Virus record (IMG/VR): IMGVR_UViG_3300021513_000001
Coordinates: 50,333-114,332 of that record
DNA: 64,000 nt
Source of the DNA: a virus
Direction: 5' to 3' (one strand)
A model generated the notes under the pieces. That model was not told where the DNA came from. It searched no databases and saw only the letters and a list, made by a program, of their open reading frames with translations. Below, in pieces: positions 1 through 64,000 of the stretch; position 1 is the first letter of the stretch; the number at the start of each line of letters is the position of its first letter. The translations under genes and the position numbers were made by a program.

Positions 1-3000
1 TCAAAACCATCTTTACCTCCATTCGGACTATCAAGCACAATTGGCATATACGTATCCCTATCTGGTATTTTAACCCTAAAATTTAAAGAAAACTCATACC
101 CTGTTTTAAAACCAACACTACCACCAAGCCACCTAAAATTATAATATTGACTAACACTACAAGCATATATAGATCCTCTTTCTGGTATATCTGAATCGTC
201 AACATTAAAATAATAACCCGTATAAAAATAATAATTATTCATTAGGTTGTTAAATCTACTATTAGTACAGGGGTTATATATTATACAACCATAATCATAT
301 AAATCTTCCAAAGAATCAAATACATAATCAACCGAGCCAGAAGGTGTAGGAACAGTCATATCAAAAGTATAACTTAAAGCCCTAGAGGTATACTGAGAAA
401 CAGCCAAAAATAAAAATTTATTAATAACATTATAATTTAAATCACATGTAAAAGAAGTACCTCCTAGCGATAAGTTTTCTCCAGAATTACTTTTACCAAC
501 AACAGATGAATAAGGCAAATAATATAAACTATGTATAATATCTGTATCAACATTTATATATCCAAAAAAAGAATAATACCTATCAGGAACCTCATCATAA
601 TTTTGATGTACATAGCCACCTAAACTTTCCCCAGCAATATAAATTTTTTTATCTAAATCCCAAACCGCCGATATAATAGTACAATTAGAAACACTAGAAT
701 ATGTCTTTGGAGAAGAAATAGGAATCCAAGTATCTATAGATATTATATATTTATAATAATGACCTTTATTAAAATTAATATAATAAACATAATCATAAGT
801 TTCTACTAAAAACCCGTGTTCCACGTCAATTATATTATTTGTAACTACAGAAGATAAATTTGTATACTTCTTTGTAATAGAATTAAAAGACATGAAAACA
901 GACATCGTACCTATTGACGGTGTAGTATCCCTAGAAAAACCATATATAACAGACTCACTTAAACTAAATTTAGACATTAAATAAAAATCAGGCACACCCT
1001 CTTCAGTATCTAACCACGCCCAAACAATCTTATACCTTGGTGTAGAAAGAGGCAATAAAGATAAAGTATTATTATAATTATTAATAATATTAACATCTTT
1101 GTCTGTGTATCTATAATGAAAAAGTCTTGCTAAATAAACTACATTAGACTTAACAAATGCTATATTTTGCACACAACTGTTAACATTCGATATACTAAAC
1201 GAAGAAGAAAAATCATAAACTTTTAATAATAGACCCCATTCTTCTTGAGAATAAGATAGGCTGTATACTGCAGAAGTAGTTACTATTGAAATATAGCCAC
1301 AAATATCTTTAATCTCAGATACATTTTCCAAACCGATATGTTGTGACACAGATATAACATCTAAAGTATCAACATCATATTTAAACACAGTATTACCGTT
1401 AAATACAAACAATACATTATTGTTACTTTCTATTTTCAAAGAAGATACATTAAAACCAACTACACTATCAACCACACCAGTATTCAAGTCATATCTGAAC
1501 ACTTCGCTAACAGGTGATTGATAATAAGCATAAAAAACATATTTGCTAGAAATTGAAACACAAACATTATTAGAAGTAGAACAAGACTGCAACAAAGACC
1601 ATGCATCTGTAATTATATTATATTTATATAAACCTGTTTTATAATATATAAAATAAATACAATTATTTTCATTATCAAAATCCCAGTTATGTTTTTGGTT
1701 TACTATACTTGTTTCTGAAATAAAATATGGATAAGTCCTATCATAAAAATAACCAGTTTTAAGATCATAAAAACCAAAATTATCTTTAGATAAATACCAC
1801 AAACATTTTCTACTATTATCGTGCAATACTATAGCGCCGGTACAATCTATCTTTGTATTATAAACATTATTAATAACTATCTCATTATTTACTCCAGAAT
1901 TAAACTCTCCAACAGTAAAAGATACATCATTAGGTAATGATATCTGATTAGAATAATAATTTATAGCATCATTAGAAATAGATAAAGCTTTATATCTATT
2001 TGAATCATAAGCAAACATATAAGCATACGTTTGATAATCTGTATTATTATAAAGAGAAATTGGATAATCTGTAGAAGTATACCCCCTAACAACTGTACCA
2101 CAAAACAAAGTATCAACACCAGAAGCTAACACATAATTATCATCATAAGTATTTACAGTTATACCTGTTATTTTATTTACCGCAGGAAAATCAAACTCTA
2201 AATATATTCTACTAGGATAGTTTTTACCTAAATCAAAACTGACACCAGAAGAAGTTATTGTTGTGTTTACTTGTCTGCGTTGTCCATTCAGAGCAACAAA
2301 TGGATCAGATATTGCATTTTCTATAAATATATTATCACAACAAGCAGACCACCAAGTAAAGTCAGACAAAACCCCATTAAAATATCCTACTCCTGGAGCC
2401 CCACCAAGATAAATTACAGAACTTCCTCCAAGAAAAGTACAAGGTTTATTTACCTCAATAAAAGCATCGTTACATCCAACCCTAAGTTTAGTTTTTGGTT
2501 GACATCTTAAAGATATTAAATTCCAAATTCCAGATACAACCGTAATGCCAGTATTATATAGTTCTTCGGATGTACCATTATATAACATTAAAGATAAATT
2601 ATTATATTGATTTATTCCTAAACTTAAAATCTCATCATTAGGACCTTCCGCTCTAAAAAACATATTATCCTGCGTAACACCGCTTAAATAATCAAAAGGC
2701 TTAACATACAATAAAAAAGTATAAGAACAGCCAAACAAAAAATAAGGTTCTGATTTTAAATAAGATGTTCCACTACACAGCATCCCACTACAAACAACCC
2801 CATGAGTAGGTGTAACCCCATAATTTTCAAAATCTAAATCTAAATAATTTTCATTAACGAAATCGAGACAGCGACTAAAAGAATAATGACAACACGGATA
2901 GCCAAGATCTGTAATATTACCATAATATCCACTAGCTGTTACACCGCTTGTTGTCGATAAACCAACATACACAGATGCAACATTTATATTAAAATCAAAA

Positions 3001-3119
3001 TTTAAACGAAATTTTTTACTTCCCGCTTGTATTGGAACGTTTACCAAATCCACATACGGTATTATTGTATCACTGTCTGTTTGATATATAAAACTATCAT
3101 TTAAAATATCAAGTATCAT
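1..3119 (-). CDS. Giant tail adhesin, partial (LamG-like domain plus propeller repeats)
   Basis: An open frame starts at ATG 3119 (MILDILNDSFIYQ) and runs off the left edge after 1039 codons with no stop seen, so the C-terminus is missing. Residues about 170-300 read as a LamG/concanavalin-like beta-sandwich, with the typical ending YLGGAPGVGYFNGVLSDF. From about residue 400 onward there are kelch-like propeller repeats, for example YKYNIITDAWSLL, VFRYDLNTGVVDSV and YKYIISIDTWIPI. LamG and propeller folds usually bind glycans or proteins, so a receptor-binding or tail-fibre role is inferred. It follows the 3320-residue adhesin by 46 nt. No catalytic motif was recognised. Confidence 0.8.
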   Translation of the reverse strand, partial: MILDILNDSFIYQTDSDTIIPYVDLVNVPIQAGSKKFRLNFDFNINVASVYVGLSTTSGVTASGYYGNITDLGYPCCHYSFSRCLDFVNENYLDLDFENYGVTPTHGVVCSGMLCSGTSYLKSEPYFLFGCSYTFLLYVKPFDYLSGVTQDNMFFRAEGPNDEILSLGINQYNNLSLMLYNGTSEELYNTGITVVSGIWNLISLRCQPKTKLRVGCNDAFIEVNKPCTFLGGSSVIYLGGAPGVGYFNGVLSDFTWWSACCDNIFIENAISDPFVALNGQRRQVNTTITSSGVSFDLGKNYPSRIYLEFDFPAVNKITGITVNTYDDNYVLASGVDTLFCGTVVRGYTSTDYPISLYNNTDYQTYAYMFAYDSNRYKALSISNDAINYYSNQISLPNDVSFTVGEFNSGVNNEIVINNVYNTKIDCTGAIVLHDNSRKCLWYLSKDNFGFYDLKTGYFYDRTYPYFISETSIVNQKHNWDFDNENNCIYFIYYKTGLYKYNIITDAWSLLQSCSTSNNVCVSISSKYVFYAYYQSPVSEVFRYDLNTGVVDSVVGFNVSSLKIESNNNVLFVFNGNTVFKYDVDTLDVISVSQHIGLENVSEIKDICGYISIVTTSAVYSLSYSQEEWGLLLKVYDFSSSFSISNVNSCVQNIAFVKSNVVYLARLFHYRYTDKDVNIINNYNNTLSLLPLSTPRYKIVWAWLDTEEGVPDFYLMSKFSLSESVIYGFSRDTTPSIGTMSVFMSFNSITKKYTNLSSVVTNNIIDVEHGFLVETYDYVYYINFNKGHYYKYIISIDTWIPISSPKTYSSVSNCTIISAVWDLDKKIYIAGESLGGYVHQNYDEVPDRYYSFFGYINVDTDIIHSLYYLPYSSVVGKSNSGENLSLGGTSFTCDLNYNVINKFLFLAVSQYTSRALSYTFDMTVPTPSGSVDYVFDSLEDLYDYGCIIYNPCTNSRFNNLMNNYYFYTGYYFNVDDSDIPERGSIYACSVSQYYNFRWLGGSVGFKTGYEFSLNFRVKIPDRDTYMPIVLDSPNGGKDGF

Positions 3120-3165
3120 TTAATTTTTTCCAATTTTTAGATATAAATTAAATATATTTTCCATT

Positions 3166-6100
3166 CTAATAAACACCTGACCATTTTATTTTCAAATTTA
3201 ACTGATTTAATTCTTTGCTTTTTCCCTCATAACGTATTGGAATTTTTATATATTCAGCTGGTTGTATTTCCCCAACATATAGTGGTGAGCTTTCTACTAA
3301 ATTTTTATATTCATTTCCATGCTTAACAAATAGTTTATCGTTTACTAATAGGTTTTCTCTATTCCTTGAATGTATCTTTATATAATTAACTTGTCCGCAT
3401 AAACCAAGAGAATTATAAATACTTGTTATATATACAGGACTTCCACCTACCATAACACCAAAAACTTTTAGTTTCATTATTTCTATTATATTAAACTGAA
3501 TTCTTCCAACCATAAACCCGTTAACATATAATTCTGACCAAAAACACCCGCCTTTACAAAACCAATCAAGTTTTAGCTTTATTCTATCATTTACATTAAA
3601 CTTACATGCCTTACCAAATTTTTTAACTGTTCTAACATCATGCTTATAAGAGTACACACCCAATACGAACTCACCTGATAGCTTGTTCACAAGAGAAAAA
3701 CATAACTCGTCACTAAACACTGATAATAAGACCTTATCTGATAATATATTTCCAAATATCTTACCATCACTATCCCAATATGTTATATAATCTAACTGAA
3801 CACTACCCGAATCAGACTCATAATACAAATGCATACAAAAAGCATCTTTATTAGACGACAAAACATTCTTAACAGAGGATTTATCAACAAAAATATTATC
3901 AAGTACTAAAATTCCTAATTCATGTAAATAAATTCCACCAAACCATACATTAAATATATCTAAATCATTAAATAATAAACTATCTGTAACAACATTAAAT
4001 ACATACTTAATAACATAACTACTATAAAAATTAAGTCTAATAGTATTCCACCCGCTCATTAAACTTAAATTCCATCTATAGTAAGTGCCGTTTCTTTTAT
4101 CTCCAATACATAAATAAAAGTTATCAACGTTATTAGATGAATATATTCTTAATACTAATTCGTCTGTAATAGACCATTCTTTATCCATTCCAAATTTTTC
4201 ATAATAAGTACCTACTTCAAAAACAGTATTCTTAAAAAACCTTACACCTATAGAAGTAGAACATCCTTTTATATAAAAAAATTCTTCATAAAGTTCTACA
4301 TCTCCAAAATATACTCTCCAAGAATCAACCGAGGCTGTTATAAAATCCTCTGAAACACTAACAGTATATTCGTCTATAATGAAACCACAGTCATACAAAC
4401 CGTCAGTTTTAGCTAATACAGAAGTAAAATTACCCGCAGGCAAACTATCTAAATCTAGAACAGAATACGACACACATTCGTTAACAAACTGCTTACTGAA
4501 ATAATAATTTGGTTGGCACACCCCTGTTTCAGAATAATTAATAGACTCTAACGCTAGCGTTTTATCTAATTCATAAATATTACAAAAAGTATTATCAAAT
4601 TTTCTAACATTAGAAAATGATAAAATCTTAATATATTCTATAAATACTACATTACCCGAAAGCAAATTATTATTGAAAAAAAACTCTGATACTTGTTTGG
4701 TTTCATAAATTATTAAATCAATAGTAGTAAAAGAAACAGAATCAAACTCAGCAATTATAGTAGAATTAATATTATCTTCTATATCAAATACAGTAACTGA
4801 ATCCATAACTATACTACACTTTGTTATATATCCAGCATACTCAGTGCCAACATTATATCCAGATTTTATAACAATACGATCACAAACTCCACCGCCAAAA
4901 AGTTTCAGATGTATTACCAAACTATCAGAAAAACTTGATACCATATAATCATTTATATCTGTTTTATTTCGTTTCCATTTAACATTATAAACATCTGTCA
5001 AAGTTGAACTAACACTTAATACTGAAGCCGAAAGAAGATCTATATATTTAGAATCTCCTGTATATTCCCATCTCGAATCCTCACAGCCGCTAATTGTTGG
5101 AAAAACACTAAATACCCCAGGATCTAAATTAAAAGCATCTTTACTAACGTTATTAGACAAGACATACCACCTAGCATCAGACAAAGAACATTGAGTAGTC
5201 AATAAACAAGGATTATCAATGTTATCTGAGTAATACATAACATTTGAAAAGTTATGCGCTTGTTGCTGGGTAAGAAACCCAACCCCCACATTAGAACCAA
5301 AATCTATAAAAAATTTATATTTTATATTACAGTCACTAATACTACAACTAGTATAACCTAATTTTTCCAAATAGGAATTATAATATAATAATAACTCTGA
5401 AGAACTTGTTTCTATATTTGACCATATAAATTCGTCTATTATAGAAGGTGTATTACGTCCAAATATTAAACTAGAACTATATTGATTTATTGGTTCATAA
5501 ATTTTATAATCTACTATTGTATTATTATGTGCCAACTTTAAACTAATACCCAGATTATCTATAATATTAATATTATTTAAAGTCTCATTATATGTTTGAT
5601 ACCTATCAAATACTCTTATTGTATCTACATATCCCTGAATAAATAATTTAAAACTAGCGTCAACCGGAGGCATGAAATATTCAGAAAAATAATAGTTATT
5701 ATCACCGCCATAAAAAGTAACCCCGCCAGGGGTATTACCAAAAGATAAATAATTAAATGCATTCTTTTTACTTCTTACTATTTTTTCTAAACCGTTAGGT
5801 GTATTTAAATAAATATTCGTATCATTATGTGGAGAAAATAATACAAAAACAGGAATTGTATCCATGATTATGGGTTCATATAAAGAAGAATCTGAATAAA
5901 TCTCAGATCGCATTTGATATCCATTTCCACTCTTCAATAAGTAATCTCTAGAAAGATTAATTCTACAATTCAATATATCAAACATTATATCAAGATAACC
6001 ACTAGCAGTATAAGCCAAACGATAAGAGGAAAGACCAGAAAAATAACACTTTCTTAAATAAACATAAAAAGACCGCGTGCCTTCGATCTTAAACACGTAC

Positions 6101-9100
6101 GTACTTGATGTAGCAACATACCTACAATTATCCATTGTAAAATAACTAACTTTGTCACCTTGTGTTCTAAAAGAAATATTATTAGTCGGCAACTGCTCTG
6201 TTATTGTTATATTCTTAAATATCACCTCACATCCATTTAATTTTACTGAACTTCCACTTATAACTATATTTATATCACTATAATTACCAACACCAATTAT
6301 TATAATATTTTTACTAATTGTATAACCACCTATGCTATAAGTACCAGGCAATACATAAATAATTTCCCCATTCGAAGCTTCAGATATAGCAGAAGTTAGA
6401 GTAATATAATTATCACCAACTACTTTTGCCCCATCAAATTTTACCAAATCTTCATTTATTTCAATATAAGACAAAAATATTGAATTGTCTATTTTAACAA
6501 CAGAATCAACAAAAAAATATCTACACTTATCTACTAACTCATTCAAATTAACATATATAATATCTTGATATGCTTTATTTGTTGGTGAAAATTTCCATGC
6601 TGTAGGAACTAATGCTACAGCATCTGCTGGTGTCATAAATTCTTCACTATCAACAGTAATACTATCCAAATAAGCTATAACACCTGGACCTGTTCCTTCC
6701 ACAGACACTTTATAATAATATTGTTTAGCACAATCCTGCGATAATATAACTATCCAATCATCACCATCACTTAAAAAATATTGTATATTATAACCGTCAT
6801 TTATTATTTTCAATTTTCTATTACTAACATTTGAAACGTGGTAAATAGAAGAATTGCCGGATGATCCACTACAATAATAATTTACCCAAGAAGCAGTCCC
6901 ATCATTATACCCAACTTTAAATTTAGATACACCAAATATCCTATCTTTATAACTATCATACGCTTCTACATTTAAAGACAGAGCTAAACCGTTTACAAAA
7001 TCAAACGATAAATCATTATAGCTTAAAACTACTTCAAAAGGAGCACAGAAAAATATATTTGACTGTATTTTATCTCCATTAACTGACATTAGCTTCAAAG
7101 AACTATTATATATTCTAGGATCACCGCTAACTGCCCACCTTTTTAAATTTGGAGACCTACCATCAGAAAGATTAAAATTATCATTAGCCCCAACAGAAAA
7201 CAACCAATCTCTTTTTAATTCTCTATATAAAATTCTATCTTCAAAACATCTAAATCTATGAACTGTAGTAACTTGATTACCGTAGGTTCCCTTGCCATAC
7301 AAATTACCCCACCAAGCATATAAATCACCATTTATAATATAATCTAATACTAAATAACCATTAGTAGGACCTTGCCAATAAATTATAGTCCCAGTTCCTG
7401 GTACAAATTTAACACCTATCATATAAGGCCGACCATATACAGGATAAAACAACCTATTATCGCCATCATATATACGACTATAAGAATAACCATCAATATA
7501 AAGTCTAAATACACCGGCATCATAACTAATATAAATACTTTCCCCAGTATGATCATAATAAGCACTACGAAAAGGGGTATTACAAACAACAAAACCAGCA
7601 CTATAACTATTATTATAATCTTCTATAGTAAAAGAACATTCAAATGTAATAACACCGGCTGAACGTATTATTTTATTTGTACGAATATTTCCACCTTCTA
7701 ACTTTATATAATTATCATTAACATACGAATAATTTCCATCTATAACAACATCACAATATGAATTCAAGTCATCATTAATTACAAAATTATCAAAATAACA
7801 TTCTAATTTCGAGCTACCATCCCAAGAACTGTGCTCTAATCTAATATATGATACATTAACATCCTCTGGCACCATCCAATCAACAAGACGAAACCACTGA
7901 TTTTTTTGCAAAAAATATGAAGAAAATATATTTTCTTTTTTAATTATTCTAATTTTTCCAAAATCATCATTTTGTGCTGCATATTGTGCCAAAGTAGTCC
8001 AGTCACCATCTATACAAATAGTTGTTTTATATCCACAATTAGAATGAGTCCCCTGTCTTCTAATATCAAAGCGGTTTCCATTCTCAAAATAAATAACAAG
8101 TTGCTGAGACAATTCAGACGAATAGTAATAATTGCCTAACTCAAAATCTACCTGAACATTAAAATCTCCAACAGGCGTATATTTAGTATCAATATAAATA
8201 TGTTCAGCACAATATTTTACATGAAGCTTATTATTTTTTATCTCTATATTAGAAGTTGAACCAGACCACAAGGTTTGATCATATAAATCGCCATCATTAC
8301 CTGTAAAATCATCACTCATATACTCTACAAAACCAGATCCGCTAAATGAAGTATTAAATGTTCCTTCTCCGGCTTTAAAAGTTTCATCAATAATTGTATT
8401 TACATCATATCTCGATTTATAAATTGCTTTTATTGTTTGGTCAGATGTATTAGTAAACAGCTGCTTATCTATATTATAATTTCCTACTGATACACTAGAT
8501 ACAGTATTAACATCACTACTATATGATAAAACACTATCTATTTTAAGTTCAACAAAATACTCACTAAACCAACACAAAGATAGATCCTTCTCTTTGTATG
8601 TTAAACCTATACTATACGGTTTATTAATTAAAAATCCGCCAGCGGGGATTGAAGAACTAACACCTCCTATCCATGAAAAACTAAAAGGATAGTCGAGTTT
8701 AGAAACCAACTCACTATTAACAACACCGTAACTATCTTCATTAATAAATTTTCTACCACGTACAAATAAAGTACTAATACCGGGAGATTCTAACAACTCT
8801 AAATCAGTATCTGCTATACCTACCCCCTTTGTTAATAAAATCTTTTTTATTCTTAAACTAAAACTGTTATCACCATAAAGATAAACTTTCACATCTACAG
8901 GATAAATATAATCATAACCATAATCATATGAACCAATTTCACACCAGGTAGTTCCGTATTTTCTATAATAAAAATAAAAAACAGAATCTGTTCTTTCTAT
9001 ACGTAATCCTCCTGATACACTACCAACACCGCCGCTTTTATAACCATGAGAAGCATAAACATAGTGATTATCAAACCGATGTTTTACATAAACATCATTA

Positions 9101-12100
9101 TAATAAGTATTATTTTTAAACACTGCTTTTAAAACTACTGAAGCTTCTCCACTAGAATAGTCGCTAAAACCATCAAAATATACATCTATAATAAAAGCCC
9201 CATCTATCGAAAATCTTGAACGTAAACTTTCAGCACTTCCCAAATGCTCAAGCCAAACTCCGCCGCTATCTACCTCATACGGAGAAGATATAATCCACTT
9301 ATAGTCTAAAACACCTTCTTCAGAAAAATCAGTACTGTACTGATCATTAGATGTAAACTTATAAGCTATTTCATTTTTAGATTTATAACCAACGAACTCA
9401 TTAAAAAGATAATGGGCTGTTGTATATGCATTTTTAGAAAACAAAGAAAAATTATCATAAACATCATAATAAGTAATATTGTCGTAACTATACATTAATG
9501 TGCACGGTTCGTATGAGCCTGTTTCACTAATATAATAAATAACAGCCCTATTAACACCACAATTACTACCAAGATCCACCCCAACAGCAGACAAAACATC
9601 ATCTCCACCCTTTTGTATAGAATGTGACAAATCATAATTTATAACTACGTTGTCATCAAGATAAGAAGTTTTTCCAGATAAAATACCAAAATATAAATCA
9701 TCAGAATAAGAAACATACCCCTGCCGTATAGGAATAAGAACATCATCAATATAACACTTTATCTCAGTTACTTTTATACTTTTTGAAGATTCGTTTACAA
9801 ACTTTAAATATCTTAAACTTATATTATTAAAATTATATACAAACTTCTTAACAGTATAATCTCTACAAAAAGTTAAACTTTTGTTAAAGTTGTCTAAAAT
9901 AGTAGAATTGTCCAGAACATTACCAGAATACACATAACTTAATCCATCGTTTACAGTATACCAAATCTTTTTTCCAGAAACAACTTTAGACGCTTTAATC
10001 TCACAAGATATAAACTCGGCTATTATATTACCTTTAACATGCGGAGCATTAAAAATAGTTGAAATAGCTACTAATACCTCAGTATCAAATAAAGAAAAGG
10101 TTGTTAACTCATGCCATTTGTCACTATAAAAACAATAAAAAGTCCAAGCATTGTCACGCTTCTTTATTTTTAATCCAACATTTCTTCCTAAAACATTACT
10201 AAAATTATAATAAGTAGGATCAACTTGATTTTCTAACTTAAATTCTAAACCATACTCCGGACTGAGTTGAAACGAAGAATAAAATCTTAAATAATTATTG
10301 TAATTCCGATCACAACAAGCCAGCCCTATATATACAAAATCTTCTATATTGCCTACATAATTAAACCTCAGTTCTATATCTATATCATTATAAAACTCAT
10401 TAACATTTATATAATTAAACCATCTTATCGCTTCATTTTTTAATGGTCTTAATTTTAACCCCACATCTATATAAACAAATTCACCATCTTTACCAGGAAC
10501 TAAATAATCATAAGGAGCGTACCAATCATCATAGACAGTAGTCTTAAAATTATAATATTTACTTACAAAAAAATTTTCTAAGTTAAGCAAATTTTTTAAT
10601 GAATATGTATTATATTCACTATTTATATAATTACTAGAAACAAAATAAAACTCAGAATGTGTATACTTAGTAGGAACAAAACCTTTATGTACAATGTCGT
10701 TATCAAAATCATATTCATACACCAAACTGTCTAACAAGTCTGCAGTATAATCTAACAAATAACAATTTAATGGTTTAATTCTAGTATTATATATTGTTAA
10801 AACACCTTCTCCTGATTCGTTACTGGAGACAAAATAATCATCTGGAACAAAAGACGAATATACATTAATATTATCAAGGTTAAAAACCCTGTCATTAGAA
10901 ATAAGACAAACATTTATAACTAAACTTTTTATATGGGTACCTATATAAATATCTTTTTTATCGCCATTATTATTTAAATCAAACATTACCATTTTAGAAC
11001 AGTCTAAAAAACCACACACATCAACAACATAAGCTAACATATTACCTGTTTTTGTACATATTTCTATTTCAGAAAAACTTATATTTGGAAGATTCTTGTT
11101 ATTATAAACAAAAACACCAACCCCTTTAGTTTTTACCTCATTTTTTATATCAAACTTCCAATTATCAATTTGATATTCTGAAATTATAACATCTTCTATA
11201 TTAGAAAAACTCGGAGAAGTTTTAGTATTATCCAAAATTTCTAATAAATAATTATCAAAACTTTCTTCTTCAGTGCTATATATTAAAACACTACATATAT
11301 CTATTGCTACCGGAAACTCATAATAAAACAAAACACTTCCTGGTATAAAAGAACATGTATAATTATTATACTCATATACATTAATTATATAATCATTCCA
11401 ACTATATCTTAAAATATTTTTATTTTTTATTGATGTTAAATCTATAGGAGGACTATAATCATAATTATCTAACTCTATTTCAGTAACATCTGCATAAAGT
11501 ATATTGTCAGATAAACAATCTATACCTACAATCTCGCCAGGAATTTCTGTCACATTTCCTTGATCGTCTTTAACATTAAGTTGACAACCAAGTATTTTAT
11601 AATTAAAGTTATTATTAAATATTATATTAAATTCTTTATCATAAGAATCGGAATACTCTAATAAAAATGACAGTTTATCTACATAAGAGGTTTCATTATA
11701 AACAGCAAGTATTGGAATATCATTATTTGTCGGTGCTTTAAAATAAGCATAAAAAGAAACAGAAGAAAATGAAGTTTCCTCTATATCACTTTTATTTATA
11801 CTATCAGAATACCCAGAAACTACACCGTAATAATTTATAACAAAATCAGCCTTTCTAGATATACCTATCTTTAAATTATAAAAACCTATTACATCTCCTC
11901 TATATACTCTACATACCCAATCTAGTATATGTTTTGACATCTTATTTGTTTCTGATAAAAAATAACTATTAACTACCTCATAAACATCTTTATTTTTCCT
12001 ATATATTAAAATTTTTCCACCGCCAGAAAGAGCTTTACAATAAATTTCAAAACAATTAAGATATCCATCAAAATTAACACCAATTGTATAAAAAATAACA

Positions 12101-13128
12101 GTTTTATTCAAAAATTCAAAACTAGATTCTGGATATAGATCCTTACTATCTGAGAACCCAACACTAAACACTTTATTAAAATCTAAACTTTTTAAATCAG
12201 ACGTCTTATATATACCCTTTAAATTACCAGCAACGTCTATATAATCAGATTTACCACTACTTTCTACAATATAAGTATAAGAAATAGAACCATCGCTATT
12301 AAAAAATCCAAGCTTTTCTGATATATCCGTATAAACAATTTCTGGTTTTGTATAATCACAATTTAATCTTATTTTATTTCCATCTTTTAATATTTTAAGA
12401 CACGGAATCGGCATAGAATCAAAAAAAGAATTTAATTTACTTAAAATCTCATCTAAAAAGTAATAACCGCGCACAAACTCTACAACAAAATCTATACCAT
12501 ATATATTAAACAAAAAACTAGAATCCTGACTAATATTTATATTATTACTGTTAATAAATTTACCCAATAATATATGTAAATCTTTCCCGCCGCTACACAT
12601 ATAGCTATACTTACTATAATAAGGACACGTAGGCTTAGAACACCTGTATTCAATAGGAGAATATACAGAAAAATATCTTATAAATAAAGGAACTATCTCG
12701 TCATTAAAAATACAAAGCCTTATATTAGTAATTTTTCCCACCCAGGCAGCATTTTGTCTTAAATCTATATCAGAATACAAAAATCCAGTAGTTAATTTTT
12801 CTAAAATTACATTTTCATAGCACTTATCACAAAAATCAAAATCTCCATCCTTCTTCCAAGCAATTTTTAACTTTAAACTGTCAACATTTTTAATATAATA
12901 AACCAGCCTTAACATATAAAAACTACTAGAATCAATAGAATCATCAAACAAAACCTCTAAATAAGAAGATGTATCCATAAAAACACAACAAACATTATCA
13001 TGCTCAGTAATATACAAACTACTTATTGTATTAAAAGATTGTTTGGGAAACTCAAAAATTTTGTTAGTTTCATAAGCACATCTTCCACCAACAAATATAT
13101 AATCAAAAGCTGCTTTAGTTCCATACAT
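3166..13128 (-). CDS. 3320-residue multidomain tail adhesin with ConA-like repeats and a beta-helix
   Basis: A single 3320-residue frame rich in Tyr, Ser, Asn and Asp, with the beta-strand pattern of phage tail adhesins. At least four concanavalin/LamG-like beta-sandwich units can be picked out, at about residues 895-1045, 1270-1440, 1600-1795 and 1980-2160, with another near 3110-3250. Residues about 2215-2390 look like a right-handed parallel beta-helix of the pectate-lyase type, introduced by a signature such as GEIIYVLPGTYSIGGYTI. No lyase catalytic residues were identified, so binding rather than cleavage is the safer guess. The start ATG lies 7 nt after the upstream stop, with GGAG about 14 nt before it. 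Role: host-surface binding at the tail tip, inferred. Confidence 0.85.
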   Translation of the reverse strand: MYGTKAAFDYIFVGGRCAYETNKIFEFPKQSFNTISSLYITEHDNVCCVFMDTSSYLEVLFDDSIDSSSFYMLRLVYYIKNVDSLKLKIAWKKDGDFDFCDKCYENVILEKLTTGFLYSDIDLRQNAAWVGKITNIRLCIFNDEIVPLFIRYFSVYSPIEYRCSKPTCPYYSKYSYMCSGGKDLHILLGKFINSNNINISQDSSFLFNIYGIDFVVEFVRGYYFLDEILSKLNSFFDSMPIPCLKILKDGNKIRLNCDYTKPEIVYTDISEKLGFFNSDGSISYTYIVESSGKSDYIDVAGNLKGIYKTSDLKSLDFNKVFSVGFSDSKDLYPESSFEFLNKTVIFYTIGVNFDGYLNCFEIYCKALSGGGKILIYRKNKDVYEVVNSYFLSETNKMSKHILDWVCRVYRGDVIGFYNLKIGISRKADFVINYYGVVSGYSDSINKSDIEETSFSSVSFYAYFKAPTNNDIPILAVYNETSYVDKLSFLLEYSDSYDKEFNIIFNNNFNYKILGCQLNVKDDQGNVTEIPGEIVGIDCLSDNILYADVTEIELDNYDYSPPIDLTSIKNKNILRYSWNDYIINVYEYNNYTCSFIPGSVLFYYEFPVAIDICSVLIYSTEEESFDNYLLEILDNTKTSPSFSNIEDVIISEYQIDNWKFDIKNEVKTKGVGVFVYNNKNLPNISFSEIEICTKTGNMLAYVVDVCGFLDCSKMVMFDLNNNGDKKDIYIGTHIKSLVINVCLISNDRVFNLDNINVYSSFVPDDYFVSSNESGEGVLTIYNTRIKPLNCYLLDYTADLLDSLVYEYDFDNDIVHKGFVPTKYTHSEFYFVSSNYINSEYNTYSLKNLLNLENFFVSKYYNFKTTVYDDWYAPYDYLVPGKDGEFVYIDVGLKLRPLKNEAIRWFNYINVNEFYNDIDIELRFNYVGNIEDFVYIGLACCDRNYNNYLRFYSSFQLSPEYGLEFKLENQVDPTYYNFSNVLGRNVGLKIKKRDNAWTFYCFYSDKWHELTTFSLFDTEVLVAISTIFNAPHVKGNIIAEFISCEIKASKVVSGKKIWYTVNDGLSYVYSGNVLDNSTILDNFNKSLTFCRDYTVKKFVYNFNNISLRYLKFVNESSKSIKVTEIKCYIDDVLIPIRQGYVSYSDDLYFGILSGKTSYLDDNVVINYDLSHSIQKGGDDVLSAVGVDLGSNCGVNRAVIYYISETGSYEPCTLMYSYDNITYYDVYDNFSLFSKNAYTTAHYLFNEFVGYKSKNEIAYKFTSNDQYSTDFSEEGVLDYKWIISSPYEVDSGGVWLEHLGSAESLRSRFSIDGAFIIDVYFDGFSDYSSGEASVVLKAVFKNNTYYNDVYVKHRFDNHYVYASHGYKSGGVGSVSGGLRIERTDSVFYFYYRKYGTTWCEIGSYDYGYDYIYPVDVKVYLYGDNSFSLRIKKILLTKGVGIADTDLELLESPGISTLFVRGRKFINEDSYGVVNSELVSKLDYPFSFSWIGGVSSSIPAGGFLINKPYSIGLTYKEKDLSLCWFSEYFVELKIDSVLSYSSDVNTVSSVSVGNYNIDKQLFTNTSDQTIKAIYKSRYDVNTIIDETFKAGEGTFNTSFSGSGFVEYMSDDFTGNDGDLYDQTLWSGSTSNIEIKNNKLHVKYCAEHIYIDTKYTPVGDFNVQVDFELGNYYYSSELSQQLVIYFENGNRFDIRRQGTHSNCGYKTTICIDGDWTTLAQYAAQNDDFGKIRIIKKENIFSSYFLQKNQWFRLVDWMVPEDVNVSYIRLEHSSWDGSSKLECYFDNFVINDDLNSYCDVVIDGNYSYVNDNYIKLEGGNIRTNKIIRSAGVITFECSFTIEDYNNSYSAGFVVCNTPFRSAYYDHTGESIYISYDAGVFRLYIDGYSYSRIYDGDNRLFYPVYGRPYMIGVKFVPGTGTIIYWQGPTNGYLVLDYIINGDLYAWWGNLYGKGTYGNQVTTVHRFRCFEDRILYRELKRDWLFSVGANDNFNLSDGRSPNLKRWAVSGDPRIYNSSLKLMSVNGDKIQSNIFFCAPFEVVLSYNDLSFDFVNGLALSLNVEAYDSYKDRIFGVSKFKVGYNDGTASWVNYYCSGSSGNSSIYHVSNVSNRKLKIINDGYNIQYFLSDGDDWIVILSQDCAKQYYYKVSVEGTGPGVIAYLDSITVDSEEFMTPADAVALVPTAWKFSPTNKAYQDIIYVNLNELVDKCRYFFVDSVVKIDNSIFLSYIEINEDLVKFDGAKVVGDNYITLTSAISEASNGEIIYVLPGTYSIGGYTISKNIIIIGVGNYSDINIVISGSSVKLNGCEVIFKNITITEQLPTNNISFRTQGDKVSYFTMDNCRYVATSSTYVFKIEGTRSFYVYLRKCYFSGLSSYRLAYTASGYLDIMFDILNCRINLSRDYLLKSGNGYQMRSEIYSDSSLYEPIIMDTIPVFVLFSPHNDTNIYLNTPNGLEKIVRSKKNAFNYLSFGNTPGGVTFYGGDNNYYFSEYFMPPVDASFKLFIQGYVDTIRVFDRYQTYNETLNNINIIDNLGISLKLAHNNTIVDYKIYEPINQYSSSLIFGRNTPSIIDEFIWSNIETSSSELLLYYNSYLEKLGYTSCSISDCNIKYKFFIDFGSNVGVGFLTQQQAHNFSNVMYYSDNIDNPCLLTTQCSLSDARWYVLSNNVSKDAFNLDPGVFSVFPTISGCEDSRWEYTGDSKYIDLLSASVLSVSSTLTDVYNVKWKRNKTDINDYMVSSFSDSLVIHLKLFGGGVCDRIVIKSGYNVGTEYAGYITKCSIVMDSVTVFDIEDNINSTIIAEFDSVSFTTIDLIIYETKQVSEFFFNNNLLSGNVVFIEYIKILSFSNVRKFDNTFCNIYELDKTLALESINYSETGVCQPNYYFSKQFVNECVSYSVLDLDSLPAGNFTSVLAKTDGLYDCGFIIDEYTVSVSEDFITASVDSWRVYFGDVELYEEFFYIKGCSTSIGVRFFKNTVFEVGTYYEKFGMDKEWSITDELVLRIYSSNNVDNFYLCIGDKRNGTYYRWNLSLMSGWNTIRLNFYSSYVIKYVFNVVTDSLLFNDLDIFNVWFGGIYLHELGILVLDNIFVDKSSVKNVLSSNKDAFCMHLYYESDSGSVQLDYITYWDSDGKIFGNILSDKVLLSVFSDELCFSLVNKLSGEFVLGVYSYKHDVRTVKKFGKACKFNVNDRIKLKLDWFCKGGCFWSELYVNGFMVGRIQFNIIEIMKLKVFGVMVGGSPVYITSIYNSLGLCGQVNYIKIHSRNRENLLVNDKLFVKHGNEYKNLVESSPLYVGEIQPAEYIKIPIRYEGKSKELNQLNLKIKWSGVY

Positions 13129-13134
13129 AAAATA

Positions 13135-16100
13135 TTATTCTTCTCCTATAGGTTCTCCATTTTCATCATAAAAAAAATAAGCCGTTGGTTTTGTTGGCTG
13201 TTCAATCCAAGTTGAAACATCTACTACATCAGGATAACCAAACATTCCATGCTCTACATGTGTTACAAAAAGAATATTATAAGGAATTACAAAATAATTA
13301 CCAACAGCGGAAGTATTAAAAGAAACATTACACCAATTTAAAAGTTCTAAACATGTTTTTTCTTTTTCGCTTGGAACTTCAGCAAGAATATTTAAGTTAT
13401 CACTATACATATCCAAACACCCACTACAGAAAGCTTTAACTAAATAGGTACTATTACAAGCCGCGAAATGATATGTTGAATAAAAAGAATCTGGATACAA
13501 ATCTAACTTATGACCCGGAGCTACCCACTGCGAAATCGGAACATAACCAAAAGCTTTATATAAATCTGGAACTAAACCCGCATTAAAAATAACATATTCT
13601 TCCGTTCTTGTATTAAAAACTTCGCTTTTCAAACAAAATCGAATAAAAGAAGTAGAATAGTGTATTAACTTAAAAATATCTTTTTCCACAGGTAATACAA
13701 TTTTATCTAACAAAGCCTGTTCCTTATCGTTGTATTCTATATTTTCACATTGTTCAGAAAACTCACCTCCATATCCCTCTTTAAATTCTACATCTCTATC
13801 GGATGAAATACCCCCACTAAGTTTGTATACAAAACCAAAAGGCATAGCATAAAAAACAGAGTCACCAACTTTTATTTTATCATTTAAATTTTCTTTATAT
13901 AAATTAATACCTTTAACTTGTCCACTAATAATATTATCTATATTTCTAGAATAAGTTATAGCTTTTAAAGAACTAACCTTATTAAACGTAACCTCACACA
14001 ACTTTCCACCAGTAAATCTACCACATTTCACTTTAACTTGCATATCATTATAAACATCACAAAAAAATACAACATCATTAAAAACAAATCTATACTTAGT
14101 ACCACAGTACATTATCTTATTATAGTTATCATATGCTTCAAATCTTAACATATAACGGTACTTTCCGCCATCTTCTTTATTTTCGCCACTTGTATCATAT
14201 TCAGGATCTGCCACTAAATTTCCAATACCATAAAATTCCTCAGAGGTTTCTAAACAAACATGTCCAACAGTTGTTGAACAGCTGTATTTCCCAGATAAAA
14301 ACACCCCAAAAGTAAAATCTATAATAAAACAGTCAAAATCAACTTCTATATATACAGATTTACTAGCATCCTTAGCAACCCCATAGCAACAAGAACTGCT
14401 TTCATTGGAACTACCCATAGTTACTGAAAAATTAGAAGAATGAAAACCTTGCAATCGACAATAAATATTACAAGTTTCGTGACTTAAAAACATGTTATCA
14501 AATTCCAAATAAAAACCTCTGTTAATTTTATATTTTATATTTCCCTTTTGTATTACATCATAATCGTTTAACGACATTTCGTCAGTATCATCTTTTTGAA
14601 CCAATGTACCAACACTGTAACAATCAAAATATTTCAAATATACTTTCTGCAATTCTACAATTTTAGTTTCTACTTCCCCATCATTATTTACAACACTCTC
14701 TTCTAACTCAACATAAAACATCCACGGTGGTCCAGAAATATTAGAAGGCCGTTCCTTAACTTTAATATCTATATAACAGGGGTGTGTTATCGAACAAACA
14801 CCAACCCCAGTTAACTTTAATCTTATAGAATCCCCGTACAAATAGCCATTACTATAAGTACACGGTAAATATTCTATTTTAACTTTTTCACCAAAAGGAA
14901 AAGGATCAACAACCGCCCCCATATCACCAACTACCGGCTCGGCTATAGATACAGAAAGACCAACATCGCTATAATAATTATACTTATCTGATGCCGAAAC
15001 TCTAGTATCATATATAACAATTAAAGCAGGTCCAGAAATAACAGGCTCTTCATTACCAAAATTACTTATTTCAATATCCCCGCCTTTATATTTATAATAG
15101 CCTTTTTCTCCCTCTCTTTCTGATTCTATATACTCAATCAAATCATTAAAACAAACACAATCATGTGTTTCAAAAGTAATACTGTCATCATCTGTAAAAC
15201 TAATTATAGAACCAAACAAACCAAAGTCATCAGTAACAAAAACTGGATCTTTCTCTGGTAAATACCCATACTCAAAATTATTATTAAACACAGCGTCATT
15301 ATCAGAATAACCAGACAATTTATAAACATAATTATCATCATTAGGATTAACACCGCTAAGCGTACTAAACGGGACTCTTCCATAATTACTAGAAAAATAA
15401 CACAACCTAAAAAACTTCCCTAATCCGCCAAAAACAGGCAGTACTCCAACATTATTAACTTCTTTTTCTTTATCAAAAATAAAATATGATTTTTTTAAGT
15501 CATCATATGTTTCAAACATACGTAAAGCACCATCACCATAAAAAATAGGTTTAGATTTTATAGAAGCACCCAAAAAAACATAATCATATGCCTGCCGCCA
15601 AGCTGAAGCAAAATGATAATACAACGGAGCTGTTTTTAAATTTATTGCGTTATGCTCATCGTCCGAAATAAAAGACGAAGAACAACAATCAGAATTTTTA
15701 TCAATTATTATAGCACCTATAAAATGAGTAGCCCCGGGTTTGGTTTTAGTATATTCATTTAAACATAGCTTCATAAGTTCAGGACCGTCTGTTTCACATT
15801 CAAGCTTATCATAATGTTCCCAAAAACTATAATTTCCTTCAACCCAAGGTATAACGTACGGTTCTGCAATAAGACTATAAGGTCCAGTAGTTCTACACCC
15901 AAGAGATACATAAGGAGTTTCCTTACTAAGATAATCTTGCGCAAATAATATAAGCTCACAACGACACGGCATATAAGCAGGACGTTTACAAATAAGACTA
16001 GGAAAAAATACAGAATTACTCACAATCATTTCTGCGTCAGTTGTTATCGGCAAAACACTAGGTAAAAGTGTACCTTCTATAGGGCCGTAAGCATCTTTTC

Positions 16101-19100
16101 CTTTATTTTTATAATCAAAAACACACTTACAACCCGGTAAATAAGTATAATTATGATGATAAGGATATAAACATTGGTATATAAAATTAGCGTCTCCAGC
16201 ACGCATACGTTCATATCCGCATATATATTTATTTCTATCATAATTATAAGGCAACATCGGTGGTATATCTATCAAACAATTATATAATATAGATCTAATT
16301 TCACCTGGTTTCGGTTCAACACTTCTATTAACTACAAAACCAGTATCTAAAATGTCAAAATCTCTATAAGAACTAACATCTAAAACAACACATTCATCAA
16401 TCCCTTCTGAATTTTCTAATGTTCCAGACGTAACAGGCCCTATAATATATTCTCGTGGTTTAACAATAACTATTGAATCATTCTCCCCATCCTTGAAAAT
16501 TATTGGTATAGATCTCCACGGAACAGATGCATTTGACGGTAAATATGTAGGAGCAACTTCAAAAGTAGTAGTAGAACTTGCAGATTTATAATAATTTAAG
16601 ACGTCTATACTATAAAAAGACGATGAATACCTATAAGGGTTTATAGAACCAAAATAATCATCTATAAATAAATACTTAAAATCACTAAACTCAAAATCAT
16701 CCCCACTATAGGGTTTAAAAATTAAATCAGTACAGCTAAATCCTCTAATATATCTTCTATAAATATTATTCTGACCATCTTTAAAATGTTTAACCCCTGG
16801 ATAATCAGCAAATTCGTTATACCTAGATACCTCACATGCTCTAAACGGAAACCACATAGGACCTACAAACCTAGAACACGGTCTTGCCCTTCGCATACCA
16901 ATACCATATTTATCATAATCTCCTGTATAATAAACACCATCAAAAGATCTACCTTCAACAACAGGATCTTCTATTTCACCAGCTAAAGGAAAATCTGAAG
17001 CCCTATCGTACAGATATGGAGTAGTGTTTCCTAAAACAAAATCATGATCTCCACAGTAACTGCAATATATATAATCTATTGAATCTAATTCAATATATAA
17101 AATACTTTTCCCTTGTGCAAACCCTTTAATTATATCTTCTTCACTAATTTCTGATAATTGAGAGTGCGCTAATGTTCTATACACGTCCAAAAATAAATTA
17201 CGAGCTTTTACCATAGACTGTAAACCAATGAATCCGTAATTATCCATTGTTTTTTTATATTTAATCCACCAATTAGATGTAAATAAAAAACCGTAATCAA
17301 TAGATGCAGTTCTATTATCTTGATTTGTTCCTCTATTCCTATACTTAGTATCTCTATATTTTTCATGAATTATAACATAAAAAGGATTAATAAAAAAATC
17401 TAAATTATTACTATCTATAACTTTTTCAAAAGGATTTAATCCAGTATTATACGAATATGTATAAACATCATATTTTGATTTCCATTTATACATCACCTCT
17501 GGATCTGGTAACCCAACCTGCGATACTACTACTGGTATTCTTTTTAATATTGGTATAATATTTTCTTTATATTTTATAAAAAATAAATAATCTTGAACAA
17601 ACTTGCTTACACCTAAAATATAAAAATAAAAAAACTCATTAAACTTACAATTAAAATTATCAAAAACAATCTTATCAAAAATAGATTCTTCTTCGTTTTC
17701 TGGATATTTATTATCTAACTCAAGTTTATCTTTATTGAATCCACAAATAGGAAGACCAAAAAACCTACAAACTTCTGAAATATGTGTCAAATTATGTTTT
17801 ATTTCTACATATTTCTCCTCTTGCTCTTCTTGCTCTTTTTTCTTTTTTAATTCTAATGCTATATAAAAATCAGAAATACTATTACTAAATAAACGAGCCC
17901 AAGGGTTATTTTCTTTCCCCTCTAAAAAACTAATAGAAAAAGGCTCATAAAATTTATTATTTATATAAGATCTTACAGTTTTTTCATATAAATATTTAAA
18001 ATTATATTCTTTCTGTCCCAAAGCTCCATGAGCACCTTCTCTTTTTTCTTGACACTCATTTAAATCTTCAACAGCAGTTAAAGGCTTTTCACCTCTAATA
18101 AGTTTTTGAATATTAGAGTTTTCATAATCCCTTTGTTCCTCTTCTTGTTTTTTAATAACGTCTTCAAAAAGAAATTTAAAACTTAAATAAGAAAAATAAA
18201 AATAAAAAACACTCTTTATATCCTCTTGTTTATATGTAGCACCCGTCCCTTCGTCTACTTCCAAATCGCAAGTTACTTTGATATAATACGGACTATTAAA
18301 TGGGTTCTTAATAAGATTAGACAATGATATATTTGTTTCAGTATCCCCATCGTCTTCCTCACTACATTTTTGTTCAACTTTAATAGGATCTTCACAAACA
18401 CCTTTATCTTTTGATAAATCTTTCATATCAAAAGATTCTACATTATCACATTCTTCAGGTATAAAAAGATTTTCTTTCTTACACCCTTCAGTTTTAGTAA
18501 AATATTCTACCTTATTACCGATAACAAGAGTAAATTCTAACTTAACTTCATCAGCAAAATCACTATTATATTCTTCTACATCTGGTATTAGTATAACAAC
18601 ACCGGCTGGAAGAGATCTTAAAAGTATAATAGTTTCTTCTTCTAAAACTTCTTCACTTTGTGGTTGGCTTCTATTCGGATTTGGCTGTCTTTCATCAGAT
18701 ATATCCTCTTCAATTAAAACATTTTCTGCCTTTTTAACTGAAAAAGAAAAATCAGAATTTATATCATAGTATTCAAACATCGGATGATATGCTTGATACT
18801 TTGTTTTATATTTATATGAATTATACGTACAATCTTTAATATAAAACGGATATACTTGATTTTTTATTTTTAAAATTATTACATTTTTAAAAAATATTAC
18901 ATCGCCATCTTCAAACTCTGTCTTTGTTTTATTAACATTTATATCAATTTTATATTTTTTCTCTTTCTTCTCTAATGTCCATAAATATTTTCTTGTTTCT
19001 TCATTAAAATAATACCACTGTAATGGTAAAGAAGTCATTGTAACTTCTTCGGTTAAACCAGCATTCAAAGAAAAAACCCTTGCACCAAACGATAAATCTT

Positions 19101-20223
19101 GACCTTTATAATCAGCATGTATTTTAGGACATTCATCTATATTTACATTTTTATATGAAACATCCAAAGTATAATTTGTAGCAAGATCATAAATACAATT
19201 TGATGCAAAACTAATATCATTATAAAACATTTCTAAGTTTACACAAACAGCTTTATTAGCATCAAACATACCAACACTAACTTTACTTAAAACAAACATA
19301 CTATTATTAAATACTATATTACTATCTGAATATACAATTAAACATTTAGATAAATCAAATCTCGAACATAAAGTTGCTAAAGATACTCCAAAACCAATCT
19401 TGTCACATTTAATTAGAAGATCGCTATTTTGTTTATCTGACAATTTATGAAATATTTCTTCAAAAACAACAGATAAGTTTTGATTCCCTTCATTAAAAAC
19501 ACCTGTTTTAAAAAAATCATTTATAAGTGTAAAAGTATTTTCTGAAAGATTCAATTCAGAAATACAAATAACATAAGTATCACCATTACCAGGAACATCC
19601 AATAAAACAGATATATAATTTCCTTGATAAATTATTTCATTAACATTTAATGGATAAATAGCTCTCGGTAAAAAAAACTCAAAAAAATCATCTGTAACAA
19701 AATCGACATAATCTTTATACTCAACAGAGGGTGGATGGTAAGGCAGAGAAACAATTTCATTATCTTTAATATAAACACGCCTAGGTAAAACAACTACAGT
19801 TCTCAAAGGATCTTCATCTATTCCCCAATACGAAGATACCCCTTTTTCATAAGCTAAAACATTAACTGCATCATAAGTACACTGGTGTTTCAAATAAGCA
19901 CTAAATAGTTCTACAATATGCTGAGCTAAAATATACCGACCATCTTTTACATATTCTTTATTTAAATATTTAAACACACCTGTATAATATCTACACCTTA
20001 CTTTCGCACCAACACACGGGGTTTTTAAATCTTCTCCGGGATTTTCTGCTTCTTCGTCACTGCTATATTCATCTGCCTTTAATTTACACTTACCTTCAAA
20101 ATAAAACAAACATGGGGACACCCTAGCCATAGCTCTTTCTAATAAAACTCTTACATATTGAGAGCTATATAATTTTTCAAAAAATAAACCAGACTTTCCA
20201 AAAAAACGATACTCATCAGCCAT
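13135..20223 (-). CDS. 2362-residue tail-tip protein of unknown fold
   Basis: A 2362-residue frame starting MADEYRFFGKSG, 7 nt after the small 105-residue gene. I do not recognise a family. It is cysteine-rich throughout, has an acidic low-complexity stretch near residues 505-535 (QPNPNRSQPQSEEVLEEE), a second near 630, and a charged helical or coiled-coil segment near 790 (KKKKEQEEQEEKYVEIK). The rest is aromatic beta-type sequence like its neighbours. Its place between the small 105-residue protein and the 3320-residue adhesin suggests a structural tail-tip or fibre-scaffold subunit. This is inferred from context only. Confidence 0.8.
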   Translation of the reverse strand: MADEYRFFGKSGLFFEKLYSSQYVRVLLERAMARVSPCLFYFEGKCKLKADEYSSDEEAENPGEDLKTPCVGAKVRCRYYTGVFKYLNKEYVKDGRYILAQHIVELFSAYLKHQCTYDAVNVLAYEKGVSSYWGIDEDPLRTVVVLPRRVYIKDNEIVSLPYHPPSVEYKDYVDFVTDDFFEFFLPRAIYPLNVNEIIYQGNYISVLLDVPGNGDTYVICISELNLSENTFTLINDFFKTGVFNEGNQNLSVVFEEIFHKLSDKQNSDLLIKCDKIGFGVSLATLCSRFDLSKCLIVYSDSNIVFNNSMFVLSKVSVGMFDANKAVCVNLEMFYNDISFASNCIYDLATNYTLDVSYKNVNIDECPKIHADYKGQDLSFGARVFSLNAGLTEEVTMTSLPLQWYYFNEETRKYLWTLEKKEKKYKIDINVNKTKTEFEDGDVIFFKNVIILKIKNQVYPFYIKDCTYNSYKYKTKYQAYHPMFEYYDINSDFSFSVKKAENVLIEEDISDERQPNPNRSQPQSEEVLEEETIILLRSLPAGVVILIPDVEEYNSDFADEVKLEFTLVIGNKVEYFTKTEGCKKENLFIPEECDNVESFDMKDLSKDKGVCEDPIKVEQKCSEEDDGDTETNISLSNLIKNPFNSPYYIKVTCDLEVDEGTGATYKQEDIKSVFYFYFSYLSFKFLFEDVIKKQEEEQRDYENSNIQKLIRGEKPLTAVEDLNECQEKREGAHGALGQKEYNFKYLYEKTVRSYINNKFYEPFSISFLEGKENNPWARLFSNSISDFYIALELKKKKEQEEQEEKYVEIKHNLTHISEVCRFFGLPICGFNKDKLELDNKYPENEEESIFDKIVFDNFNCKFNEFFYFYILGVSKFVQDYLFFIKYKENIIPILKRIPVVVSQVGLPDPEVMYKWKSKYDVYTYSYNTGLNPFEKVIDSNNLDFFINPFYVIIHEKYRDTKYRNRGTNQDNRTASIDYGFLFTSNWWIKYKKTMDNYGFIGLQSMVKARNLFLDVYRTLAHSQLSEISEEDIIKGFAQGKSILYIELDSIDYIYCSYCGDHDFVLGNTTPYLYDRASDFPLAGEIEDPVVEGRSFDGVYYTGDYDKYGIGMRRARPCSRFVGPMWFPFRACEVSRYNEFADYPGVKHFKDGQNNIYRRYIRGFSCTDLIFKPYSGDDFEFSDFKYLFIDDYFGSINPYRYSSSFYSIDVLNYYKSASSTTTFEVAPTYLPSNASVPWRSIPIIFKDGENDSIVIVKPREYIIGPVTSGTLENSEGIDECVVLDVSSYRDFDILDTGFVVNRSVEPKPGEIRSILYNCLIDIPPMLPYNYDRNKYICGYERMRAGDANFIYQCLYPYHHNYTYLPGCKCVFDYKNKGKDAYGPIEGTLLPSVLPITTDAEMIVSNSVFFPSLICKRPAYMPCRCELILFAQDYLSKETPYVSLGCRTTGPYSLIAEPYVIPWVEGNYSFWEHYDKLECETDGPELMKLCLNEYTKTKPGATHFIGAIIIDKNSDCCSSSFISDDEHNAINLKTAPLYYHFASAWRQAYDYVFLGASIKSKPIFYGDGALRMFETYDDLKKSYFIFDKEKEVNNVGVLPVFGGLGKFFRLCYFSSNYGRVPFSTLSGVNPNDDNYVYKLSGYSDNDAVFNNNFEYGYLPEKDPVFVTDDFGLFGSIISFTDDDSITFETHDCVCFNDLIEYIESEREGEKGYYKYKGGDIEISNFGNEEPVISGPALIVIYDTRVSASDKYNYYSDVGLSVSIAEPVVGDMGAVVDPFPFGEKVKIEYLPCTYSNGYLYGDSIRLKLTGVGVCSITHPCYIDIKVKERPSNISGPPWMFYVELEESVVNNDGEVETKIVELQKVYLKYFDCYSVGTLVQKDDTDEMSLNDYDVIQKGNIKYKINRGFYLEFDNMFLSHETCNIYCRLQGFHSSNFSVTMGSSNESSSCCYGVAKDASKSVYIEVDFDCFIIDFTFGVFLSGKYSCSTTVGHVCLETSEEFYGIGNLVADPEYDTSGENKEDGGKYRYMLRFEAYDNYNKIMYCGTKYRFVFNDVVFFCDVYNDMQVKVKCGRFTGGKLCEVTFNKVSSLKAITYSRNIDNIISGQVKGINLYKENLNDKIKVGDSVFYAMPFGFVYKLSGGISSDRDVEFKEGYGGEFSEQCENIEYNDKEQALLDKIVLPVEKDIFKLIHYSTSFIRFCLKSEVFNTRTEEYVIFNAGLVPDLYKAFGYVPISQWVAPGHKLDLYPDSFYSTYHFAACNSTYLVKAFCSGCLDMYSDNLNILAEVPSEKEKTCLELLNWCNVSFNTSAVGNYFVIPYNILFVTHVEHGMFGYPDVVDVSTWIEQPTKPTAYFFYDENGEPIGEE

Positions 20224-20229
20224 TGTCTA

Positions 20230-20547
20230 CTAATCCACTACGCGCATTTTCATATTACCTGTATACTCATCTACAACATATTCAACTTTAAGGTTTCCCT
20301 CGTAATACCCTATTATTCGTTGTTCTATTATTGGTACTTTTTCTCCTGGAGCAATAGACGCTCTTTTCCTTTGTATATATGCTTGTTTATTTTCTAATTT
20401 CCATTTTCTTCCTTCAAAAATCAAAGTCAAAGATTTTATTTCTTTTTTTGGAACACTTGCCCAATCCGTATCGCACTCCCACAAAGTAGTTCCATCATAA
20501 AGTTCTACTATCCAACCTCTTCGCATCTTTCCATTTAAAACACTCAT
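20230..20547 (-). CDS. Small tail-region protein of unknown function (105 aa)
   Basis: I place the start at ATG 20547 (MSVLNGKMRRGW), which has GGAG eight bases upstream. The longer frame begins at a TTG at 20604 that coincides with a likely -35 box, so it is probably not translated. The product is 105 residues, basic, with WIVELYDGTTLWECDTDW near its start and a C-terminal beta-rich end. No family was recognised. It is the first gene after the terminator at 20.65 kb and is followed after 6 nt by the 2362-residue gene, so it may head the distal adhesin operon. Confidence 0.7.
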   Translation of the reverse strand: MSVLNGKMRRGWIVELYDGTTLWECDTDWASVPKKEIKSLTLIFEGRKWKLENKQAYIQRKRASIAPGEKVPIIEQRIIGYYEGNLKVEYVVDEYTGNMKMRVVD

Positions 20548-20575
20548 ACAATATCTCCAGATTTTTGTATTTTTT

Positions 20576-20604
20576 ATTATCTCTATTTTAAAATTAGTAG
20601 ACAA
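20576..20604 (-). promoter_or_regulatory. Candidate sigma70-type promoter for the distal adhesin operon
   Basis: On the minus strand TTGTCT (-35) is followed by exactly 17 nt and GATAAT (-10), matching four of six and five of six consensus bases. It lies just downstream of a strong terminator and about 30 nt before the ribosome site of the 105-residue gene. That is where a promoter would be needed to express the adhesin genes independently. Inferred from sequence only; AT-rich DNA gives many chance -10 boxes. Confidence 0.45.
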
Positions 20605-20644
20605 ATTGATTTATCTCTCAATTAAAATGTACACAATTATCATA

Positions 20645-20677
20645 CCAAAAACCCGAAGGTTCCAAACCTTCGGGTTT
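20645..20677 (-). terminator. Rho-independent terminator
   Basis: The minus-strand transcript forms AACCCGAAGG-TTTGG-AACCTTCGGGTT followed by a T run. The stem is GC-rich in an otherwise AT-rich region. It would end transcription coming from the 511-residue gene. The flanking A and T runs make it possibly bidirectional. Confidence 0.85.
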
Positions 20678-20963
20678 TATCTTCCATAATATCTATACAC
20701 AAATTATACAAGTAATTTATTCCAAACAGCGTTTGAAGCTTCTCAAGCTATTCTCAATCTAATAATTCACGTTAATGCTTGAATACTTTATCCGAACACG
20801 CTTTTTTTGTTAAAACTTACTGTTTAGCAGAGATCTCTTATTATTTGAATATCGAGAGCTAGTGTCAGGTTTTGCTTTCACAAAACATATTATATGCATT
20901 TTCTGTGCCAAAATTTGAAAGCCTGTATCTCCGACCAGCGAACGAAGATCTACGCTCTAAATG
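20678..20963 (-). other. Structured non-coding segment of unknown function
   Basis: No open frame of note occurs between the stop of the 511-residue gene and the terminator. The segment is less AT-rich than its surroundings and contains several possible minus-strand hairpins, including GTTTTG-tgaaag-CAAAAC and AGCTT-gag-AAGCT. A piece near 20808-20833 (TTTTAACAAAAAAAGCG then TTCGG) loosely resembles the right-end hairpin of the TnpB-type elements elsewhere in the window. It may be an untranslated regulatory RNA or a decayed mobile element. Neither is proven. Confidence 0.4.
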
Positions 20964-22499
20964 TTAACTATAATCAAAATAAACTCTATAATTAATACTT
21001 GAGTTACTCCCCGTTTCATCTGCTCCCAACCTAATACAAACAAATATAAAATCACTAACTAAAGCCCCATTATAGTTACCTATAGGCTCAGAATCATCTG
21101 CAGTAGCAACAACACTTAAATTGGCCTTATTAGCATACAAATAATTAGGAAGCGTTCCGCTAAGATCTGAAGCAACAACATTCGTTCTCCATTCTTTTCC
21201 TGTAGTAGGACTAGCTCCAGCTGTATTTTTTGCACCAATTGTTCCAAACCGAAAATACGTATCACCAGTACCATGATAACTAAATGACCCGTGATTTTGT
21301 AATCCAAATTTAACAGAATTCATCATTACAGCGCCACCAATAATCTCAAACAAAACACATTTAACCGGGGATTCAGTAGTAACTGTAACATTTCCGTAAT
21401 TTAAACTACTTATATTATAATTTGTAGGTTGAGGACCTACATTTACTATCCTAAATTCATCTCCGGCTTCTAAGTTGTTAGTTCCGTTAATAAACTTTAT
21501 ATACAAACCCCTTGTTCCAACACGAACCCAGGAAGAAGAAGAAGTAGTTATAGGAGAACTACACTCATCGCCCCTATTAGAAGTCCAAACATACTTAGCC
21601 GTACCAACAGGAGCTGTTGCATTACCTTCAACAGCCTGCACCGGTTTAGTACATGTAATAGACCAATTATCACCATCACCAAATACAGCATCAGACCATT
21701 TAACCTTCAACCCATGAGTACCTACATTATACCAATGATCTGGGTATAATATTTCAACAGGACCGCCATCATCAAAAGAATCAGTACTGGTCCAACTAAA
21801 CTTTGGAACATTTCCTGTACCACCGCCCGCAGTAAGGCCGTTGGTACCATCTATAGTTATCGTATACGTAGGATCAGATTTAGAATGATTATATTGCCCA
21901 CCAGCAGTAAAAGTACCAGAATACTCATTAGACCCACCAGGAGTTGGAGACCCTATAGTTGTTTCTTTGTTTATAATTATGCTATATTCTTCATCAAACA
22001 TCCCCTCCCAAGTTCCAGATACTGCTATACCGCCATTAAAAAAATTACTTGCCTTGTATGTATTTCCAGCACCCTGCGTAGGAGTATTAGATGTAAATCC
22101 TAATGTATCAAAAACAGTATTAGTACCTGAAGTAACAGCTACACTAGAAGCTGCTCCAATATTTCCAGAGTAAATATTAAACTTATTATTTTCCCATAAA
22201 CAAACAGCATGCACCCAACTATCATTTGAGGGTTGTGCCGCGTGCATTTTCTCAGTTATATCTTTAGCAACAAATCTTGCATCTAAATTAACTCCAGATG
22301 TAAGTGTAATATTATGATATCCAGAGCCGTCTATATTTATACCCAATATGTTATTGGTTGGACCTATAGTAAATTTATCTCCAACACTGCTATTAGCCTT
22401 TACTTTACCTCTAGTTCCAACACCACTTGTTGTAGCTCCCAAATATGTAGAAGTAGCAGCAGCTACTGAATATTCAACCCACCTTGTCTCGGCTGCCAT
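20964..22499 (-). CDS. Tail fibre or decoration-type protein with a flagellin-IN-like motif (511 aa)
   Basis: A 511-residue protein, Gly/Thr/Ser/Asn-rich, unlike the Tyr-rich adhesins around it. Residues about 50-140 carry the beta-motif seen in flagellar hook and tail fibre proteins: ITLTSGVNLDARFVAKDI, then FNIYSGNIGAASSVAV and a following LGF. The 312-residue protein at 32.5-33.4 kb has the same motif. The middle part holds repeated units such as KFSWTSTDSFDDGGPVEILY and KYVWTSNRGDECSSPI. The ribosome site is strong (GGAGG, 12 nt before ATG), and a terminator follows, suggesting abundant expression. Role as fibre or decoration subunit is inferred. Confidence 0.75.
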   Translation of the reverse strand: MAAETRWVEYSVAAATSTYLGATTSGVGTRGKVKANSSVGDKFTIGPTNNILGINIDGSGYHNITLTSGVNLDARFVAKDITEKMHAAQPSNDSWVHAVCLWENNKFNIYSGNIGAASSVAVTSGTNTVFDTLGFTSNTPTQGAGNTYKASNFFNGGIAVSGTWEGMFDEEYSIIINKETTIGSPTPGGSNEYSGTFTAGGQYNHSKSDPTYTITIDGTNGLTAGGGTGNVPKFSWTSTDSFDDGGPVEILYPDHWYNVGTHGLKVKWSDAVFGDGDNWSITCTKPVQAVEGNATAPVGTAKYVWTSNRGDECSSPITTSSSSWVRVGTRGLYIKFINGTNNLEAGDEFRIVNVGPQPTNYNISSLNYGNVTVTTESPVKCVLFEIIGGAVMMNSVKFGLQNHGSFSYHGTGDTYFRFGTIGAKNTAGASPTTGKEWRTNVVASDLSGTLPNYLYANKANLSVVATADDSEPIGNYNGALVSDFIFVCIRLGADETGSNSSINYRVYFDYS

Positions 22500-22548
22500 A
22501 ATTAAATAACCTCCAAAAATAATCTTATTAAAATTTAAGACATTACCT

Positions 22549-22566
22549 ACTAACTAAACAGTTAGT
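22549..22566. repeat. Perfect inverted repeat between two tail genes
   Basis: ACTAACT-GTTT-AGTTAGT forms a seven-pair hairpin with a four-base loop in the 71-nt gap upstream of the 511-residue gene. No T run follows, so it is not a standard terminator. It could be an operator, a processing site or a chance palindrome in AT-rich DNA. Confidence 0.4.
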
Positions 22567-22570
22567 TAAC

Positions 22571-25537
22571 CTACAATCCATCATTTCTTATAATAAATTC
22601 AAACTCAAACGGGTCCATAACATTTCCAGATAAATCCTTACATTCAATACGAACAGTATAACTACCTCCATTATAAAAATTAGTCGTTATTGGATTAATG
22701 CTTGCTAACAAATCATTACGATCAAGACCAATACCAAAAATAGAAGCACCGAGATTTTTACGCTTATATTTTTCAATTCTTACATATATGCTTTCAGAAG
22801 AAAAGCTTGGAAAAATATCAACATTGTTTTCTGCAATCATCAGCATAGGTATTAATTTTTCATACTCATGTTTAACTATATGATAAATATTATAATAATA
22901 TCTTTTTCCATATTTCAAAAAATAGGAAGAAACATTTATATCACCTCGCGTATTAACAACATATACTATAATTTCAACATACTCTAATGGTTCAAGGAGA
23001 CTAATGTCATAACACCAAGAAACAGAATATCCTCTGGAAATTTTACTAAACTGTAAAACATCAACATAATTTCCAGTTATTATATTAGTATTCATATATA
23101 TATTTATTCCACTTTCTGTTACGCCATAATGTTTATCATAGACATCAACATTAAAACAAAAATCAGGAGTACCAAAACTAAAATTATCTACATTTATATT
23201 GAAATTTTCTATTATAACGGTATTAAGTTTTACCTCAAAACCATAGTCATCAACATCTAATAACGAACAACAAGTATTACATACATAACTCGATAATGCA
23301 CCACTAATAACTTGAATATCGGAAAAATAATAAGGAAAAACACCAGATACACTACAAACTATTGAGGAATAAAAATCATTATATACTTCATCAGAAACTT
23401 TTACATCTGAAAAAAACCTGACTAAACTACCCCTATCTGTTTTCGTTTCTGTCTTTACGTCACAACGACTTGCTGTTGAACATATTACATTCACTTCATG
23501 TGGAAAATATTTCCAATTTGACAAAACAAAATCAACATCAACATTTGTATACATATCGTTTTTAGACTCAACAACAAACTTAGTAGCAACATCAACATAG
23601 TATCCTTGATATAACTCCCCTAACCAAAAATCAATATAAATGTCATCAAACCAAGAATCAACTATAACATCAAAACAAAATTCTACCTGCTTAGATATAA
23701 TTCCACTACCTGATAAATCTCCCCACAAAAATTCCACGGGCTTTTCTAAATACATCGATTTTAAGTCTGCAATATCGTAATAACCATACTCTGTAGTAGT
23801 CAAACTCACACTATCCTTATCATGCAAAGCAGTTTTAAAATCAGATATAACATCTAAATATCCATCTTTTTTATTACCAACAACAAAATCTATTTCATTA
23901 TTTATACTAAACTTATTAAAATCATTTACTTTTATTACATAATTTTTGTTTATAATTCCAGAACTATGTGTAAGTTTTAATACAGTATAAAGCTCCGAAG
24001 GAGAACCAAAATATTTAGTAAAAATGGAATCGTATTTTAAACCAGAAACATGCCAATGACCCCCATTATCAAAAGAAACTGAGTATACAACACCAGAACA
24101 ACTATTAGATTCGAATATTACCTCATCTCCTGAAAATATAACTTCTGGCCAATTGGTTAAATAACCATTAATCATATTATTATCATACCCGGATTCTCTA
24201 AAAAAATTACTATTATCATATATAGTATTATGTAAATAATATGAATACAAAGGAGGTTTTGGCGGCAACAAAAATAAATCAAAAAAATAACATTCAATAG
24301 AATATCCACTAGAACCGCTTCCACCCAAACGTATTTCAGAAATACTAAATGTCCGTTTTATTACTAACTTAGTTAATCCATTTATAACAATATATGTATT
24401 AGACCCGTCACAAGTTATACTAAAAGTAGAACACTCATTAAAATATAACTTAGAACTAACACTATATTCATTTCCATTAATTTTAGCAACCAAAGACCCG
24501 TCTGAATATACATATACGTAATTATCAGACGAAAAATAAACGAGATAACCTTCTCCAAATAACAAATAACAATTAAAAAATAAAGTAAAAGAAGATTTAC
24601 TTATACTGCATGACACATATGTAGTACCGCCAAGAATTTTAACAGCATAAGTATCGCAAATAGGTTGATGAAGTGCTGCACTATGATTAGAAAAATTCGG
24701 CCCTATTTTAGAAATTAAAGAAGTAGTATCTAAAAAATTCACAATATAAGCATCGTCAAAAACATACTCTAAAAATCCAATACCTGTATGAATTATAACA
24801 TCATCTATATGCCAATAGTCACTAGAAGCATTTCCACGTGTTTGTCTGAACCTTATCCTAAACTCATTATGTAAAGAATCCTCAAACAACGTATGAATTT
24901 TATCATAAATTTGTCCAGGAGTACCGTTACCATAAAAAATATCCAATTGAACCCAATCGCTCTCATTATTTAAATACTCGACTATAAGATTTTCATTTGA
25001 ATCAGGATCTTCACTAAAAGAATCACTTCCTCTTCTAATCCAATAAAAAACAACTATAGGAACTACAACATTAATAGCCTTTGATGTTACACAAACAGCA
25101 CCAGACCTGGTATACATTGAGTAAATCCCTGATTTAGCAGTATGACTGCCAACACCAGCAACACCATTACCGCTTTTTACCCACCCGTTTGTATCTAAAC
25201 TACCGCTTTCAAAATCGTCTTCAAATAATTTTATATTATTTTCAATTTCAACACCATCATAATAAATAAACAAACTAGTATAATTTATATCATCAATAAA
25301 TATAATTTTAACATAATATTCTATTTTATCCACTTCTGGAAAAAATGTTTTACAAGAATAACAAAGAATATTACCATCAACATCAACAAAACTTATATAA
25401 TAATTTTTCTCAATTAAATATGGAATTACTTGGTTGGGTATTCTAACAACTATGACCTGGTTATAAGCATTATACCCAAAATTAGAAGGCTTTATTAGTA
25501 ATTCTAGTCTTTTTGAAAATTGAGGTAAGTGCCACAC
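22571..25537 (-). CDS. Tail adhesin with DUF2341-like, MAM/jelly-roll-like and LamG-like domains (988 aa)
   Basis: Starts at GTG 25537 (read as Met; WHLPQFSKRLEL follows), with AGAGG eight bases upstream. Residues 1-105 fit a DUF2341-type N-terminus, ending in a strand pattern like SLFIYYDGVEIENN. Residues about 105-250 match a MAM/jelly-roll-like sandwich beginning FEDDFESGSLDTNGW and ending DYWHIDDVIIHTG. Residues about 265-435 are LamG-like (SISKSSFTLFFNCYLLFG, then SEIRLGGSGSSGYSIE). The remainder is a long run of beta-sandwich units. The combination is typical of carbohydrate-binding surface proteins, so receptor binding is inferred. It is tightly packed after the 524-residue LamG gene. 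Confidence 0.8.
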   Translation of the reverse strand: MWHLPQFSKRLELLIKPSNFGYNAYNQVIVVRIPNQVIPYLIEKNYYISFVDVDGNILCYSCKTFFPEVDKIEYYVKIIFIDDINYTSLFIYYDGVEIENNIKLFEDDFESGSLDTNGWVKSGNGVAGVGSHTAKSGIYSMYTRSGAVCVTSKAINVVVPIVVFYWIRRGSDSFSEDPDSNENLIVEYLNNESDWVQLDIFYGNGTPGQIYDKIHTLFEDSLHNEFRIRFRQTRGNASSDYWHIDDVIIHTGIGFLEYVFDDAYIVNFLDTTSLISKIGPNFSNHSAALHQPICDTYAVKILGGTTYVSCSISKSSFTLFFNCYLLFGEGYLVYFSSDNYVYVYSDGSLVAKINGNEYSVSSKLYFNECSTFSITCDGSNTYIVINGLTKLVIKRTFSISEIRLGGSGSSGYSIECYFFDLFLLPPKPPLYSYYLHNTIYDNSNFFRESGYDNNMINGYLTNWPEVIFSGDEVIFESNSCSGVVYSVSFDNGGHWHVSGLKYDSIFTKYFGSPSELYTVLKLTHSSGIINKNYVIKVNDFNKFSINNEIDFVVGNKKDGYLDVISDFKTALHDKDSVSLTTTEYGYYDIADLKSMYLEKPVEFLWGDLSGSGIISKQVEFCFDVIVDSWFDDIYIDFWLGELYQGYYVDVATKFVVESKNDMYTNVDVDFVLSNWKYFPHEVNVICSTASRCDVKTETKTDRGSLVRFFSDVKVSDEVYNDFYSSIVCSVSGVFPYYFSDIQVISGALSSYVCNTCCSLLDVDDYGFEVKLNTVIIENFNINVDNFSFGTPDFCFNVDVYDKHYGVTESGINIYMNTNIITGNYVDVLQFSKISRGYSVSWCYDISLLEPLEYVEIIVYVVNTRGDINVSSYFLKYGKRYYYNIYHIVKHEYEKLIPMLMIAENNVDIFPSFSSESIYVRIEKYKRKNLGASIFGIGLDRNDLLASINPITTNFYNGGSYTVRIECKDLSGNVMDPFEFEFIIRNDGL

Positions 25538-25548
25538 GACGTTGGCCT

Positions 25549-27123
25549 CTAAGTGTACTGATAATGAAATGTAATCACAAAATCATAGTTACCCGGATCA
25601 AATATAGAACTACTTATAGTAGAAATTCTCGGTCTAATAGAAAGCATGTCACCTATTATATTAGGCTCTTTAACATAGTATACTAAATTAAATTTTCCAT
25701 AATATAACTCATTTCCTTTTATTGGAAAATCAGACACGTAATCATATACAGGATCTATAGTAGTACTTTGCTGATCTTGACTAGGCCAACCACCAGAATC
25801 AGGAGACCTATAAACACAGGCAGATAACTTACATAATTCATTTTTAAGAACAGTGTTTAAAACAGAAGAGTGCGTTGCATCATCCCACGCAGTTACATAA
25901 CAATTATAGGCTTCGCCAAATTTCATAAACAAATGTAAAGTATCACTAAAGTGACAGTCCTCTTTATAGATAGGAAACTTATAAAATAAACCTTTATTTA
26001 TTTCAACAGGATCTGGGCTCACATCAACAATATAATCTCCAACAGAGGAACCAAACATACAAATAGGATAACTATCTAACTGATCAATTAAACCTATTTC
26101 ATTTACATCATCAAAACACAAATAGCTATTCCAATATTTTATATCATTAATACAACCCCTAAAAGTAGAAGTATAACCAAAAGAAGTATTACCTATACAA
26201 ATATTACCAGACCCGACGGTTCCACTTACCATAGAATTATGTAATAAAAGACTATTATTCTTATACAAATAAAATCCACTATTTTGATCATAAGAAACAA
26301 CTATATGATTAAAAACCCCAGAAGATACAGTACTACCTGTATCAGATTTATATTCAGCAACATCTGTCTTAATAGAATACGTTATAGTATTATCTTTTGA
26401 ACAACCTACAGAAAAATATGTTCCACTAGTTACAACATTAATAAAAGTAGAATTATAACCAAAACTATCAATTCCAGAAGAAACCGCCCCATAATTATCA
26501 ACATAAAAAGAAAAACAAAAATCACCATCCAATGAAAAATCAGCATTACTGTATATTAAACTGTCAGCATCACCATCAAATTCTGGAGCATAAAATTCAA
26601 AAGAAGGGTAATAAACAGGAACAACGCCGCCAGAAGAAACTAAAGCAAAAGAACCAACAGAATCAGAAAAATCTGGATAAGATGACCCTTCTTCATTTAA
26701 TTTCCACCAACTATCAACTGCTGGGGTTATTGATGTTGCTTCAAACCTTTTTCCACTTACAGTAGGATTTGGAAACCACTGACCTTGCACAGCAGAAGGC
26801 CTCTCAGATAAATATATTTTATTAAATGGGCTTATTGCCTTTTCCGCCACCTTAACGCGGTTTGCCTTATAATCATCATAATCATAAACATTTACGATCG
26901 CAGAATACTCCATACTCTCGTCTTGCGCACATGCAATCTTATGCATTTTATTTCTAATTTGATCTTCAATCCAAGTACCAACATTAACCTCACCTGCAAC
27001 TATATGAGACCGTGTCCCGGCTGGACTTTGATCGTCCATATTAGGACTAGTGAACACAAACTTTGGATTGTTGATATCCTTCCAACCGTTTCTGTTAAAA
27101 TATAATGTGAACCCTACTGCCAT
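25549..27123 (-). CDS. LamG-domain tail adhesin (524 aa)
   Basis: The start is taken at ATG 27123 (MAVGFTLYFNRNGW), which has GGAG six bases upstream. A longer frame from 27156 would overlap the previous gene and add a spurious hydrophobic lead. Residues about 125-350 form a clear LamG/concanavalin lectin domain: SWWKLNEEGSSYPDFSDSVG, FNHIVVSYDQNSGFYLYKNN and FRGCINDIKYWNSYL. The C-terminal 150 residues are related to the 213-residue protein at 27.7-28.3 kb (shared AWDD-x-THS/T region). Likely a glycan-binding tail-tip subunit, inferred. Confidence 0.85.
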   Translation of the reverse strand: MAVGFTLYFNRNGWKDINNPKFVFTSPNMDDQSPAGTRSHIVAGEVNVGTWIEDQIRNKMHKIACAQDESMEYSAIVNVYDYDDYKANRVKVAEKAISPFNKIYLSERPSAVQGQWFPNPTVSGKRFEATSITPAVDSWWKLNEEGSSYPDFSDSVGSFALVSSGGVVPVYYPSFEFYAPEFDGDADSLIYSNADFSLDGDFCFSFYVDNYGAVSSGIDSFGYNSTFINVVTSGTYFSVGCSKDNTITYSIKTDVAEYKSDTGSTVSSGVFNHIVVSYDQNSGFYLYKNNSLLLHNSMVSGTVGSGNICIGNTSFGYTSTFRGCINDIKYWNSYLCFDDVNEIGLIDQLDSYPICMFGSSVGDYIVDVSPDPVEINKGLFYKFPIYKEDCHFSDTLHLFMKFGEAYNCYVTAWDDATHSSVLNTVLKNELCKLSACVYRSPDSGGWPSQDQQSTTIDPVYDYVSDFPIKGNELYYGKFNLVYYVKEPNIIGDMLSIRPRISTISSSIFDPGNYDFVITFHYQYT

Positions 27124-27134
27124 TATGACTCCTA

Positions 27135-27569
27135 CTAAAAAATAGACCATTTCCAACTGTTTGTTATCTCAGCCGGAATCGGTTCCGTATATAATTTTAT
27201 ATCACCTATTCTTTCTCCAGAAATAGGATTAGTCCTTAATGCTACCCTATGTACATATACGCAATTATCGGCCAACCCCTTAATATACGTATAATGATAG
27301 TTTTTATTATTTAACCAGCCGTTTTTATCAATACTTAAACTTACTTCTACCAAATGCAAATAAGCCTTATAACGAGGTATGTTTATAATTTTTTTTGTTG
27401 ATAAGTGATAGCTGAGCCTAACAATTCCATGATTTAAATCATCCCAGCCTGTTATATCTAATCCTGTACCCTTAACTACCTTATCAATATACTTAGCAAC
27501 AAAATAAGTTTCCCTTTGATCTACTTGAGTTATTTTGTTATATTTTCCATACTTTGTTATATCTTCCAT
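27135..27569 (-). CDS. Small tail-region protein of unknown function (144 aa)
   Basis: A 144-residue basic protein beginning MEDITKYGKYNKITQ, with AGGAG before the ATG. No family was recognised. The central part (GIVRLSYHLSTKKIINIPRY) reads as beta strands. Its end overlaps the rejected long start of the LamG gene but not the chosen start, leaving an 11-nt gap. Probably a minor tail-tip component because it sits inside the adhesin cluster. Confidence 0.65.
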   Translation of the reverse strand: MEDITKYGKYNKITQVDQRETYFVAKYIDKVVKGTGLDITGWDDLNHGIVRLSYHLSTKKIINIPRYKAYLHLVEVSLSIDKNGWLNNKNYHYTYIKGLADNCVYVHRVALRTNPISGERIGDIKLYTEPIPAEITNSWKWSIF

Positions 27570-27658
27570 AAAAATCTCCTAAACCCAATCCTCTAAATAT
27601 AAATTAATGCTGTTTTTGTTTTTTAATAATTTGTTATTTGTCATTATTACTAACCCTA

Positions 27659-28300
27659 TTATGAATACAAGTATCGAAGACTTAAAACCGGAATAGAAAC
27701 AAAAGTTGACGAATCATGTGGTATCTCTATACATATATTAAAATATAAAACAGTATCCGAAACAGATGAAACATTCGATAGCTCGATACGATTACTATAC
27801 CCTCTTAATGATGTAGCAGAAGTATGCCAAAAATCCCCTGGGTAATCATAAGTAGTTGTCTTTGCTTTTATAAAAGATGTATAATTATTAGACAAAGTAC
27901 CTGATAATACAGGCAAATTAGTTGTAGTATGAGTCATATCATCCCAAGCTTCAAGGTATAACTTGCTTGTAATTGTACCACCCACATATACAGCAAACGC
28001 ATACCTATAATTATGACACCCTGCCAACGGTACCCTATACATATAATCATCATATTCAATAAAAGTATATGGAACAATAGTACTTCCAGATTCAGGTCTT
28101 ATTGTAGCAGATCTTGTTCCAGAAGCATATGTACCGCTGCACATATCTTCTATACCACCTCCTGTAAAAACAATAGTACCATTGCATGTTCCACTAATTA
28201 CAGGATAAAATGTTCCGTCAGAATTTCCACCAGCTGAAAAATTATATTCTACATCGTTCGCTGTTGAGTTATACAAAAGTTTTATGGTTGGCTGTGACAT
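27659..28300 (-). CDS. Tail-tip protein paralogous to the C-terminus of the LamG adhesin (213 aa)
   Basis: A 213-residue beta-rich protein. Residues about 95-213 align by eye with the last 150 residues of the 524-residue LamG protein. They share the YLEAWDDMTHTT / YVTAWDDATHSS block, a following V-L-x-x-L segment, a proline/tyrosine stretch and a C-terminal I-x-x-L-R strand. This suggests one assembly domain reused in two tail-tip proteins. The leader is A-rich with AGGT about nine bases upstream of ATG. Specific function unknown. Confidence 0.7.
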   Translation of the reverse strand: MSQPTIKLLYNSTANDVEYNFSAGGNSDGTFYPVISGTCNGTIVFTGGGIEDMCSGTYASGTRSATIRPESGSTIVPYTFIEYDDYMYRVPLAGCHNYRYAFAVYVGGTITSKLYLEAWDDMTHTTTNLPVLSGTLSNNYTSFIKAKTTTYDYPGDFWHTSATSLRGYSNRIELSNVSSVSDTVLYFNICIEIPHDSSTFVSIPVLSLRYLYS

Positions 28301-28307
28301 ATTTTTT

Positions 28308-30731
28308 TTACCTAATTCTCTTAATAACAGGCTTCACTATAATTTCGGCAAGCTTATTATCTAAAAATAATTTTACTGTATCATATTTAACACCGCCTCC
28401 AGTATCAAAAACATCAAAATAAAAACTAAATCTATTATCAACAATATCAGCACATATGTCTTCTGGAAATATCTCTGGCTTATCAGATTCTTCAATATAA
28501 AATTTGCAAGATTTTGACATTAAATTTCCGCTATAATCAAAAGCTTTAATATTCAAAGAAACACCAGCTCCACTATTAAAATCTACAGCAGGATGATATG
28601 ACAACGCATACCCACCAGAAACAGTATAAACAGTAGGTATTACTGGTACCCCATCTAATATTAATTCAATAGTATCTGGATTAATACCTATACCTTCACC
28701 ATCACCAATAACCGCATAAATATCTATATTTTTTGGAACATCTGTAGCACTACAAGCAGGAGAAGTAGTTATAACATTAGGAGGAATATAATCGTCAATT
28801 ACATCAAAATAACAATTAAATCTAAATAAATTTTTAGGAGAATCTGTATCATATATACTCAAATAACAATATATTCGTGAAGAAAACTTATACAATGGGT
28901 CTGGAAAATAAATAAATTTTATTGAATATCTTCCACCTCCAAGGTCTATAAGTGTCATTGTACCAACGCTAGATACATCTTTAAAACCAGAATCATAGTT
29001 AAAAATACTATTTATCTCCCTAATTTTAAAAGAAAAAGAAGAAACATCAAAAGCATGAACTTGCGGAGAAATAAGAAACTCTATAACAACGCCTCTAGAG
29101 TTTTTTGTGCTATAACATTCCGGTAAAAAATAACTCAAAAAATCAAATATAGAAACAACAACAATACTATTTATTGGATCGTTAATATATGCAGATTCTG
29201 TATTAAAAACCAAACCATTAGATTCTATAGAATGCCCAGCATCTAAACTTACCTTATTTTCACCTAACTTGCTTGATATGCTAGTAACCCTCCCACCTGA
29301 TACAATACTTGCAACACTTTTAACTTCTATATCTTCTTGACAAAATCTTTCTAAAAAACCAACAGCCCCATCAGATTTAAGATCATTAGAATAAAAACTT
29401 TCTACAACCTCAGAAACAACATCACCGTAACTAAAAACTAAACCCTGTGATACAGAATCACTAAGAATTTTTATATAATTATTTCCATACACATAATCGG
29501 AACTTCTCCAAGCAAAAGTAGAATCAGCGTAAGCCGTTACAGTCTGAGTTAAATCGTCCCCCAAAGTATAGATAGTATGTGCTTCTCCACTTACATTTGT
29601 AGAAACATCGTTAACGGAAAAACTTCCATTTAAATCTGATGTTTTGAATCTAGCTATAACATTACTAACCGGAATTGCATATTGATCTAAAATTTTTGCT
29701 GTAACTTTTATTTTATTCTCCTCAACATAACCTCCAAACCTAACTTGAGAACTATTAATATATCTAACAAAAGAATTTTTAACTAAATTATAAGTACTTA
29801 AACTCTCAATAGAACAATCAAAATTATTAAAAGTAACTAAATCTTTTTGTAAAGTATAAAATAAATCATTAGATACAATAATAATACCATAAACTCCCTT
29901 ATAATTACCACATCTCTGATAAGAATACAAAATATTTGACACTTTATACGTATCTAAATCAACTATATATATACCATAGTTAGAACATAAATACAGCTTA
30001 CCGTTATAAAAATCAGAACAAGAAACAGCTCTAGCCTGATATATAGCTCTATAATCTTTAACAAAAAACTTTTTACTATCCAAAACATAAACAAGAGGAA
30101 CAGGTCCGTTACTTATACCTGTAGCACTAGCTACAAACAAATCTCCAACAAAAACAATATAATTTCCAGCAGCAAAACTATTATCTAAAGAATCCTTGAG
30201 ATAAACGTGATTACTTTCTATATAATCAACTTCAGTAAATGTTACATTATTCAAATGTGTTCCTATAGTAGACGGCCCTATAATACATTCTTGTCCTGGT
30301 CTTATATTATTTGTATCATCAACATTAACATAGTTTTGCCCTGCCGGAGCAGAAGCACTAACAGTTCTTACATATTTTTCTATAGAACACCCTCTAATAT
30401 CAAAACTATAATAACCAACAGTATCATATCTTACAGATTTTATTTCTTTTAAAGAAATAGTATCTAAATCTAAAATCCAACGTCTAAATGTTACACTCGA
30501 TAAACCACATTCAACTGTAAAAACTAAAGCACCATCATAATCAAAACTAGCTTTTGAAGAACAAGCAAATGTAATAAATTTTACAGGGTCTGTATAACTT
30601 GATTTAATATAAGAAGATATAACATCTCCATTATAATTTAAAGATACTAAACCAGACTCATCTATATAATAAAAAAGGCCCTCAGTTGGACCTATAGAAC
30701 ATGCTTGTGTAGAAACATTTATATTAGCCAT
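28308..30731 (-). CDS. Tail adhesin with propeller-like N-terminus and Ig-like domains (807 aa)
   Basis: An 807-residue protein. The first 320 residues read like propeller blades (LYLCSNYGIYIVDLDTYKV, LVYVLDSKKFFVKDYRA). Residues about 340-410 are a Big_1/invasin-type Ig-like domain (VTAKILDQYAIPVSNVIARF, then SGEAHTIYTLGDDL). Near residues 655-760 is another Ig-like sandwich (IDIYAVIGDGEGIGINPDTI, then LSYHPAVDFNSGAG). The N-terminal two thirds is paralogous to the 416-residue neighbour. Such folds act as rigid stalks with binding tips, so a fibre role is inferred. It starts 8 nt after the 416-residue gene. Confidence 0.8.
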   Translation of the reverse strand: MANINVSTQACSIGPTEGLFYYIDESGLVSLNYNGDVISSYIKSSYTDPVKFITFACSSKASFDYDGALVFTVECGLSSVTFRRWILDLDTISLKEIKSVRYDTVGYYSFDIRGCSIEKYVRTVSASAPAGQNYVNVDDTNNIRPGQECIIGPSTIGTHLNNVTFTEVDYIESNHVYLKDSLDNSFAAGNYIVFVGDLFVASATGISNGPVPLVYVLDSKKFFVKDYRAIYQARAVSCSDFYNGKLYLCSNYGIYIVDLDTYKVSNILYSYQRCGNYKGVYGIIIVSNDLFYTLQKDLVTFNNFDCSIESLSTYNLVKNSFVRYINSSQVRFGGYVEENKIKVTAKILDQYAIPVSNVIARFKTSDLNGSFSVNDVSTNVSGEAHTIYTLGDDLTQTVTAYADSTFAWRSSDYVYGNNYIKILSDSVSQGLVFSYGDVVSEVVESFYSNDLKSDGAVGFLERFCQEDIEVKSVASIVSGGRVTSISSKLGENKVSLDAGHSIESNGLVFNTESAYINDPINSIVVVSIFDFLSYFLPECYSTKNSRGVVIEFLISPQVHAFDVSSFSFKIREINSIFNYDSGFKDVSSVGTMTLIDLGGGRYSIKFIYFPDPLYKFSSRIYCYLSIYDTDSPKNLFRFNCYFDVIDDYIPPNVITTSPACSATDVPKNIDIYAVIGDGEGIGINPDTIELILDGVPVIPTVYTVSGGYALSYHPAVDFNSGAGVSLNIKAFDYSGNLMSKSCKFYIEESDKPEIFPEDICADIVDNRFSFYFDVFDTGGGVKYDTVKLFLDNKLAEIIVKPVIKRIR

Positions 30732-30739
30732 ATTTTCAC

Positions 30740-31990
30740 TTAACTTTGATGAACAGTTGCTGTTATAGTTGCATCTCCAACAGAATCACCTGCTATATAA
30801 TTTATACTAGCTATACCATCTTGATCAGTAGTAGCATTACCTACTGATAAAGATCCAGGACCTGTTAATTCAAAATAAACAATTTTATTTGGAAAAGGCC
30901 TATTATATTGATCCAATACCGAAGCTCTTATATAAGACGTACTCAAACTATCAGCCGGCAAAATTGCTGGAGCAGAAGTAACAGATATAGAATTAACCAT
31001 TTTATCAAACTGTGCAACTTGATAATCATAACCGGTTTTTAGCATATAAATTGTAGATCCATTACTATTAGGATCTGGAACAGCAGAAGTATCCCTACCA
31101 AGAGTAAGATCATAAACTGTTTCCGGCGAACCGCCATTAATTAAATCCAAAACCATTGATCCATAAATAGCGTGTGTAGGAGAGTCAACATTAGAAAAAA
31201 ACATAAGAGTACCTTTCACAAACATAATACATGACACAAGATCGTTGTTGTTCACAATACCATCATCATTAAAATCATAAACAGCATTTCCATCCCTATC
31301 CTTTACTTGACCAAAAACAGCAGCCTTTACATTTTTAAATTGAGTTCCTGCATTTCTAGATATAACAGAACCAGACTCAAGATCGATCTCATATAAAGAT
31401 CCTTTAGAAGAATCTGTACCATCAAAGTCATTAAAATAATAACCACTTTTATAAAACCTAATTAAATCTCCAGAGTTATATGAGTACGTTAAAGGTGTTT
31501 TTACTGTAACAGTACTAGTAGTAAAACTATCAACAATTTTATCCTCGCTCTGTCCTAAAGAATTAGGACCAATAACAATACGTAAATCATTTGCTAATCT
31601 ACTACCATCAACTATAGATAGCAGTGTCTGACCAGCCCCCTCGTTAGAAGATAACTTTGTTGTATAATGTTCTACAGCAAAAGCACTACCGCTTATTGTC
31701 TCAGATGCTGTAGATATAATTTCAAATTTAGCCATTTGAACACACACCAAATCTATTATCTTCCATTTACGTATTATTACTCTAGAAGAACCCTGCTCCA
31801 AACTCCAAAAATATATACCGTCATAATCTAAAGATAAGACTTGGCTTGATACTGGAACATCTAGAATATAACAAAAGGCGGTTTCACCATCAAAAGTTTT
31901 TTTAACTAAAAGCTGCAAAGAATCATTTATAGTATAAAAATAGTTATCAAAATAAACAAAATTTGGATCTTGTAATGATATATTAGCCAT
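30740..31990 (-). CDS. Tail adhesin with propeller-like, Ca-loop and Big_1-like segments (416 aa)
   Basis: A 416-residue paralogue of the downstream 807-residue protein; both begin MANI and share the block ending in V-IGP-x-S/T-x-G. Residues about 235-250 carry an EF-hand or dockerin-like calcium loop (DFNDDGIVNNNDL). Residues about 350-416 are a Big_1-type Ig domain (IRASVLDQYNRPFPNKIVYF, then TTDQDGIASINY). This combination is common in extracellular stalk proteins. Ca-dependent stiffening is a reasonable guess. It likely acts in tail-tip host contact, inferred. Confidence 0.75.
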   Translation of the reverse strand: MANISLQDPNFVYFDNYFYTINDSLQLLVKKTFDGETAFCYILDVPVSSQVLSLDYDGIYFWSLEQGSSRVIIRKWKIIDLVCVQMAKFEIISTASETISGSAFAVEHYTTKLSSNEGAGQTLLSIVDGSRLANDLRIVIGPNSLGQSEDKIVDSFTTSTVTVKTPLTYSYNSGDLIRFYKSGYYFNDFDGTDSSKGSLYEIDLESGSVISRNAGTQFKNVKAAVFGQVKDRDGNAVYDFNDDGIVNNNDLVSCIMFVKGTLMFFSNVDSPTHAIYGSMVLDLINGGSPETVYDLTLGRDTSAVPDPNSNGSTIYMLKTGYDYQVAQFDKMVNSISVTSAPAILPADSLSTSYIRASVLDQYNRPFPNKIVYFELTGPGSLSVGNATTDQDGIASINYIAGDSVGDATITATVHQS

Positions 31991-31991
31991 T

Positions 31992-32480
31992 CTACTTTAA
32001 CACTCTCTTTTTAGGATTCCATATTAATTTTATATCTTTATAAGTGCCTTCAATAAACAAATCATCAGTAACTTCTATATTATTAATATACATTTTTATA
32101 GAATCCACATCTATACCTGAAGAAGGATAATCATCTTTTAATTTAACGACAACAAAAGAAAACAAACTAACATTATCTCCCTCTGGACTATAATAACTAA
32201 CATAAGGTTTAATGTTGTCTGTATTTACATTCCCCCAGTCTATTTTATCACATATAGATTCTATAGCTTTTGGCAAAGAATCCCAAAAACCATTAATAGC
32301 TGTAGTGTGCACATAAATAGGCTTAATACTGTTTCCATCTTTGTCCTTATACAAAGTAGATATAGTAAATACGTATTTATGATCACCAACTTCGTTTAAT
32401 GGAATAATAGACTTTAAATCAACGTTTATTGTTATAGCCCCGCCATCAGAATTAGGATTAGTAACAATTATATCAGGCAT
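31992..32480 (-). CDS. Small tail-tip protein with an Ig-like C-terminus (162 aa)
   Basis: A 162-residue protein. Its first 80 residues resemble the start of the 312-residue gene upstream (TINVDLKSIIPLNEVGDHKY versus TVTLDLLKIVPVGAEGDEKF). They also share a following segment with I-C/L-x-x-I-D. The C-terminal 75 residues look like the Ig-like unit of the 807-residue protein (SGIDVDSIKMYINNIEVTDD). It overlaps nothing and is followed by 1 nt before the 416-residue gene. The leader is A-rich. Probably a fibre or adaptor subunit. Confidence 0.7.
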   Translation of the reverse strand: MPDIIVTNPNSDGGAITINVDLKSIIPLNEVGDHKYVFTISTLYKDKDGNSIKPIYVHTTAINGFWDSLPKAIESICDKIDWGNVNTDNIKPYVSYYSPEGDNVSLFSFVVVKLKDDYPSSGIDVDSIKMYINNIEVTDDLFIEGTYKDIKLIWNPKKRVLK

Positions 32481-32491
32481 TTTTTTTATTT

Positions 32492-33430
32492 TTATCCAGA
32501 ATAATCTATTTGATTAGCTAATGACAAAATACCCCAAGTTAAAGCATCATCAACACTATTTAAACAAGAATTCGGAAAATATTCTGGATCATTATATCTA
32601 AGCTTTTGTACTTTAGATCCTTTAGCATAAGAATTTTGTATTCCGTTAAACCCATGCACACCGGCTGTTGCTACCTCTATAGAAGTCGATGTTCCAGACA
32701 CCATTGTAAAATAATCACCAGGAATCTTATTACCACTAGCAGTTATACACAAAGAATCTCCAGCAACAGCATCCAACCCAGATTCAACATATAAAGTGCT
32801 AGTTCCAGCTGTATACGTGCTAGAAGTAACAACCTCACGAATATCCGTACCAGAAAGGCTTTTAGAATCTATTGGAAGATCAAAACCCAAAACACCACTT
32901 GCTGTTCCAGACGGATCAACTTCAACAGAAGAAGCCGAAGCACCAGCTAAAGTCTTAGATATCGTACCTGATTTTATAACAAACCTGCTATTAGTAAAAG
33001 AACATCTGCAATTCTTATAACCAAGAGTTTTTCCAGCATCAACAGTCTCCATAGTAACTGCCCGTAATTTTGTCTGAATATCAGATGCTACAGCATCACC
33101 AGTTAAATTTATACCCTCATCAAGCGTTATACTATAAAACTTACTAGCATTATCTATTTTAACTTTTAACTCTTTATTGCCAGAATTTATAGTAAAAACA
33201 GCACCTTTAAACCCAGAACTTTTACACCAACCACACAAAAATTCTTGTATAAATATATCGTCTATTGTTGTTTTATTAACATAATCAGAATATGCATTTG
33301 TCCTACATGTAAGTACAAACTTTTCGTCACCTTCTGCACCAACAGGTACTATTTTTAACAAATCCAAAGTAACAGTTTTTGAATTCTCAGAATAACCTTC
33401 CAAATCATATACAGTAGCATTTATGGCCAT
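32492..33430 (-). CDS. Tail-tip protein with flagellin-IN-like motif (312 aa)
   Basis: A 312-residue protein. The N-terminus (TVTLDLLKIVPVGAEGDEKF) is shared with the 162-residue neighbour. Residues about 90-185 hold the IN-like unit (FYSITLDEGINLTGDAVASD, then RFVIKSGTISKTLAG and VLGFD) also found in the 511-residue protein. The start codon ATG 33430 comes directly after a 167-nt mobile element (7 nt between). The native ribosome site therefore seems to be separated from the start by the insertion. Likely structural tail protein, inferred. Confidence 0.75.
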   Translation of the reverse strand: MAINATVYDLEGYSENSKTVTLDLLKIVPVGAEGDEKFVLTCRTNAYSDYVNKTTIDDIFIQEFLCGWCKSSGFKGAVFTINSGNKELKVKIDNASKFYSITLDEGINLTGDAVASDIQTKLRAVTMETVDAGKTLGYKNCRCSFTNSRFVIKSGTISKTLAGASASSVEVDPSGTASGVLGFDLPIDSKSLSGTDIREVVTSSTYTAGTSTLYVESGLDAVAGDSLCITASGNKIPGDYFTMVSGTSTSIEVATAGVHGFNGIQNSYAKGSKVQKLRYNDPEYFPNSCLNSVDDALTWGILSLANQIDYSG

Positions 33431-33437
33431 TTTTTTT

Positions 33438-33604
33438 ACCGATGCTTTTTTGTTAACTTACGTTAACAAATGCACCACTCTCCTTTTTTTAGAATGATGG
33501 GGGCATCTCCCAAAGCTCGCAATAAAATATTGCGAGCGCCGTTGATATCTCTATCGATCCTGTTTCTTTTAAAATGTTAATGTATTAACAACAGTTAATT
33601 ATCC
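33438..33604 (-). mobile_element. Non-autonomous IS200/IS605-type element (PATE), copy A
   Basis: A 167-nt element identical to copy B. In minus orientation it starts GGATAATTAAC with a left-end hairpin TTAAC-tgtt-GTTAA. It then keeps about 34 in-frame codons of a tnpB 3' end (IDRDINGARNILLRAL) and its stop. It ends with a right-end hairpin, GGTGC-a-TTTGTTAAC-gtaa-GTTAACAAA-aaa-GCATC, then GGT. No transposase is encoded, so it depends on a trans-acting one. Subterminal hairpins at both ends are the hallmark of this family. Because the tnpB 3' end plus right end forms the omega RNA in known TnpB systems, it may also be an RNA gene. Confidence 0.85.
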
Positions 33605-33621
33605 TCTTTTGTTAATTTTTT

Positions 33622-33927
33622 CTAAACTTCAAAATATCTTCTACCTATAAATTCAGTGGTATAATATGGACAATTATCGTCCATACATATCCACCCGCTT
33701 ACTCTTCCTTTTTGATAAAATCTCATTCTTCCAAAAGTTTGTGTATGGTCTGCTTTTGGATACGAACCAGACACCGTACTTTGCGTAGAATACTTACATA
33801 ATTTATATCTATACCCTGCCTTATTTGGATCAGATCCATCATTATACCTTTTATTCGTAGGTAAATTCCCACTACAAGTAGTACCAAATCTCTGCTCCCA
33901 AGTTAAAGCACAACGATTAAAAGACAT
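33622..33927 (-). CDS. Small protein of unknown function between two mobile elements (101 aa)
   Basis: A 101-residue basic protein with several cysteines (CALTWEQRFGTTCSG, then WICMDDNCPYYTTEF). Its ATG overlaps the end of the 136-residue gene by 11 nt, and GGGAG precedes it, indicating translational coupling. No family was recognised. The pair is bracketed by direct repeats of the 167-nt element. Confidence 0.65.
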   Translation of the reverse strand: MSFNRCALTWEQRFGTTCSGNLPTNKRYNDGSDPNKAGYRYKLCKYSTQSTVSGSYPKADHTQTFGRMRFYQKGRVSGWICMDDNCPYYTTEFIGRRYFEV

Positions 33928-34327
33928 AACTCTCCCTTAAAGATGAAAACGTTCTTGCTGGGTAATTTAAATACATTACATGTATATCTTCCTCATGACA
34001 ACTAGTATCTATAACTAAAAAATCATCACATAAAAATTTAGGAACTTTGCAAGAAGAGTCTATACTTATTATAGCGTCCTTTAAATAAACAATATTACCT
34101 GCATATATAACATCGCCCCAACTTAATGTAGCTATATAATAATTTTTAAGAAATATGACGTACTGGTCCGTAAAATCTAACCTTATAGACTCATTACACG
34201 CTATCCTATTAGCTATACGCAAAGCCGGGCCAGAAAAATAAGCACCGTCTAGACAGGCCTTTAAATCTTTCCCTGTCTTAACATACCTAACATTTATCCA
34301 ATGTAATTCTAAAATATACTTATCCAT
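33917..34327 (-). CDS. Small protein of unknown function after element B (136 aa)
   Basis: A 136-residue beta-rich protein (MDKYILELHWINVRY). No family was recognised. The start codon follows the right end of element B by only four or five bases, so no ordinary ribosome site lies directly in front of it. A GGAGAG within the element could act if the hairpin folds. It is coupled by overlap to the 101-residue gene. Confidence 0.65.
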   Translation of the reverse strand: MDKYILELHWINVRYVKTGKDLKACLDGAYFSGPALRIANRIACNESIRLDFTDQYVIFLKNYYIATLSWGDVIYAGNIVYLKDAIISIDSSCKVPKFLCDDFLVIDTSCHEEDIHVMYLNYPARTFSSLRESYVF

Positions 34328-34331
34328 AAAA

Positions 34332-34498
34332 ACCGATGCTTTTTTGTTAACTTACGTTAACAAATGCACCACTCTCCTTTTTTTAGAATGATGGGGGCAT
34401 CTCCCAAAGCTCGCAATAAAATATTGCGAGCGCCGTTGATATCTCTATCGATCCTGTTTCTTTTAAAATGTTAATGTATTAACAACAGTTAATTATCC
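34332..34498 (-). mobile_element. Non-autonomous IS200/IS605-type element (PATE), copy B
   Basis: Identical over all 167 nt to copy A, in the same orientation, 894 nt away. The left flank reads GTTTGTGT before the shared GGATAATTAAC, and the right flank after GGT reads TTTTATGG, which includes the start codon of the 136-residue gene. Complete identity indicates recent movement or gene conversion. Features are otherwise as in copy A. Confidence 0.85.
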
Positions 34499-34506
34499 AC
34501 ACAAAC

Positions 34507-35139
34507 TTACAACCACAAAGGTTGGTGCTTAATAGTTACGTTAGCATTTGCTGTTTTCCCATTATCAATAGCAGAAGGATTATGTCCAACAGCAGAAACT
34601 ATACCATATGCTGTTTCATTGGCATTCCCAATACCAGGAAAACCAGCACTAACAGAGCCCTGAAAACCAGTAGCATCAATAGAACTAAAAACAACACCAG
34701 TAATATCATAATCTGTTGACTTTGTTCCCTCGGCACCACCACAAAGTACATAACTAGGGTGTGGCTCAGAAACCCACTGTTGTCCATTATATGTACATTG
34801 ACCTGCACCCTGTGCACTACCCTTACTATAAGTATATCCAGTCATATAAAAGTCACCACTGGGGCCAGAAACAGCAGAACCGCACGCTGCAGGATTAACA
34901 GTACAGTTAAATTTAACTGTAGAATCTTCACAACCAGCGGCATTAACAATTTGAATTTCAGGACCACCACCTCCATAAACAACCACAGAGAGTGTTTGAG
35001 TAAAATTCTTTATAGTATCATATGGCGTAAAACTACCCAACTGCCATAATCTTTGTACGTTAGGAGACAAATTCCAATTAACAGATACTACCCCTGTAAA
35101 TCCATCTACTGTTGTAGCCGACCCTATAATTACTGACAT
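34507..35139 (-). CDS. Tail structural protein of unknown family (210 aa)
   Basis: A 210-residue Gly/Ser/Thr/Ala-rich beta protein with few charged residues (SVVVYGGGGPEIQIVNAAGC, then SGDFYMTGYTYSKGSAQGAG). No family was recognised. Five cysteines might form structural bonds or bind metal. It lies between the tail-hub genes and the adhesin genes, so a tail-tip collar or fibre-attachment role is plausible. The GGCGGAT before the start is a moderate ribosome site. Confidence 0.7.
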   Translation of the reverse strand: MSVIIGSATTVDGFTGVVSVNWNLSPNVQRLWQLGSFTPYDTIKNFTQTLSVVVYGGGGPEIQIVNAAGCEDSTVKFNCTVNPAACGSAVSGPSGDFYMTGYTYSKGSAQGAGQCTYNGQQWVSEPHPSYVLCGGAEGTKSTDYDITGVVFSSIDATGFQGSVSAGFPGIGNANETAYGIVSAVGHNPSAIDNGKTANANVTIKHQPLWL

Positions 35140-35188
35140 TTTTTTATATCCGCCTTTATCTATTATTTCTAATTATAAAACATTAAGT

Positions 35189-35473
35189 TTAAAAAAAACT
35201 TATATCATCAGTATCCTCAAATTCGACCTCAAAAGCTTCCTTTCCTTTAAAAACATAATCTCCCTGCATATCCTTATATGTACTCGCACTATAATTTGCA
35301 GAAGAATATTTTCCATTTACATCATAACCAATAAAATCCACACTCTTCTTTAACTCTTTTGTACTATCAAAAGAATCAACATTAAATACATCCACCCCAA
35401 ACTTTTGAAATATTACAATAGGCCCTATAGTTAATGGAGCAGACATTCTCGATTTTCTAGATATTAATCTCAT
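35189..35473 (-). CDS. Small tail-hub-region protein (94 aa)
   Basis: A 94-residue protein starting MRLISRKSRMSAP, with AGGAG directly upstream. It has a basic start and an acidic end (FEVEFEDTDDISFF). No family was recognised. It starts 1 nt after the stop of the 274-residue gene and so is translationally coupled to it. A minor hub or baseplate component is inferred from position. Confidence 0.65.
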   Translation of the reverse strand: MRLISRKSRMSAPLTIGPIVIFQKFGVDVFNVDSFDSTKELKKSVDFIGYDVNGKYSSANYSASTYKDMQGDYVFKGKEAFEVEFEDTDDISFF

Positions 35474-35474
35474 A

Positions 35475-36299
35475 CTATTCTCCTATACCAACCAATGAAA
35501 CATTATATTTATATACATCGCTAAAAGGAACCTGACTCAAATCACATGAAGCACCTGTAAGCTTAAAAGTAACACCACCAAAAGTTCTTGGCAATTTAGA
35601 AATATCTAAAGTTTTAAAAGGACTATAAACAACCAAATTCAACGTTGCAACCCCATGCACATCATAATTTATAGAAATAGAATCACATTGAACAATTTGA
35701 TCATCTAATATTTCTGCATCAGTAGCCTCAAATGTATAATTAACCGTAGGCACGTTAGTACCTAATCCACCTGTATAAGAAAAAGACATTAAAAAAGCAC
35801 GATCTGCTATATTTCCTATACTCATAACCATGTCTTCTCTATTGGCAGAATTAAAAGTTATTGGATTCCCAAAATACTCAATACTAAATGCGCTTTTAAC
35901 AACATCCCCAATATAATAACTATAAGGACCAGCCGTAGAAGAAGCATTATAGCCAACTCCTTGATCAAAAATCTCAGAGAGTTTAATTAAACCTTCAGGA
36001 ACATCTCCCAATACAGAAATATTTCCAATATTCTGATACACATAATAATACAAATCATCATCGCACGAATATACTTTAGTCCATTTAAATTGACTGTTTA
36101 TCTTTGTAGCACAGCCTGTTTTGTCAGACTCTCCTGGCATAAAAGGATAAGCAGAAATGCTAATAGTCTTTTCCTTTGGCCCCTTAACAATATCTCCTTC
36201 CAAAGTTTTCGATATTTTTGAATTAGCAGATACGTTTATACTAAAAACACCATTAAGACCAATATCTAAATCTCCAACTATTCTACACTCACACGGCAT
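35475..36299 (-). CDS. Tail-hub or distal-tail protein of unknown family (274 aa)
   Basis: A 274-residue beta-rich protein (MPCECRIVGDLDIGLNGVFS) with GGGAG upstream. It contains repeated strand patterns such as IQCDSISINYDVHG-like segments (seen as QIVQCDSISINYDVHGVATL) and SFSYTGGLGTNVPTVNYTF. It sits in the slot after the tape measure where siphophages encode distal tail and hub proteins. That positional analogy is the only evidence for function. Confidence 0.7.
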   Translation of the reverse strand: MPCECRIVGDLDIGLNGVFSINVSANSKISKTLEGDIVKGPKEKTISISAYPFMPGESDKTGCATKINSQFKWTKVYSCDDDLYYYVYQNIGNISVLGDVPEGLIKLSEIFDQGVGYNASSTAGPYSYYIGDVVKSAFSIEYFGNPITFNSANREDMVMSIGNIADRAFLMSFSYTGGLGTNVPTVNYTFEATDAEILDDQIVQCDSISINYDVHGVATLNLVVYSPFKTLDISKLPRTFGGVTFKLTGASCDLSQVPFSDVYKYNVSLVGIGE

Positions 36300-36301
36300 A
36301 G

Positions 36302-36994
36302 CTACTCTCCCTCTGTTTCTTCCTCATAAAGAGTGTAATCACCAAAAACACCAACAGCTGGACCGCCTTCTGCCCAATCAGAATGTGAGTGCACAAGAAT
36401 TCCACCATCAGGACCTACACCCCTAGGTGAAGAATCTCCAGGTTCTCCGGTTGGTACATTAACTTCTCCTTTTTTTGAAGTAGAAAGTTCATTTTTTGCC
36501 TCTTTATCTAATGGATCGTAGTTAGGATCTCCTGTTGTTTTACTAGAAACAACAGTTTTAATACCCCACTTAATAGGTTCAAAACGAGAAGAAGTTGATT
36601 CTCCAACTTTCCTTGTAACACCAGTAATAGCACACCAAACATCACCCGGACTTGTCTGTACTCTTCTATTAACTTTTAACAATCTTAATTTATACATTTT
36701 ATCATAAGCAGTTATATTAAGTATAAGCCCACCATACTTAGACATAGAGGGTGTAATATCTAATGATTCGACATAGCCAGTAAATAATAATTTTGAATTC
36801 CCATCAACACTAACATATATTTTTATATTATTACCAGAAGTTATATTACTAGAACCTCTCGGTAATTCTACTGTTATAGAGGCAGATGCCCATAAAACAC
36901 CGCGCTGTCTGGTAACACTAATAGATTTTACATAAGGTGTTTTTAATACAACATCTCCAATTTCCACCTTTGCCCTTACAGACTGTACTTCCAC
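36302..36994 (-). CDS. Baseplate/tail-hub beta-barrel protein (230 aa)
   Basis: A 230-residue protein. Residues about 50-120 resemble the gp44/late-control-D type hub barrel: LLFTGYVESLDITPSMSKYG, then ILNITAYDKMYKLRLLKVNR. In known phages this family forms the hub ring under the tail tube. The C-terminal third is charged and disordered-looking. AGGAG precedes the ATG. It is packed 2 nt before the 274-residue gene, supporting joint hub assembly. Confidence 0.7.
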   Translation of the reverse strand: MEVQSVRAKVEIGDVVLKTPYVKSISVTRQRGVLWASASITVELPRGSSNITSGNNIKIYVSVDGNSKLLFTGYVESLDITPSMSKYGGLILNITAYDKMYKLRLLKVNRRVQTSPGDVWCAITGVTRKVGESTSSRFEPIKWGIKTVVSSKTTGDPNYDPLDKEAKNELSTSKKGEVNVPTGEPGDSSPRGVGPDGGILVHSHSDWAEGGPAVGVFGDYTLYEEETEGE

Positions 36995-37003
36995 TTTAAA
37001 CTC

Positions 37004-39019
37004 CTATTCGTAATATGCTTCTGCCGGATTATTATAAATAGTAACATTAACAGCATCTCCTACTTCAATAGTAGACATGGTCATGTTTAAAGCAGTGTAA
37101 GTTCCTATATTTCTTACATATACTTTAAACTCTAAACCATTTCCATAATCTCCAGTTACTATGCCCTCTCTACTTAAATTCTGATCAGTACGCCTTATCC
37201 ACATAGAAGTATTAAACGAATCAACTCCAGTTAAAAAAGGACCTGAAGTAATAGTAGCTTTATAAAATGATTTATCCTGATAAGACCATACTATTTTATT
37301 TATTATACCGCCGTTAAATCTTTTTCCCAAATCACTAGCTGATACACTATGCCCAGGAACAGTAGACACACTTTGTTTATAACTAGCTGAAAATTTTTCC
37401 CCTAAAAGAGAAGCAGCACCTTCTATTTCTTCGTCTGTTTCTAAAAAAGGTAAAGTAACATCTATAGTTGCTTTACCTGAAGACATTTCTGCCATAATTT
37501 CACAAGGAGTATTTTCTAAGTCCTCTTCTGTTGTAGGATCATTATCTTGTATACAGTCTTCCATTTTTATTAGCGTTGTAAAACCGTTTACATAATAAGC
37601 TGTATTTGATGGTCTATCTAATGTAACTACCGGCGTTGCACATAAAGTTATATCTTTTGCTATTTCTTTTATTATTTCTGTATGGTCTTCTACAAGAGCC
37701 TCCCCTGCTTTACTCAACTGACCTATTGCTGTATCTGTTTCTTTTTTTATCTGTATTGAAGGTTTATCTATTGACACCAAAGCAACCCCTTTAAAGGGAA
37801 CAAATACATGACTAGATGAGCCTGCAAATTCTATTATACTAGAATAAAAAGCCCCATAAACGGCCTCATAAGGATGTATATAAGGTATTCCAGCCTTTAA
37901 AGTATATTTTATAATCTCAGATCCTACCGTATTTACTCCACCAGGCTCCGACTCTATCTTATAATAAAAATCTTGTCCAATATTTAATTGTCGAACAACA
38001 ATATTTTCATCAAACAAATCACATATTTTAGAAGAACTCAAATAACTATGTTCTCTTGCTGTTTTATAATTATTTATTCTATGATATGTAACTATTACTT
38101 GATCAACACTTAAAATAGCGGTATCAGACTCATAAAAAATTACCAAATTTTCTGGTTCCAGAAACATACAAGGCTGGCACTCATCTTCTAACATAGTTTT
38201 ATATTCGCTTGTAATATCTATACCCAAAGATACACTGCCCTCCTCAACCTCAATATCTAAATCTTTAACAAACCCCTGCCTATCGATACCTACATCAAAA
38301 TTTAACATAAGTTGTGTAGTATCTGAAAAAACTACATCTACATCTTTCGGTTTTTTACATGTATATGCATACCCTATTAAACTTTCAAAAGGTTCCAACT
38401 CAAAAGCACTATCCATTTCATCTTTAGTTGTATCCTGTAAATTTGGATCTCCGTAACTTATGCACCCATGATAATCAAAAACCTTATTACCGCACGCTGT
38501 ATATTGAAATTTCCCCAAACCTATTATTTCAACACCATTACCAACACCGTTTACAACTAATGGTATCGAATCCTTTATTATTCTTCTAGGCATTGGATCT
38601 AAACCTTTAACAATAACACAATAATCAATTTTTTCAAAATCATGAATAACAGAATAATAAATAACTTCTGGAACAAAATCCTCCTCTCCAACAGAAAGTA
38701 TAAACGGAACACCATCCTCACTCAAACAAAAATCATAAAAATGTCCATTTTTTATCCCTTCTAGTAAGCCAAGCTTTAATACCTGTGAAGCACTCATATT
38801 ATGAATATCATATTTTGGTAATTCTCCACACGGAATATAATCCAAAACTAGGCCTATAGTATCAAGAACAACTTTTATTACATTTAATTTTTTCTTTCTT
38901 ACTTCTGATTGCAACTCTGTTACATTATAAAATTTAGGAATAGATAAAACAGTATCTCCTACACCACAACTAACACTATTCATCGTTCCTTTCTTATTTC
39001 TCATATAAAAACAAGACAT
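37004..39019 (-). CDS. Tail-hub protein following the tape measure (671 aa)
   Basis: The start is placed at ATG 39019 (MSCFYMRNKKGTMNS), 18 nt after the tape measure stop, with GGAG five bases upstream. A longer frame overlapping the tape measure is less likely. No family was confidently recognised. The product is beta-rich with acidic stretches, and its C-terminus (SMWIRRTDQNLSREGIVTGD, then TMSTIEVGDAVNVTIYNNP) reads like an OB/hub barrel. The position directly after the tape measure suggests a distal-tail or tail-associated hub role. Confidence 0.7.
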   Translation of the reverse strand: MSCFYMRNKKGTMNSVSCGVGDTVLSIPKFYNVTELQSEVRKKKLNVIKVVLDTIGLVLDYIPCGELPKYDIHNMSASQVLKLGLLEGIKNGHFYDFCLSEDGVPFILSVGEEDFVPEVIYYSVIHDFEKIDYCVIVKGLDPMPRRIIKDSIPLVVNGVGNGVEIIGLGKFQYTACGNKVFDYHGCISYGDPNLQDTTKDEMDSAFELEPFESLIGYAYTCKKPKDVDVVFSDTTQLMLNFDVGIDRQGFVKDLDIEVEEGSVSLGIDITSEYKTMLEDECQPCMFLEPENLVIFYESDTAILSVDQVIVTYHRINNYKTAREHSYLSSSKICDLFDENIVVRQLNIGQDFYYKIESEPGGVNTVGSEIIKYTLKAGIPYIHPYEAVYGAFYSSIIEFAGSSSHVFVPFKGVALVSIDKPSIQIKKETDTAIGQLSKAGEALVEDHTEIIKEIAKDITLCATPVVTLDRPSNTAYYVNGFTTLIKMEDCIQDNDPTTEEDLENTPCEIMAEMSSGKATIDVTLPFLETDEEIEGAASLLGEKFSASYKQSVSTVPGHSVSASDLGKRFNGGIINKIVWSYQDKSFYKATITSGPFLTGVDSFNTSMWIRRTDQNLSREGIVTGDYGNGLEFKVYVRNIGTYTALNMTMSTIEVGDAVNVTIYNNPAEAYYE

Positions 39020-39036
39020 ATATACTCCAAAATACT

Positions 39037-42000
39037 TTATGTTTGTGAAGCAAATACACGTGCTGACCATGCTAAATCTTTAGCTTCTGCTACTTCTTCT
39101 CGTAGTTCATTAATCGCATTAGTAAACTTAGCACCCATAGTCCCCAAATTAGTTTGAAGTTGAACAAGAGCACTATCGTGATCATCTAACTTTTTATTTA
39201 TTAACTCAAATCCAGATTCCATTACCAAAACAGATGCTGTATTGTTAGCTACGTCTGTATCTAAATCTTCAACTAACCCTTTTAATTCTTTAATTGTTTC
39301 AGAACAACTAACTATTTCTTCTTTAAAAGCAATAAAATCAGTACTTTCTATTTCTTCTGTTTCTACTGGAACAGTATTTTTAATAATTTCAACATCTTCA
39401 GATAAAATTCTCGTCTTTTCAACTAATTCAGCTACTGTCTTCGAATCATTAGAAAGCTGATCTATGCTTTCAGATAATTCTTCTTTAACATTGTTTATCA
39501 AGTTTAATGCTTCCTCTTCAGAAATATATTCAACCACTTCTTTTTCTGCAGCTGCTGTCGGTCCTGATTCTTCTTTAGCTACATCAATTGTATTTATTTT
39601 AGTAGAAAGTGTATCTAACGAGATGGCTGTTTTAGACGCAGATTCTCCCAAATCGTCTATTAAATCTTTTGAAGACTTTGATGCCTCACCAACACTATTC
39701 ACGTTTTTTAAATTATCAGAAAGATCTACAAATAATTTATTAACATCAATAACTGATTCTTTTAACACCTCTATTTCATCTTTTAAGTTAGATACTTCTA
39801 TGTTTAACTTTTTGTTTTTCTTTAAAATTTCATCTGATTGCTTTACTTCTATATTTTTTTGACTATCTAGTTGAGCTTTTGGTTTCACTGCAAATTCTTT
39901 AATCTTATCTCTTTTAGTAGCAATCTCTTTACCTGCTTCTAGTACACTAGGTAAAAACGTTACATTTTTTTCTTGTTCCGGGTATGTAACAAACATTCCC
40001 TTTTTTTCCAAACTTTCCTTAATCTGTCTACGATTCTCCTCTTGAGAAAATTCTTGCCCAGGATACCTTACTGTAATTCCAGTCGTTTCAAAAAAACTTT
40101 TATATTTTTTTTGTCCTTCAGTTAATAAAGGCCGTTCATACGATGCGCCTACTTTATCTCTTTTATCAACAATTATAGGTTGTGATTTAACATTTTCACT
40201 TCTATTTATAGCATCAATAATACTTGCCCCAACATTTTCACCAGAAATAATTAATTTTCCTATATTATTTTTTATAGAATCCAAACGATCATTAGAAGGA
40301 GATATAGCACCCCTTATAGCTGTAGCATATTCTTCTGCCTGCACATCTCTAATCCTTTTTTCTTTAGCTTCCACCGCAACGCTTAAGTTTTTTTGTATTG
40401 CTTCTAAAGGCCCGCCCCTACCAATAAACGTACCAAAAGATCCTCCATATTTAGTAATATCCTCTCCTCTAGACGCTCTCTCCATTATATTATAAAGTTC
40501 CTTTGGATCAATTCCAGTATCTACTCCCTGTGCTCTCAAGCTTAAATTTTGACTATATAAATTTTTTGCAAGATCAAACTGCATACGCCTATCTGCTACC
40601 CTTTCTTGGGATAATTCTGACGTTCCTTGTCTTTTAGCCCATTTAGAAAAATCTATCTCTAAAGGCCTTATATTACGAGCACTCTCTATACCAGATAACC
40701 CTGTTTTTATAGAATCAATTATAGATTTCATCCCACTTACAGATTGCTGTAATGGTTCTAAAATCTTCCTTTTTTCTAACTCAAAAGTAGCACGCGCTTC
40801 CTTTTCTGCTTCATATACCTCAAGTAATTTTCTATTCCTTTCTTTTATTTCAGAAGGAACACGACCAAGCGTAGCTCTCAACTCGTTTTCTTCTCTTGTT
40901 ATTTGATCTAATGATTTACCCCTCCCAGCAGCAATATCCATTCGAGTCTGTTGTCTAATATTTGGAATACGTAATTTTTCTGCTTCTTTTCTAGCCTTAT
41001 CTTCTTCAACTAATGCCTTAGCTTGGTATTGTGAATAAAGTTTTTGTAGTTTTTCCAACCCCGGTGTTGTTTTATCAACAGCTTCTTCAGATTTTACATC
41101 AAATTCTGATCTTTTACCACTTGTACGTTCAACACCTTCTGCTGTTTTTGCAGTATTTTTTGCAATTTCATTTAAAACACTTATAACCGGCCCAAGCTCT
41201 ACAGAACCTGTTTCTAAAGCACCCTCAATCATACTATTTAATCTTTCATTAGATATGCCTTGTTGTTTAAGAAAGTCAACCTGTCCCATAATACCAGCCA
41301 TTATATCTGTTTTACTACGAACGGCTTTAACTTTTTCCAACTGTTTCAAATAAGAAATAGTATTTTCTCTATATTCTTGGTCTCTATTATATAATATCTC
41401 ATGAGGACTATATCTAGCAGTTGTAGATACATCAACTCCTATAGGTAAAGCTTCACGATATAAAGGCCCACCTTTTACATTCAATCTTTTAGCCCTTGAT
41501 TCAATAAGTTTTTGACTCTTTGCCGACTGCATATCTAAATTCTTAAAAGTAAATGAAAGATTTTCTACACTTTTAATAAGAGGATCAGTTACTTTAGTAA
41601 ACAAAGTAAAACTATTTATTATATTTTCTAAACTTTTACCAGAGTTGATTAATTCATCATTTAAATTTTCTATTTTTTCTTTATTTTTATTAGCGCTTAT
41701 TCCAATCTTTTCAAGTACTTCCTCCATAACTTTTTCCGGTGTTGCAATTTTGTTTGTAATAACACCAGTTTCAATTTTACTCTCCTTTTGTTGTCTCTTT
41801 TCTTCTTGTAACCCCTCAAAACGATTTTCAAGTAAATCAATAAACGTTCTTACTATTTTTTCATTATTTTTAATTCCAACACCAAAACCCATTGTGCTAA
41901 CTTCTTTACCGGCTATTTTTTCTTGTTCTGGTGTAAGTGTAGATGTTGGGTTGTATGGTAAATTTTTTGCAGTAGCAACGGCTGTAACAAGACCTGCCGG

Positions 42001-45000
42001 ACTAGGAATCATAATAGAAGGTAAAAGAACTTTTGTAAAATCAATCAGAGATTCACTATTTTTTAAACTTTCTTGTACTTCAGCTGGTGATTTTTTAGTA
42101 CTTTTGACAAGCGTAAGCGCTTCTTTAGAAGTAGCCTGTTCATAAATAGCCGACACATCATTAGGTGATAATTCCTTATACTTAGAACTTTGTTGTGCTG
42201 CTGTAACTAAATCACCAATACCGGGTATAGAAGAACCCAACTCAGTAACAGCTCTTATAAATAACTTGTTACCTTCCTTTTCGCCCAAAGTTTCTTTCAG
42301 TGCAGCAAGATATTCTTTAGTACCCTTTATATCCCTATTAGAAATAAAACGTCCTATATCTGCTTTAACCTTTAAACTTGCACCCCTTACAGCAATATCT
42401 CTATTAATCTCCCCTGTTTCTTTCATAGCCTGGGATAAAGCAGTTAATCCTGTAGGCTTATTACTCTCAAGAATAGTTTTAATATCACCAAGAGTATTTG
42501 CTGTTTTTTGTTCCAATTTAGTTTGTTTTTGTGTTTCAGTTAATAAAACAGCAGTTGATAACTCACCAGTCTTTAATATGTTTTCTGAAACGGCTGCAAA
42601 TTCTTTTTTATCAAACCCTTTCTGTTTAGATAAATCTTTTATATATTTTAAATCAACTTCAGCCGTAACAATTTTTTCCCCTCTTTTAACATATTTCATA
42701 TATTCTAATTCTTTTACATTATATTCTTTAGCTTTTTTTGCATATTCAGGTATAATAAAAGCCCTCTCAGCAATAGGTAATTCGCTCATTTTTCTCATAT
42801 TAATTTTTGGAGTAGGTATCAATTCCATACCAGCTAACGGTCCAGTTAAACGCTTCATAGTTCTTGTTCTAAATTTTTGTACAAGTTCCTGTTTTTCGTA
42901 AGTCACATCAATTTGTTCCAAAGCTTTCTTAAGATTCATAATAACACGCGCATCTTGTATAGCTACATTTGAAAGACCTGTTAAACTATTAATTAATTCG
43001 CTAATATTTTTAGATGTCTCTTCAGCAACATCACCGTGTTTTTCATTAACAGCAAGCGCAGCTTTTTGTGCTTTACGAACTTCTTCTTGACGTTTAACAT
43101 ATTCATTAATAAAGCCCATAGTTTCTTTAGAAAAAACCTTATAAGCATTATTTTGAATCAATATAGGAGTTTTAATTTGATAACGGTACATACTACCTAA
43201 CTCTAATTTTCCTTCTTTTATTGGTTTATACATACCAGCTTCAGCACCAACAAAATAACGAGATATTTTTCTAAGACGAACCTCTACATCAGTTAACATA
43301 CCTACAGCATTTATTACACCAATAAATTTATCAGAAATAACTGCTGTTTTCTTAAAATTTTCTAAAGTATCTGTAACAAATTTAAGCCCTTTTTCTTGAT
43401 TTTTACTAACTTCAACAGAATACTTAACCCATTTTTCACTAGCATCGCCTACACCTTTTTCAAAAACAGAAACCATATCGCCTAAATAACCTGAACCTTT
43501 CTTAAACATAAAAACATCTTTAGCTATAGCTTCTTCTAGTACGTTACGACGCTCCTCTTCAGTACTAACACCTCTAAAAGGAATACCCTGTTCCATTGCA
43601 GCTTGTTTTGTAAGTTCTGCAGAAGCCCTTATATTAACTCCACTAAGCCTTTGAGCAAAAGACGCTTGAATATCTTCAACAGATATTCCCTTATAAAACT
43701 GTTTATTTTTTTGCTGCTCTAGTTCAGCTAATGCCCTGCCTGTTGCTCCAAATGCAGCCTTGCCTGCAAGCTCTGGAGTCATACCAGGACCAGCCATTGT
43801 AAAGAAATCTCTTTTGATTTCTAAAAACTTATCATTAAACTCTGTCATAATATTAAGATGTTCTTTTTGTAATGCTGACCATCTTTTAAATCGATCCTCT
43901 TGTCTGCTGTACTCTTCTGGATTAATCTCCTTTAAACGTGTTAATGGAGCACGTATGATCTCCCCCTTCTGTCCAGCTTCATAACGCATTTTATTAATTT
44001 TTTCTGAAGAACGAATCATTCGTTCAAACAATGTTCTTCTTTTATCAGCATACTTTTCAAGAGATTTAAAACCAGTCATCTCTCCTAAATTACCAATACC
44101 TTCTCTAAACATGTATTGAAGTTTTTTCCAAAAACCTTTTATTTTTACAGCTTTCATCAAATCATCTAATTCTTCTTTTTCAATATGTAATTTTAAATTA
44201 ATCCTAGCATTGGCAGCAATCTCCTCAAGTTTAGCTATAACAGAATCTAACTTATCAGTCGATGAAACAATAGATTTACCAAATTTATCAAACCCAATAA
44301 AACCTTCAGAAGTTAAAGAAACAACAGCAGTAGCATATTCTCTAATGCTTTCTATCTGCTCTTTCTTCATTAATAATGGACTCTTGTACGATCTCCCTTT
44401 TACCTGACTAGCAATCTGTTCTTCAGTTAATTCTTCTAAAGCTTTTATTCTTCCACCTCTAATTTCTACTCTTGAACGTATCATCTTAACATTAGATATA
44501 GATTTTATTTTTTCCTCAACAACATCCAAAGCCTTTTTATAATCTTTAGTTCTATCCTCAGCAGAAGCAAAAGTTTTAGTCACAGCTTTATTAAACAAAT
44601 ACATTCCAACACCAAGTGACGCTATAACACTAATAAAAGTACCCAATGCCCCTAAAGAAGTCACTAACCCTAAAACAGAAAGAGATGCTTTACCTGTAGC
44701 TTTTACAAGAGAACTCATAGACTTTACAGATTTCTCTATCATAGCACCAGAAAATGCAAAGGAAGCACCAGAAACTAAACCCCTTCCAATACCAGACACT
44801 CTTGTTCCAACTTTTGGTAATAATGCCTTTGGAGACATCTGCCTAACCTTTTCAAAAACCTCTCTTCCTTTTTCTTGCTTCCCTCCAAATAGCGCCCCAA
44901 CAAGTTCTCTTGGTGTTCTTCGTTTTCTTTTAGCACCACCAATACTAGGCCCCAACAATCCAAACATTGACAAATCAAAATATTTACCAAGAGCAGTTGC

Positions 45001-48000
45001 ACCTAAATAAGCACTCGTACCAATAGTTGCTAAAGCACCACCATGTATGCCAGCAATTGCTTCAGTTACCGCTTTCAAAGAATCTGTAAGAGCTTTTAAC
45101 CCAGTTAAAATAGGCCCGCTAGCAGAAATAGCCAAAGCATTAAAAGAAGCCTTTAATTGAGCCGATTTCTTAGCTAAAGTCTCCATAACTAATTTATTTT
45201 CTTTTTCTGCCGACCCAACCGAATTAATACTAACAGCGCTAGCAGCCAAAGCTCTGTCATAATGCTCCATTAAAACCATAAGAGCATTATAATGTCGTAT
45301 ACCACCCATAGCTTGTGCTGTTGCTAATTTTTGAGCTCTAGTTAAACCAACCCATTTTTTAGCTAAATCATCTAAAACATCAGAACCTCTCCTAAGTCTT
45401 CCACCCTCAATAGTCTTAACACCAATAGCTGTTAATGCTTTTGGTGCTTTCTGTGTACCCATTCTTGAAAAAATAAATTTAAGAGATGTACCCACCTCCT
45501 TACCCGTTTGTCTTGTAGCTTCTCCAATTGCAGTAATAATACCATTAAGCTTATGAACACCTATACCCATTACCTTAGCAGCAGTACCAGCTTTTTTAAA
45601 ACCATCAGCTAAATCCTTTGCTGTTATAGCAAATTTATTTTCAACTTCATTCCAAGAATCAAGAATAGAAATAGACTTTTCACCTTCTATATTAAACTGT
45701 CTTGTAGCAGATGTTAATGCCTCAGCAGCCTCAGCCGGTTTCATTGTTGTAACATTTGCAGCAAGTGTAGAAACACGCGCCATCTCTTTTACTTGCTCTT
45801 GCGGAAGACCTTGCTGAGCAAATATACGCATAGTTTCAAACACACCTATTAACTCAGCACCATAGTCTTTAGCAAAACGAACAGCAGAATTTCGCATATT
45901 ATCAAAGTTAGTTGTAATAGGTGACATCACCTTCTTTAAATTGACCAAACCCGTTTCTGCTTGTTTCATTACTTCTATCATTTGTCTTGCGCCGCCTATA
46001 ATACCATATACCACTCCCGATGCAGCACCCCACAATGAAACCCTTCTAAGAACAGACCCTATTTGCCCCCCTCCTACTTCCTCCCTTTCAGATACCTTAG
46101 TTACTGGCCCAGCAAGACCAAAATACTTACCTCTAGCAGTAAGTCTTTTAGTTATAGCAACCTCTTCACCAGACTCTGTAAGAAGTTTACCTTTTATAAG
46201 CATAGACTTACCAATCTGATTAGCTCTTTTTAACTCCTCTTTTCCTTCTTCTATTCTTGAACGAAATGCAGCAAGTGAAGATTCCGGCGTCTCATAACCA
46301 CCCATTGTTATACCCTTGCGCGCAGCAATTGGAGTTTTAACTACTTTTTGATACATTCCCTGCGCTGCAAGCTGCGCCTGTTTATAAGCAGCACGTTCTT
46401 CTTCTGAAAGAATTACAGCACCGTTTTGTGCTTCTTTAAGCAACGCTATAATTTCTACTAAATCATTTTCAGCATTATCAAAATTTATAGCTTCTGTGTG
46501 TTTTCCAGCTTTTACCAAACCCACATCAAACTGCTTAACCCCAAGTAACATATCAGATATACGCTTATTAACGTCACCTGTTCCCTCCATAAACTTGCTA
46601 ACTAAAGTACTAGCGCGGGTTTTTTTATTTTTTTCTAATTCTCTTGCATATTCTTTAGCTGCTTTAGATTCTTGTTCTTCTATACCTGTAACAACACCAC
46701 CTTCACCAACAGCCTTAAGTTGTACCTGCCTTCTCTGCACAACCCCAGTAGTAAGAGGAACCGTAGCTGCAACTTTCATTGTTTTTCCAACAGCTAACGA
46801 AGCATCTTCCCACATAGCAGCTTTCTCTAATTCCACCTGTTTTCTAAATGCAGCTTCAGCTGATTCGGGAGTTTCCATACCCTTCATTATTATACCAGGC
46901 AATGCTTCTGGAGCTGTTTCTGCTACAGTACGAATAGCTGTTCCAATTTTTCTTTTTAATTGTGAAAATTCTACAAATTTTTCTGAACTAATACCTGGAG
47001 TTTTTATCATTTCGTTAAGAATCATCTGCATATCAGCTAAATCTTTAAGCGCTTCATCAAAATTAACAGTACCAGCAACATCATCAAATCTTTTTATACC
47101 AAGCCATACATCTTTTATTTTTTCATTTACATTTTTTGTTGAAGATTCGAATTCTTTTATAAGTCTAACAGCACGTCTACTTATTACTTCTTCCTTTTCT
47201 ACGGTAGGTTTCTCTTCTATTCTTTCAATTCCACCTACAACTCCTGGAGCATATAACCCCTCCTTTGCTCCTCTAGCAACAAGAGTAACTGTTCTCTTTT
47301 CAACCAGACCCTCTTCAGTAGGTATTTTAAAAGCAACTTTTCTTTTAGTCCCTACAACCAAACCCTTCTCTGCTAACATCTCTTTTTCATGCTTTTGTAA
47401 AAGAGCTTCAGCAGCAGCTTCTGCAGTTTCTCTGGTTTCTAATCCAGGTAAAACAAGAGTAGGCAATGCAGCGGCGTGGGTTTCTTGAACAGCCTTTTCC
47501 ATTTTAGTTACTTGCCTTACAGCATGTTCCAAATCAGAATACTCTTCCGGACTAAACATTCCATGAATTCTAAATGCTTTTAATTCTTCTTTAATTATTG
47601 CTAAATCTGCTTTCGCTTTTTCAAAATTAAAAGCTTTTCCACTTTTTGCTAACTCAGGATTAAATCTCCTTATTTCAGCCCACATAGTTTTTAAACGCTC
47701 TTCCATCCTTCCAGCCCCCATTAAAACAGGGGCTACAGCTTTTCCAGCGGTAGCACTTTGAACTTCTATAGCTTTTAATACTCTCTCCCTTTCATGTGGT
47801 ACACGATAAAGACCTAACTGCTCTACAGCTGCCTCATCTGCATACCCCAAAACCCTCCCACTTTCAGCCCTTTTCAAAAATGGAGTAGTTTTTTTACCAT
47901 AAGAACGAAGAATTACAGCTCCAGCCTTTCCTATAGCCTTTTCTCTTCCATAAATATCTCCAGCTTCTTCTGCCTGCTGAGCTATATCCGCTTCAGCCCT

Positions 48001-51000
48001 AGCTCTTTCTAAATGGTACTGAGCCCAAACAGTTTGTTGTTTAGGAAATGAAACACCCTTCATCGATGCTTTTAAAATTTCAGGAGCAACTAATGGAGAA
48101 ATCTCTTTAGCTCTCACAGCTTCAAGAACATTTAATGTTGGTTCTGGTAACCCTTCCTGAGTAAAACCAGTTCTCTTTTCAGCAGCAGCAATTAAATTCA
48201 TTAAAGCTTCTAATTTTGATTTATATTTAGGTTTTCCTCCCCCTGGTGGCACACCACCTGGAGGTATATTCCCTGGAGGTGCGCCCCCTGGCGGTACACC
48301 TGCTGGCGGTACACCTCCTAATGAAATACCAACTCTAGCAGCAAAATCAGCCAAACCTTCTTTTTCTAAAACTTTATAAGCTTTAACAGCCTTTTTCGCC
48401 TCAACCCCAAGTTCTGTTCCACCAGGTACAGCAGTCATCACAGACATGTTTTGTTTAATAAAAGTTAGAGCCTCTTGAATTTTTGCAATCTGTATATTTG
48501 TTAAACTTTTTGCCCCACCTAAAAGAAAATTTAAAGCTTCATTATACTCTTTTAACATATTAACTGCTTTTACAGCAGAAAGATCACCAAAAGCAGCATA
48601 ATCTATACCCTTAACACCGCCCTCTAATATTTCTCTTGCTCTATCTATTTTTGTTTCAGCTTTCTTTCCTGCGGTTAGTACTTCTATTTTCCCACGTTCT
48701 CTAACTAAAGCTTCCCGCTTCAATACAGTCTTTTCTGGTATATCTGGAACATCCTCTTCAGAAACATAACCATAACCTAATGGAAGCATTAACGGTCCTC
48801 TCGGAGGAATTTTCTTAGGCTTTTCTTTAACAAACAAACGAGCCTGCTCATACTTTGTCTTTACATCTGTTAATGGTTTCTCAGCAACTTTTAATGGCGG
48901 TGGCGCTGTCCCTATACTATATCCAGGAAACATAAATTGCTGTACATATTCTTCAGCTCTTTTTTTAGCCCTTCCTTTCTTTTTCTTAGTAAAAGCAGCA
49001 TATTCTTCTTCTTCAGCAACCTGTTTTTTATATTGTTCACCAACAATCGGAGAAATAGAAAACATCAAATCTTTTTTATACTCTGCCGACTTTACATATT
49101 GTTCAATCGCTTTTTTCCTATGTTGAAACAGGTATTCTTGTTGAAATTTTTCTATTTCTTCTTCTTTTGCTTTCGGGCGTTCTTTCTTAAATTTAGCAGC
49201 ACCCTCAGCCATAATCATTTCTTTTTCTTTCGTAGTAAGCCTTGGAACACCAAGCTTTTCTTCAAGAACGGCAACACCTCTACGTTTTTGTTTTGCAGTA
49301 GTCAAAGATTTAAATATTTTACCTAAATTAACACCAAATTTTTCCATTCTATTAAACATCGCAAACATATCCTTAAAAGCATCTTGCATCATAACATCTG
49401 ATACAGACACACCACTACCTGTTTGCTTGATAATTTCTAAAACTCTTATTATAGCTTTATCTAGGGTTGTTTTTCCTTTTTCTACTTGTTTGGCAAATTT
49501 TTCAACAGAGGCTGTAGAAGTTCTCAAAGAATAAAGAGGCTGCATTTGTGAAAAATATCTACCTAAATCTAATTCACCACTAGCAATTTGTTCCTCTATC
49601 ATAGCTTTTTGTTTTGGTGTCTTTGCAGTTTTTAAAACTTGATTTTGAATATCTTTAGCAGTAGCACTAAGAAAACCTTTAAAACTAAACTGATCAGCAT
49701 ACGCTTCTGTTATATCCTTACGTACCATCAATAGTTCTTTATCAGTTTTTCCCTTTGCTGTTTCAGGACTCATTCTCCGCACTTCTGATAAAAAATCTTC
49801 AGAATTTAAAGCATCTAACCTGTCTTTAATTGTAGTTTTTATTATTTCATTTGCTTTTAATATTCCCTTAAATCTTTCCGGTTCTTTCTGCATAGTAGCA
49901 AACAAAGTACCAGAAGCCATACCCTGCGTTACTTCCTGAAATATTGCCTTTCCACCGTGTTTTGCTGACATAGAGGCATTAATAACCTGTTCTAACAAAG
50001 CATTCATCATTGTTTGCATTTCACGAGCAGGTACAGCTTTTTGAACTAATTCGCCACCCTTTCCATACACAGCACCAAGAGCAACACTCTCAGGCTTCCA
50101 AGCAGCATACTCAGATTTAGTTACTTGTCTATCACCAAAACCTATGGAAGTTTCAATAATTCTCGCTAACCTGCTTATTGCTTCTGTTGATTCACCAAGG
50201 CCTGTTTTTACATACAGATTTTCATATTGCTTTGCACGAACTTTTTCATACAACATTTTTCTTGAAAAAGTCTCTATACCCTCTGCATCAACAATACCTT
50301 TTTTTTCAGCAATCTTAGATAAATGCCCTACAGTAATACCAAGATTCTTCAACCCCTCTAAAACATCAGGAGTAGTTAAATGTTTCATTTCTTCGGTTAT
50401 ATCGGGAGTTTTAAATATCTTAGCTCCAGGAATACCAGCCCTAGAAGTATACAAATCTGCAAGTTCTGCCATAGATCCTGTCAAACCAACTTCTTTATAA
50501 TTCATCATCTGATTAATAAAAGCTCTAGGATCTAAAGTACCAACTTTACCATATACACCTTTACGTGCAGCTTGATATTGAGCTTCTATTTCTTTTCTTG
50601 CTTTTTTTGTTTTAGCAGCATGAACATTAATTTCATCACCATCTAAATCTGCATTTTGAGCATAACCAGCAAACTTTACAGTAAGAAGATCTATAGCTTT
50701 AGACAACTCCATTATATTTTTAGTTAACTCGGCTCTTTGAGCATCTAATTCTTTTGCTTTTGCTGTACCCTTTTCTGCTATCGGTAATTCTGATCTTTCT
50801 TTTCTCAAAGATGCTTGTCTTAATTCAAGTTTTTCTTTGATTCTCTTCATCTCTTCAATATCAACACCAGGTGCTACACCACCAGGAATTGCAATAACAT
50901 CCCGCGCTCTTGGATGAACTAATTCCTTAGCAATACCAAATTGATGACTAGCAATACCAGTCATAGGAAATCTAGTAGTCATAACTGGAACATTTTGACC

Positions 51001-54000
51001 TTCTCTAACAGCATCTAAAAGAGTTTTCCCGGCCTTCCCATAATCACCAGTCAACTTTTCCATCTTTGCAGCAGGAATTCCTACCTCGCCCTCTCTTAAA
51101 ACAACAGCCCCGGCTTTTTTTTCTGCTTCTACTGCTTTCTCATGTTTTTCTGTTTGAGTTATAATCGAATTTACAAGAGTATTACCCAAAGATTTTGCCT
51201 TGTTTGGATCTCCTAAAACACCTTTTTCACTCAACCTATTTATTATTTCTGCTGCTTCTTTAAAATCTTCTACTTTACTGTTTATAGCTGCACTTAAAGT
51301 ACCACGTACAGCAGGCATAACTCTAGTTTGAAAAGATTCAACACCCTTTCCCTTACCTATAGTAGATTCAATTAAAGCTTTCTTTAATCTTTGCTTATCT
51401 CTCTCTATAAGCCTTATTTTCTCTTCTAAAGCTTGTTCTTTAACATCGGTAGTAACACCAAACTGTTTTGCAGCAACACCAAGAGCACCCTCACTAACAG
51501 AAAGTAATCCAGGCTTTTCAACACCAGCACTATATATATCTATACCGCGTTTTAACGCATTAGTAATCCACTCTCTAGCTTTCGGAGTCTCTTCCTCAAA
51601 ACCTTTCTCACCTATATCTGGTTTTTCTCTAGAACGTTTTTTATAATAAAAATAGGACTCAAGCTCAGTAAAAGGTTTGCCAGCCTTCATTCGTTCTAAA
51701 TCTCTTTCAAAACTTTCTATTTGTCCAACATCAATTTTAGGCTCCAACATATTATCTTTTACATTCATTAATAACCCAACAATACTTCTAGCTTCTTTCT
51801 TACCTAAACCTTTTCCAGCTTTAGATGCTTTTTCTAACAGAGATATTCCAGATCCAATCTTATTTAAAAGACTTCTAACAGGTGTCTTCATTGCTCCCAA
51901 ACCAACATCTCCAACAGCAGAAGCCTCTTTCAATATAATTTTTATTTTTTCAAAATAAGCTATCAGATTTTTTAAATCTTCATCCGAAACAGCAGAAGGT
52001 TGCTTAAAAGCTTTTGATACAACATTACGAAATACTGAAGAAGTCTCACCTATTTGGTCTTTAACATTTCTCCTTAAAACATCTACATTTGCTTTCTCGC
52101 CCTTTAAATATTTCGTCTTTTTTATCTTTTCATAATCTTCCACATTACTCAACAGACTATTATATAACACTGCTAACTTATTAGCACTAACTGCACCACC
52201 TTCTTCAGCATAAGCACCAAGACTTTTTCTAGACGGAATATATAATGGCCTTCTTCCTATTTCTTTTCCTTCTTCAAATTCTGGAACTTTAACAAAGCCA
52301 CCAGCTCCAAATTTCTCAATATCTAAAACAGTATCACGCAAATCTTTATATTTTGATATTACACCTGGTAATTCTCTAATACCTTTTGTAGATATGTATG
52401 GGGCTTTAGTCTTTACTGGTTCTTCTTCAAGAGTTTTCAAAGCAAATATGTTCTCTAAAGCAGCACCAGTATCCGGTTTATAACCGCCAAGTGTTTCTTG
52501 GACTACAGCAGATCCCTCACCAAATGTTGACATAAGAGCAGCCATAGCCGCTACGTTCAATTTTTGCCCTTTAATTCTTCTTTCTATTTGTTTTTGTGAC
52601 CACTCTTCATACCTAGAAGGCTCACGAGTATATCTCCAAAACTTCTGTCCTGCAATAACACCACCAGCACCTTTACCAGAATACATTGGTAAAGTTCTCT
52701 CTTCTATAGCAAATTTTTCTTCCGGCCCCCAACCATAACCCATGGCTTGTAAATATTTAGAAACCTCACCAGTTGAAGTAAGTTGTTCAGGTGTTAGTTT
52801 CGGAGCTATAGCACCTTTAACATTGCCTGCAATATTATTAATAACAACCTCCAAAGGTTCAGCTAAATTTAAACGTTTAGTTGCACCAGTAAGACTCATT
52901 CTTACTTCCGTCGCTATTTTTTCAGTCAGTGCTCCAGCACCAAGAATCTGCTTAGCTTTTTTTCTTCCCTTCTCTATAGACTCAGGAGTAGCAACTCTAA
53001 TATCAATATCTAAAATTTTCGAAACAGCATTTCTTATTTTTTCACATTTACTTTGAACCTCTTTTGATAAATCTTTATGCATAAATTCAACAAAAGGCAT
53101 TGTTCCAAGCTCATCCAAATCTGTAATAAGTTTATCTATCTCTTTATCTGTCTGTCTACTTACCCCTTTCTTTGTTTCAAGCATTTTTTGAATAAGTTTA
53201 TGATATGACGTAGCTTGCTCCACATAACCAAGCTCTCCTTCTTCTCCCTTCCCAAACTTCACTACACCCTTTGAACCATAGTGTGTCGTCATTTTGGTCC
53301 CTAAAGCAGTAAATAAGCGCTCAACAATTTTAACAGCAACTGCCTCTAAACTTTCCCCACCAGCACTGGTTAAAACTTTTGATATTTCACTAACCATCTC
53401 CCTTCCAGTCTCGCCTTCACCAACACCACCAATTCCAAAAGTTTTTCCAATATCTGGAGCATATTTTGATACTATATCTTTAGCTACAAGCTCTGCCCCC
53501 TCTACCCCACTTACATCTTTTATCATAGGTTTTATATATTTTGCAAACCTATTAACTGCTTTACCAGCTATTTCTATTTGATCTTCAAAAGTACCAGCAG
53601 AATCTTTTATAACTGTCTGCAAATTAAGACCATAGCCCCCTTCTCCCCACAAACCCTCTTTTTCTGCAGCACGCCCACGAATACTTTGCAAAAGAGGAGT
53701 TTCTAACTCACCAATCACCTTACCACCAAGAGCTTTACCTCCCCCTAATGCATGATATGTTGGTGCTAAAGTACGTGCAAAATTACTCCACTCGCCTAAA
53801 GGTATATACTCCCTAATATTACCAGCAAAAACATTCATTCTCATTCTAAAAGGATCTGTAACATCAGAAGCCAACTTAACTGATCTGCTTTCACCAACGC
53901 CTTGAGAACTTAAACGAAATTGTTTTCCAGATAACGCTAAATATTTTTCAATTTCCCTATTATGAGCAACCAACTGCTTGCGTTGTAGCTCTCCAGCTAC

Positions 54001-55728
54001 AATTTCACCACCAGCAGCTCCTGTCAATACAGGAACATTCAACTTTGAAGACTTGCCCTGATACCAAGAAAGCAGGGGTAAATCTTCTTCTACCAACTCC
54101 TGTTCAGTAAAAGGTTCTCTAACCCGCTTATTAAATGTCTTTACTGACTGTGTGCTTTCAGTTAAACCTTCACCTAAACTTTTAACAGTAGTTCTTAAAG
54201 GAGATGTTATACCAACAGATTCTTTAGTTAAAGTATCAAATAATCTATCATATATACTCGTTTTACTAAATTTACCCATAGCCACAAGAACATCATCAAA
54301 TCCTATTGCAGCTTTTTTAGCTTTATTTGCCAAATCATCTAAATATTTTAACTGCCCAACTTTGCTTTTTGGTATTTGCTGCGTTGGTTCTCTGCCATAC
54401 TTTGCAGACAATGTAGTTCTATAAGCATTTATTAATTCAAGTCTTCCTTTTTTATCTGTTTTCATTACATCCATAATACTAGATGCATGCTCAGCAAGAG
54501 CTGCTTTTTGATCTTCAACAATCATTTTTGGTAATTCAGGACTGATCTTTTGAACTTTTTGCGCAAGTGCTTTTTTACTCTCAATTTCTTTTCCACCAGT
54601 GCTTATTATATTTTCAGCCATCTTTTGAGCAACCATAATACCAGGAGTAAAACGATATTCTTGAGCTAAAGCCCTATACCTACCAGAAGGCATCTGCATA
54701 GCAGGCATACCTTGTGGTCCTTTTTGTGGACGTGGTATTTCTATTTCTTTAATTGCAGCTCCAATACGCTCATAAACACGAGAACGGCCCGCAGTCTCAC
54801 TTAATAAATCCATAAGACGTTCTTGAGAAACTGCTCCTCTTTTAGCGCCCTCTTCTCTTACAACTAAAGCTTTTCTTATCTGCTGTTCTGTTACACCTAA
54901 ACCTCTTGCTTGTTGTTTCTGTACTATCTGCTGTATACCCTTGTTTAGACCTTCATACCCGTGTTTGTTTATATATTCAGTAATCTTCGCTATTGATCGT
55001 TGTGTTCGTTCTGTTTTAGTTTTACCAAACTCACCAGAAAACTCCTCCATAGTAGCCCTACTAGCTTTAGTAACTAAAGCCTCTGCTCCTTTCTCTTTAG
55101 CCAGTTTAAGAGCCGCCTCCTCTGTAGTATTCGTTAACATTTTTAAGGCATTAACAAGAATACCAATATCAGCAATCTTTAAAACATCAACACCTCCACG
55201 TTTAGTATATTGTGCAGAACCCTTTCCAATAATCTGAAAAGATTCCCCATAAGCACTTACAAGTTGGGACTTTACTGTTTTTGCAAACTTAACCTTAAAT
55301 GATTCATAATCTTTCCTAATTTGATTCATCAAAACATCAGACGAATCAATAAGACTCTTTTTCTCTGCTACTTGTGTTACTGCAGGTATTATAGATCGTT
55401 CTTTTTTATACGGTAATACTTCTTTTGCTGGGGTTGTTACTATTCTTTTTTCTTTAGGTTGTTGTGTGATTACTTTAGATATCTCAGGACCAATATTTTT
55501 TACTGCTCCTGTTAATGCCCTATTTAAAGCTATCTCAAGTTCCTTTGCAATAGTAACTACCTGTTCTGAACTAGATGTTTTTAACTCACCTATTAAACGT
55601 GATATCTCAGCACTTTTCGATATTACTCCAGGGGATTCTATCTCTTTTGCTGCTTTAGTAGCAATTTCTCGTTCAGCAACATCAGTAATCTGCTTTATAT
55701 TTATAGAATATCTGTATTCTTCAGCCAC
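39037..55728 (-). CDS. Tape measure protein fused to an RNA polymerase-like module (5563 aa)
   Basis: Starts at GTG 55728 (AEEYRYSINIKQ follows), with AGGTG seven bases upstream. The N-terminal part carries RNA polymerase signatures: TTRFPMTGIASHQFG with R1586-x-P1588, then NADLDGDEINVHA (D1694, D1696, D1698), and a bridge-helix-like KHGGKAIFQEVTQGMASG near 1923. A Pro/Gly linker lies near 2466-2500 (GVPPGGAPPGNIPPGG). Three tandem repeats follow at about 2672-3205. The classical PhageMin_Tail/TP901 region is about 3220-3550 (QQGLPQEQVKEMARVSTLAA), with hydrophobic segments near 3565-3600, 3660-3715 and 4560-4590. Charged helices continue to a coiled-coil end. At about 0.15 nm per residue the whole chain predicts a tail near 0.8 micrometres. 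Confidence 0.92.
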   Translation of the reverse strand: MAEEYRYSINIKQITDVAEREIATKAAKEIESPGVISKSAEISRLIGELKTSSSEQVVTIAKELEIALNRALTGAVKNIGPEISKVITQQPKEKRIVTTPAKEVLPYKKERSIIPAVTQVAEKKSLIDSSDVLMNQIRKDYESFKVKFAKTVKSQLVSAYGESFQIIGKGSAQYTKRGGVDVLKIADIGILVNALKMLTNTTEEAALKLAKEKGAEALVTKASRATMEEFSGEFGKTKTERTQRSIAKITEYINKHGYEGLNKGIQQIVQKQQARGLGVTEQQIRKALVVREEGAKRGAVSQERLMDLLSETAGRSRVYERIGAAIKEIEIPRPQKGPQGMPAMQMPSGRYRALAQEYRFTPGIMVAQKMAENIISTGGKEIESKKALAQKVQKISPELPKMIVEDQKAALAEHASSIMDVMKTDKKGRLELINAYRTTLSAKYGREPTQQIPKSKVGQLKYLDDLANKAKKAAIGFDDVLVAMGKFSKTSIYDRLFDTLTKESVGITSPLRTTVKSLGEGLTESTQSVKTFNKRVREPFTEQELVEEDLPLLSWYQGKSSKLNVPVLTGAAGGEIVAGELQRKQLVAHNREIEKYLALSGKQFRLSSQGVGESRSVKLASDVTDPFRMRMNVFAGNIREYIPLGEWSNFARTLAPTYHALGGGKALGGKVIGELETPLLQSIRGRAAEKEGLWGEGGYGLNLQTVIKDSAGTFEDQIEIAGKAVNRFAKYIKPMIKDVSGVEGAELVAKDIVSKYAPDIGKTFGIGGVGEGETGREMVSEISKVLTSAGGESLEAVAVKIVERLFTALGTKMTTHYGSKGVVKFGKGEEGELGYVEQATSYHKLIQKMLETKKGVSRQTDKEIDKLITDLDELGTMPFVEFMHKDLSKEVQSKCEKIRNAVSKILDIDIRVATPESIEKGRKKAKQILGAGALTEKIATEVRMSLTGATKRLNLAEPLEVVINNIAGNVKGAIAPKLTPEQLTSTGEVSKYLQAMGYGWGPEEKFAIEERTLPMYSGKGAGGVIAGQKFWRYTREPSRYEEWSQKQIERRIKGQKLNVAAMAALMSTFGEGSAVVQETLGGYKPDTGAALENIFALKTLEEEPVKTKAPYISTKGIRELPGVISKYKDLRDTVLDIEKFGAGGFVKVPEFEEGKEIGRRPLYIPSRKSLGAYAEEGGAVSANKLAVLYNSLLSNVEDYEKIKKTKYLKGEKANVDVLRRNVKDQIGETSSVFRNVVSKAFKQPSAVSDEDLKNLIAYFEKIKIILKEASAVGDVGLGAMKTPVRSLLNKIGSGISLLEKASKAGKGLGKKEARSIVGLLMNVKDNMLEPKIDVGQIESFERDLERMKAGKPFTELESYFYYKKRSREKPDIGEKGFEEETPKAREWITNALKRGIDIYSAGVEKPGLLSVSEGALGVAAKQFGVTTDVKEQALEEKIRLIERDKQRLKKALIESTIGKGKGVESFQTRVMPAVRGTLSAAINSKVEDFKEAAEIINRLSEKGVLGDPNKAKSLGNTLVNSIITQTEKHEKAVEAEKKAGAVVLREGEVGIPAAKMEKLTGDYGKAGKTLLDAVREGQNVPVMTTRFPMTGIASHQFGIAKELVHPRARDVIAIPGGVAPGVDIEEMKRIKEKLELRQASLRKERSELPIAEKGTAKAKELDAQRAELTKNIMELSKAIDLLTVKFAGYAQNADLDGDEINVHAAKTKKARKEIEAQYQAARKGVYGKVGTLDPRAFINQMMNYKEVGLTGSMAELADLYTSRAGIPGAKIFKTPDITEEMKHLTTPDVLEGLKNLGITVGHLSKIAEKKGIVDAEGIETFSRKMLYEKVRAKQYENLYVKTGLGESTEAISRLARIIETSIGFGDRQVTKSEYAAWKPESVALGAVYGKGGELVQKAVPAREMQTMMNALLEQVINASMSAKHGGKAIFQEVTQGMASGTLFATMQKEPERFKGILKANEIIKTTIKDRLDALNSEDFLSEVRRMSPETAKGKTDKELLMVRKDITEAYADQFSFKGFLSATAKDIQNQVLKTAKTPKQKAMIEEQIASGELDLGRYFSQMQPLYSLRTSTASVEKFAKQVEKGKTTLDKAIIRVLEIIKQTGSGVSVSDVMMQDAFKDMFAMFNRMEKFGVNLGKIFKSLTTAKQKRRGVAVLEEKLGVPRLTTKEKEMIMAEGAAKFKKERPKAKEEEIEKFQQEYLFQHRKKAIEQYVKSAEYKKDLMFSISPIVGEQYKKQVAEEEEYAAFTKKKKGRAKKRAEEYVQQFMFPGYSIGTAPPPLKVAEKPLTDVKTKYEQARLFVKEKPKKIPPRGPLMLPLGYGYVSEEDVPDIPEKTVLKREALVRERGKIEVLTAGKKAETKIDRAREILEGGVKGIDYAAFGDLSAVKAVNMLKEYNEALNFLLGGAKSLTNIQIAKIQEALTFIKQNMSVMTAVPGGTELGVEAKKAVKAYKVLEKEGLADFAARVGISLGGVPPAGVPPGGAPPGNIPPGGVPPGGGKPKYKSKLEALMNLIAAAEKRTGFTQEGLPEPTLNVLEAVRAKEISPLVAPEILKASMKGVSFPKQQTVWAQYHLERARAEADIAQQAEEAGDIYGREKAIGKAGAVILRSYGKKTTPFLKRAESGRVLGYADEAAVEQLGLYRVPHERERVLKAIEVQSATAGKAVAPVLMGAGRMEERLKTMWAEIRRFNPELAKSGKAFNFEKAKADLAIIKEELKAFRIHGMFSPEEYSDLEHAVRQVTKMEKAVQETHAAALPTLVLPGLETRETAEAAAEALLQKHEKEMLAEKGLVVGTKRKVAFKIPTEEGLVEKRTVTLVARGAKEGLYAPGVVGGIERIEEKPTVEKEEVISRRAVRLIKEFESSTKNVNEKIKDVWLGIKRFDDVAGTVNFDEALKDLADMQMILNEMIKTPGISSEKFVEFSQLKRKIGTAIRTVAETAPEALPGIIMKGMETPESAEAAFRKQVELEKAAMWEDASLAVGKTMKVAATVPLTTGVVQRRQVQLKAVGEGGVVTGIEEQESKAAKEYARELEKNKKTRASTLVSKFMEGTGDVNKRISDMLLGVKQFDVGLVKAGKHTEAINFDNAENDLVEIIALLKEAQNGAVILSEEERAAYKQAQLAAQGMYQKVVKTPIAARKGITMGGYETPESSLAAFRSRIEEGKEELKRANQIGKSMLIKGKLLTESGEEVAITKRLTARGKYFGLAGPVTKVSEREEVGGGQIGSVLRRVSLWGAASGVVYGIIGGARQMIEVMKQAETGLVNLKKVMSPITTNFDNMRNSAVRFAKDYGAELIGVFETMRIFAQQGLPQEQVKEMARVSTLAANVTTMKPAEAAEALTSATRQFNIEGEKSISILDSWNEVENKFAITAKDLADGFKKAGTAAKVMGIGVHKLNGIITAIGEATRQTGKEVGTSLKFIFSRMGTQKAPKALTAIGVKTIEGGRLRRGSDVLDDLAKKWVGLTRAQKLATAQAMGGIRHYNALMVLMEHYDRALAASAVSINSVGSAEKENKLVMETLAKKSAQLKASFNALAISASGPILTGLKALTDSLKAVTEAIAGIHGGALATIGTSAYLGATALGKYFDLSMFGLLGPSIGGAKRKRRTPRELVGALFGGKQEKGREVFEKVRQMSPKALLPKVGTRVSGIGRGLVSGASFAFSGAMIEKSVKSMSSLVKATGKASLSVLGLVTSLGALGTFISVIASLGVGMYLFNKAVTKTFASAEDRTKDYKKALDVVEEKIKSISNVKMIRSRVEIRGGRIKALEELTEEQIASQVKGRSYKSPLLMKKEQIESIREYATAVVSLTSEGFIGFDKFGKSIVSSTDKLDSVIAKLEEIAANARINLKLHIEKEELDDLMKAVKIKGFWKKLQYMFREGIGNLGEMTGFKSLEKYADKRRTLFERMIRSSEKINKMRYEAGQKGEIIRAPLTRLKEINPEEYSRQEDRFKRWSALQKEHLNIMTEFNDKFLEIKRDFFTMAGPGMTPELAGKAAFGATGRALAELEQQKNKQFYKGISVEDIQASFAQRLSGVNIRASAELTKQAAMEQGIPFRGVSTEEERRNVLEEAIAKDVFMFKKGSGYLGDMVSVFEKGVGDASEKWVKYSVEVSKNQEKGLKFVTDTLENFKKTAVISDKFIGVINAVGMLTDVEVRLRKISRYFVGAEAGMYKPIKEGKLELGSMYRYQIKTPILIQNNAYKVFSKETMGFINEYVKRQEEVRKAQKAALAVNEKHGDVAEETSKNISELINSLTGLSNVAIQDARVIMNLKKALEQIDVTYEKQELVQKFRTRTMKRLTGPLAGMELIPTPKINMRKMSELPIAERAFIIPEYAKKAKEYNVKELEYMKYVKRGEKIVTAEVDLKYIKDLSKQKGFDKKEFAAVSENILKTGELSTAVLLTETQKQTKLEQKTANTLGDIKTILESNKPTGLTALSQAMKETGEINRDIAVRGASLKVKADIGRFISNRDIKGTKEYLAALKETLGEKEGNKLFIRAVTELGSSIPGIGDLVTAAQQSSKYKELSPNDVSAIYEQATSKEALTLVKSTKKSPAEVQESLKNSESLIDFTKVLLPSIMIPSPAGLVTAVATAKNLPYNPTSTLTPEQEKIAGKEVSTMGFGVGIKNNEKIVRTFIDLLENRFEGLQEEKRQQKESKIETGVITNKIATPEKVMEEVLEKIGISANKNKEKIENLNDELINSGKSLENIINSFTLFTKVTDPLIKSVENLSFTFKNLDMQSAKSQKLIESRAKRLNVKGGPLYREALPIGVDVSTTARYSPHEILYNRDQEYRENTISYLKQLEKVKAVRSKTDIMAGIMGQVDFLKQQGISNERLNSMIEGALETGSVELGPVISVLNEIAKNTAKTAEGVERTSGKRSEFDVKSEEAVDKTTPGLEKLQKLYSQYQAKALVEEDKARKEAEKLRIPNIRQQTRMDIAAGRGKSLDQITREENELRATLGRVPSEIKERNRKLLEVYEAEKEARATFELEKRKILEPLQQSVSGMKSIIDSIKTGLSGIESARNIRPLEIDFSKWAKRQGTSELSQERVADRRMQFDLAKNLYSQNLSLRAQGVDTGIDPKELYNIMERASRGEDITKYGGSFGTFIGRGGPLEAIQKNLSVAVEAKEKRIRDVQAEEYATAIRGAISPSNDRLDSIKNNIGKLIISGENVGASIIDAINRSENVKSQPIIVDKRDKVGASYERPLLTEGQKKYKSFFETTGITVRYPGQEFSQEENRRQIKESLEKKGMFVTYPEQEKNVTFLPSVLEAGKEIATKRDKIKEFAVKPKAQLDSQKNIEVKQSDEILKKNKKLNIEVSNLKDEIEVLKESVIDVNKLFVDLSDNLKNVNSVGEASKSSKDLIDDLGESASKTAISLDTLSTKINTIDVAKEESGPTAAAEKEVVEYISEEEALNLINNVKEELSESIDQLSNDSKTVAELVEKTRILSEDVEIIKNTVPVETEEIESTDFIAFKEEIVSCSETIKELKGLVEDLDTDVANNTASVLVMESGFELINKKLDDHDSALVQLQTNLGTMGAKFTNAINELREEVAEAKDLAWSARVFASQT
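46130..47720 (-). repeat. Three tandem repeats of about 180 residues inside the tape measure
   Basis: Each unit opens with a helix such as MEERLKTMWAEIRRF, VNEKIKDVWLGIKRF or VNKRISDMLLGVKQF. An acidic FNFEKAKADLAIIKE / VNFDEALKDLADMQM / INFDNAENDLVEIIA block follows. Each closes with a PG-L-ETRETAEAA / KGMETPESAEAAF / GGYETPESSLAAF block and a K-R-x-V-T/L-L-x-A-R/V-G strand. They sit between the polymerase-like and TP901-type regions. Confidence 0.8.
49729..52572 (-). other. Two-barrel RNA polymerase-like core within the tape measure gene
   Basis: This encodes about residues 1053-2000. The segment YAQNADLDGDEINVHA then KKARKE parallels the RNA polymerase largest-subunit signature NADFDGD(E/Q)M-x-(L/V)H, including the following helix. 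Three Asp would hold the catalytic Mg. R1586-F-P1588 upstream matches the conserved R-x-P of the same barrel, with an inserted charged helical hairpin (about 1620-1685). RRIKGQKLNVAAMAAL (K1053, K1056) is a candidate for the lysines of the other barrel. KHGGKAIFQEVTQGMASG resembles the bridge helix HGARKGLADTALKTANSG. The first-barrel and bridge assignments are inferences. Confidence 0.8.
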
Positions 55729-55737
55729 CGACTACAC

Positions 55738-56757
55738 CTATCTTTTATTCCTTCTAATATTTAAATCAGTAGCGTTTTTATTTCTACGCGCTTCTTTTGG
55801 ATCATCATAATCAAGTTTATCATATAAATCATTAAATTGCGTTACAATTACCTCATCATTATCAAAAGCATTTGTACCCATCTTTTTTGACTTTGACACC
55901 AATCTATCTTGTTCTAAACTTTTATAATACTCTTGCATATAAGCATCTAATAAAACATCATTTTCTATCACATCGTCTGCCGGCCTGTCTTCAGGCAACA
56001 TTTCATAAATATTTTGATAAAAATTAGACCAATACATTAAAGCTATTTGATCTTTAGTATAATCATCTGGTTTTCTAGAAAAAAGAGGAAAAGAAGCCTT
56101 TACACTAGAAACATACCTAATTCTCCAGTCAGAGCTCCTAGCTAACTTGCGAAGAGTTTTTTCAGAAAATCCCACTAAAAATGTTAACACAATATTTACA
56201 ATTTTTGATCTAAAAGAAAAATTTTTTTCTGACTCAAAATCAGAATATCTATCCCACAGTCTATCAACACCAGATTCTTTATAGCAAGATGCCCAACATA
56301 AATAATTTATCTTTACCTCATTAGCTATATTTTCTGCTGAAAAAGAATAAAATCTATTAATTTTAGATCTCAATTCAAACAGCTCTGATTTTAATTTAAT
56401 TATATTTTCTTTAACTTTATTTTTTTTATCTTTAACAAAGCGCATCTTATCAAATAAAGCTTCTTGCCCCTCTATCCGCTTTATTAAATCTTGCTCATAC
56501 CTCTCATCCTTTTCTGTTACTAAACCACGTTTTCTTATTATTTTTTTAAGTTCATCTTTCGGTAATAAACCATTATCAATTGCTTCATTATAAGCAGATT
56601 CATACAAAAAATCAGAATATAGTCTATCAGCACAAAACGGATGAACTAAACATAAAACTATTTCCTCAGAATCAAAAAAAACCTTTGTATAATATTTAGC
56701 AGAAACAATAACATCAATAGCTGTAGATTCTCTAAGTTCATCTAAATTTATTGACAT
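55738..56757 (-). CDS. Tail-assembly chaperone-like protein 2 (339 aa)
   Basis: A 339-residue charged helical protein just before the tape measure gene, the usual place of tail-assembly chaperones. Residues about 45-95 (SDFLYESAYNEAIDNGLLPK, ELKKIIRKRGLVTEKDERY) match a segment of the upstream 244-residue protein, so the two are paralogues. Its ATG lies one base after the stop of that gene (TAAAATG), giving coupling by reinitiation. Neither alternative frame around the junction stays open, so a frameshift fusion seems unlikely. Function: keep the very long tape measure soluble during tube assembly, inferred. Confidence 0.75.
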   Translation of the reverse strand: MSINLDELRESTAIDVIVSAKYYTKVFFDSEEIVLCLVHPFCADRLYSDFLYESAYNEAIDNGLLPKDELKKIIRKRGLVTEKDERYEQDLIKRIEGQEALFDKMRFVKDKKNKVKENIIKLKSELFELRSKINRFYSFSAENIANEVKINYLCWASCYKESGVDRLWDRYSDFESEKNFSFRSKIVNIVLTFLVGFSEKTLRKLARSSDWRIRYVSSVKASFPLFSRKPDDYTKDQIALMYWSNFYQNIYEMLPEDRPADDVIENDVLLDAYMQEYYKSLEQDRLVSKSKKMGTNAFDNDEVIVTQFNDLYDKLDYDDPKEARRNKNATDLNIRRNKR

Positions 56758-56758
56758 T

Positions 56759-57493
56759 TTATTTCTTTATTTTTTCATTTTTTGTTTTTTTCTTTACGGT
56801 TTTATTTTTTTCTGTTCCAACATCTTTATCAGATATTTGCTTCATTTTTTTATTTTCTTTATCTTCGTCAGAAACTTTATCAGTAGTTTCTTTTTCATTT
56901 TCTTCTTTTTTATTTTCAATATCTTTTAAAACCATAGCTTCAGGAACAGTATCTAAAAAATCAGAATCTAAACCCTGCAAATAAAGCATCACTTCAAATT
57001 TTGCACGTGTTTGTAAAACTTGATCTGTTTCATTAAGAAAAGCATCATAATCCTTCCAAACAAGCTCTCCGTTATCAGATACAACAATACAGCTTGTCAA
57101 AAACTCAAGCTTAGCATCGTCAGCAATCTGTTCACAGGTATTGCTCATAGGACCATTAAGCCTATGATTCCACTGAAAAATTTCGTTTCTAATGTTACCT
57201 GTTTCTTCAGCAGCTTTCTGCCTATCTTCATCAGAATCGGCTGAATACATTTTACTAATAGAAGCCTCTAACATGTCAGTCAACTCTTGAGAACGTTTAT
57301 CGTATTCTGGTCCAATAATTCCACGTTTTTTTAAGATGTCTCTCATTTCAGAAGCAGTATAAATACCTTCAACAAGAGATTTTGAATAGACTTTACTATA
57401 ATTCCAATCTGAGTTTCTTATATTTGATGCGGTTGGCTGATTAATATAATATACATTACCATCTACTGTAAAACTTCTTCTTTCTATATCCAT
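56759..57493 (-). CDS. Tail-assembly chaperone-like protein 1 (244 aa)
   Basis: A 244-residue protein with strong AGGAGG upstream. Residues about 30-80 (DWNYSKVYSKSLVEGIYTAS, ILKKRGIIGPEYDKRSQEL) are shared with the 339-residue protein. The last 50 residues are a Lys/Glu-rich tail that looks disordered. Position between the tail tube gene and the tape measure fits the gpG-like chaperone slot. Runs of A near the 3' end include slippery-looking strings, but the shifted frames stop almost at once. Confidence 0.75.
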   Translation of the reverse strand: MDIERRSFTVDGNVYYINQPTASNIRNSDWNYSKVYSKSLVEGIYTASEMRDILKKRGIIGPEYDKRSQELTDMLEASISKMYSADSDEDRQKAAEETGNIRNEIFQWNHRLNGPMSNTCEQIADDAKLEFLTSCIVVSDNGELVWKDYDAFLNETDQVLQTRAKFEVMLYLQGLDSDFLDTVPEAMVLKDIENKKEENEKETTDKVSDEDKENKKMKQISDKDVGTEKNKTVKKKTKNEKIKK

Positions 57494-57511
57494 TTTCTTC
57501 CTCCTATCCTA

Positions 57512-57550
57512 ACCAATGTTTTTTTGCTAACTTACGCTAACAAATACATT
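57512..57550 (-). repeat. Diverged right-end hairpin of the TnpB-type element, copy D
   Basis: Minus strand: AATGT-a-TTTGTTAGC-gtaa-GTTAGCAAA then ACATTGGT. It matches the right end of copies A-C but with paired changes: the outer stem GGTGC/GCATC has become AATGT/ACATT. The GNRA loop is kept. The left end and tnpB remnant are not recognisable. It sits directly before the AGGAGG of the first chaperone gene. Confidence 0.7.
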
Positions 57551-57613
57551 ATTCCACAATTAATTAATTTTTCTAAGACATTTTTATTAGTCTTATTTTT
57601 AAAAATAGTAAAA

Positions 57614-57880
57614 TTAAATATTTCTTTTAAATTCTATAATATCTTCATTAAGACCTGTTTCTGGAGAAAAATTTACAATATAATTTTCATCTATATTTTT
57701 ACTAATCCCCCTAATAGCATTATTTCCAGCCCTTAACACTTTACTTCTAACAAGTTTATAAACTTGTTTCTCTGGCAAAGTAACTTCCACAAAATCTAAA
57801 CACTTCTCAAAAAGTTGTGTTATTTCTTTTGTTATTTCATTCTTTAATTTAATTTTACTCCTTTCCGAATATAAACTCAT
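57614..57880 (-). CDS. Small protein of unknown function (88 aa)
   Basis: An 88-residue basic, helical protein (MSLYSERSKIKLKNEITKEI) with GGAGGG upstream of ATG. No family was recognised. It lies between the tail tube terminator and the chaperone genes. The short region after it (57494-57613) holds hairpin copy D and AT-rich DNA. A minor tail or regulatory role cannot be told apart. Confidence 0.6.
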   Translation of the reverse strand: MSLYSERSKIKLKNEITKEITQLFEKCLDFVEVTLPEKQVYKLVRSKVLRAGNNAIRGISKNIDENYIVNFSPETGLNEDIIEFKRNI

Positions 57881-57917
57881 AAATAAATCACCCTCCTTTC
57901 CTTATTTAAATCAAACA

Positions 57918-57962
57918 CAAAAAAGCACAAACCTAAGCGTAATAACCTAGATTTGTGCTTTA
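57918..57962 (-). terminator. Rho-independent terminator after the tail tube gene
   Basis: The minus strand forms AAGCACAAATCTAGG ... CTTAGGTTTGTGCTT with a short loop, followed by six T. It lies 30-70 nt after the tail tube stop codon. It would cap a high-level tail tube transcript while allowing some read-through to the chaperones. Confidence 0.85.
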
Positions 57963-57990
57963 TATTACCTTGTACTTATACTAACAAAAC

Positions 57991-59428
57991 TTAGGAATTA
58001 CGCCTTACAGAATTTTCATTAGTAATACGACTAATTGGAATTCCACCCTTAACAACAAACACATCATTATTTGTCTTAAAATTAAAGGTTTGTGTAGCAT
58101 TAGTACCCACATCTAAATTACATGCTTCTTCAGTAATCTTTAAGTTATCCACTATAATGGTTTTTAATGGATACTCTCTATCATTTTCGCTATAAGTTCC
58201 AACATTTCCATCATACATATACTCTCTACCTATTAAATCTGATCCGGCCAAAACTTTTCTAGCTGCGCCAGAACCTCCAGCCTCCTCATCGGTTTGCGCG
58301 TAAACCATAACTACTAACTTAAGATAATCCGTTCTCATAAGATCTGTAAGATCTAAATCCTTAAGAGTAGCAGCATCATACTCACTATACTTATCCGCAA
58401 ACACAGACCAATGTTCTAAATCACCAGCGGTAGTCTCAATATTAGCGGTTACAGGAATTGGAAGGGTTAACGGCCTATCATACGGATTAAGATGCCCTAA
58501 CTCGTTCAGTGGCTCACGAGTAAGATCTGCTCCTATCACAACACTAGTTAAACGCCAAGCGCCCTTATAAGAAGTATCTGTAGGACCAACAATATAGATT
58601 TCAACCTGGCCCTGCCTAAGAGCACCAGCAGGATACCGCTCAGAAGCTGATAAAGCCTTAAAATAACAATTCTGTGTAAGTCCGTTATATTTATCAGCAG
58701 CAAATATAGCCTCTAAAGCATTTCCGGATGTAAGAGTAAAACCTGCTCCACTTGGAAAATACAAATAATCATTTACTGAATTATATACAAAATAATCGGC
58801 ATGTGCAGAACTGCCAGCCTCAACACGCCACACCTTTGCTTCTGGAGAAGAAGGATTAGTATTATCATAATGGACTACACCCCTATACCCCTCTTCACTA
58901 GTCCTCATAAAAGCTAAAGAACCGTCAGATAATTCTGCTATAGTTCCACCATCAGTAGTAACTACCACATGGTCACCCTCTGCACCATCTAAATCCCACT
59001 TCTGATAATTAAGAAATTTAGCAGAATTAAGCAGCCACATTTTATTATCTGTTTCAGCTGTATAGTTCTCTGTTGCCTCAGCACCAGTACTATAATTAAA
59101 CTCTACCCTATTAACATAAACATTGTCCATAAACATTGTTTGATCAATATTATTAGACAAAGTCCCCACATCGCATTCACTTTGTATAGGTGACCACAAT
59201 GGAATCCCAGGTAAATTTCCACAAACTATTGCAAAATCAGCAAGACAAGCACCGTGTAAATATTTGCCTGTTTCTGTCATTTGTGTACCACTAACAACAG
59301 CCAAATTAGCATTGGCATTTGTAGCATCTTCATTCATAGCAAGCTTAGCATCTGATACTTGAGCTAAAAGGGCAAACGTTCTAACATCACCCCAATCGTT
59401 CGTATTTAACGTAACTGCGACAGCAGGA
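57991..59428 (-). CDS. Probable major tail tube protein, exon 2
   Basis: Exon 2 of a 531-residue protein whose reading frame joins to exon 1 (60540-60697) after removal of the 1111-nt intron; total length is 1596 nt, divisible by three. The frame open from 59337 (MNEDATNANANL) is only the part after an internal Met (residue 84). The spliced protein has two related halves. Motif FELGHLDVTDVVDDV near residue 39 recurs as LNELGHLNPYDRPLTLPI near 361, each followed by a strand and W/F-x-x-F-A. This resembles the duplicated tube fold of phage T5 pb6. Position before the chaperones and tape measure, and a strong ribosome site, support the major tail protein call. Confidence 0.8.
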
Positions 59429-60539
59429 CATTTCTGTTACTTATAATAACCTCAGCCTTACCTGTTAGGCGGATAAGAATTTCTTCTTATCTCTATATGT
59501 CTCCATATAGGTCGGACTGTACCTTCATCCCTAATCAAGGGAGTTTCACACCCAGTCTCTGAAGGCCCAATTTATAATGAATACTAGTAGGCAAAACAGA
59601 ACTTATCATAAACAAAAAATCTATCAATTTTTTAGTACCATACATACGTAATAACATATCATTTCTACCGTTACTATATTGAGGTCTTATATTTATAGTA
59701 CCCTGAAAAAACTTTGAAACGGCTTTTTTAAGAATAGTCTGTTCTACATAATCAAAAGAATTTGTAGCTATCATACATGAAACTGTCCCGTTTCTTTTAT
59801 CTACATAAACAGAACCGTCATCAGCAAACCAAATAGCCAGTGCAATTAAATTAAGACTATCAATAACATTATTACATAATATATGTTTATGGTTTCTTGA
59901 ATAATACGTTTTATAATAATAAGTTATATCAGGATGTGCAATAGTTCTAAACTCATATTGATTTGTTGAGTACGTTTTTCTTCCAGCAATTATTTTTTGT
60001 TGCTCCTTTTGACTTAAAACAACAGGTCTTGAAAACGGATCTAAAAGTTTTTTTTTCCATTCTAAATATTTACGTTGTTTTTCACAATGTCCAATCTTTA
60101 AATACGCGTTTTTGCTATGTGGGGCCAACCTTAATGTCCCATCACCCAAAACCGAGCCAAGAACAACAGATTTTTGTAAATCAGACAAAGGTGTTTTTCG
60201 TATTTCCTGATAAACTGTCATACAAGATTCTTGTGTTTCTATACCGTACTTTTTAAACCAATATCTTACTGTAGAATAGGCTTTTGATAACTCAGCTGCA
60301 ACTTTTCCTATAGAACCACAAGAAATATATAAACGTATAAGTTCATTTTTACTATATTCTATTTTTTTATTCATTATAAATCAGCTCCCTGCTGATTGTC
60401 TCTATCCTTTATATTATAACTCCGATTTCGGTAGTAATAAAGGCTTAACGAGAGTTTCCAGCATATCGTGAAATTTTACACATCAGTTACCTGATGAGGA
60501 TGCTCCTGATTTTCTCATAAAAAATCAGCTACTTAGTTA
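59429..60539 (-). ncRNA. Group I self-splicing intron (IA-type)
   Basis: The 5' splice site follows ...GATGATGT; the internal guide GCATC pairs with GATGT, giving the conserved U-G pair. Core elements visible in order: GGAAAC, AATCAGCAGGGAGC, the P7 halves GACTG / CAGTC (in GGTACAGTCCGACC), then P9-type hairpins CTATATG-GAGA-CATATAG and GATAAGAA-GAAA-TTCTTATC with GNRA loops. The intron ends in G at 59429. Splicing restores the frame exactly (codon 53 split GT|T). Subgroup IA is inferred from the P7 region. Confidence 0.9.
59535..60374 (-). CDS. LAGLIDADG homing endonuclease, intron-encoded (279 aa)
   Basis: A 279-residue protein with two LAGLIDADG helices, SVVLGSVLGDG near residue 75 and LIALAIWFADDG near 185, each with the catalytic acidic residue at the end. 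The N-terminus carries a helix-turn-helix-like segment (GKVAAELSKAYSTVRYWFKK), probably for DNA recognition. It would cleave intronless alleles of the tail tube gene and promote intron homing. The last codons (QRLGVKLP) overlap the P7/P8 strands of the ribozyme, so coding and folding constraints coincide. GGGAG lies 11 bases before the ATG. Confidence 0.9.
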   Translation of the reverse strand: MNKKIEYSKNELIRLYISCGSIGKVAAELSKAYSTVRYWFKKYGIETQESCMTVYQEIRKTPLSDLQKSVVLGSVLGDGTLRLAPHSKNAYLKIGHCEKQRKYLEWKKKLLDPFSRPVVLSQKEQQKIIAGRKTYSTNQYEFRTIAHPDITYYYKTYYSRNHKHILCNNVIDSLNLIALAIWFADDGSVYVDKRNGTVSCMIATNSFDYVEQTILKKAVSKFFQGTINIRPQYSNGRNDMLLRMYGTKKLIDFLFMISSVLPTSIHYKLGLQRLGVKLP

Positions 60540-60697
60540 ACATCATCTACTACGTCGGTTACGTCTAAATGGCCTAGCTCAAAAATATCAGTACTAGTAA
60601 ACGTTGTTGTACTACCCATAGTCTGCACGCGGTATAAAACCTCACCGTTACAATACACAGACTGACTAGCATACATGATCCTATTACGTCTAGCCAT
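60540..60697 (-). CDS. Probable major tail tube protein, exon 1
   Basis: Exon 1 starts at ATG 60697 (MARRNRIMYASQSVYCNGEV), with GGAGG ten bases upstream, and ends after 52 codons plus two bases (...DVTDVVDD, GT). The next base is supplied by exon 2 to give Val53. Without splicing the frame would stop one codon after Val53. The intron lies inside the first copy of the duplicated tube motif, a conserved spot of the kind homing introns favour. Confidence 0.8.
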
Positions 60698-60772
60698 TAT
60701 ATTTTAACCTCCATTAAAATTTATTCTCTAATCAAAAAAAAAACTTCTTTCTATAATATTTTAGACAGTTTA

Positions 60773-61546
60773 TTAAGCTTCCTTATAAGCAAAAATTTCT
60801 AAACTAACTTTAGATCTATAAGCATTCAAATCATTATTAAAATCAACAGGTAAATTTAAATAATTAACACTAACATTATTAAATTCTACTTTTGGAATCT
60901 CACTATTGTGGTCACAATTAAAAAAATCATTAAACTCGCCAGACCAATCAAAAACATCACCACCACTAAAATCAAATACTGTTAAACATTTATTATATAA
61001 ACCATCATGAACTATATAAGTTAAATCATCTAATTCTGGTTTAGAACTACCAAAAATAAGTACATCTAAATTACATATATGTTTTTTACCTCCACCTAAT
61101 TGAAAACCCTCACTATTAAATTTTTTCCAATCAAGTAATATAAACGGAAGTTCTGGCACATTTACATAAGGCCACTCATCTATAACAGAAACATAATTCC
61201 ATTTATATTCAAACATGGCAGGAATATCTGTACCAGAAACCAACGTTACTCCCGGAACCTTATAATTTATATTATAATTACTTGAAGATATTTCGCCAGT
61301 AGAATGATAAACTTTAATATAAGATCCCTCGCAACATGTAGAAAAAATACCACTACCTATAGTATCAAATGGATATACTCCTCTACCTCTACCGCCTGCG
61401 TTCGGAGTATAGTCATATGTAGGTTTATACATACCAAGCTGTTCATCAAACTCTAGATTACTGGACTCTGATTCAATATAATTAGACAAAATATTATATT
61501 TTAAATTATAATGTAAACTAAGATTTACCTTTCTTATAAATTCCAT
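60773..61546 (-). CDS. Tail-terminator or tail-completion protein candidate (257 aa)
   Basis: A 257-residue beta-rich protein. Its ATG overlaps the previous stop (TAATG), so translation is coupled. No family was recognised. Segments such as PELPFILLDWKKFNSEGFQL and CNLDVLIFGSSKPELDDL fit the alpha/beta plan of tail-terminator proteins, which lie just before the tail tube gene in siphophages. The function is inferred from that position. Confidence 0.65.
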   Translation of the reverse strand: MEFIRKVNLSLHYNLKYNILSNYIESESSNLEFDEQLGMYKPTYDYTPNAGGRGRGVYPFDTIGSGIFSTCCEGSYIKVYHSTGEISSSNYNINYKVPGVTLVSGTDIPAMFEYKWNYVSVIDEWPYVNVPELPFILLDWKKFNSEGFQLGGGKKHICNLDVLIFGSSKPELDDLTYIVHDGLYNKCLTVFDFSGGDVFDWSGEFNDFFNCDHNSEIPKVEFNNVSVNYLNLPVDFNNDLNAYRSKVSLEIFAYKEA

Positions 61547-62160
61547 TATGTTTTACCGTGTTCTGCTCTTAACGAAGCAGCAAACTCTTCTATTGTTGAT
61601 TTAATAGTAGTATCTATTATTTCAGCTATAAACGATTGATCTATATCAAAAATATTTATTGGACCTGTATTAGAAAATCCCCAACGGGCTTCATTCCACG
61701 AAATTCTTTTATCCCAACCCTCCTTAAAAAAAGCCTCTTTAGATATAAGAAAACCCCCGCTCCACCTACCAAATTTAATATTTTTACCAGACTTGTACGT
61801 TTTATAAAAATCAGGAGATATAAAAGCATATTCTCCAAGCACCCCTTCGAGTATAAAAACCATTGTTTGTAATGGTGTTTTTACATTTCCATCGTATCCA
61901 AGTTTATCTCTATCTCCTAAAGAAAAAGATATACCATCTGGAGTAATAACAAGACTTTCTTCTAATTGCCCTTTTAACATAGAAAAAAACTCATCTTTAA
62001 AATGTTCTGGAGCAGCTGGATCTTTAATTGTTACTTTCCCTATTAACCCTACTTGAAACTTGTCCATTATTCTTCTTATTACTTCTGGCCCTACCTTATT
62101 TTGTATAGAAAAATATAAATTTTTTAAAAGCAATCTCTTTAATTTTCCAGTCATAAACAA
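61546..62160 (-). CDS. Head-tail joining or tail-completion protein candidate (204 aa)
   Basis: A 204-residue protein starting MFMTGKLKRLLLKNLYF, with an N-terminal basic helix and a tryptophan-rich middle (KFGRWSGGFLISKEAFFKEG). No family was recognised. It follows the zinc-ribbon-like gene by 3 nt and overlaps the next start. In siphophages this slot holds HK97 gp10-like tail-completion proteins. That comparison is positional only. Confidence 0.65.
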   Translation of the reverse strand: MFMTGKLKRLLLKNLYFSIQNKVGPEVIRRIMDKFQVGLIGKVTIKDPAAPEHFKDEFFSMLKGQLEESLVITPDGISFSLGDRDKLGYDGNVKTPLQTMVFILEGVLGEYAFISPDFYKTYKSGKNIKFGRWSGGFLISKEAFFKEGWDKRISWNEARWGFSNTGPINIFDIDQSFIAEIIDTTIKSTIEEFAASLRAEHGKT

Positions 62161-62163
62161 CCA

Positions 62164-62709
62164 TTAAAAAGAAGAAGTTTCTTTTATTGTTTCATTATCT
62201 TTAAATTTATCAACACTACATACATACGCAATAAGTATACTTTTTTTAGCAAGACCCCTTACAATAGGTGGATTATATAAAGTACATTTTATACCTTCTA
62301 CTATTATATAATCACACGACTTAAACAAATTTAAATAACAAATATCTGTTTTTAATCTTGCTACAGCCCTCCCTTCAAAGCCATAATCATTAAATATTAG
62401 ATCATTTTCACTAGATTTAGAAGAATTAGCACCACGCCAAACAACAGAAGCATTTATACAAACTTTATTTTCTTGTGTTATTACACCCTCACCCTTACAA
62501 ACAGGACATCTACCAAATTTAAAATAATTCGGATGTCCTGGTGGATTTTTACAAACACCCGAACTTTTTCCAGTAGAGCTGTCAAAAAAACAATTAGGAC
62601 AGGGATGATCTGGTTCAATGCTTATAATTTCTATTTGCTTAGATAATTCCTTTATTACATTTTTTAATACTCGGCCAAATTTTTTTCCTATAGCATCTCG
62701 TTTAAACAT
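62164..62709 (-). CDS. Connector-region protein with a CxxC zinc-ribbon-like segment (181 aa)
   Basis: A 181-residue protein. Residues about 29-65 contain CPNC, a single Cys, then CPVCKGEG, a likely four-Cys zinc-binding ribbon. The rest is beta-rich with a C-terminal strand block (DYIIVEGIKCTLYNPPIVRG), as in head-closure proteins. Its ATG overlaps the previous stop (TAATG). A head-to-tail interface role is inferred; zinc binding is a prediction from the cysteines. Confidence 0.7.
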   Translation of the reverse strand: MFKRDAIGKKFGRVLKNVIKELSKQIEIISIEPDHPCPNCFFDSSTGKSSGVCKNPPGHPNYFKFGRCPVCKGEGVITQENKVCINASVVWRGANSSKSSENDLIFNDYGFEGRAVARLKTDICYLNLFKSCDYIIVEGIKCTLYNPPIVRGLAKKSILIAYVCSVDKFKDNETIKETSSF

Positions 62710-63305
62710 TAGTCTATCAAAACCCCATCTCTACTTAGCATGTATTGTAAAACCAAGTCATCAAGACGTTTCCGCAACCTATCAAGTATCTTTTGTCTAG
62801 CAGTAAGTGACGGAGTTGGATCATAGTTAGTATCTCCATCACGAATTTTTACACCACTATCTACAGAATCAGATATTAATTCACCTTCTAACAAATCAAT
62901 AGCCGCCTGTAATATAAAATGATCTGAAGTAACAGTAGCAGAAGTTAATCCGGGAGGAATCATAGCATTATTATAAGCATCATTAATACTTGAATCAGAA
63001 TTTCTAAAAGTATAACAATACATATCAATTACATCTGATGGTGCTATAGAACCGCTAAACGTTAAATAACGATAGTCCTGAACAACAACACCGGAAGAAC
63101 TTGTTTCTTCTACGCCATTCCAATAAATAGACTTTGGCCAACCCTTATTTTTCATTTCTATAGTACGGCCATCTTCTGACAATCTAGATTTACAGGTACT
63201 TATATAATCATGTACTACTTTTTTTTCATCGCCTATTAAAATTCGTATTTTATTTACAATTATAGAATCATCAGAAGAAAGCTCTAACTCAGTTTCATAC
63301 GACAT
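62709..63305 (-). CDS. Head-tail connector/adaptor-like protein (198 aa)
   Basis: A 198-residue protein. It opens with a short helix and IRILIGDEKK. The C-terminal helical region FILQAAIDLLEGELISDSVD, then RQKILDRLRKRLDDLVLQYM, has the layout of connector adaptors of the HK97 gp6 type. There is no enzymatic motif. It overlaps the next gene at TAATG and follows the 81-residue gene by 30 nt. The adaptor call is inferred from layout and position. Confidence 0.7.
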   Translation of the reverse strand: MSYETELELSSDDSIIVNKIRILIGDEKKVVHDYISTCKSRLSEDGRTIEMKNKGWPKSIYWNGVEETSSSGVVVQDYRYLTFSGSIAPSDVIDMYCYTFRNSDSSINDAYNNAMIPPGLTSATVTSDHFILQAAIDLLEGELISDSVDSGVKIRDGDTNYDPTPSLTARQKILDRLRKRLDDLVLQYMLSRDGVLID

Positions 63306-63335
63306 AATTTAATTCCTAAAATTTTTTTAATTAGA

Positions 63336-63581
63336 TTATAGCTTTACCCAAGGATCAAAACAAGTTTCATGATCAACGACTTGACTCATATCTCCACCAC
63401 CTGTAACTGTACCAGAAACCGTTTGTTCCCAAATTTCATCACGCCACTCTTCTCTAATTTTTATAAGCTCATCAGAACTATTATAATACAATGTTACTTT
63501 AGGATTATACCCTTCTGTACCAACATTAACCCTATCTTTATAAAATTTAACAAATCTAAGTTTTCTATATTCATCAGACAT
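63336..63581 (-). CDS. Small structural-region protein (81 aa)
   Basis: An 81-residue protein (MSDEYRKLRFVKFYKDRVNV) with GGAG nine bases before ATG. No family was recognised. It is the first gene of the connector block downstream of the TnpB-type element. The 184 nt between it and the element (63582-63765) are AT-rich, with no gene or convincing promoter seen. Confidence 0.65.
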   Translation of the reverse strand: MSDEYRKLRFVKFYKDRVNVGTEGYNPKVTLYYNSSDELIKIREEWRDEIWEQTVSGTVTGGGDMSQVVDHETCFDPWVKL

Positions 63582-63765
63582 AATTTACATCTCCAATTAA
63601 AAAACGATATTCAATCCAAACTTCTTACTATTATTTATTTAATAGGCTTATTTTTTATCCATAAGATCTTCTAAGTAAAAGTATAATATCTATCTATTTT
63701 CTTGATCACAGTATAAAATGGCAAATTCTCTTTATACTTTTCAAGTTGATCAATCAATACACTTG

Positions 63766-64000
63766 ACCGATGCTTTTTTGTTAACTCACGTTAACAAATG
63801 CACCACTCTCCTTTTTTTAGAATGATGGGAGCATCTCCCAAAGCCCGCAATAAAATGTTGCGAGCGCCGTTGATATCTCTATCGATCCTGTTTTTTGAAA
63901 CGGTAATAAACTTTTTAGCGCCAAGATTTTCTATGATTTCTCCAGTCCAAGAGTTTGTTTTGCTTGTAAAGGCTTCACTAACTCTAAGAACGGTTTTACC
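63766..64000 (-). mobile_element. IS200/IS605-type element carrying tnpB, 3' end (copy C), partial
   Basis: The right end (GGTGC-a-TTTGTTAAC-gtga-GTTAACAAA-aaa-GCATC then GGT) matches copies A, B and D. It contains the tnpB stop inside the hairpin. The tnpB reading frame runs out of the window, so the left end and any tnpA are not visible. It differs from A/B at three silent codon positions and in the loop (GTGA versus GTAA), both GNRA. Confidence 0.8.
63791..64000 (-). CDS. tnpB: TnpB-like RNA-guided nuclease, C-terminal fragment
   Basis: The last 69 codons of a TnpB-like protein. RVSEAFTSKTNSWTGEI matches the family block E-A-Y/F-TSKT-C-S-x-C-G, but both cysteines are replaced (Asn, Thr). 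The next Cys pair is also missing (FITVSKN). The RuvC-III segment IDRDINGARNILLRAL is intact, including its acidic residues. The protein thus lacks the usual zinc ribbon. TnpB proteins cut DNA using a guide RNA made from the 3' end of the element. The N-terminal RuvC motifs lie outside the window, so activity cannot be judged. Confidence 0.85.
   Translation of the reverse strand, partial: GKTVLRVSEAFTSKTNSWTGEIIENLGAKKFITVSKNRIDRDINGARNILLRALGDAPIILKKGEWCIC

What the first reader, a model, noticed from the sequence alone, without database searches (positions are those of the whole stretch)
33438..34498. Mini TnpB-type elements that could encode guide RNAs aimed at tail-gene starts
Copies A and B keep exactly what known omega RNAs need: the tnpB 3' end, the right-end hairpin and an adjacent guide. 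The guide would cover AAAAAAAATGGCC (A) or TTTTATGGATAAG (B), the start codons of the next genes. With TnpB supplied by copy C or a relative, this would cut element-free alleles in co-infecting phages and favour spread of the insertion.
Basis: partly seen in the sequence, partly recalled or inferred. Interest (0 to 1): 0.85.

Follow-up and report, generated by a model that had tools for sequence, protein, structure and literature searches.

The report
Phage mini-transposons carrying ribosome-binding hairpins
Two identical short jumping-gene remnants in a bacterial virus sit exactly in the ribosome-binding sites of two neighbouring genes. They keep a complete guide-RNA scaffold for the DNA-cutting enzyme TnpB, and they appear to bring a replacement ribosome-binding hairpin so that the genes behind them can still be translated.

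Summary
A (33438-33604) and B (34332-34498) are identical 167-bp mini-elements on the minus strand. C (63767-64000) is the 3' end of a tnpB cut off by the contig end. They are IS607-type: both ends carry the GG crossover dinucleotide, and the nearest complete relatives have a serine-recombinase TnpA.

Stem 1, stem 2 and a pseudoknot that includes the right end are kept in A and B, and covary across 18 elements (99.3% of cells paired; 41 two-sided changes against 10 in shuffles). Targeting of gene starts is real but follows from insertion: the GG target lies in Shine-Dalgarno (SD) sequences, and related phages without the insert have a plain SD there. The gene drive itself is untested.

The main new finding is that the right end carries AAAGGAG directly before a long covarying hairpin, with the start codon 5-13 nt after it in most copies. 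Six decayed copies in this phage and a related one keep exactly this SD-hairpin unit and have lost the guide scaffold. One of them is the only recognisable SD of a portal gene. I infer a transposon-borne split ribosome-binding site, like those of T4 genes 25 and 38.

The parts
33439..33604 (-). Mini-element A, GG to GG (RE GG 33439-33440, LE GG 33603-33604)
   Evidence: 100% identical to B; boundaries from comparing A, B, D and G1a flanks
34333..34498 (-). Mini-element B, GG to GG (RE GG 34333-34334, LE GG 34497-34498)
33439..33566 (-). omega-RNA scaffold of A (tnpB 3' end plus right end)
   Evidence: shared with C, D, G1a; stems and pseudoknot covary with bacterial IS607 elements
34333..34460 (-). 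omega-RNA scaffold of B
   Evidence: identical to A
33515..33537 (-). stem 1 of the scaffold in A (GCUCGCAAUA-UUU-UAUUGCGAGC)
   Evidence: 4 of 8 counted pairs with changes on both sides among 18 elements
33503..33507 (-). pseudoknot loop GAUGC (pairs with GCAUC at the right end, 33441-33445)
   Evidence: 5 pairs, 100% of cells paired, 3 pairs with two-sided changes
33480..33486 (-). AAAGGAG, Shine-Dalgarno sequence inside the right end of A
   Evidence: 7/7 kept in all six decayed copies E, F, G2a-d
33441..33476 (-). right-end hairpin of A between the SD and the start codon
   Evidence: 95.2% of cells paired, 4 pairs with two-sided changes
34374..34380 (-). AAAGGAG in the right end of B
   Evidence: as A
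34335..34370 (-). right-end hairpin of B
   Evidence: as A
33419..33438 (-). predicted guide of A (TAAAAAAAATGGCCATAAAT), covers the start codon of gene 32492-33430
   Evidence: sequence; by analogy with ISXfa1 reRNA (PMC10711439)
34313..34332 (-). predicted guide of B (TTTTTATGGATAAGTATATT), covers the start codon of gene 33917-34327
   Evidence: sequence; by analogy
33567..33604 (-). left end of A
   Evidence: shared by A, B and D only
34461..34498 (-). left end of B
   Evidence: identical to A
63767..64000 (-). copy C: 3' end of a tnpB gene (69 codons visible, stop at 63791-63793) with right end
   Evidence: PF07282 over cut-off
57513..57554 (-). remnant H: hairpin kept, right-end SD lost; next gene (56759-57493) has its own AGGAGG
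   Evidence: model R1 E 8.5e-8, sequence
32492..33430 (-). gene behind A (312 aa, function unknown)
   Evidence: orthologs in L134/L135, 41-42% identical, with plain SD
33917..34327 (-). gene behind B (136 aa, function unknown)
   Evidence: orthologs 50% identical in L136/L137 with plain SD

Best explanation
A and B are non-autonomous IS607 elements (internal deletion of tnpA and most of tnpB) in a phage. Shown by sequence: (1) they sit at a GG dinucleotide and, in most copies, in the Shine-Dalgarno sequence of a gene, in the same orientation as that gene, so the right end lies just before the start codon. (2) They keep a complete omega-RNA scaffold, with stem 1, stem 2 and a pseudoknot to the right end, whose guide would be the start of the next gene. 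(3) The right end has AAAGGAG immediately 5' of a long hairpin, and the start codon just 3' of it. (4) Decayed copies keep exactly SD, hairpin and start codon and lose the rest. Inferred: the hairpin brings the SD to a usable distance (9-16 nt instead of about 45), so the element replaces the ribosome-binding site it destroys. This makes insertion in essential genes tolerable, and some old copies became the gene's ribosome-binding site. Also inferred: while young, the copies can give guide RNAs for a TnpB supplied in trans.
For: GG at both ends with otherwise different flanks AGAGG, TGTGG, AAAGG and the common RE end GCATCGG. Nearest full elements: TnpB with a serine recombinase TnpA. Empty-site orthologs have plain SDs: site A GAGG and AAAGGAG; site B AAAGG and AAGAGG; portal GGAG or AAAAGG; the 392-aa gene GGAG (two relatives); g2955 GGAG. 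RE within 3-16 nt of an ORF start: 10 of 21 bacterial junctions against 12.7% of random GG (p 1e-4); 10 of 13 phage copies, read from the sequences, against 6.4% (p 3e-10). Scaffold covariation 99.3% paired, 41 two-sided cells against 10.0 in shuffles and at most 49% paired when slid. Hairpin 95.2% paired, 4 two-sided pairs. SD pairing energy near the start codon of RE-bearing genes is weak (-3.5 to +1.5) but -8.7 to -12.1 when the SD before the hairpin is counted. AAAGGAG 7/7 in all six decayed copies, while the stem-3 strand a few nt upstream is lost; in H, which has its own AGGAGG, it has decayed. T4 genes 25 and 38 use such split sites (PMC3014915).
Against: No expression data. In young copies (A, B, D, C, G1a) stem 3 of the omega-RNA fold can pair part of the SD, so initiation may be weaker there. 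Two remnants have no hairpin-borne SD (H, with its own SD; G2e, with none), and F has a second predicted hairpin and a 41-nt spacing. B's own pre-insertion flank TGTGG is a poor SD. Reinitiation from the upstream gene is not excluded. Spacing of 13-16 nt in some copies is long. The hairpin search that found most remnants is biased toward copies that keep the hairpin. A one-nt indel in D and G1a puts their upstream segments out of register.
Confidence: 0.7

Rival explanations
1. Trans-acting omega-RNA drive: the mini-elements are kept because their guide RNAs direct TnpB from copy C to cut element-free alleles in co-infecting phages, so the insertion is copied in by repair.
For: Complete scaffold with covarying pseudoknot in A, B, D, G1a; the frame in D and G1a is broken by a 1-nt indel while stem 1 keeps a two-sided change; tnpB 3' end present in C; the retained ~127 nt plus guide is close to the ~150-nt reRNA of ISXfa1 (PMC10711439); drive shown in plasmids (PMC11870625).
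Against: Full TnpB not seen; TAM and activity unknown; decayed copies lose the scaffold but keep SD and hairpin; no close empty allele found; guides match only their own loci at 0 mismatches.
Confidence: 0.3
2. Plain transposon litter: GG targets happen to fall in SDs because intergenic space is tiny, and the hairpin and AAAGGAG are leftovers of tnpB coding and right-end sequence with no role.
For: In C the AAAGGAG lies in the tnpB reading frame (KKGEW); GG targeting alone explains the position before start codons.
Against: All six decayed copies keep AAAGGAG and the hairpin while neighbouring sequence is lost; lower-stem changes stay paired where the pseudoknot partner is gone; RE-bearing portal and 392-aa genes have no other SD, whereas orthologs do.
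Confidence: 0.2
3. Switch: the same leader has two exclusive folds, omega-RNA (GCAUC with GAUGC, SD partly in stem 3) and ribosome-binding site (GCAUC with GGUGC, SD free), so TnpB binding or processing tunes expression of the gene behind it.
For: Both pairings are possible in A, B, D, G1a and C; guide maturation would remove the start codon from the mRNA (inference).
Against: No direct evidence; decayed copies have only the second fold.
Confidence: 0.12

Closest known systems
IS607-family elements and their TnpB/reRNA (ISXfa1, PMC10711439; ISFba1, PMC11061315)
   Same: GG crossover; TnpB; reRNA made of the tnpB 3' end plus right end with a pseudoknot; published G-rich TAMs (AGGAG, GAGGG, GGG) that look like SD sequences
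   Different: A and B lack tnpA and most of tnpB; no TnpA in the record; the right end carries an SD plus an extended hairpin absent from the Chromatium/Methylococcales relatives; no Rfam match
MITE-type non-autonomous derivatives of insertion sequences
   Same: short, multi-copy, both ends kept, internal deletion
   Different: keeps a full guide-RNA scaffold and a ribosome-binding unit
Split ribosome-binding sites of phage T4 genes 25 and 38 (PMC3014915)
   Same: SD far from AUG, brought near by a hairpin (27 to 11 nt, 22 to 5 nt)
   Different: here the unit is dispersed as part of a transposon right end, with many copies at unrelated genes
TnpB gene drive in plasmids (PMC11870625)
   Same: would use the flank as guide against element-free copies
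   Different: shown for IS200/605 with TnpB in cis; here phage, IS607, RNA in trans, not shown
TldR phage-encoded RNA-guided repressors (PMC13418256)
   Same: phage-borne TnpB relative with guide RNA
   Different: guides here match only the own insertion site; the visible last RuvC motif of C is kept

Membership tests
IS607 family | GG dinucleotide at both junctions, no other target duplication | tested here: met
   A, B, D flanks; consistent with orthologous empty sites
IS607 family | serine recombinase TnpA | tested here: not met
   no PF00239 in the record, which is incomplete; expected for a mini-element; present in nearest full relatives
IS607 family | TnpB | tested here: met
   in copy C only: 69-aa C-terminus, PF07282 E 5e-9
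IS607 family | reRNA scaffold with pseudoknot to the right end | tested here: met
IS200/IS605 family | Y1 (HUH) transposase | tested here: not met
   no PF01797 in the record, which is incomplete
IS200/IS605 family | insertion 3' of a fixed 4-5 nt motif | tested here: not met
   left flanks share only GG
OMEGA guide RNA (omega-RNA) | RNA made and bound by TnpB, guide from 3' flank | not testable with these tools
   scaffold structure supported; RNA and binding need experiments
OMEGA guide RNA (omega-RNA) | TAM next to the target in the empty site | tested here: inconclusive
   left flanks end in GG, compatible with published IS607 TAMs; TAM of this TnpB unknown
Split SD (T4 gene 25/38 type) | SD far from AUG with a stable hairpin between, reducing spacing | tested here: met
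   effective spacing 9-16 nt in 9 copies; P(upper stem) 0.78-0.99
Split SD (T4 gene 25/38 type) | hairpin enhances translation in a reporter | not testable with these tools
   needs experiment
TldR | RuvC-dead TnpB with guide to a remote promoter | tested here: not met
   guides match only own loci at 0 mismatches; DRDINGARN kept in C, other catalytic residues not visible

The most novel reading that the evidence does not exclude
The right end is a bistable RNA: with TnpB it folds as a guide scaffold aimed at the ribosome-binding region of the empty gene, without TnpB it folds as a hairpin-bridged ribosome-binding site. The element both replaces the site it destroys and links expression of phage structural genes to TnpB, and old copies are domesticated as the only ribosome-binding sites of genes such as portal.
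Probability: 0.15. Interest if true: 0.85.

Novelty: new variant of a known kind. Interest (0 to 1): 0.62.

Why it matters
It gives a concrete answer to how an element that inserts into Shine-Dalgarno sequences can live in a compact phage genome: it carries the replacement. It also links omega-RNA evolution to translation, since the same right-end hairpin serves first as guide scaffold and later as ribosome-binding site, and it shows guide-RNA-only mini-elements in phages. If general, IS607 TAMs that resemble SDs (AGGAG, GAGGG, GGG) would mean that these nucleases naturally target gene starts.

Tried and rejected
IS200/IS605 assignment: rejected (left flanks share only GG; no Y1 transposase). 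Rfam match: none. Transcription terminator: rejected by inspection, no U-run after the hairpin on the coding strand. Copies in GenBank phages and a right-end pattern in bacterial genomes: no match. Protein of gene 33917-34327 as a probe for close relatives: nothing; left-end pattern in viral contigs: nothing. Full TnpB in viral contigs: only a distant element, L020. Relatives of a virus record by kinship: tool does not offer it. Off-target sites of the guides: none closer than 3 mismatches for A and B; D has a 1-mismatch site in L097/L099 that I take as chance. Model R1 in 64 related phage contigs: outside G002's own record (L070) only one weak hit, E 0.31, so the SD-hairpin unit is limited to close kin of this phage and G002.

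Full report
What is there. The window is G000:50333-114332 of a 114,332-bp linear virus record. A (33438-33604) and B (34332-34498) are identical over 167 nt on the minus strand; a third, partial copy, C, lies at the contig end. In tnpB sense each mini-element is a left end of about 38 nt fused to the last ~127 nt of a tnpB plus right end. C is a true tnpB 3' end (69 aa, PF07282) cut by the contig end. No Y1 transposase and no serine recombinase are in the record, which is incomplete. A full mini copy D (G000:14581-14742) and right-end remnants E, F and H lie elsewhere in the record; one copy (G1a) is in G001, an overlapping record of the same virus, and five (G2a-e) are in G002, a related phage contig.

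Which transposon. Left flanks are AGAGG, TGTGG and AAAGG; the right end is GCATCGG. The only shared junction feature is GG, the IS607 crossover dinucleotide (PMC10711439). The nearest full relatives, in Chromatium, Methylococcales and others, carry the same right end (TTAAGAAAAAAGTATCGG), a TnpB and a serine recombinase with a helix-turn-helix domain (PF00239, PF12728). So these are mini-IS607 elements.

Guide-RNA scaffold. Across 18 distinct 3' ends (4 phage, 14 bacterial) stem 1, stem 2 and a pseudoknot between the stem-2 loop and the right-end 5-mer are kept: GAUAC/GUAUC, GAUUC/GGAUC, GAUCA/UGAUC, GAUAA/UUAUC, GCUAC/GUAGC, and in the phage GAUGC/GCAUC. Of all cells 99.3% pair; there are 41 two-sided cells against 10.0 in shuffles, and slid versions pair at most 49%. 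The same pair of stem 1 is G-C in A, B and C and A-U in D and G1a. A and B therefore hold the complete scaffold, and their 3' flank would be the guide. This supports the anatomy in the finding. RNA production, TnpB binding and cleavage are not shown.

Why gene starts. In related phages with the same gene order the empty positions are ordinary Shine-Dalgarno sequences: site A GAGGAAATAAA-ATG and AAAGGAGAAATTTACC-ATG; site B AGAAAGGATTAAAGGC-ATG and AAGAGGCTTAA-ATG. The same holds at the G002 portal gene (GGAG, AAAAGG), the 392-aa gene (GGAG in two relatives) and g2955 (GGAG). Right ends lie 3-16 nt before an ORF start in 10 of 21 bacterial junctions against 12.7% of random GG (p 1e-4) and in 10 of 13 phage copies, counted by reading, against 6.4% (p 3e-10). 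Thus the element goes into the GG of SDs, always with the gene's orientation because GG is asymmetric. Published IS607 TAMs AGGAG and GAGGG (PMC11061315) and GGG (PMC10711439) look like SDs as well. Guides covering start codons follow from this.

Right end as ribosome-binding site. Directly 5' of the right-end hairpin all young copies have AAAGGAG; directly 3' comes GG, 5-11 nt and the start codon. The hairpin (14 pairs) is 95.2% paired with 4 two-sided pairs in 12 sequences, and its upper stem forms with probability 0.78-0.99. In the decayed copies E, F and G2a-d the scaffold, stem-3 strand and left end are gone, yet AAAGGAG is 7/7 in every one (D and G1a are out of register upstream of a 1-nt indel in that table). 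Their right-end 5-mer no longer has its pseudoknot partner but still pairs locally (GGUGU/GCACU, GGUGC/GCACC, GAUGC/GCAUC). Close to the start codon these genes have only weak SD pairing (-3.5 to +1.5 kcal/mol, against a median of -4.2 for 110 genes); with the hairpin skipped it is -8.7 to -12.1 at an effective spacing of 9-16 nt, F excepted. Genes with only this site include the portal gene (phrog_16240), which the phage must translate. H is a natural control: its gene has its own AGGAGG after the hairpin, and there the right-end SD has decayed. T4 genes 25 and 38 use the same split arrangement, proven by reporters and probing (PMC3014915).

Interpretation. Young copies (A, B, D, G1a) can serve as guide RNA and as ribosome-binding site; the two folds compete for GCAUC and part of the SD. 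With age the scaffold is lost and the ribosome-binding unit stays, which points to selection on translation of the next gene. That the hairpin acts as a spacer is inference from structure, conservation and the T4 precedent. Drive by TnpB in trans remains possible (precedent in plasmids, PMC11870625), but the full TnpB, its TAM and any near-identical empty allele are missing.

Novelty. I found no paper in the held library that joins IS607 with Shine-Dalgarno insertion or with a right-end ribosome-binding site. That library is incomplete, so this is not proof of absence. I rate it a new variant of a known kind: IS607 mini-elements with guide scaffold plus a portable split ribosome-binding site.

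Noticed in passing
window 59535-60374 (-): 279-aa LAGLIDADG homing endonuclease (phrog_11023, E 5.7e-16), another selfish element in the same tail region.
   Followed up: no
L009:4243-7086: Large terminase of 947 aa in the related phage G002 with an intein-like, homing-endonuclease-bearing insert.
   Followed up: no
G004:24089-24154 and 24697-24756 (L072), same in G005 (L073): Two further short tnpB 3'-end fragments of a different subfamily, each between capsid-region genes, with a GATCATGTTTTACATGAT hairpin; possibly a second mini-element family.
   Followed up: partly
G001 against G000:1-7400: IMG/VR record of 22.7 kb that overlaps the left end of the window's record at 98-100% protein identity and extends it by about 15 kb.
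   Followed up: partly
L028, L029, L037-L039, L045: Some bacterial IS607 right ends end in AAGGATCGG or AAAGGTAGCAG, also SD-like and close to the next start codon; other lineages may carry a replacement SD in another way.
   Followed up: no
window 39037-55728 (-): Single ORF of 5563 aa among tail genes, beside ORFs of 3320 and 2362 aa.
   Followed up: no
copy C 63767-64000 and L030-L045: TnpB C-termini of this clade lack the usual zinc-finger cysteines (TSKTNSWTGEI / TSKTHPETGEI).
   Followed up: no
G002:14949-14980: Remnant G2e: apical hairpin and start codon kept, SD and lower stem lost, no other clear SD.
   Followed up: partly
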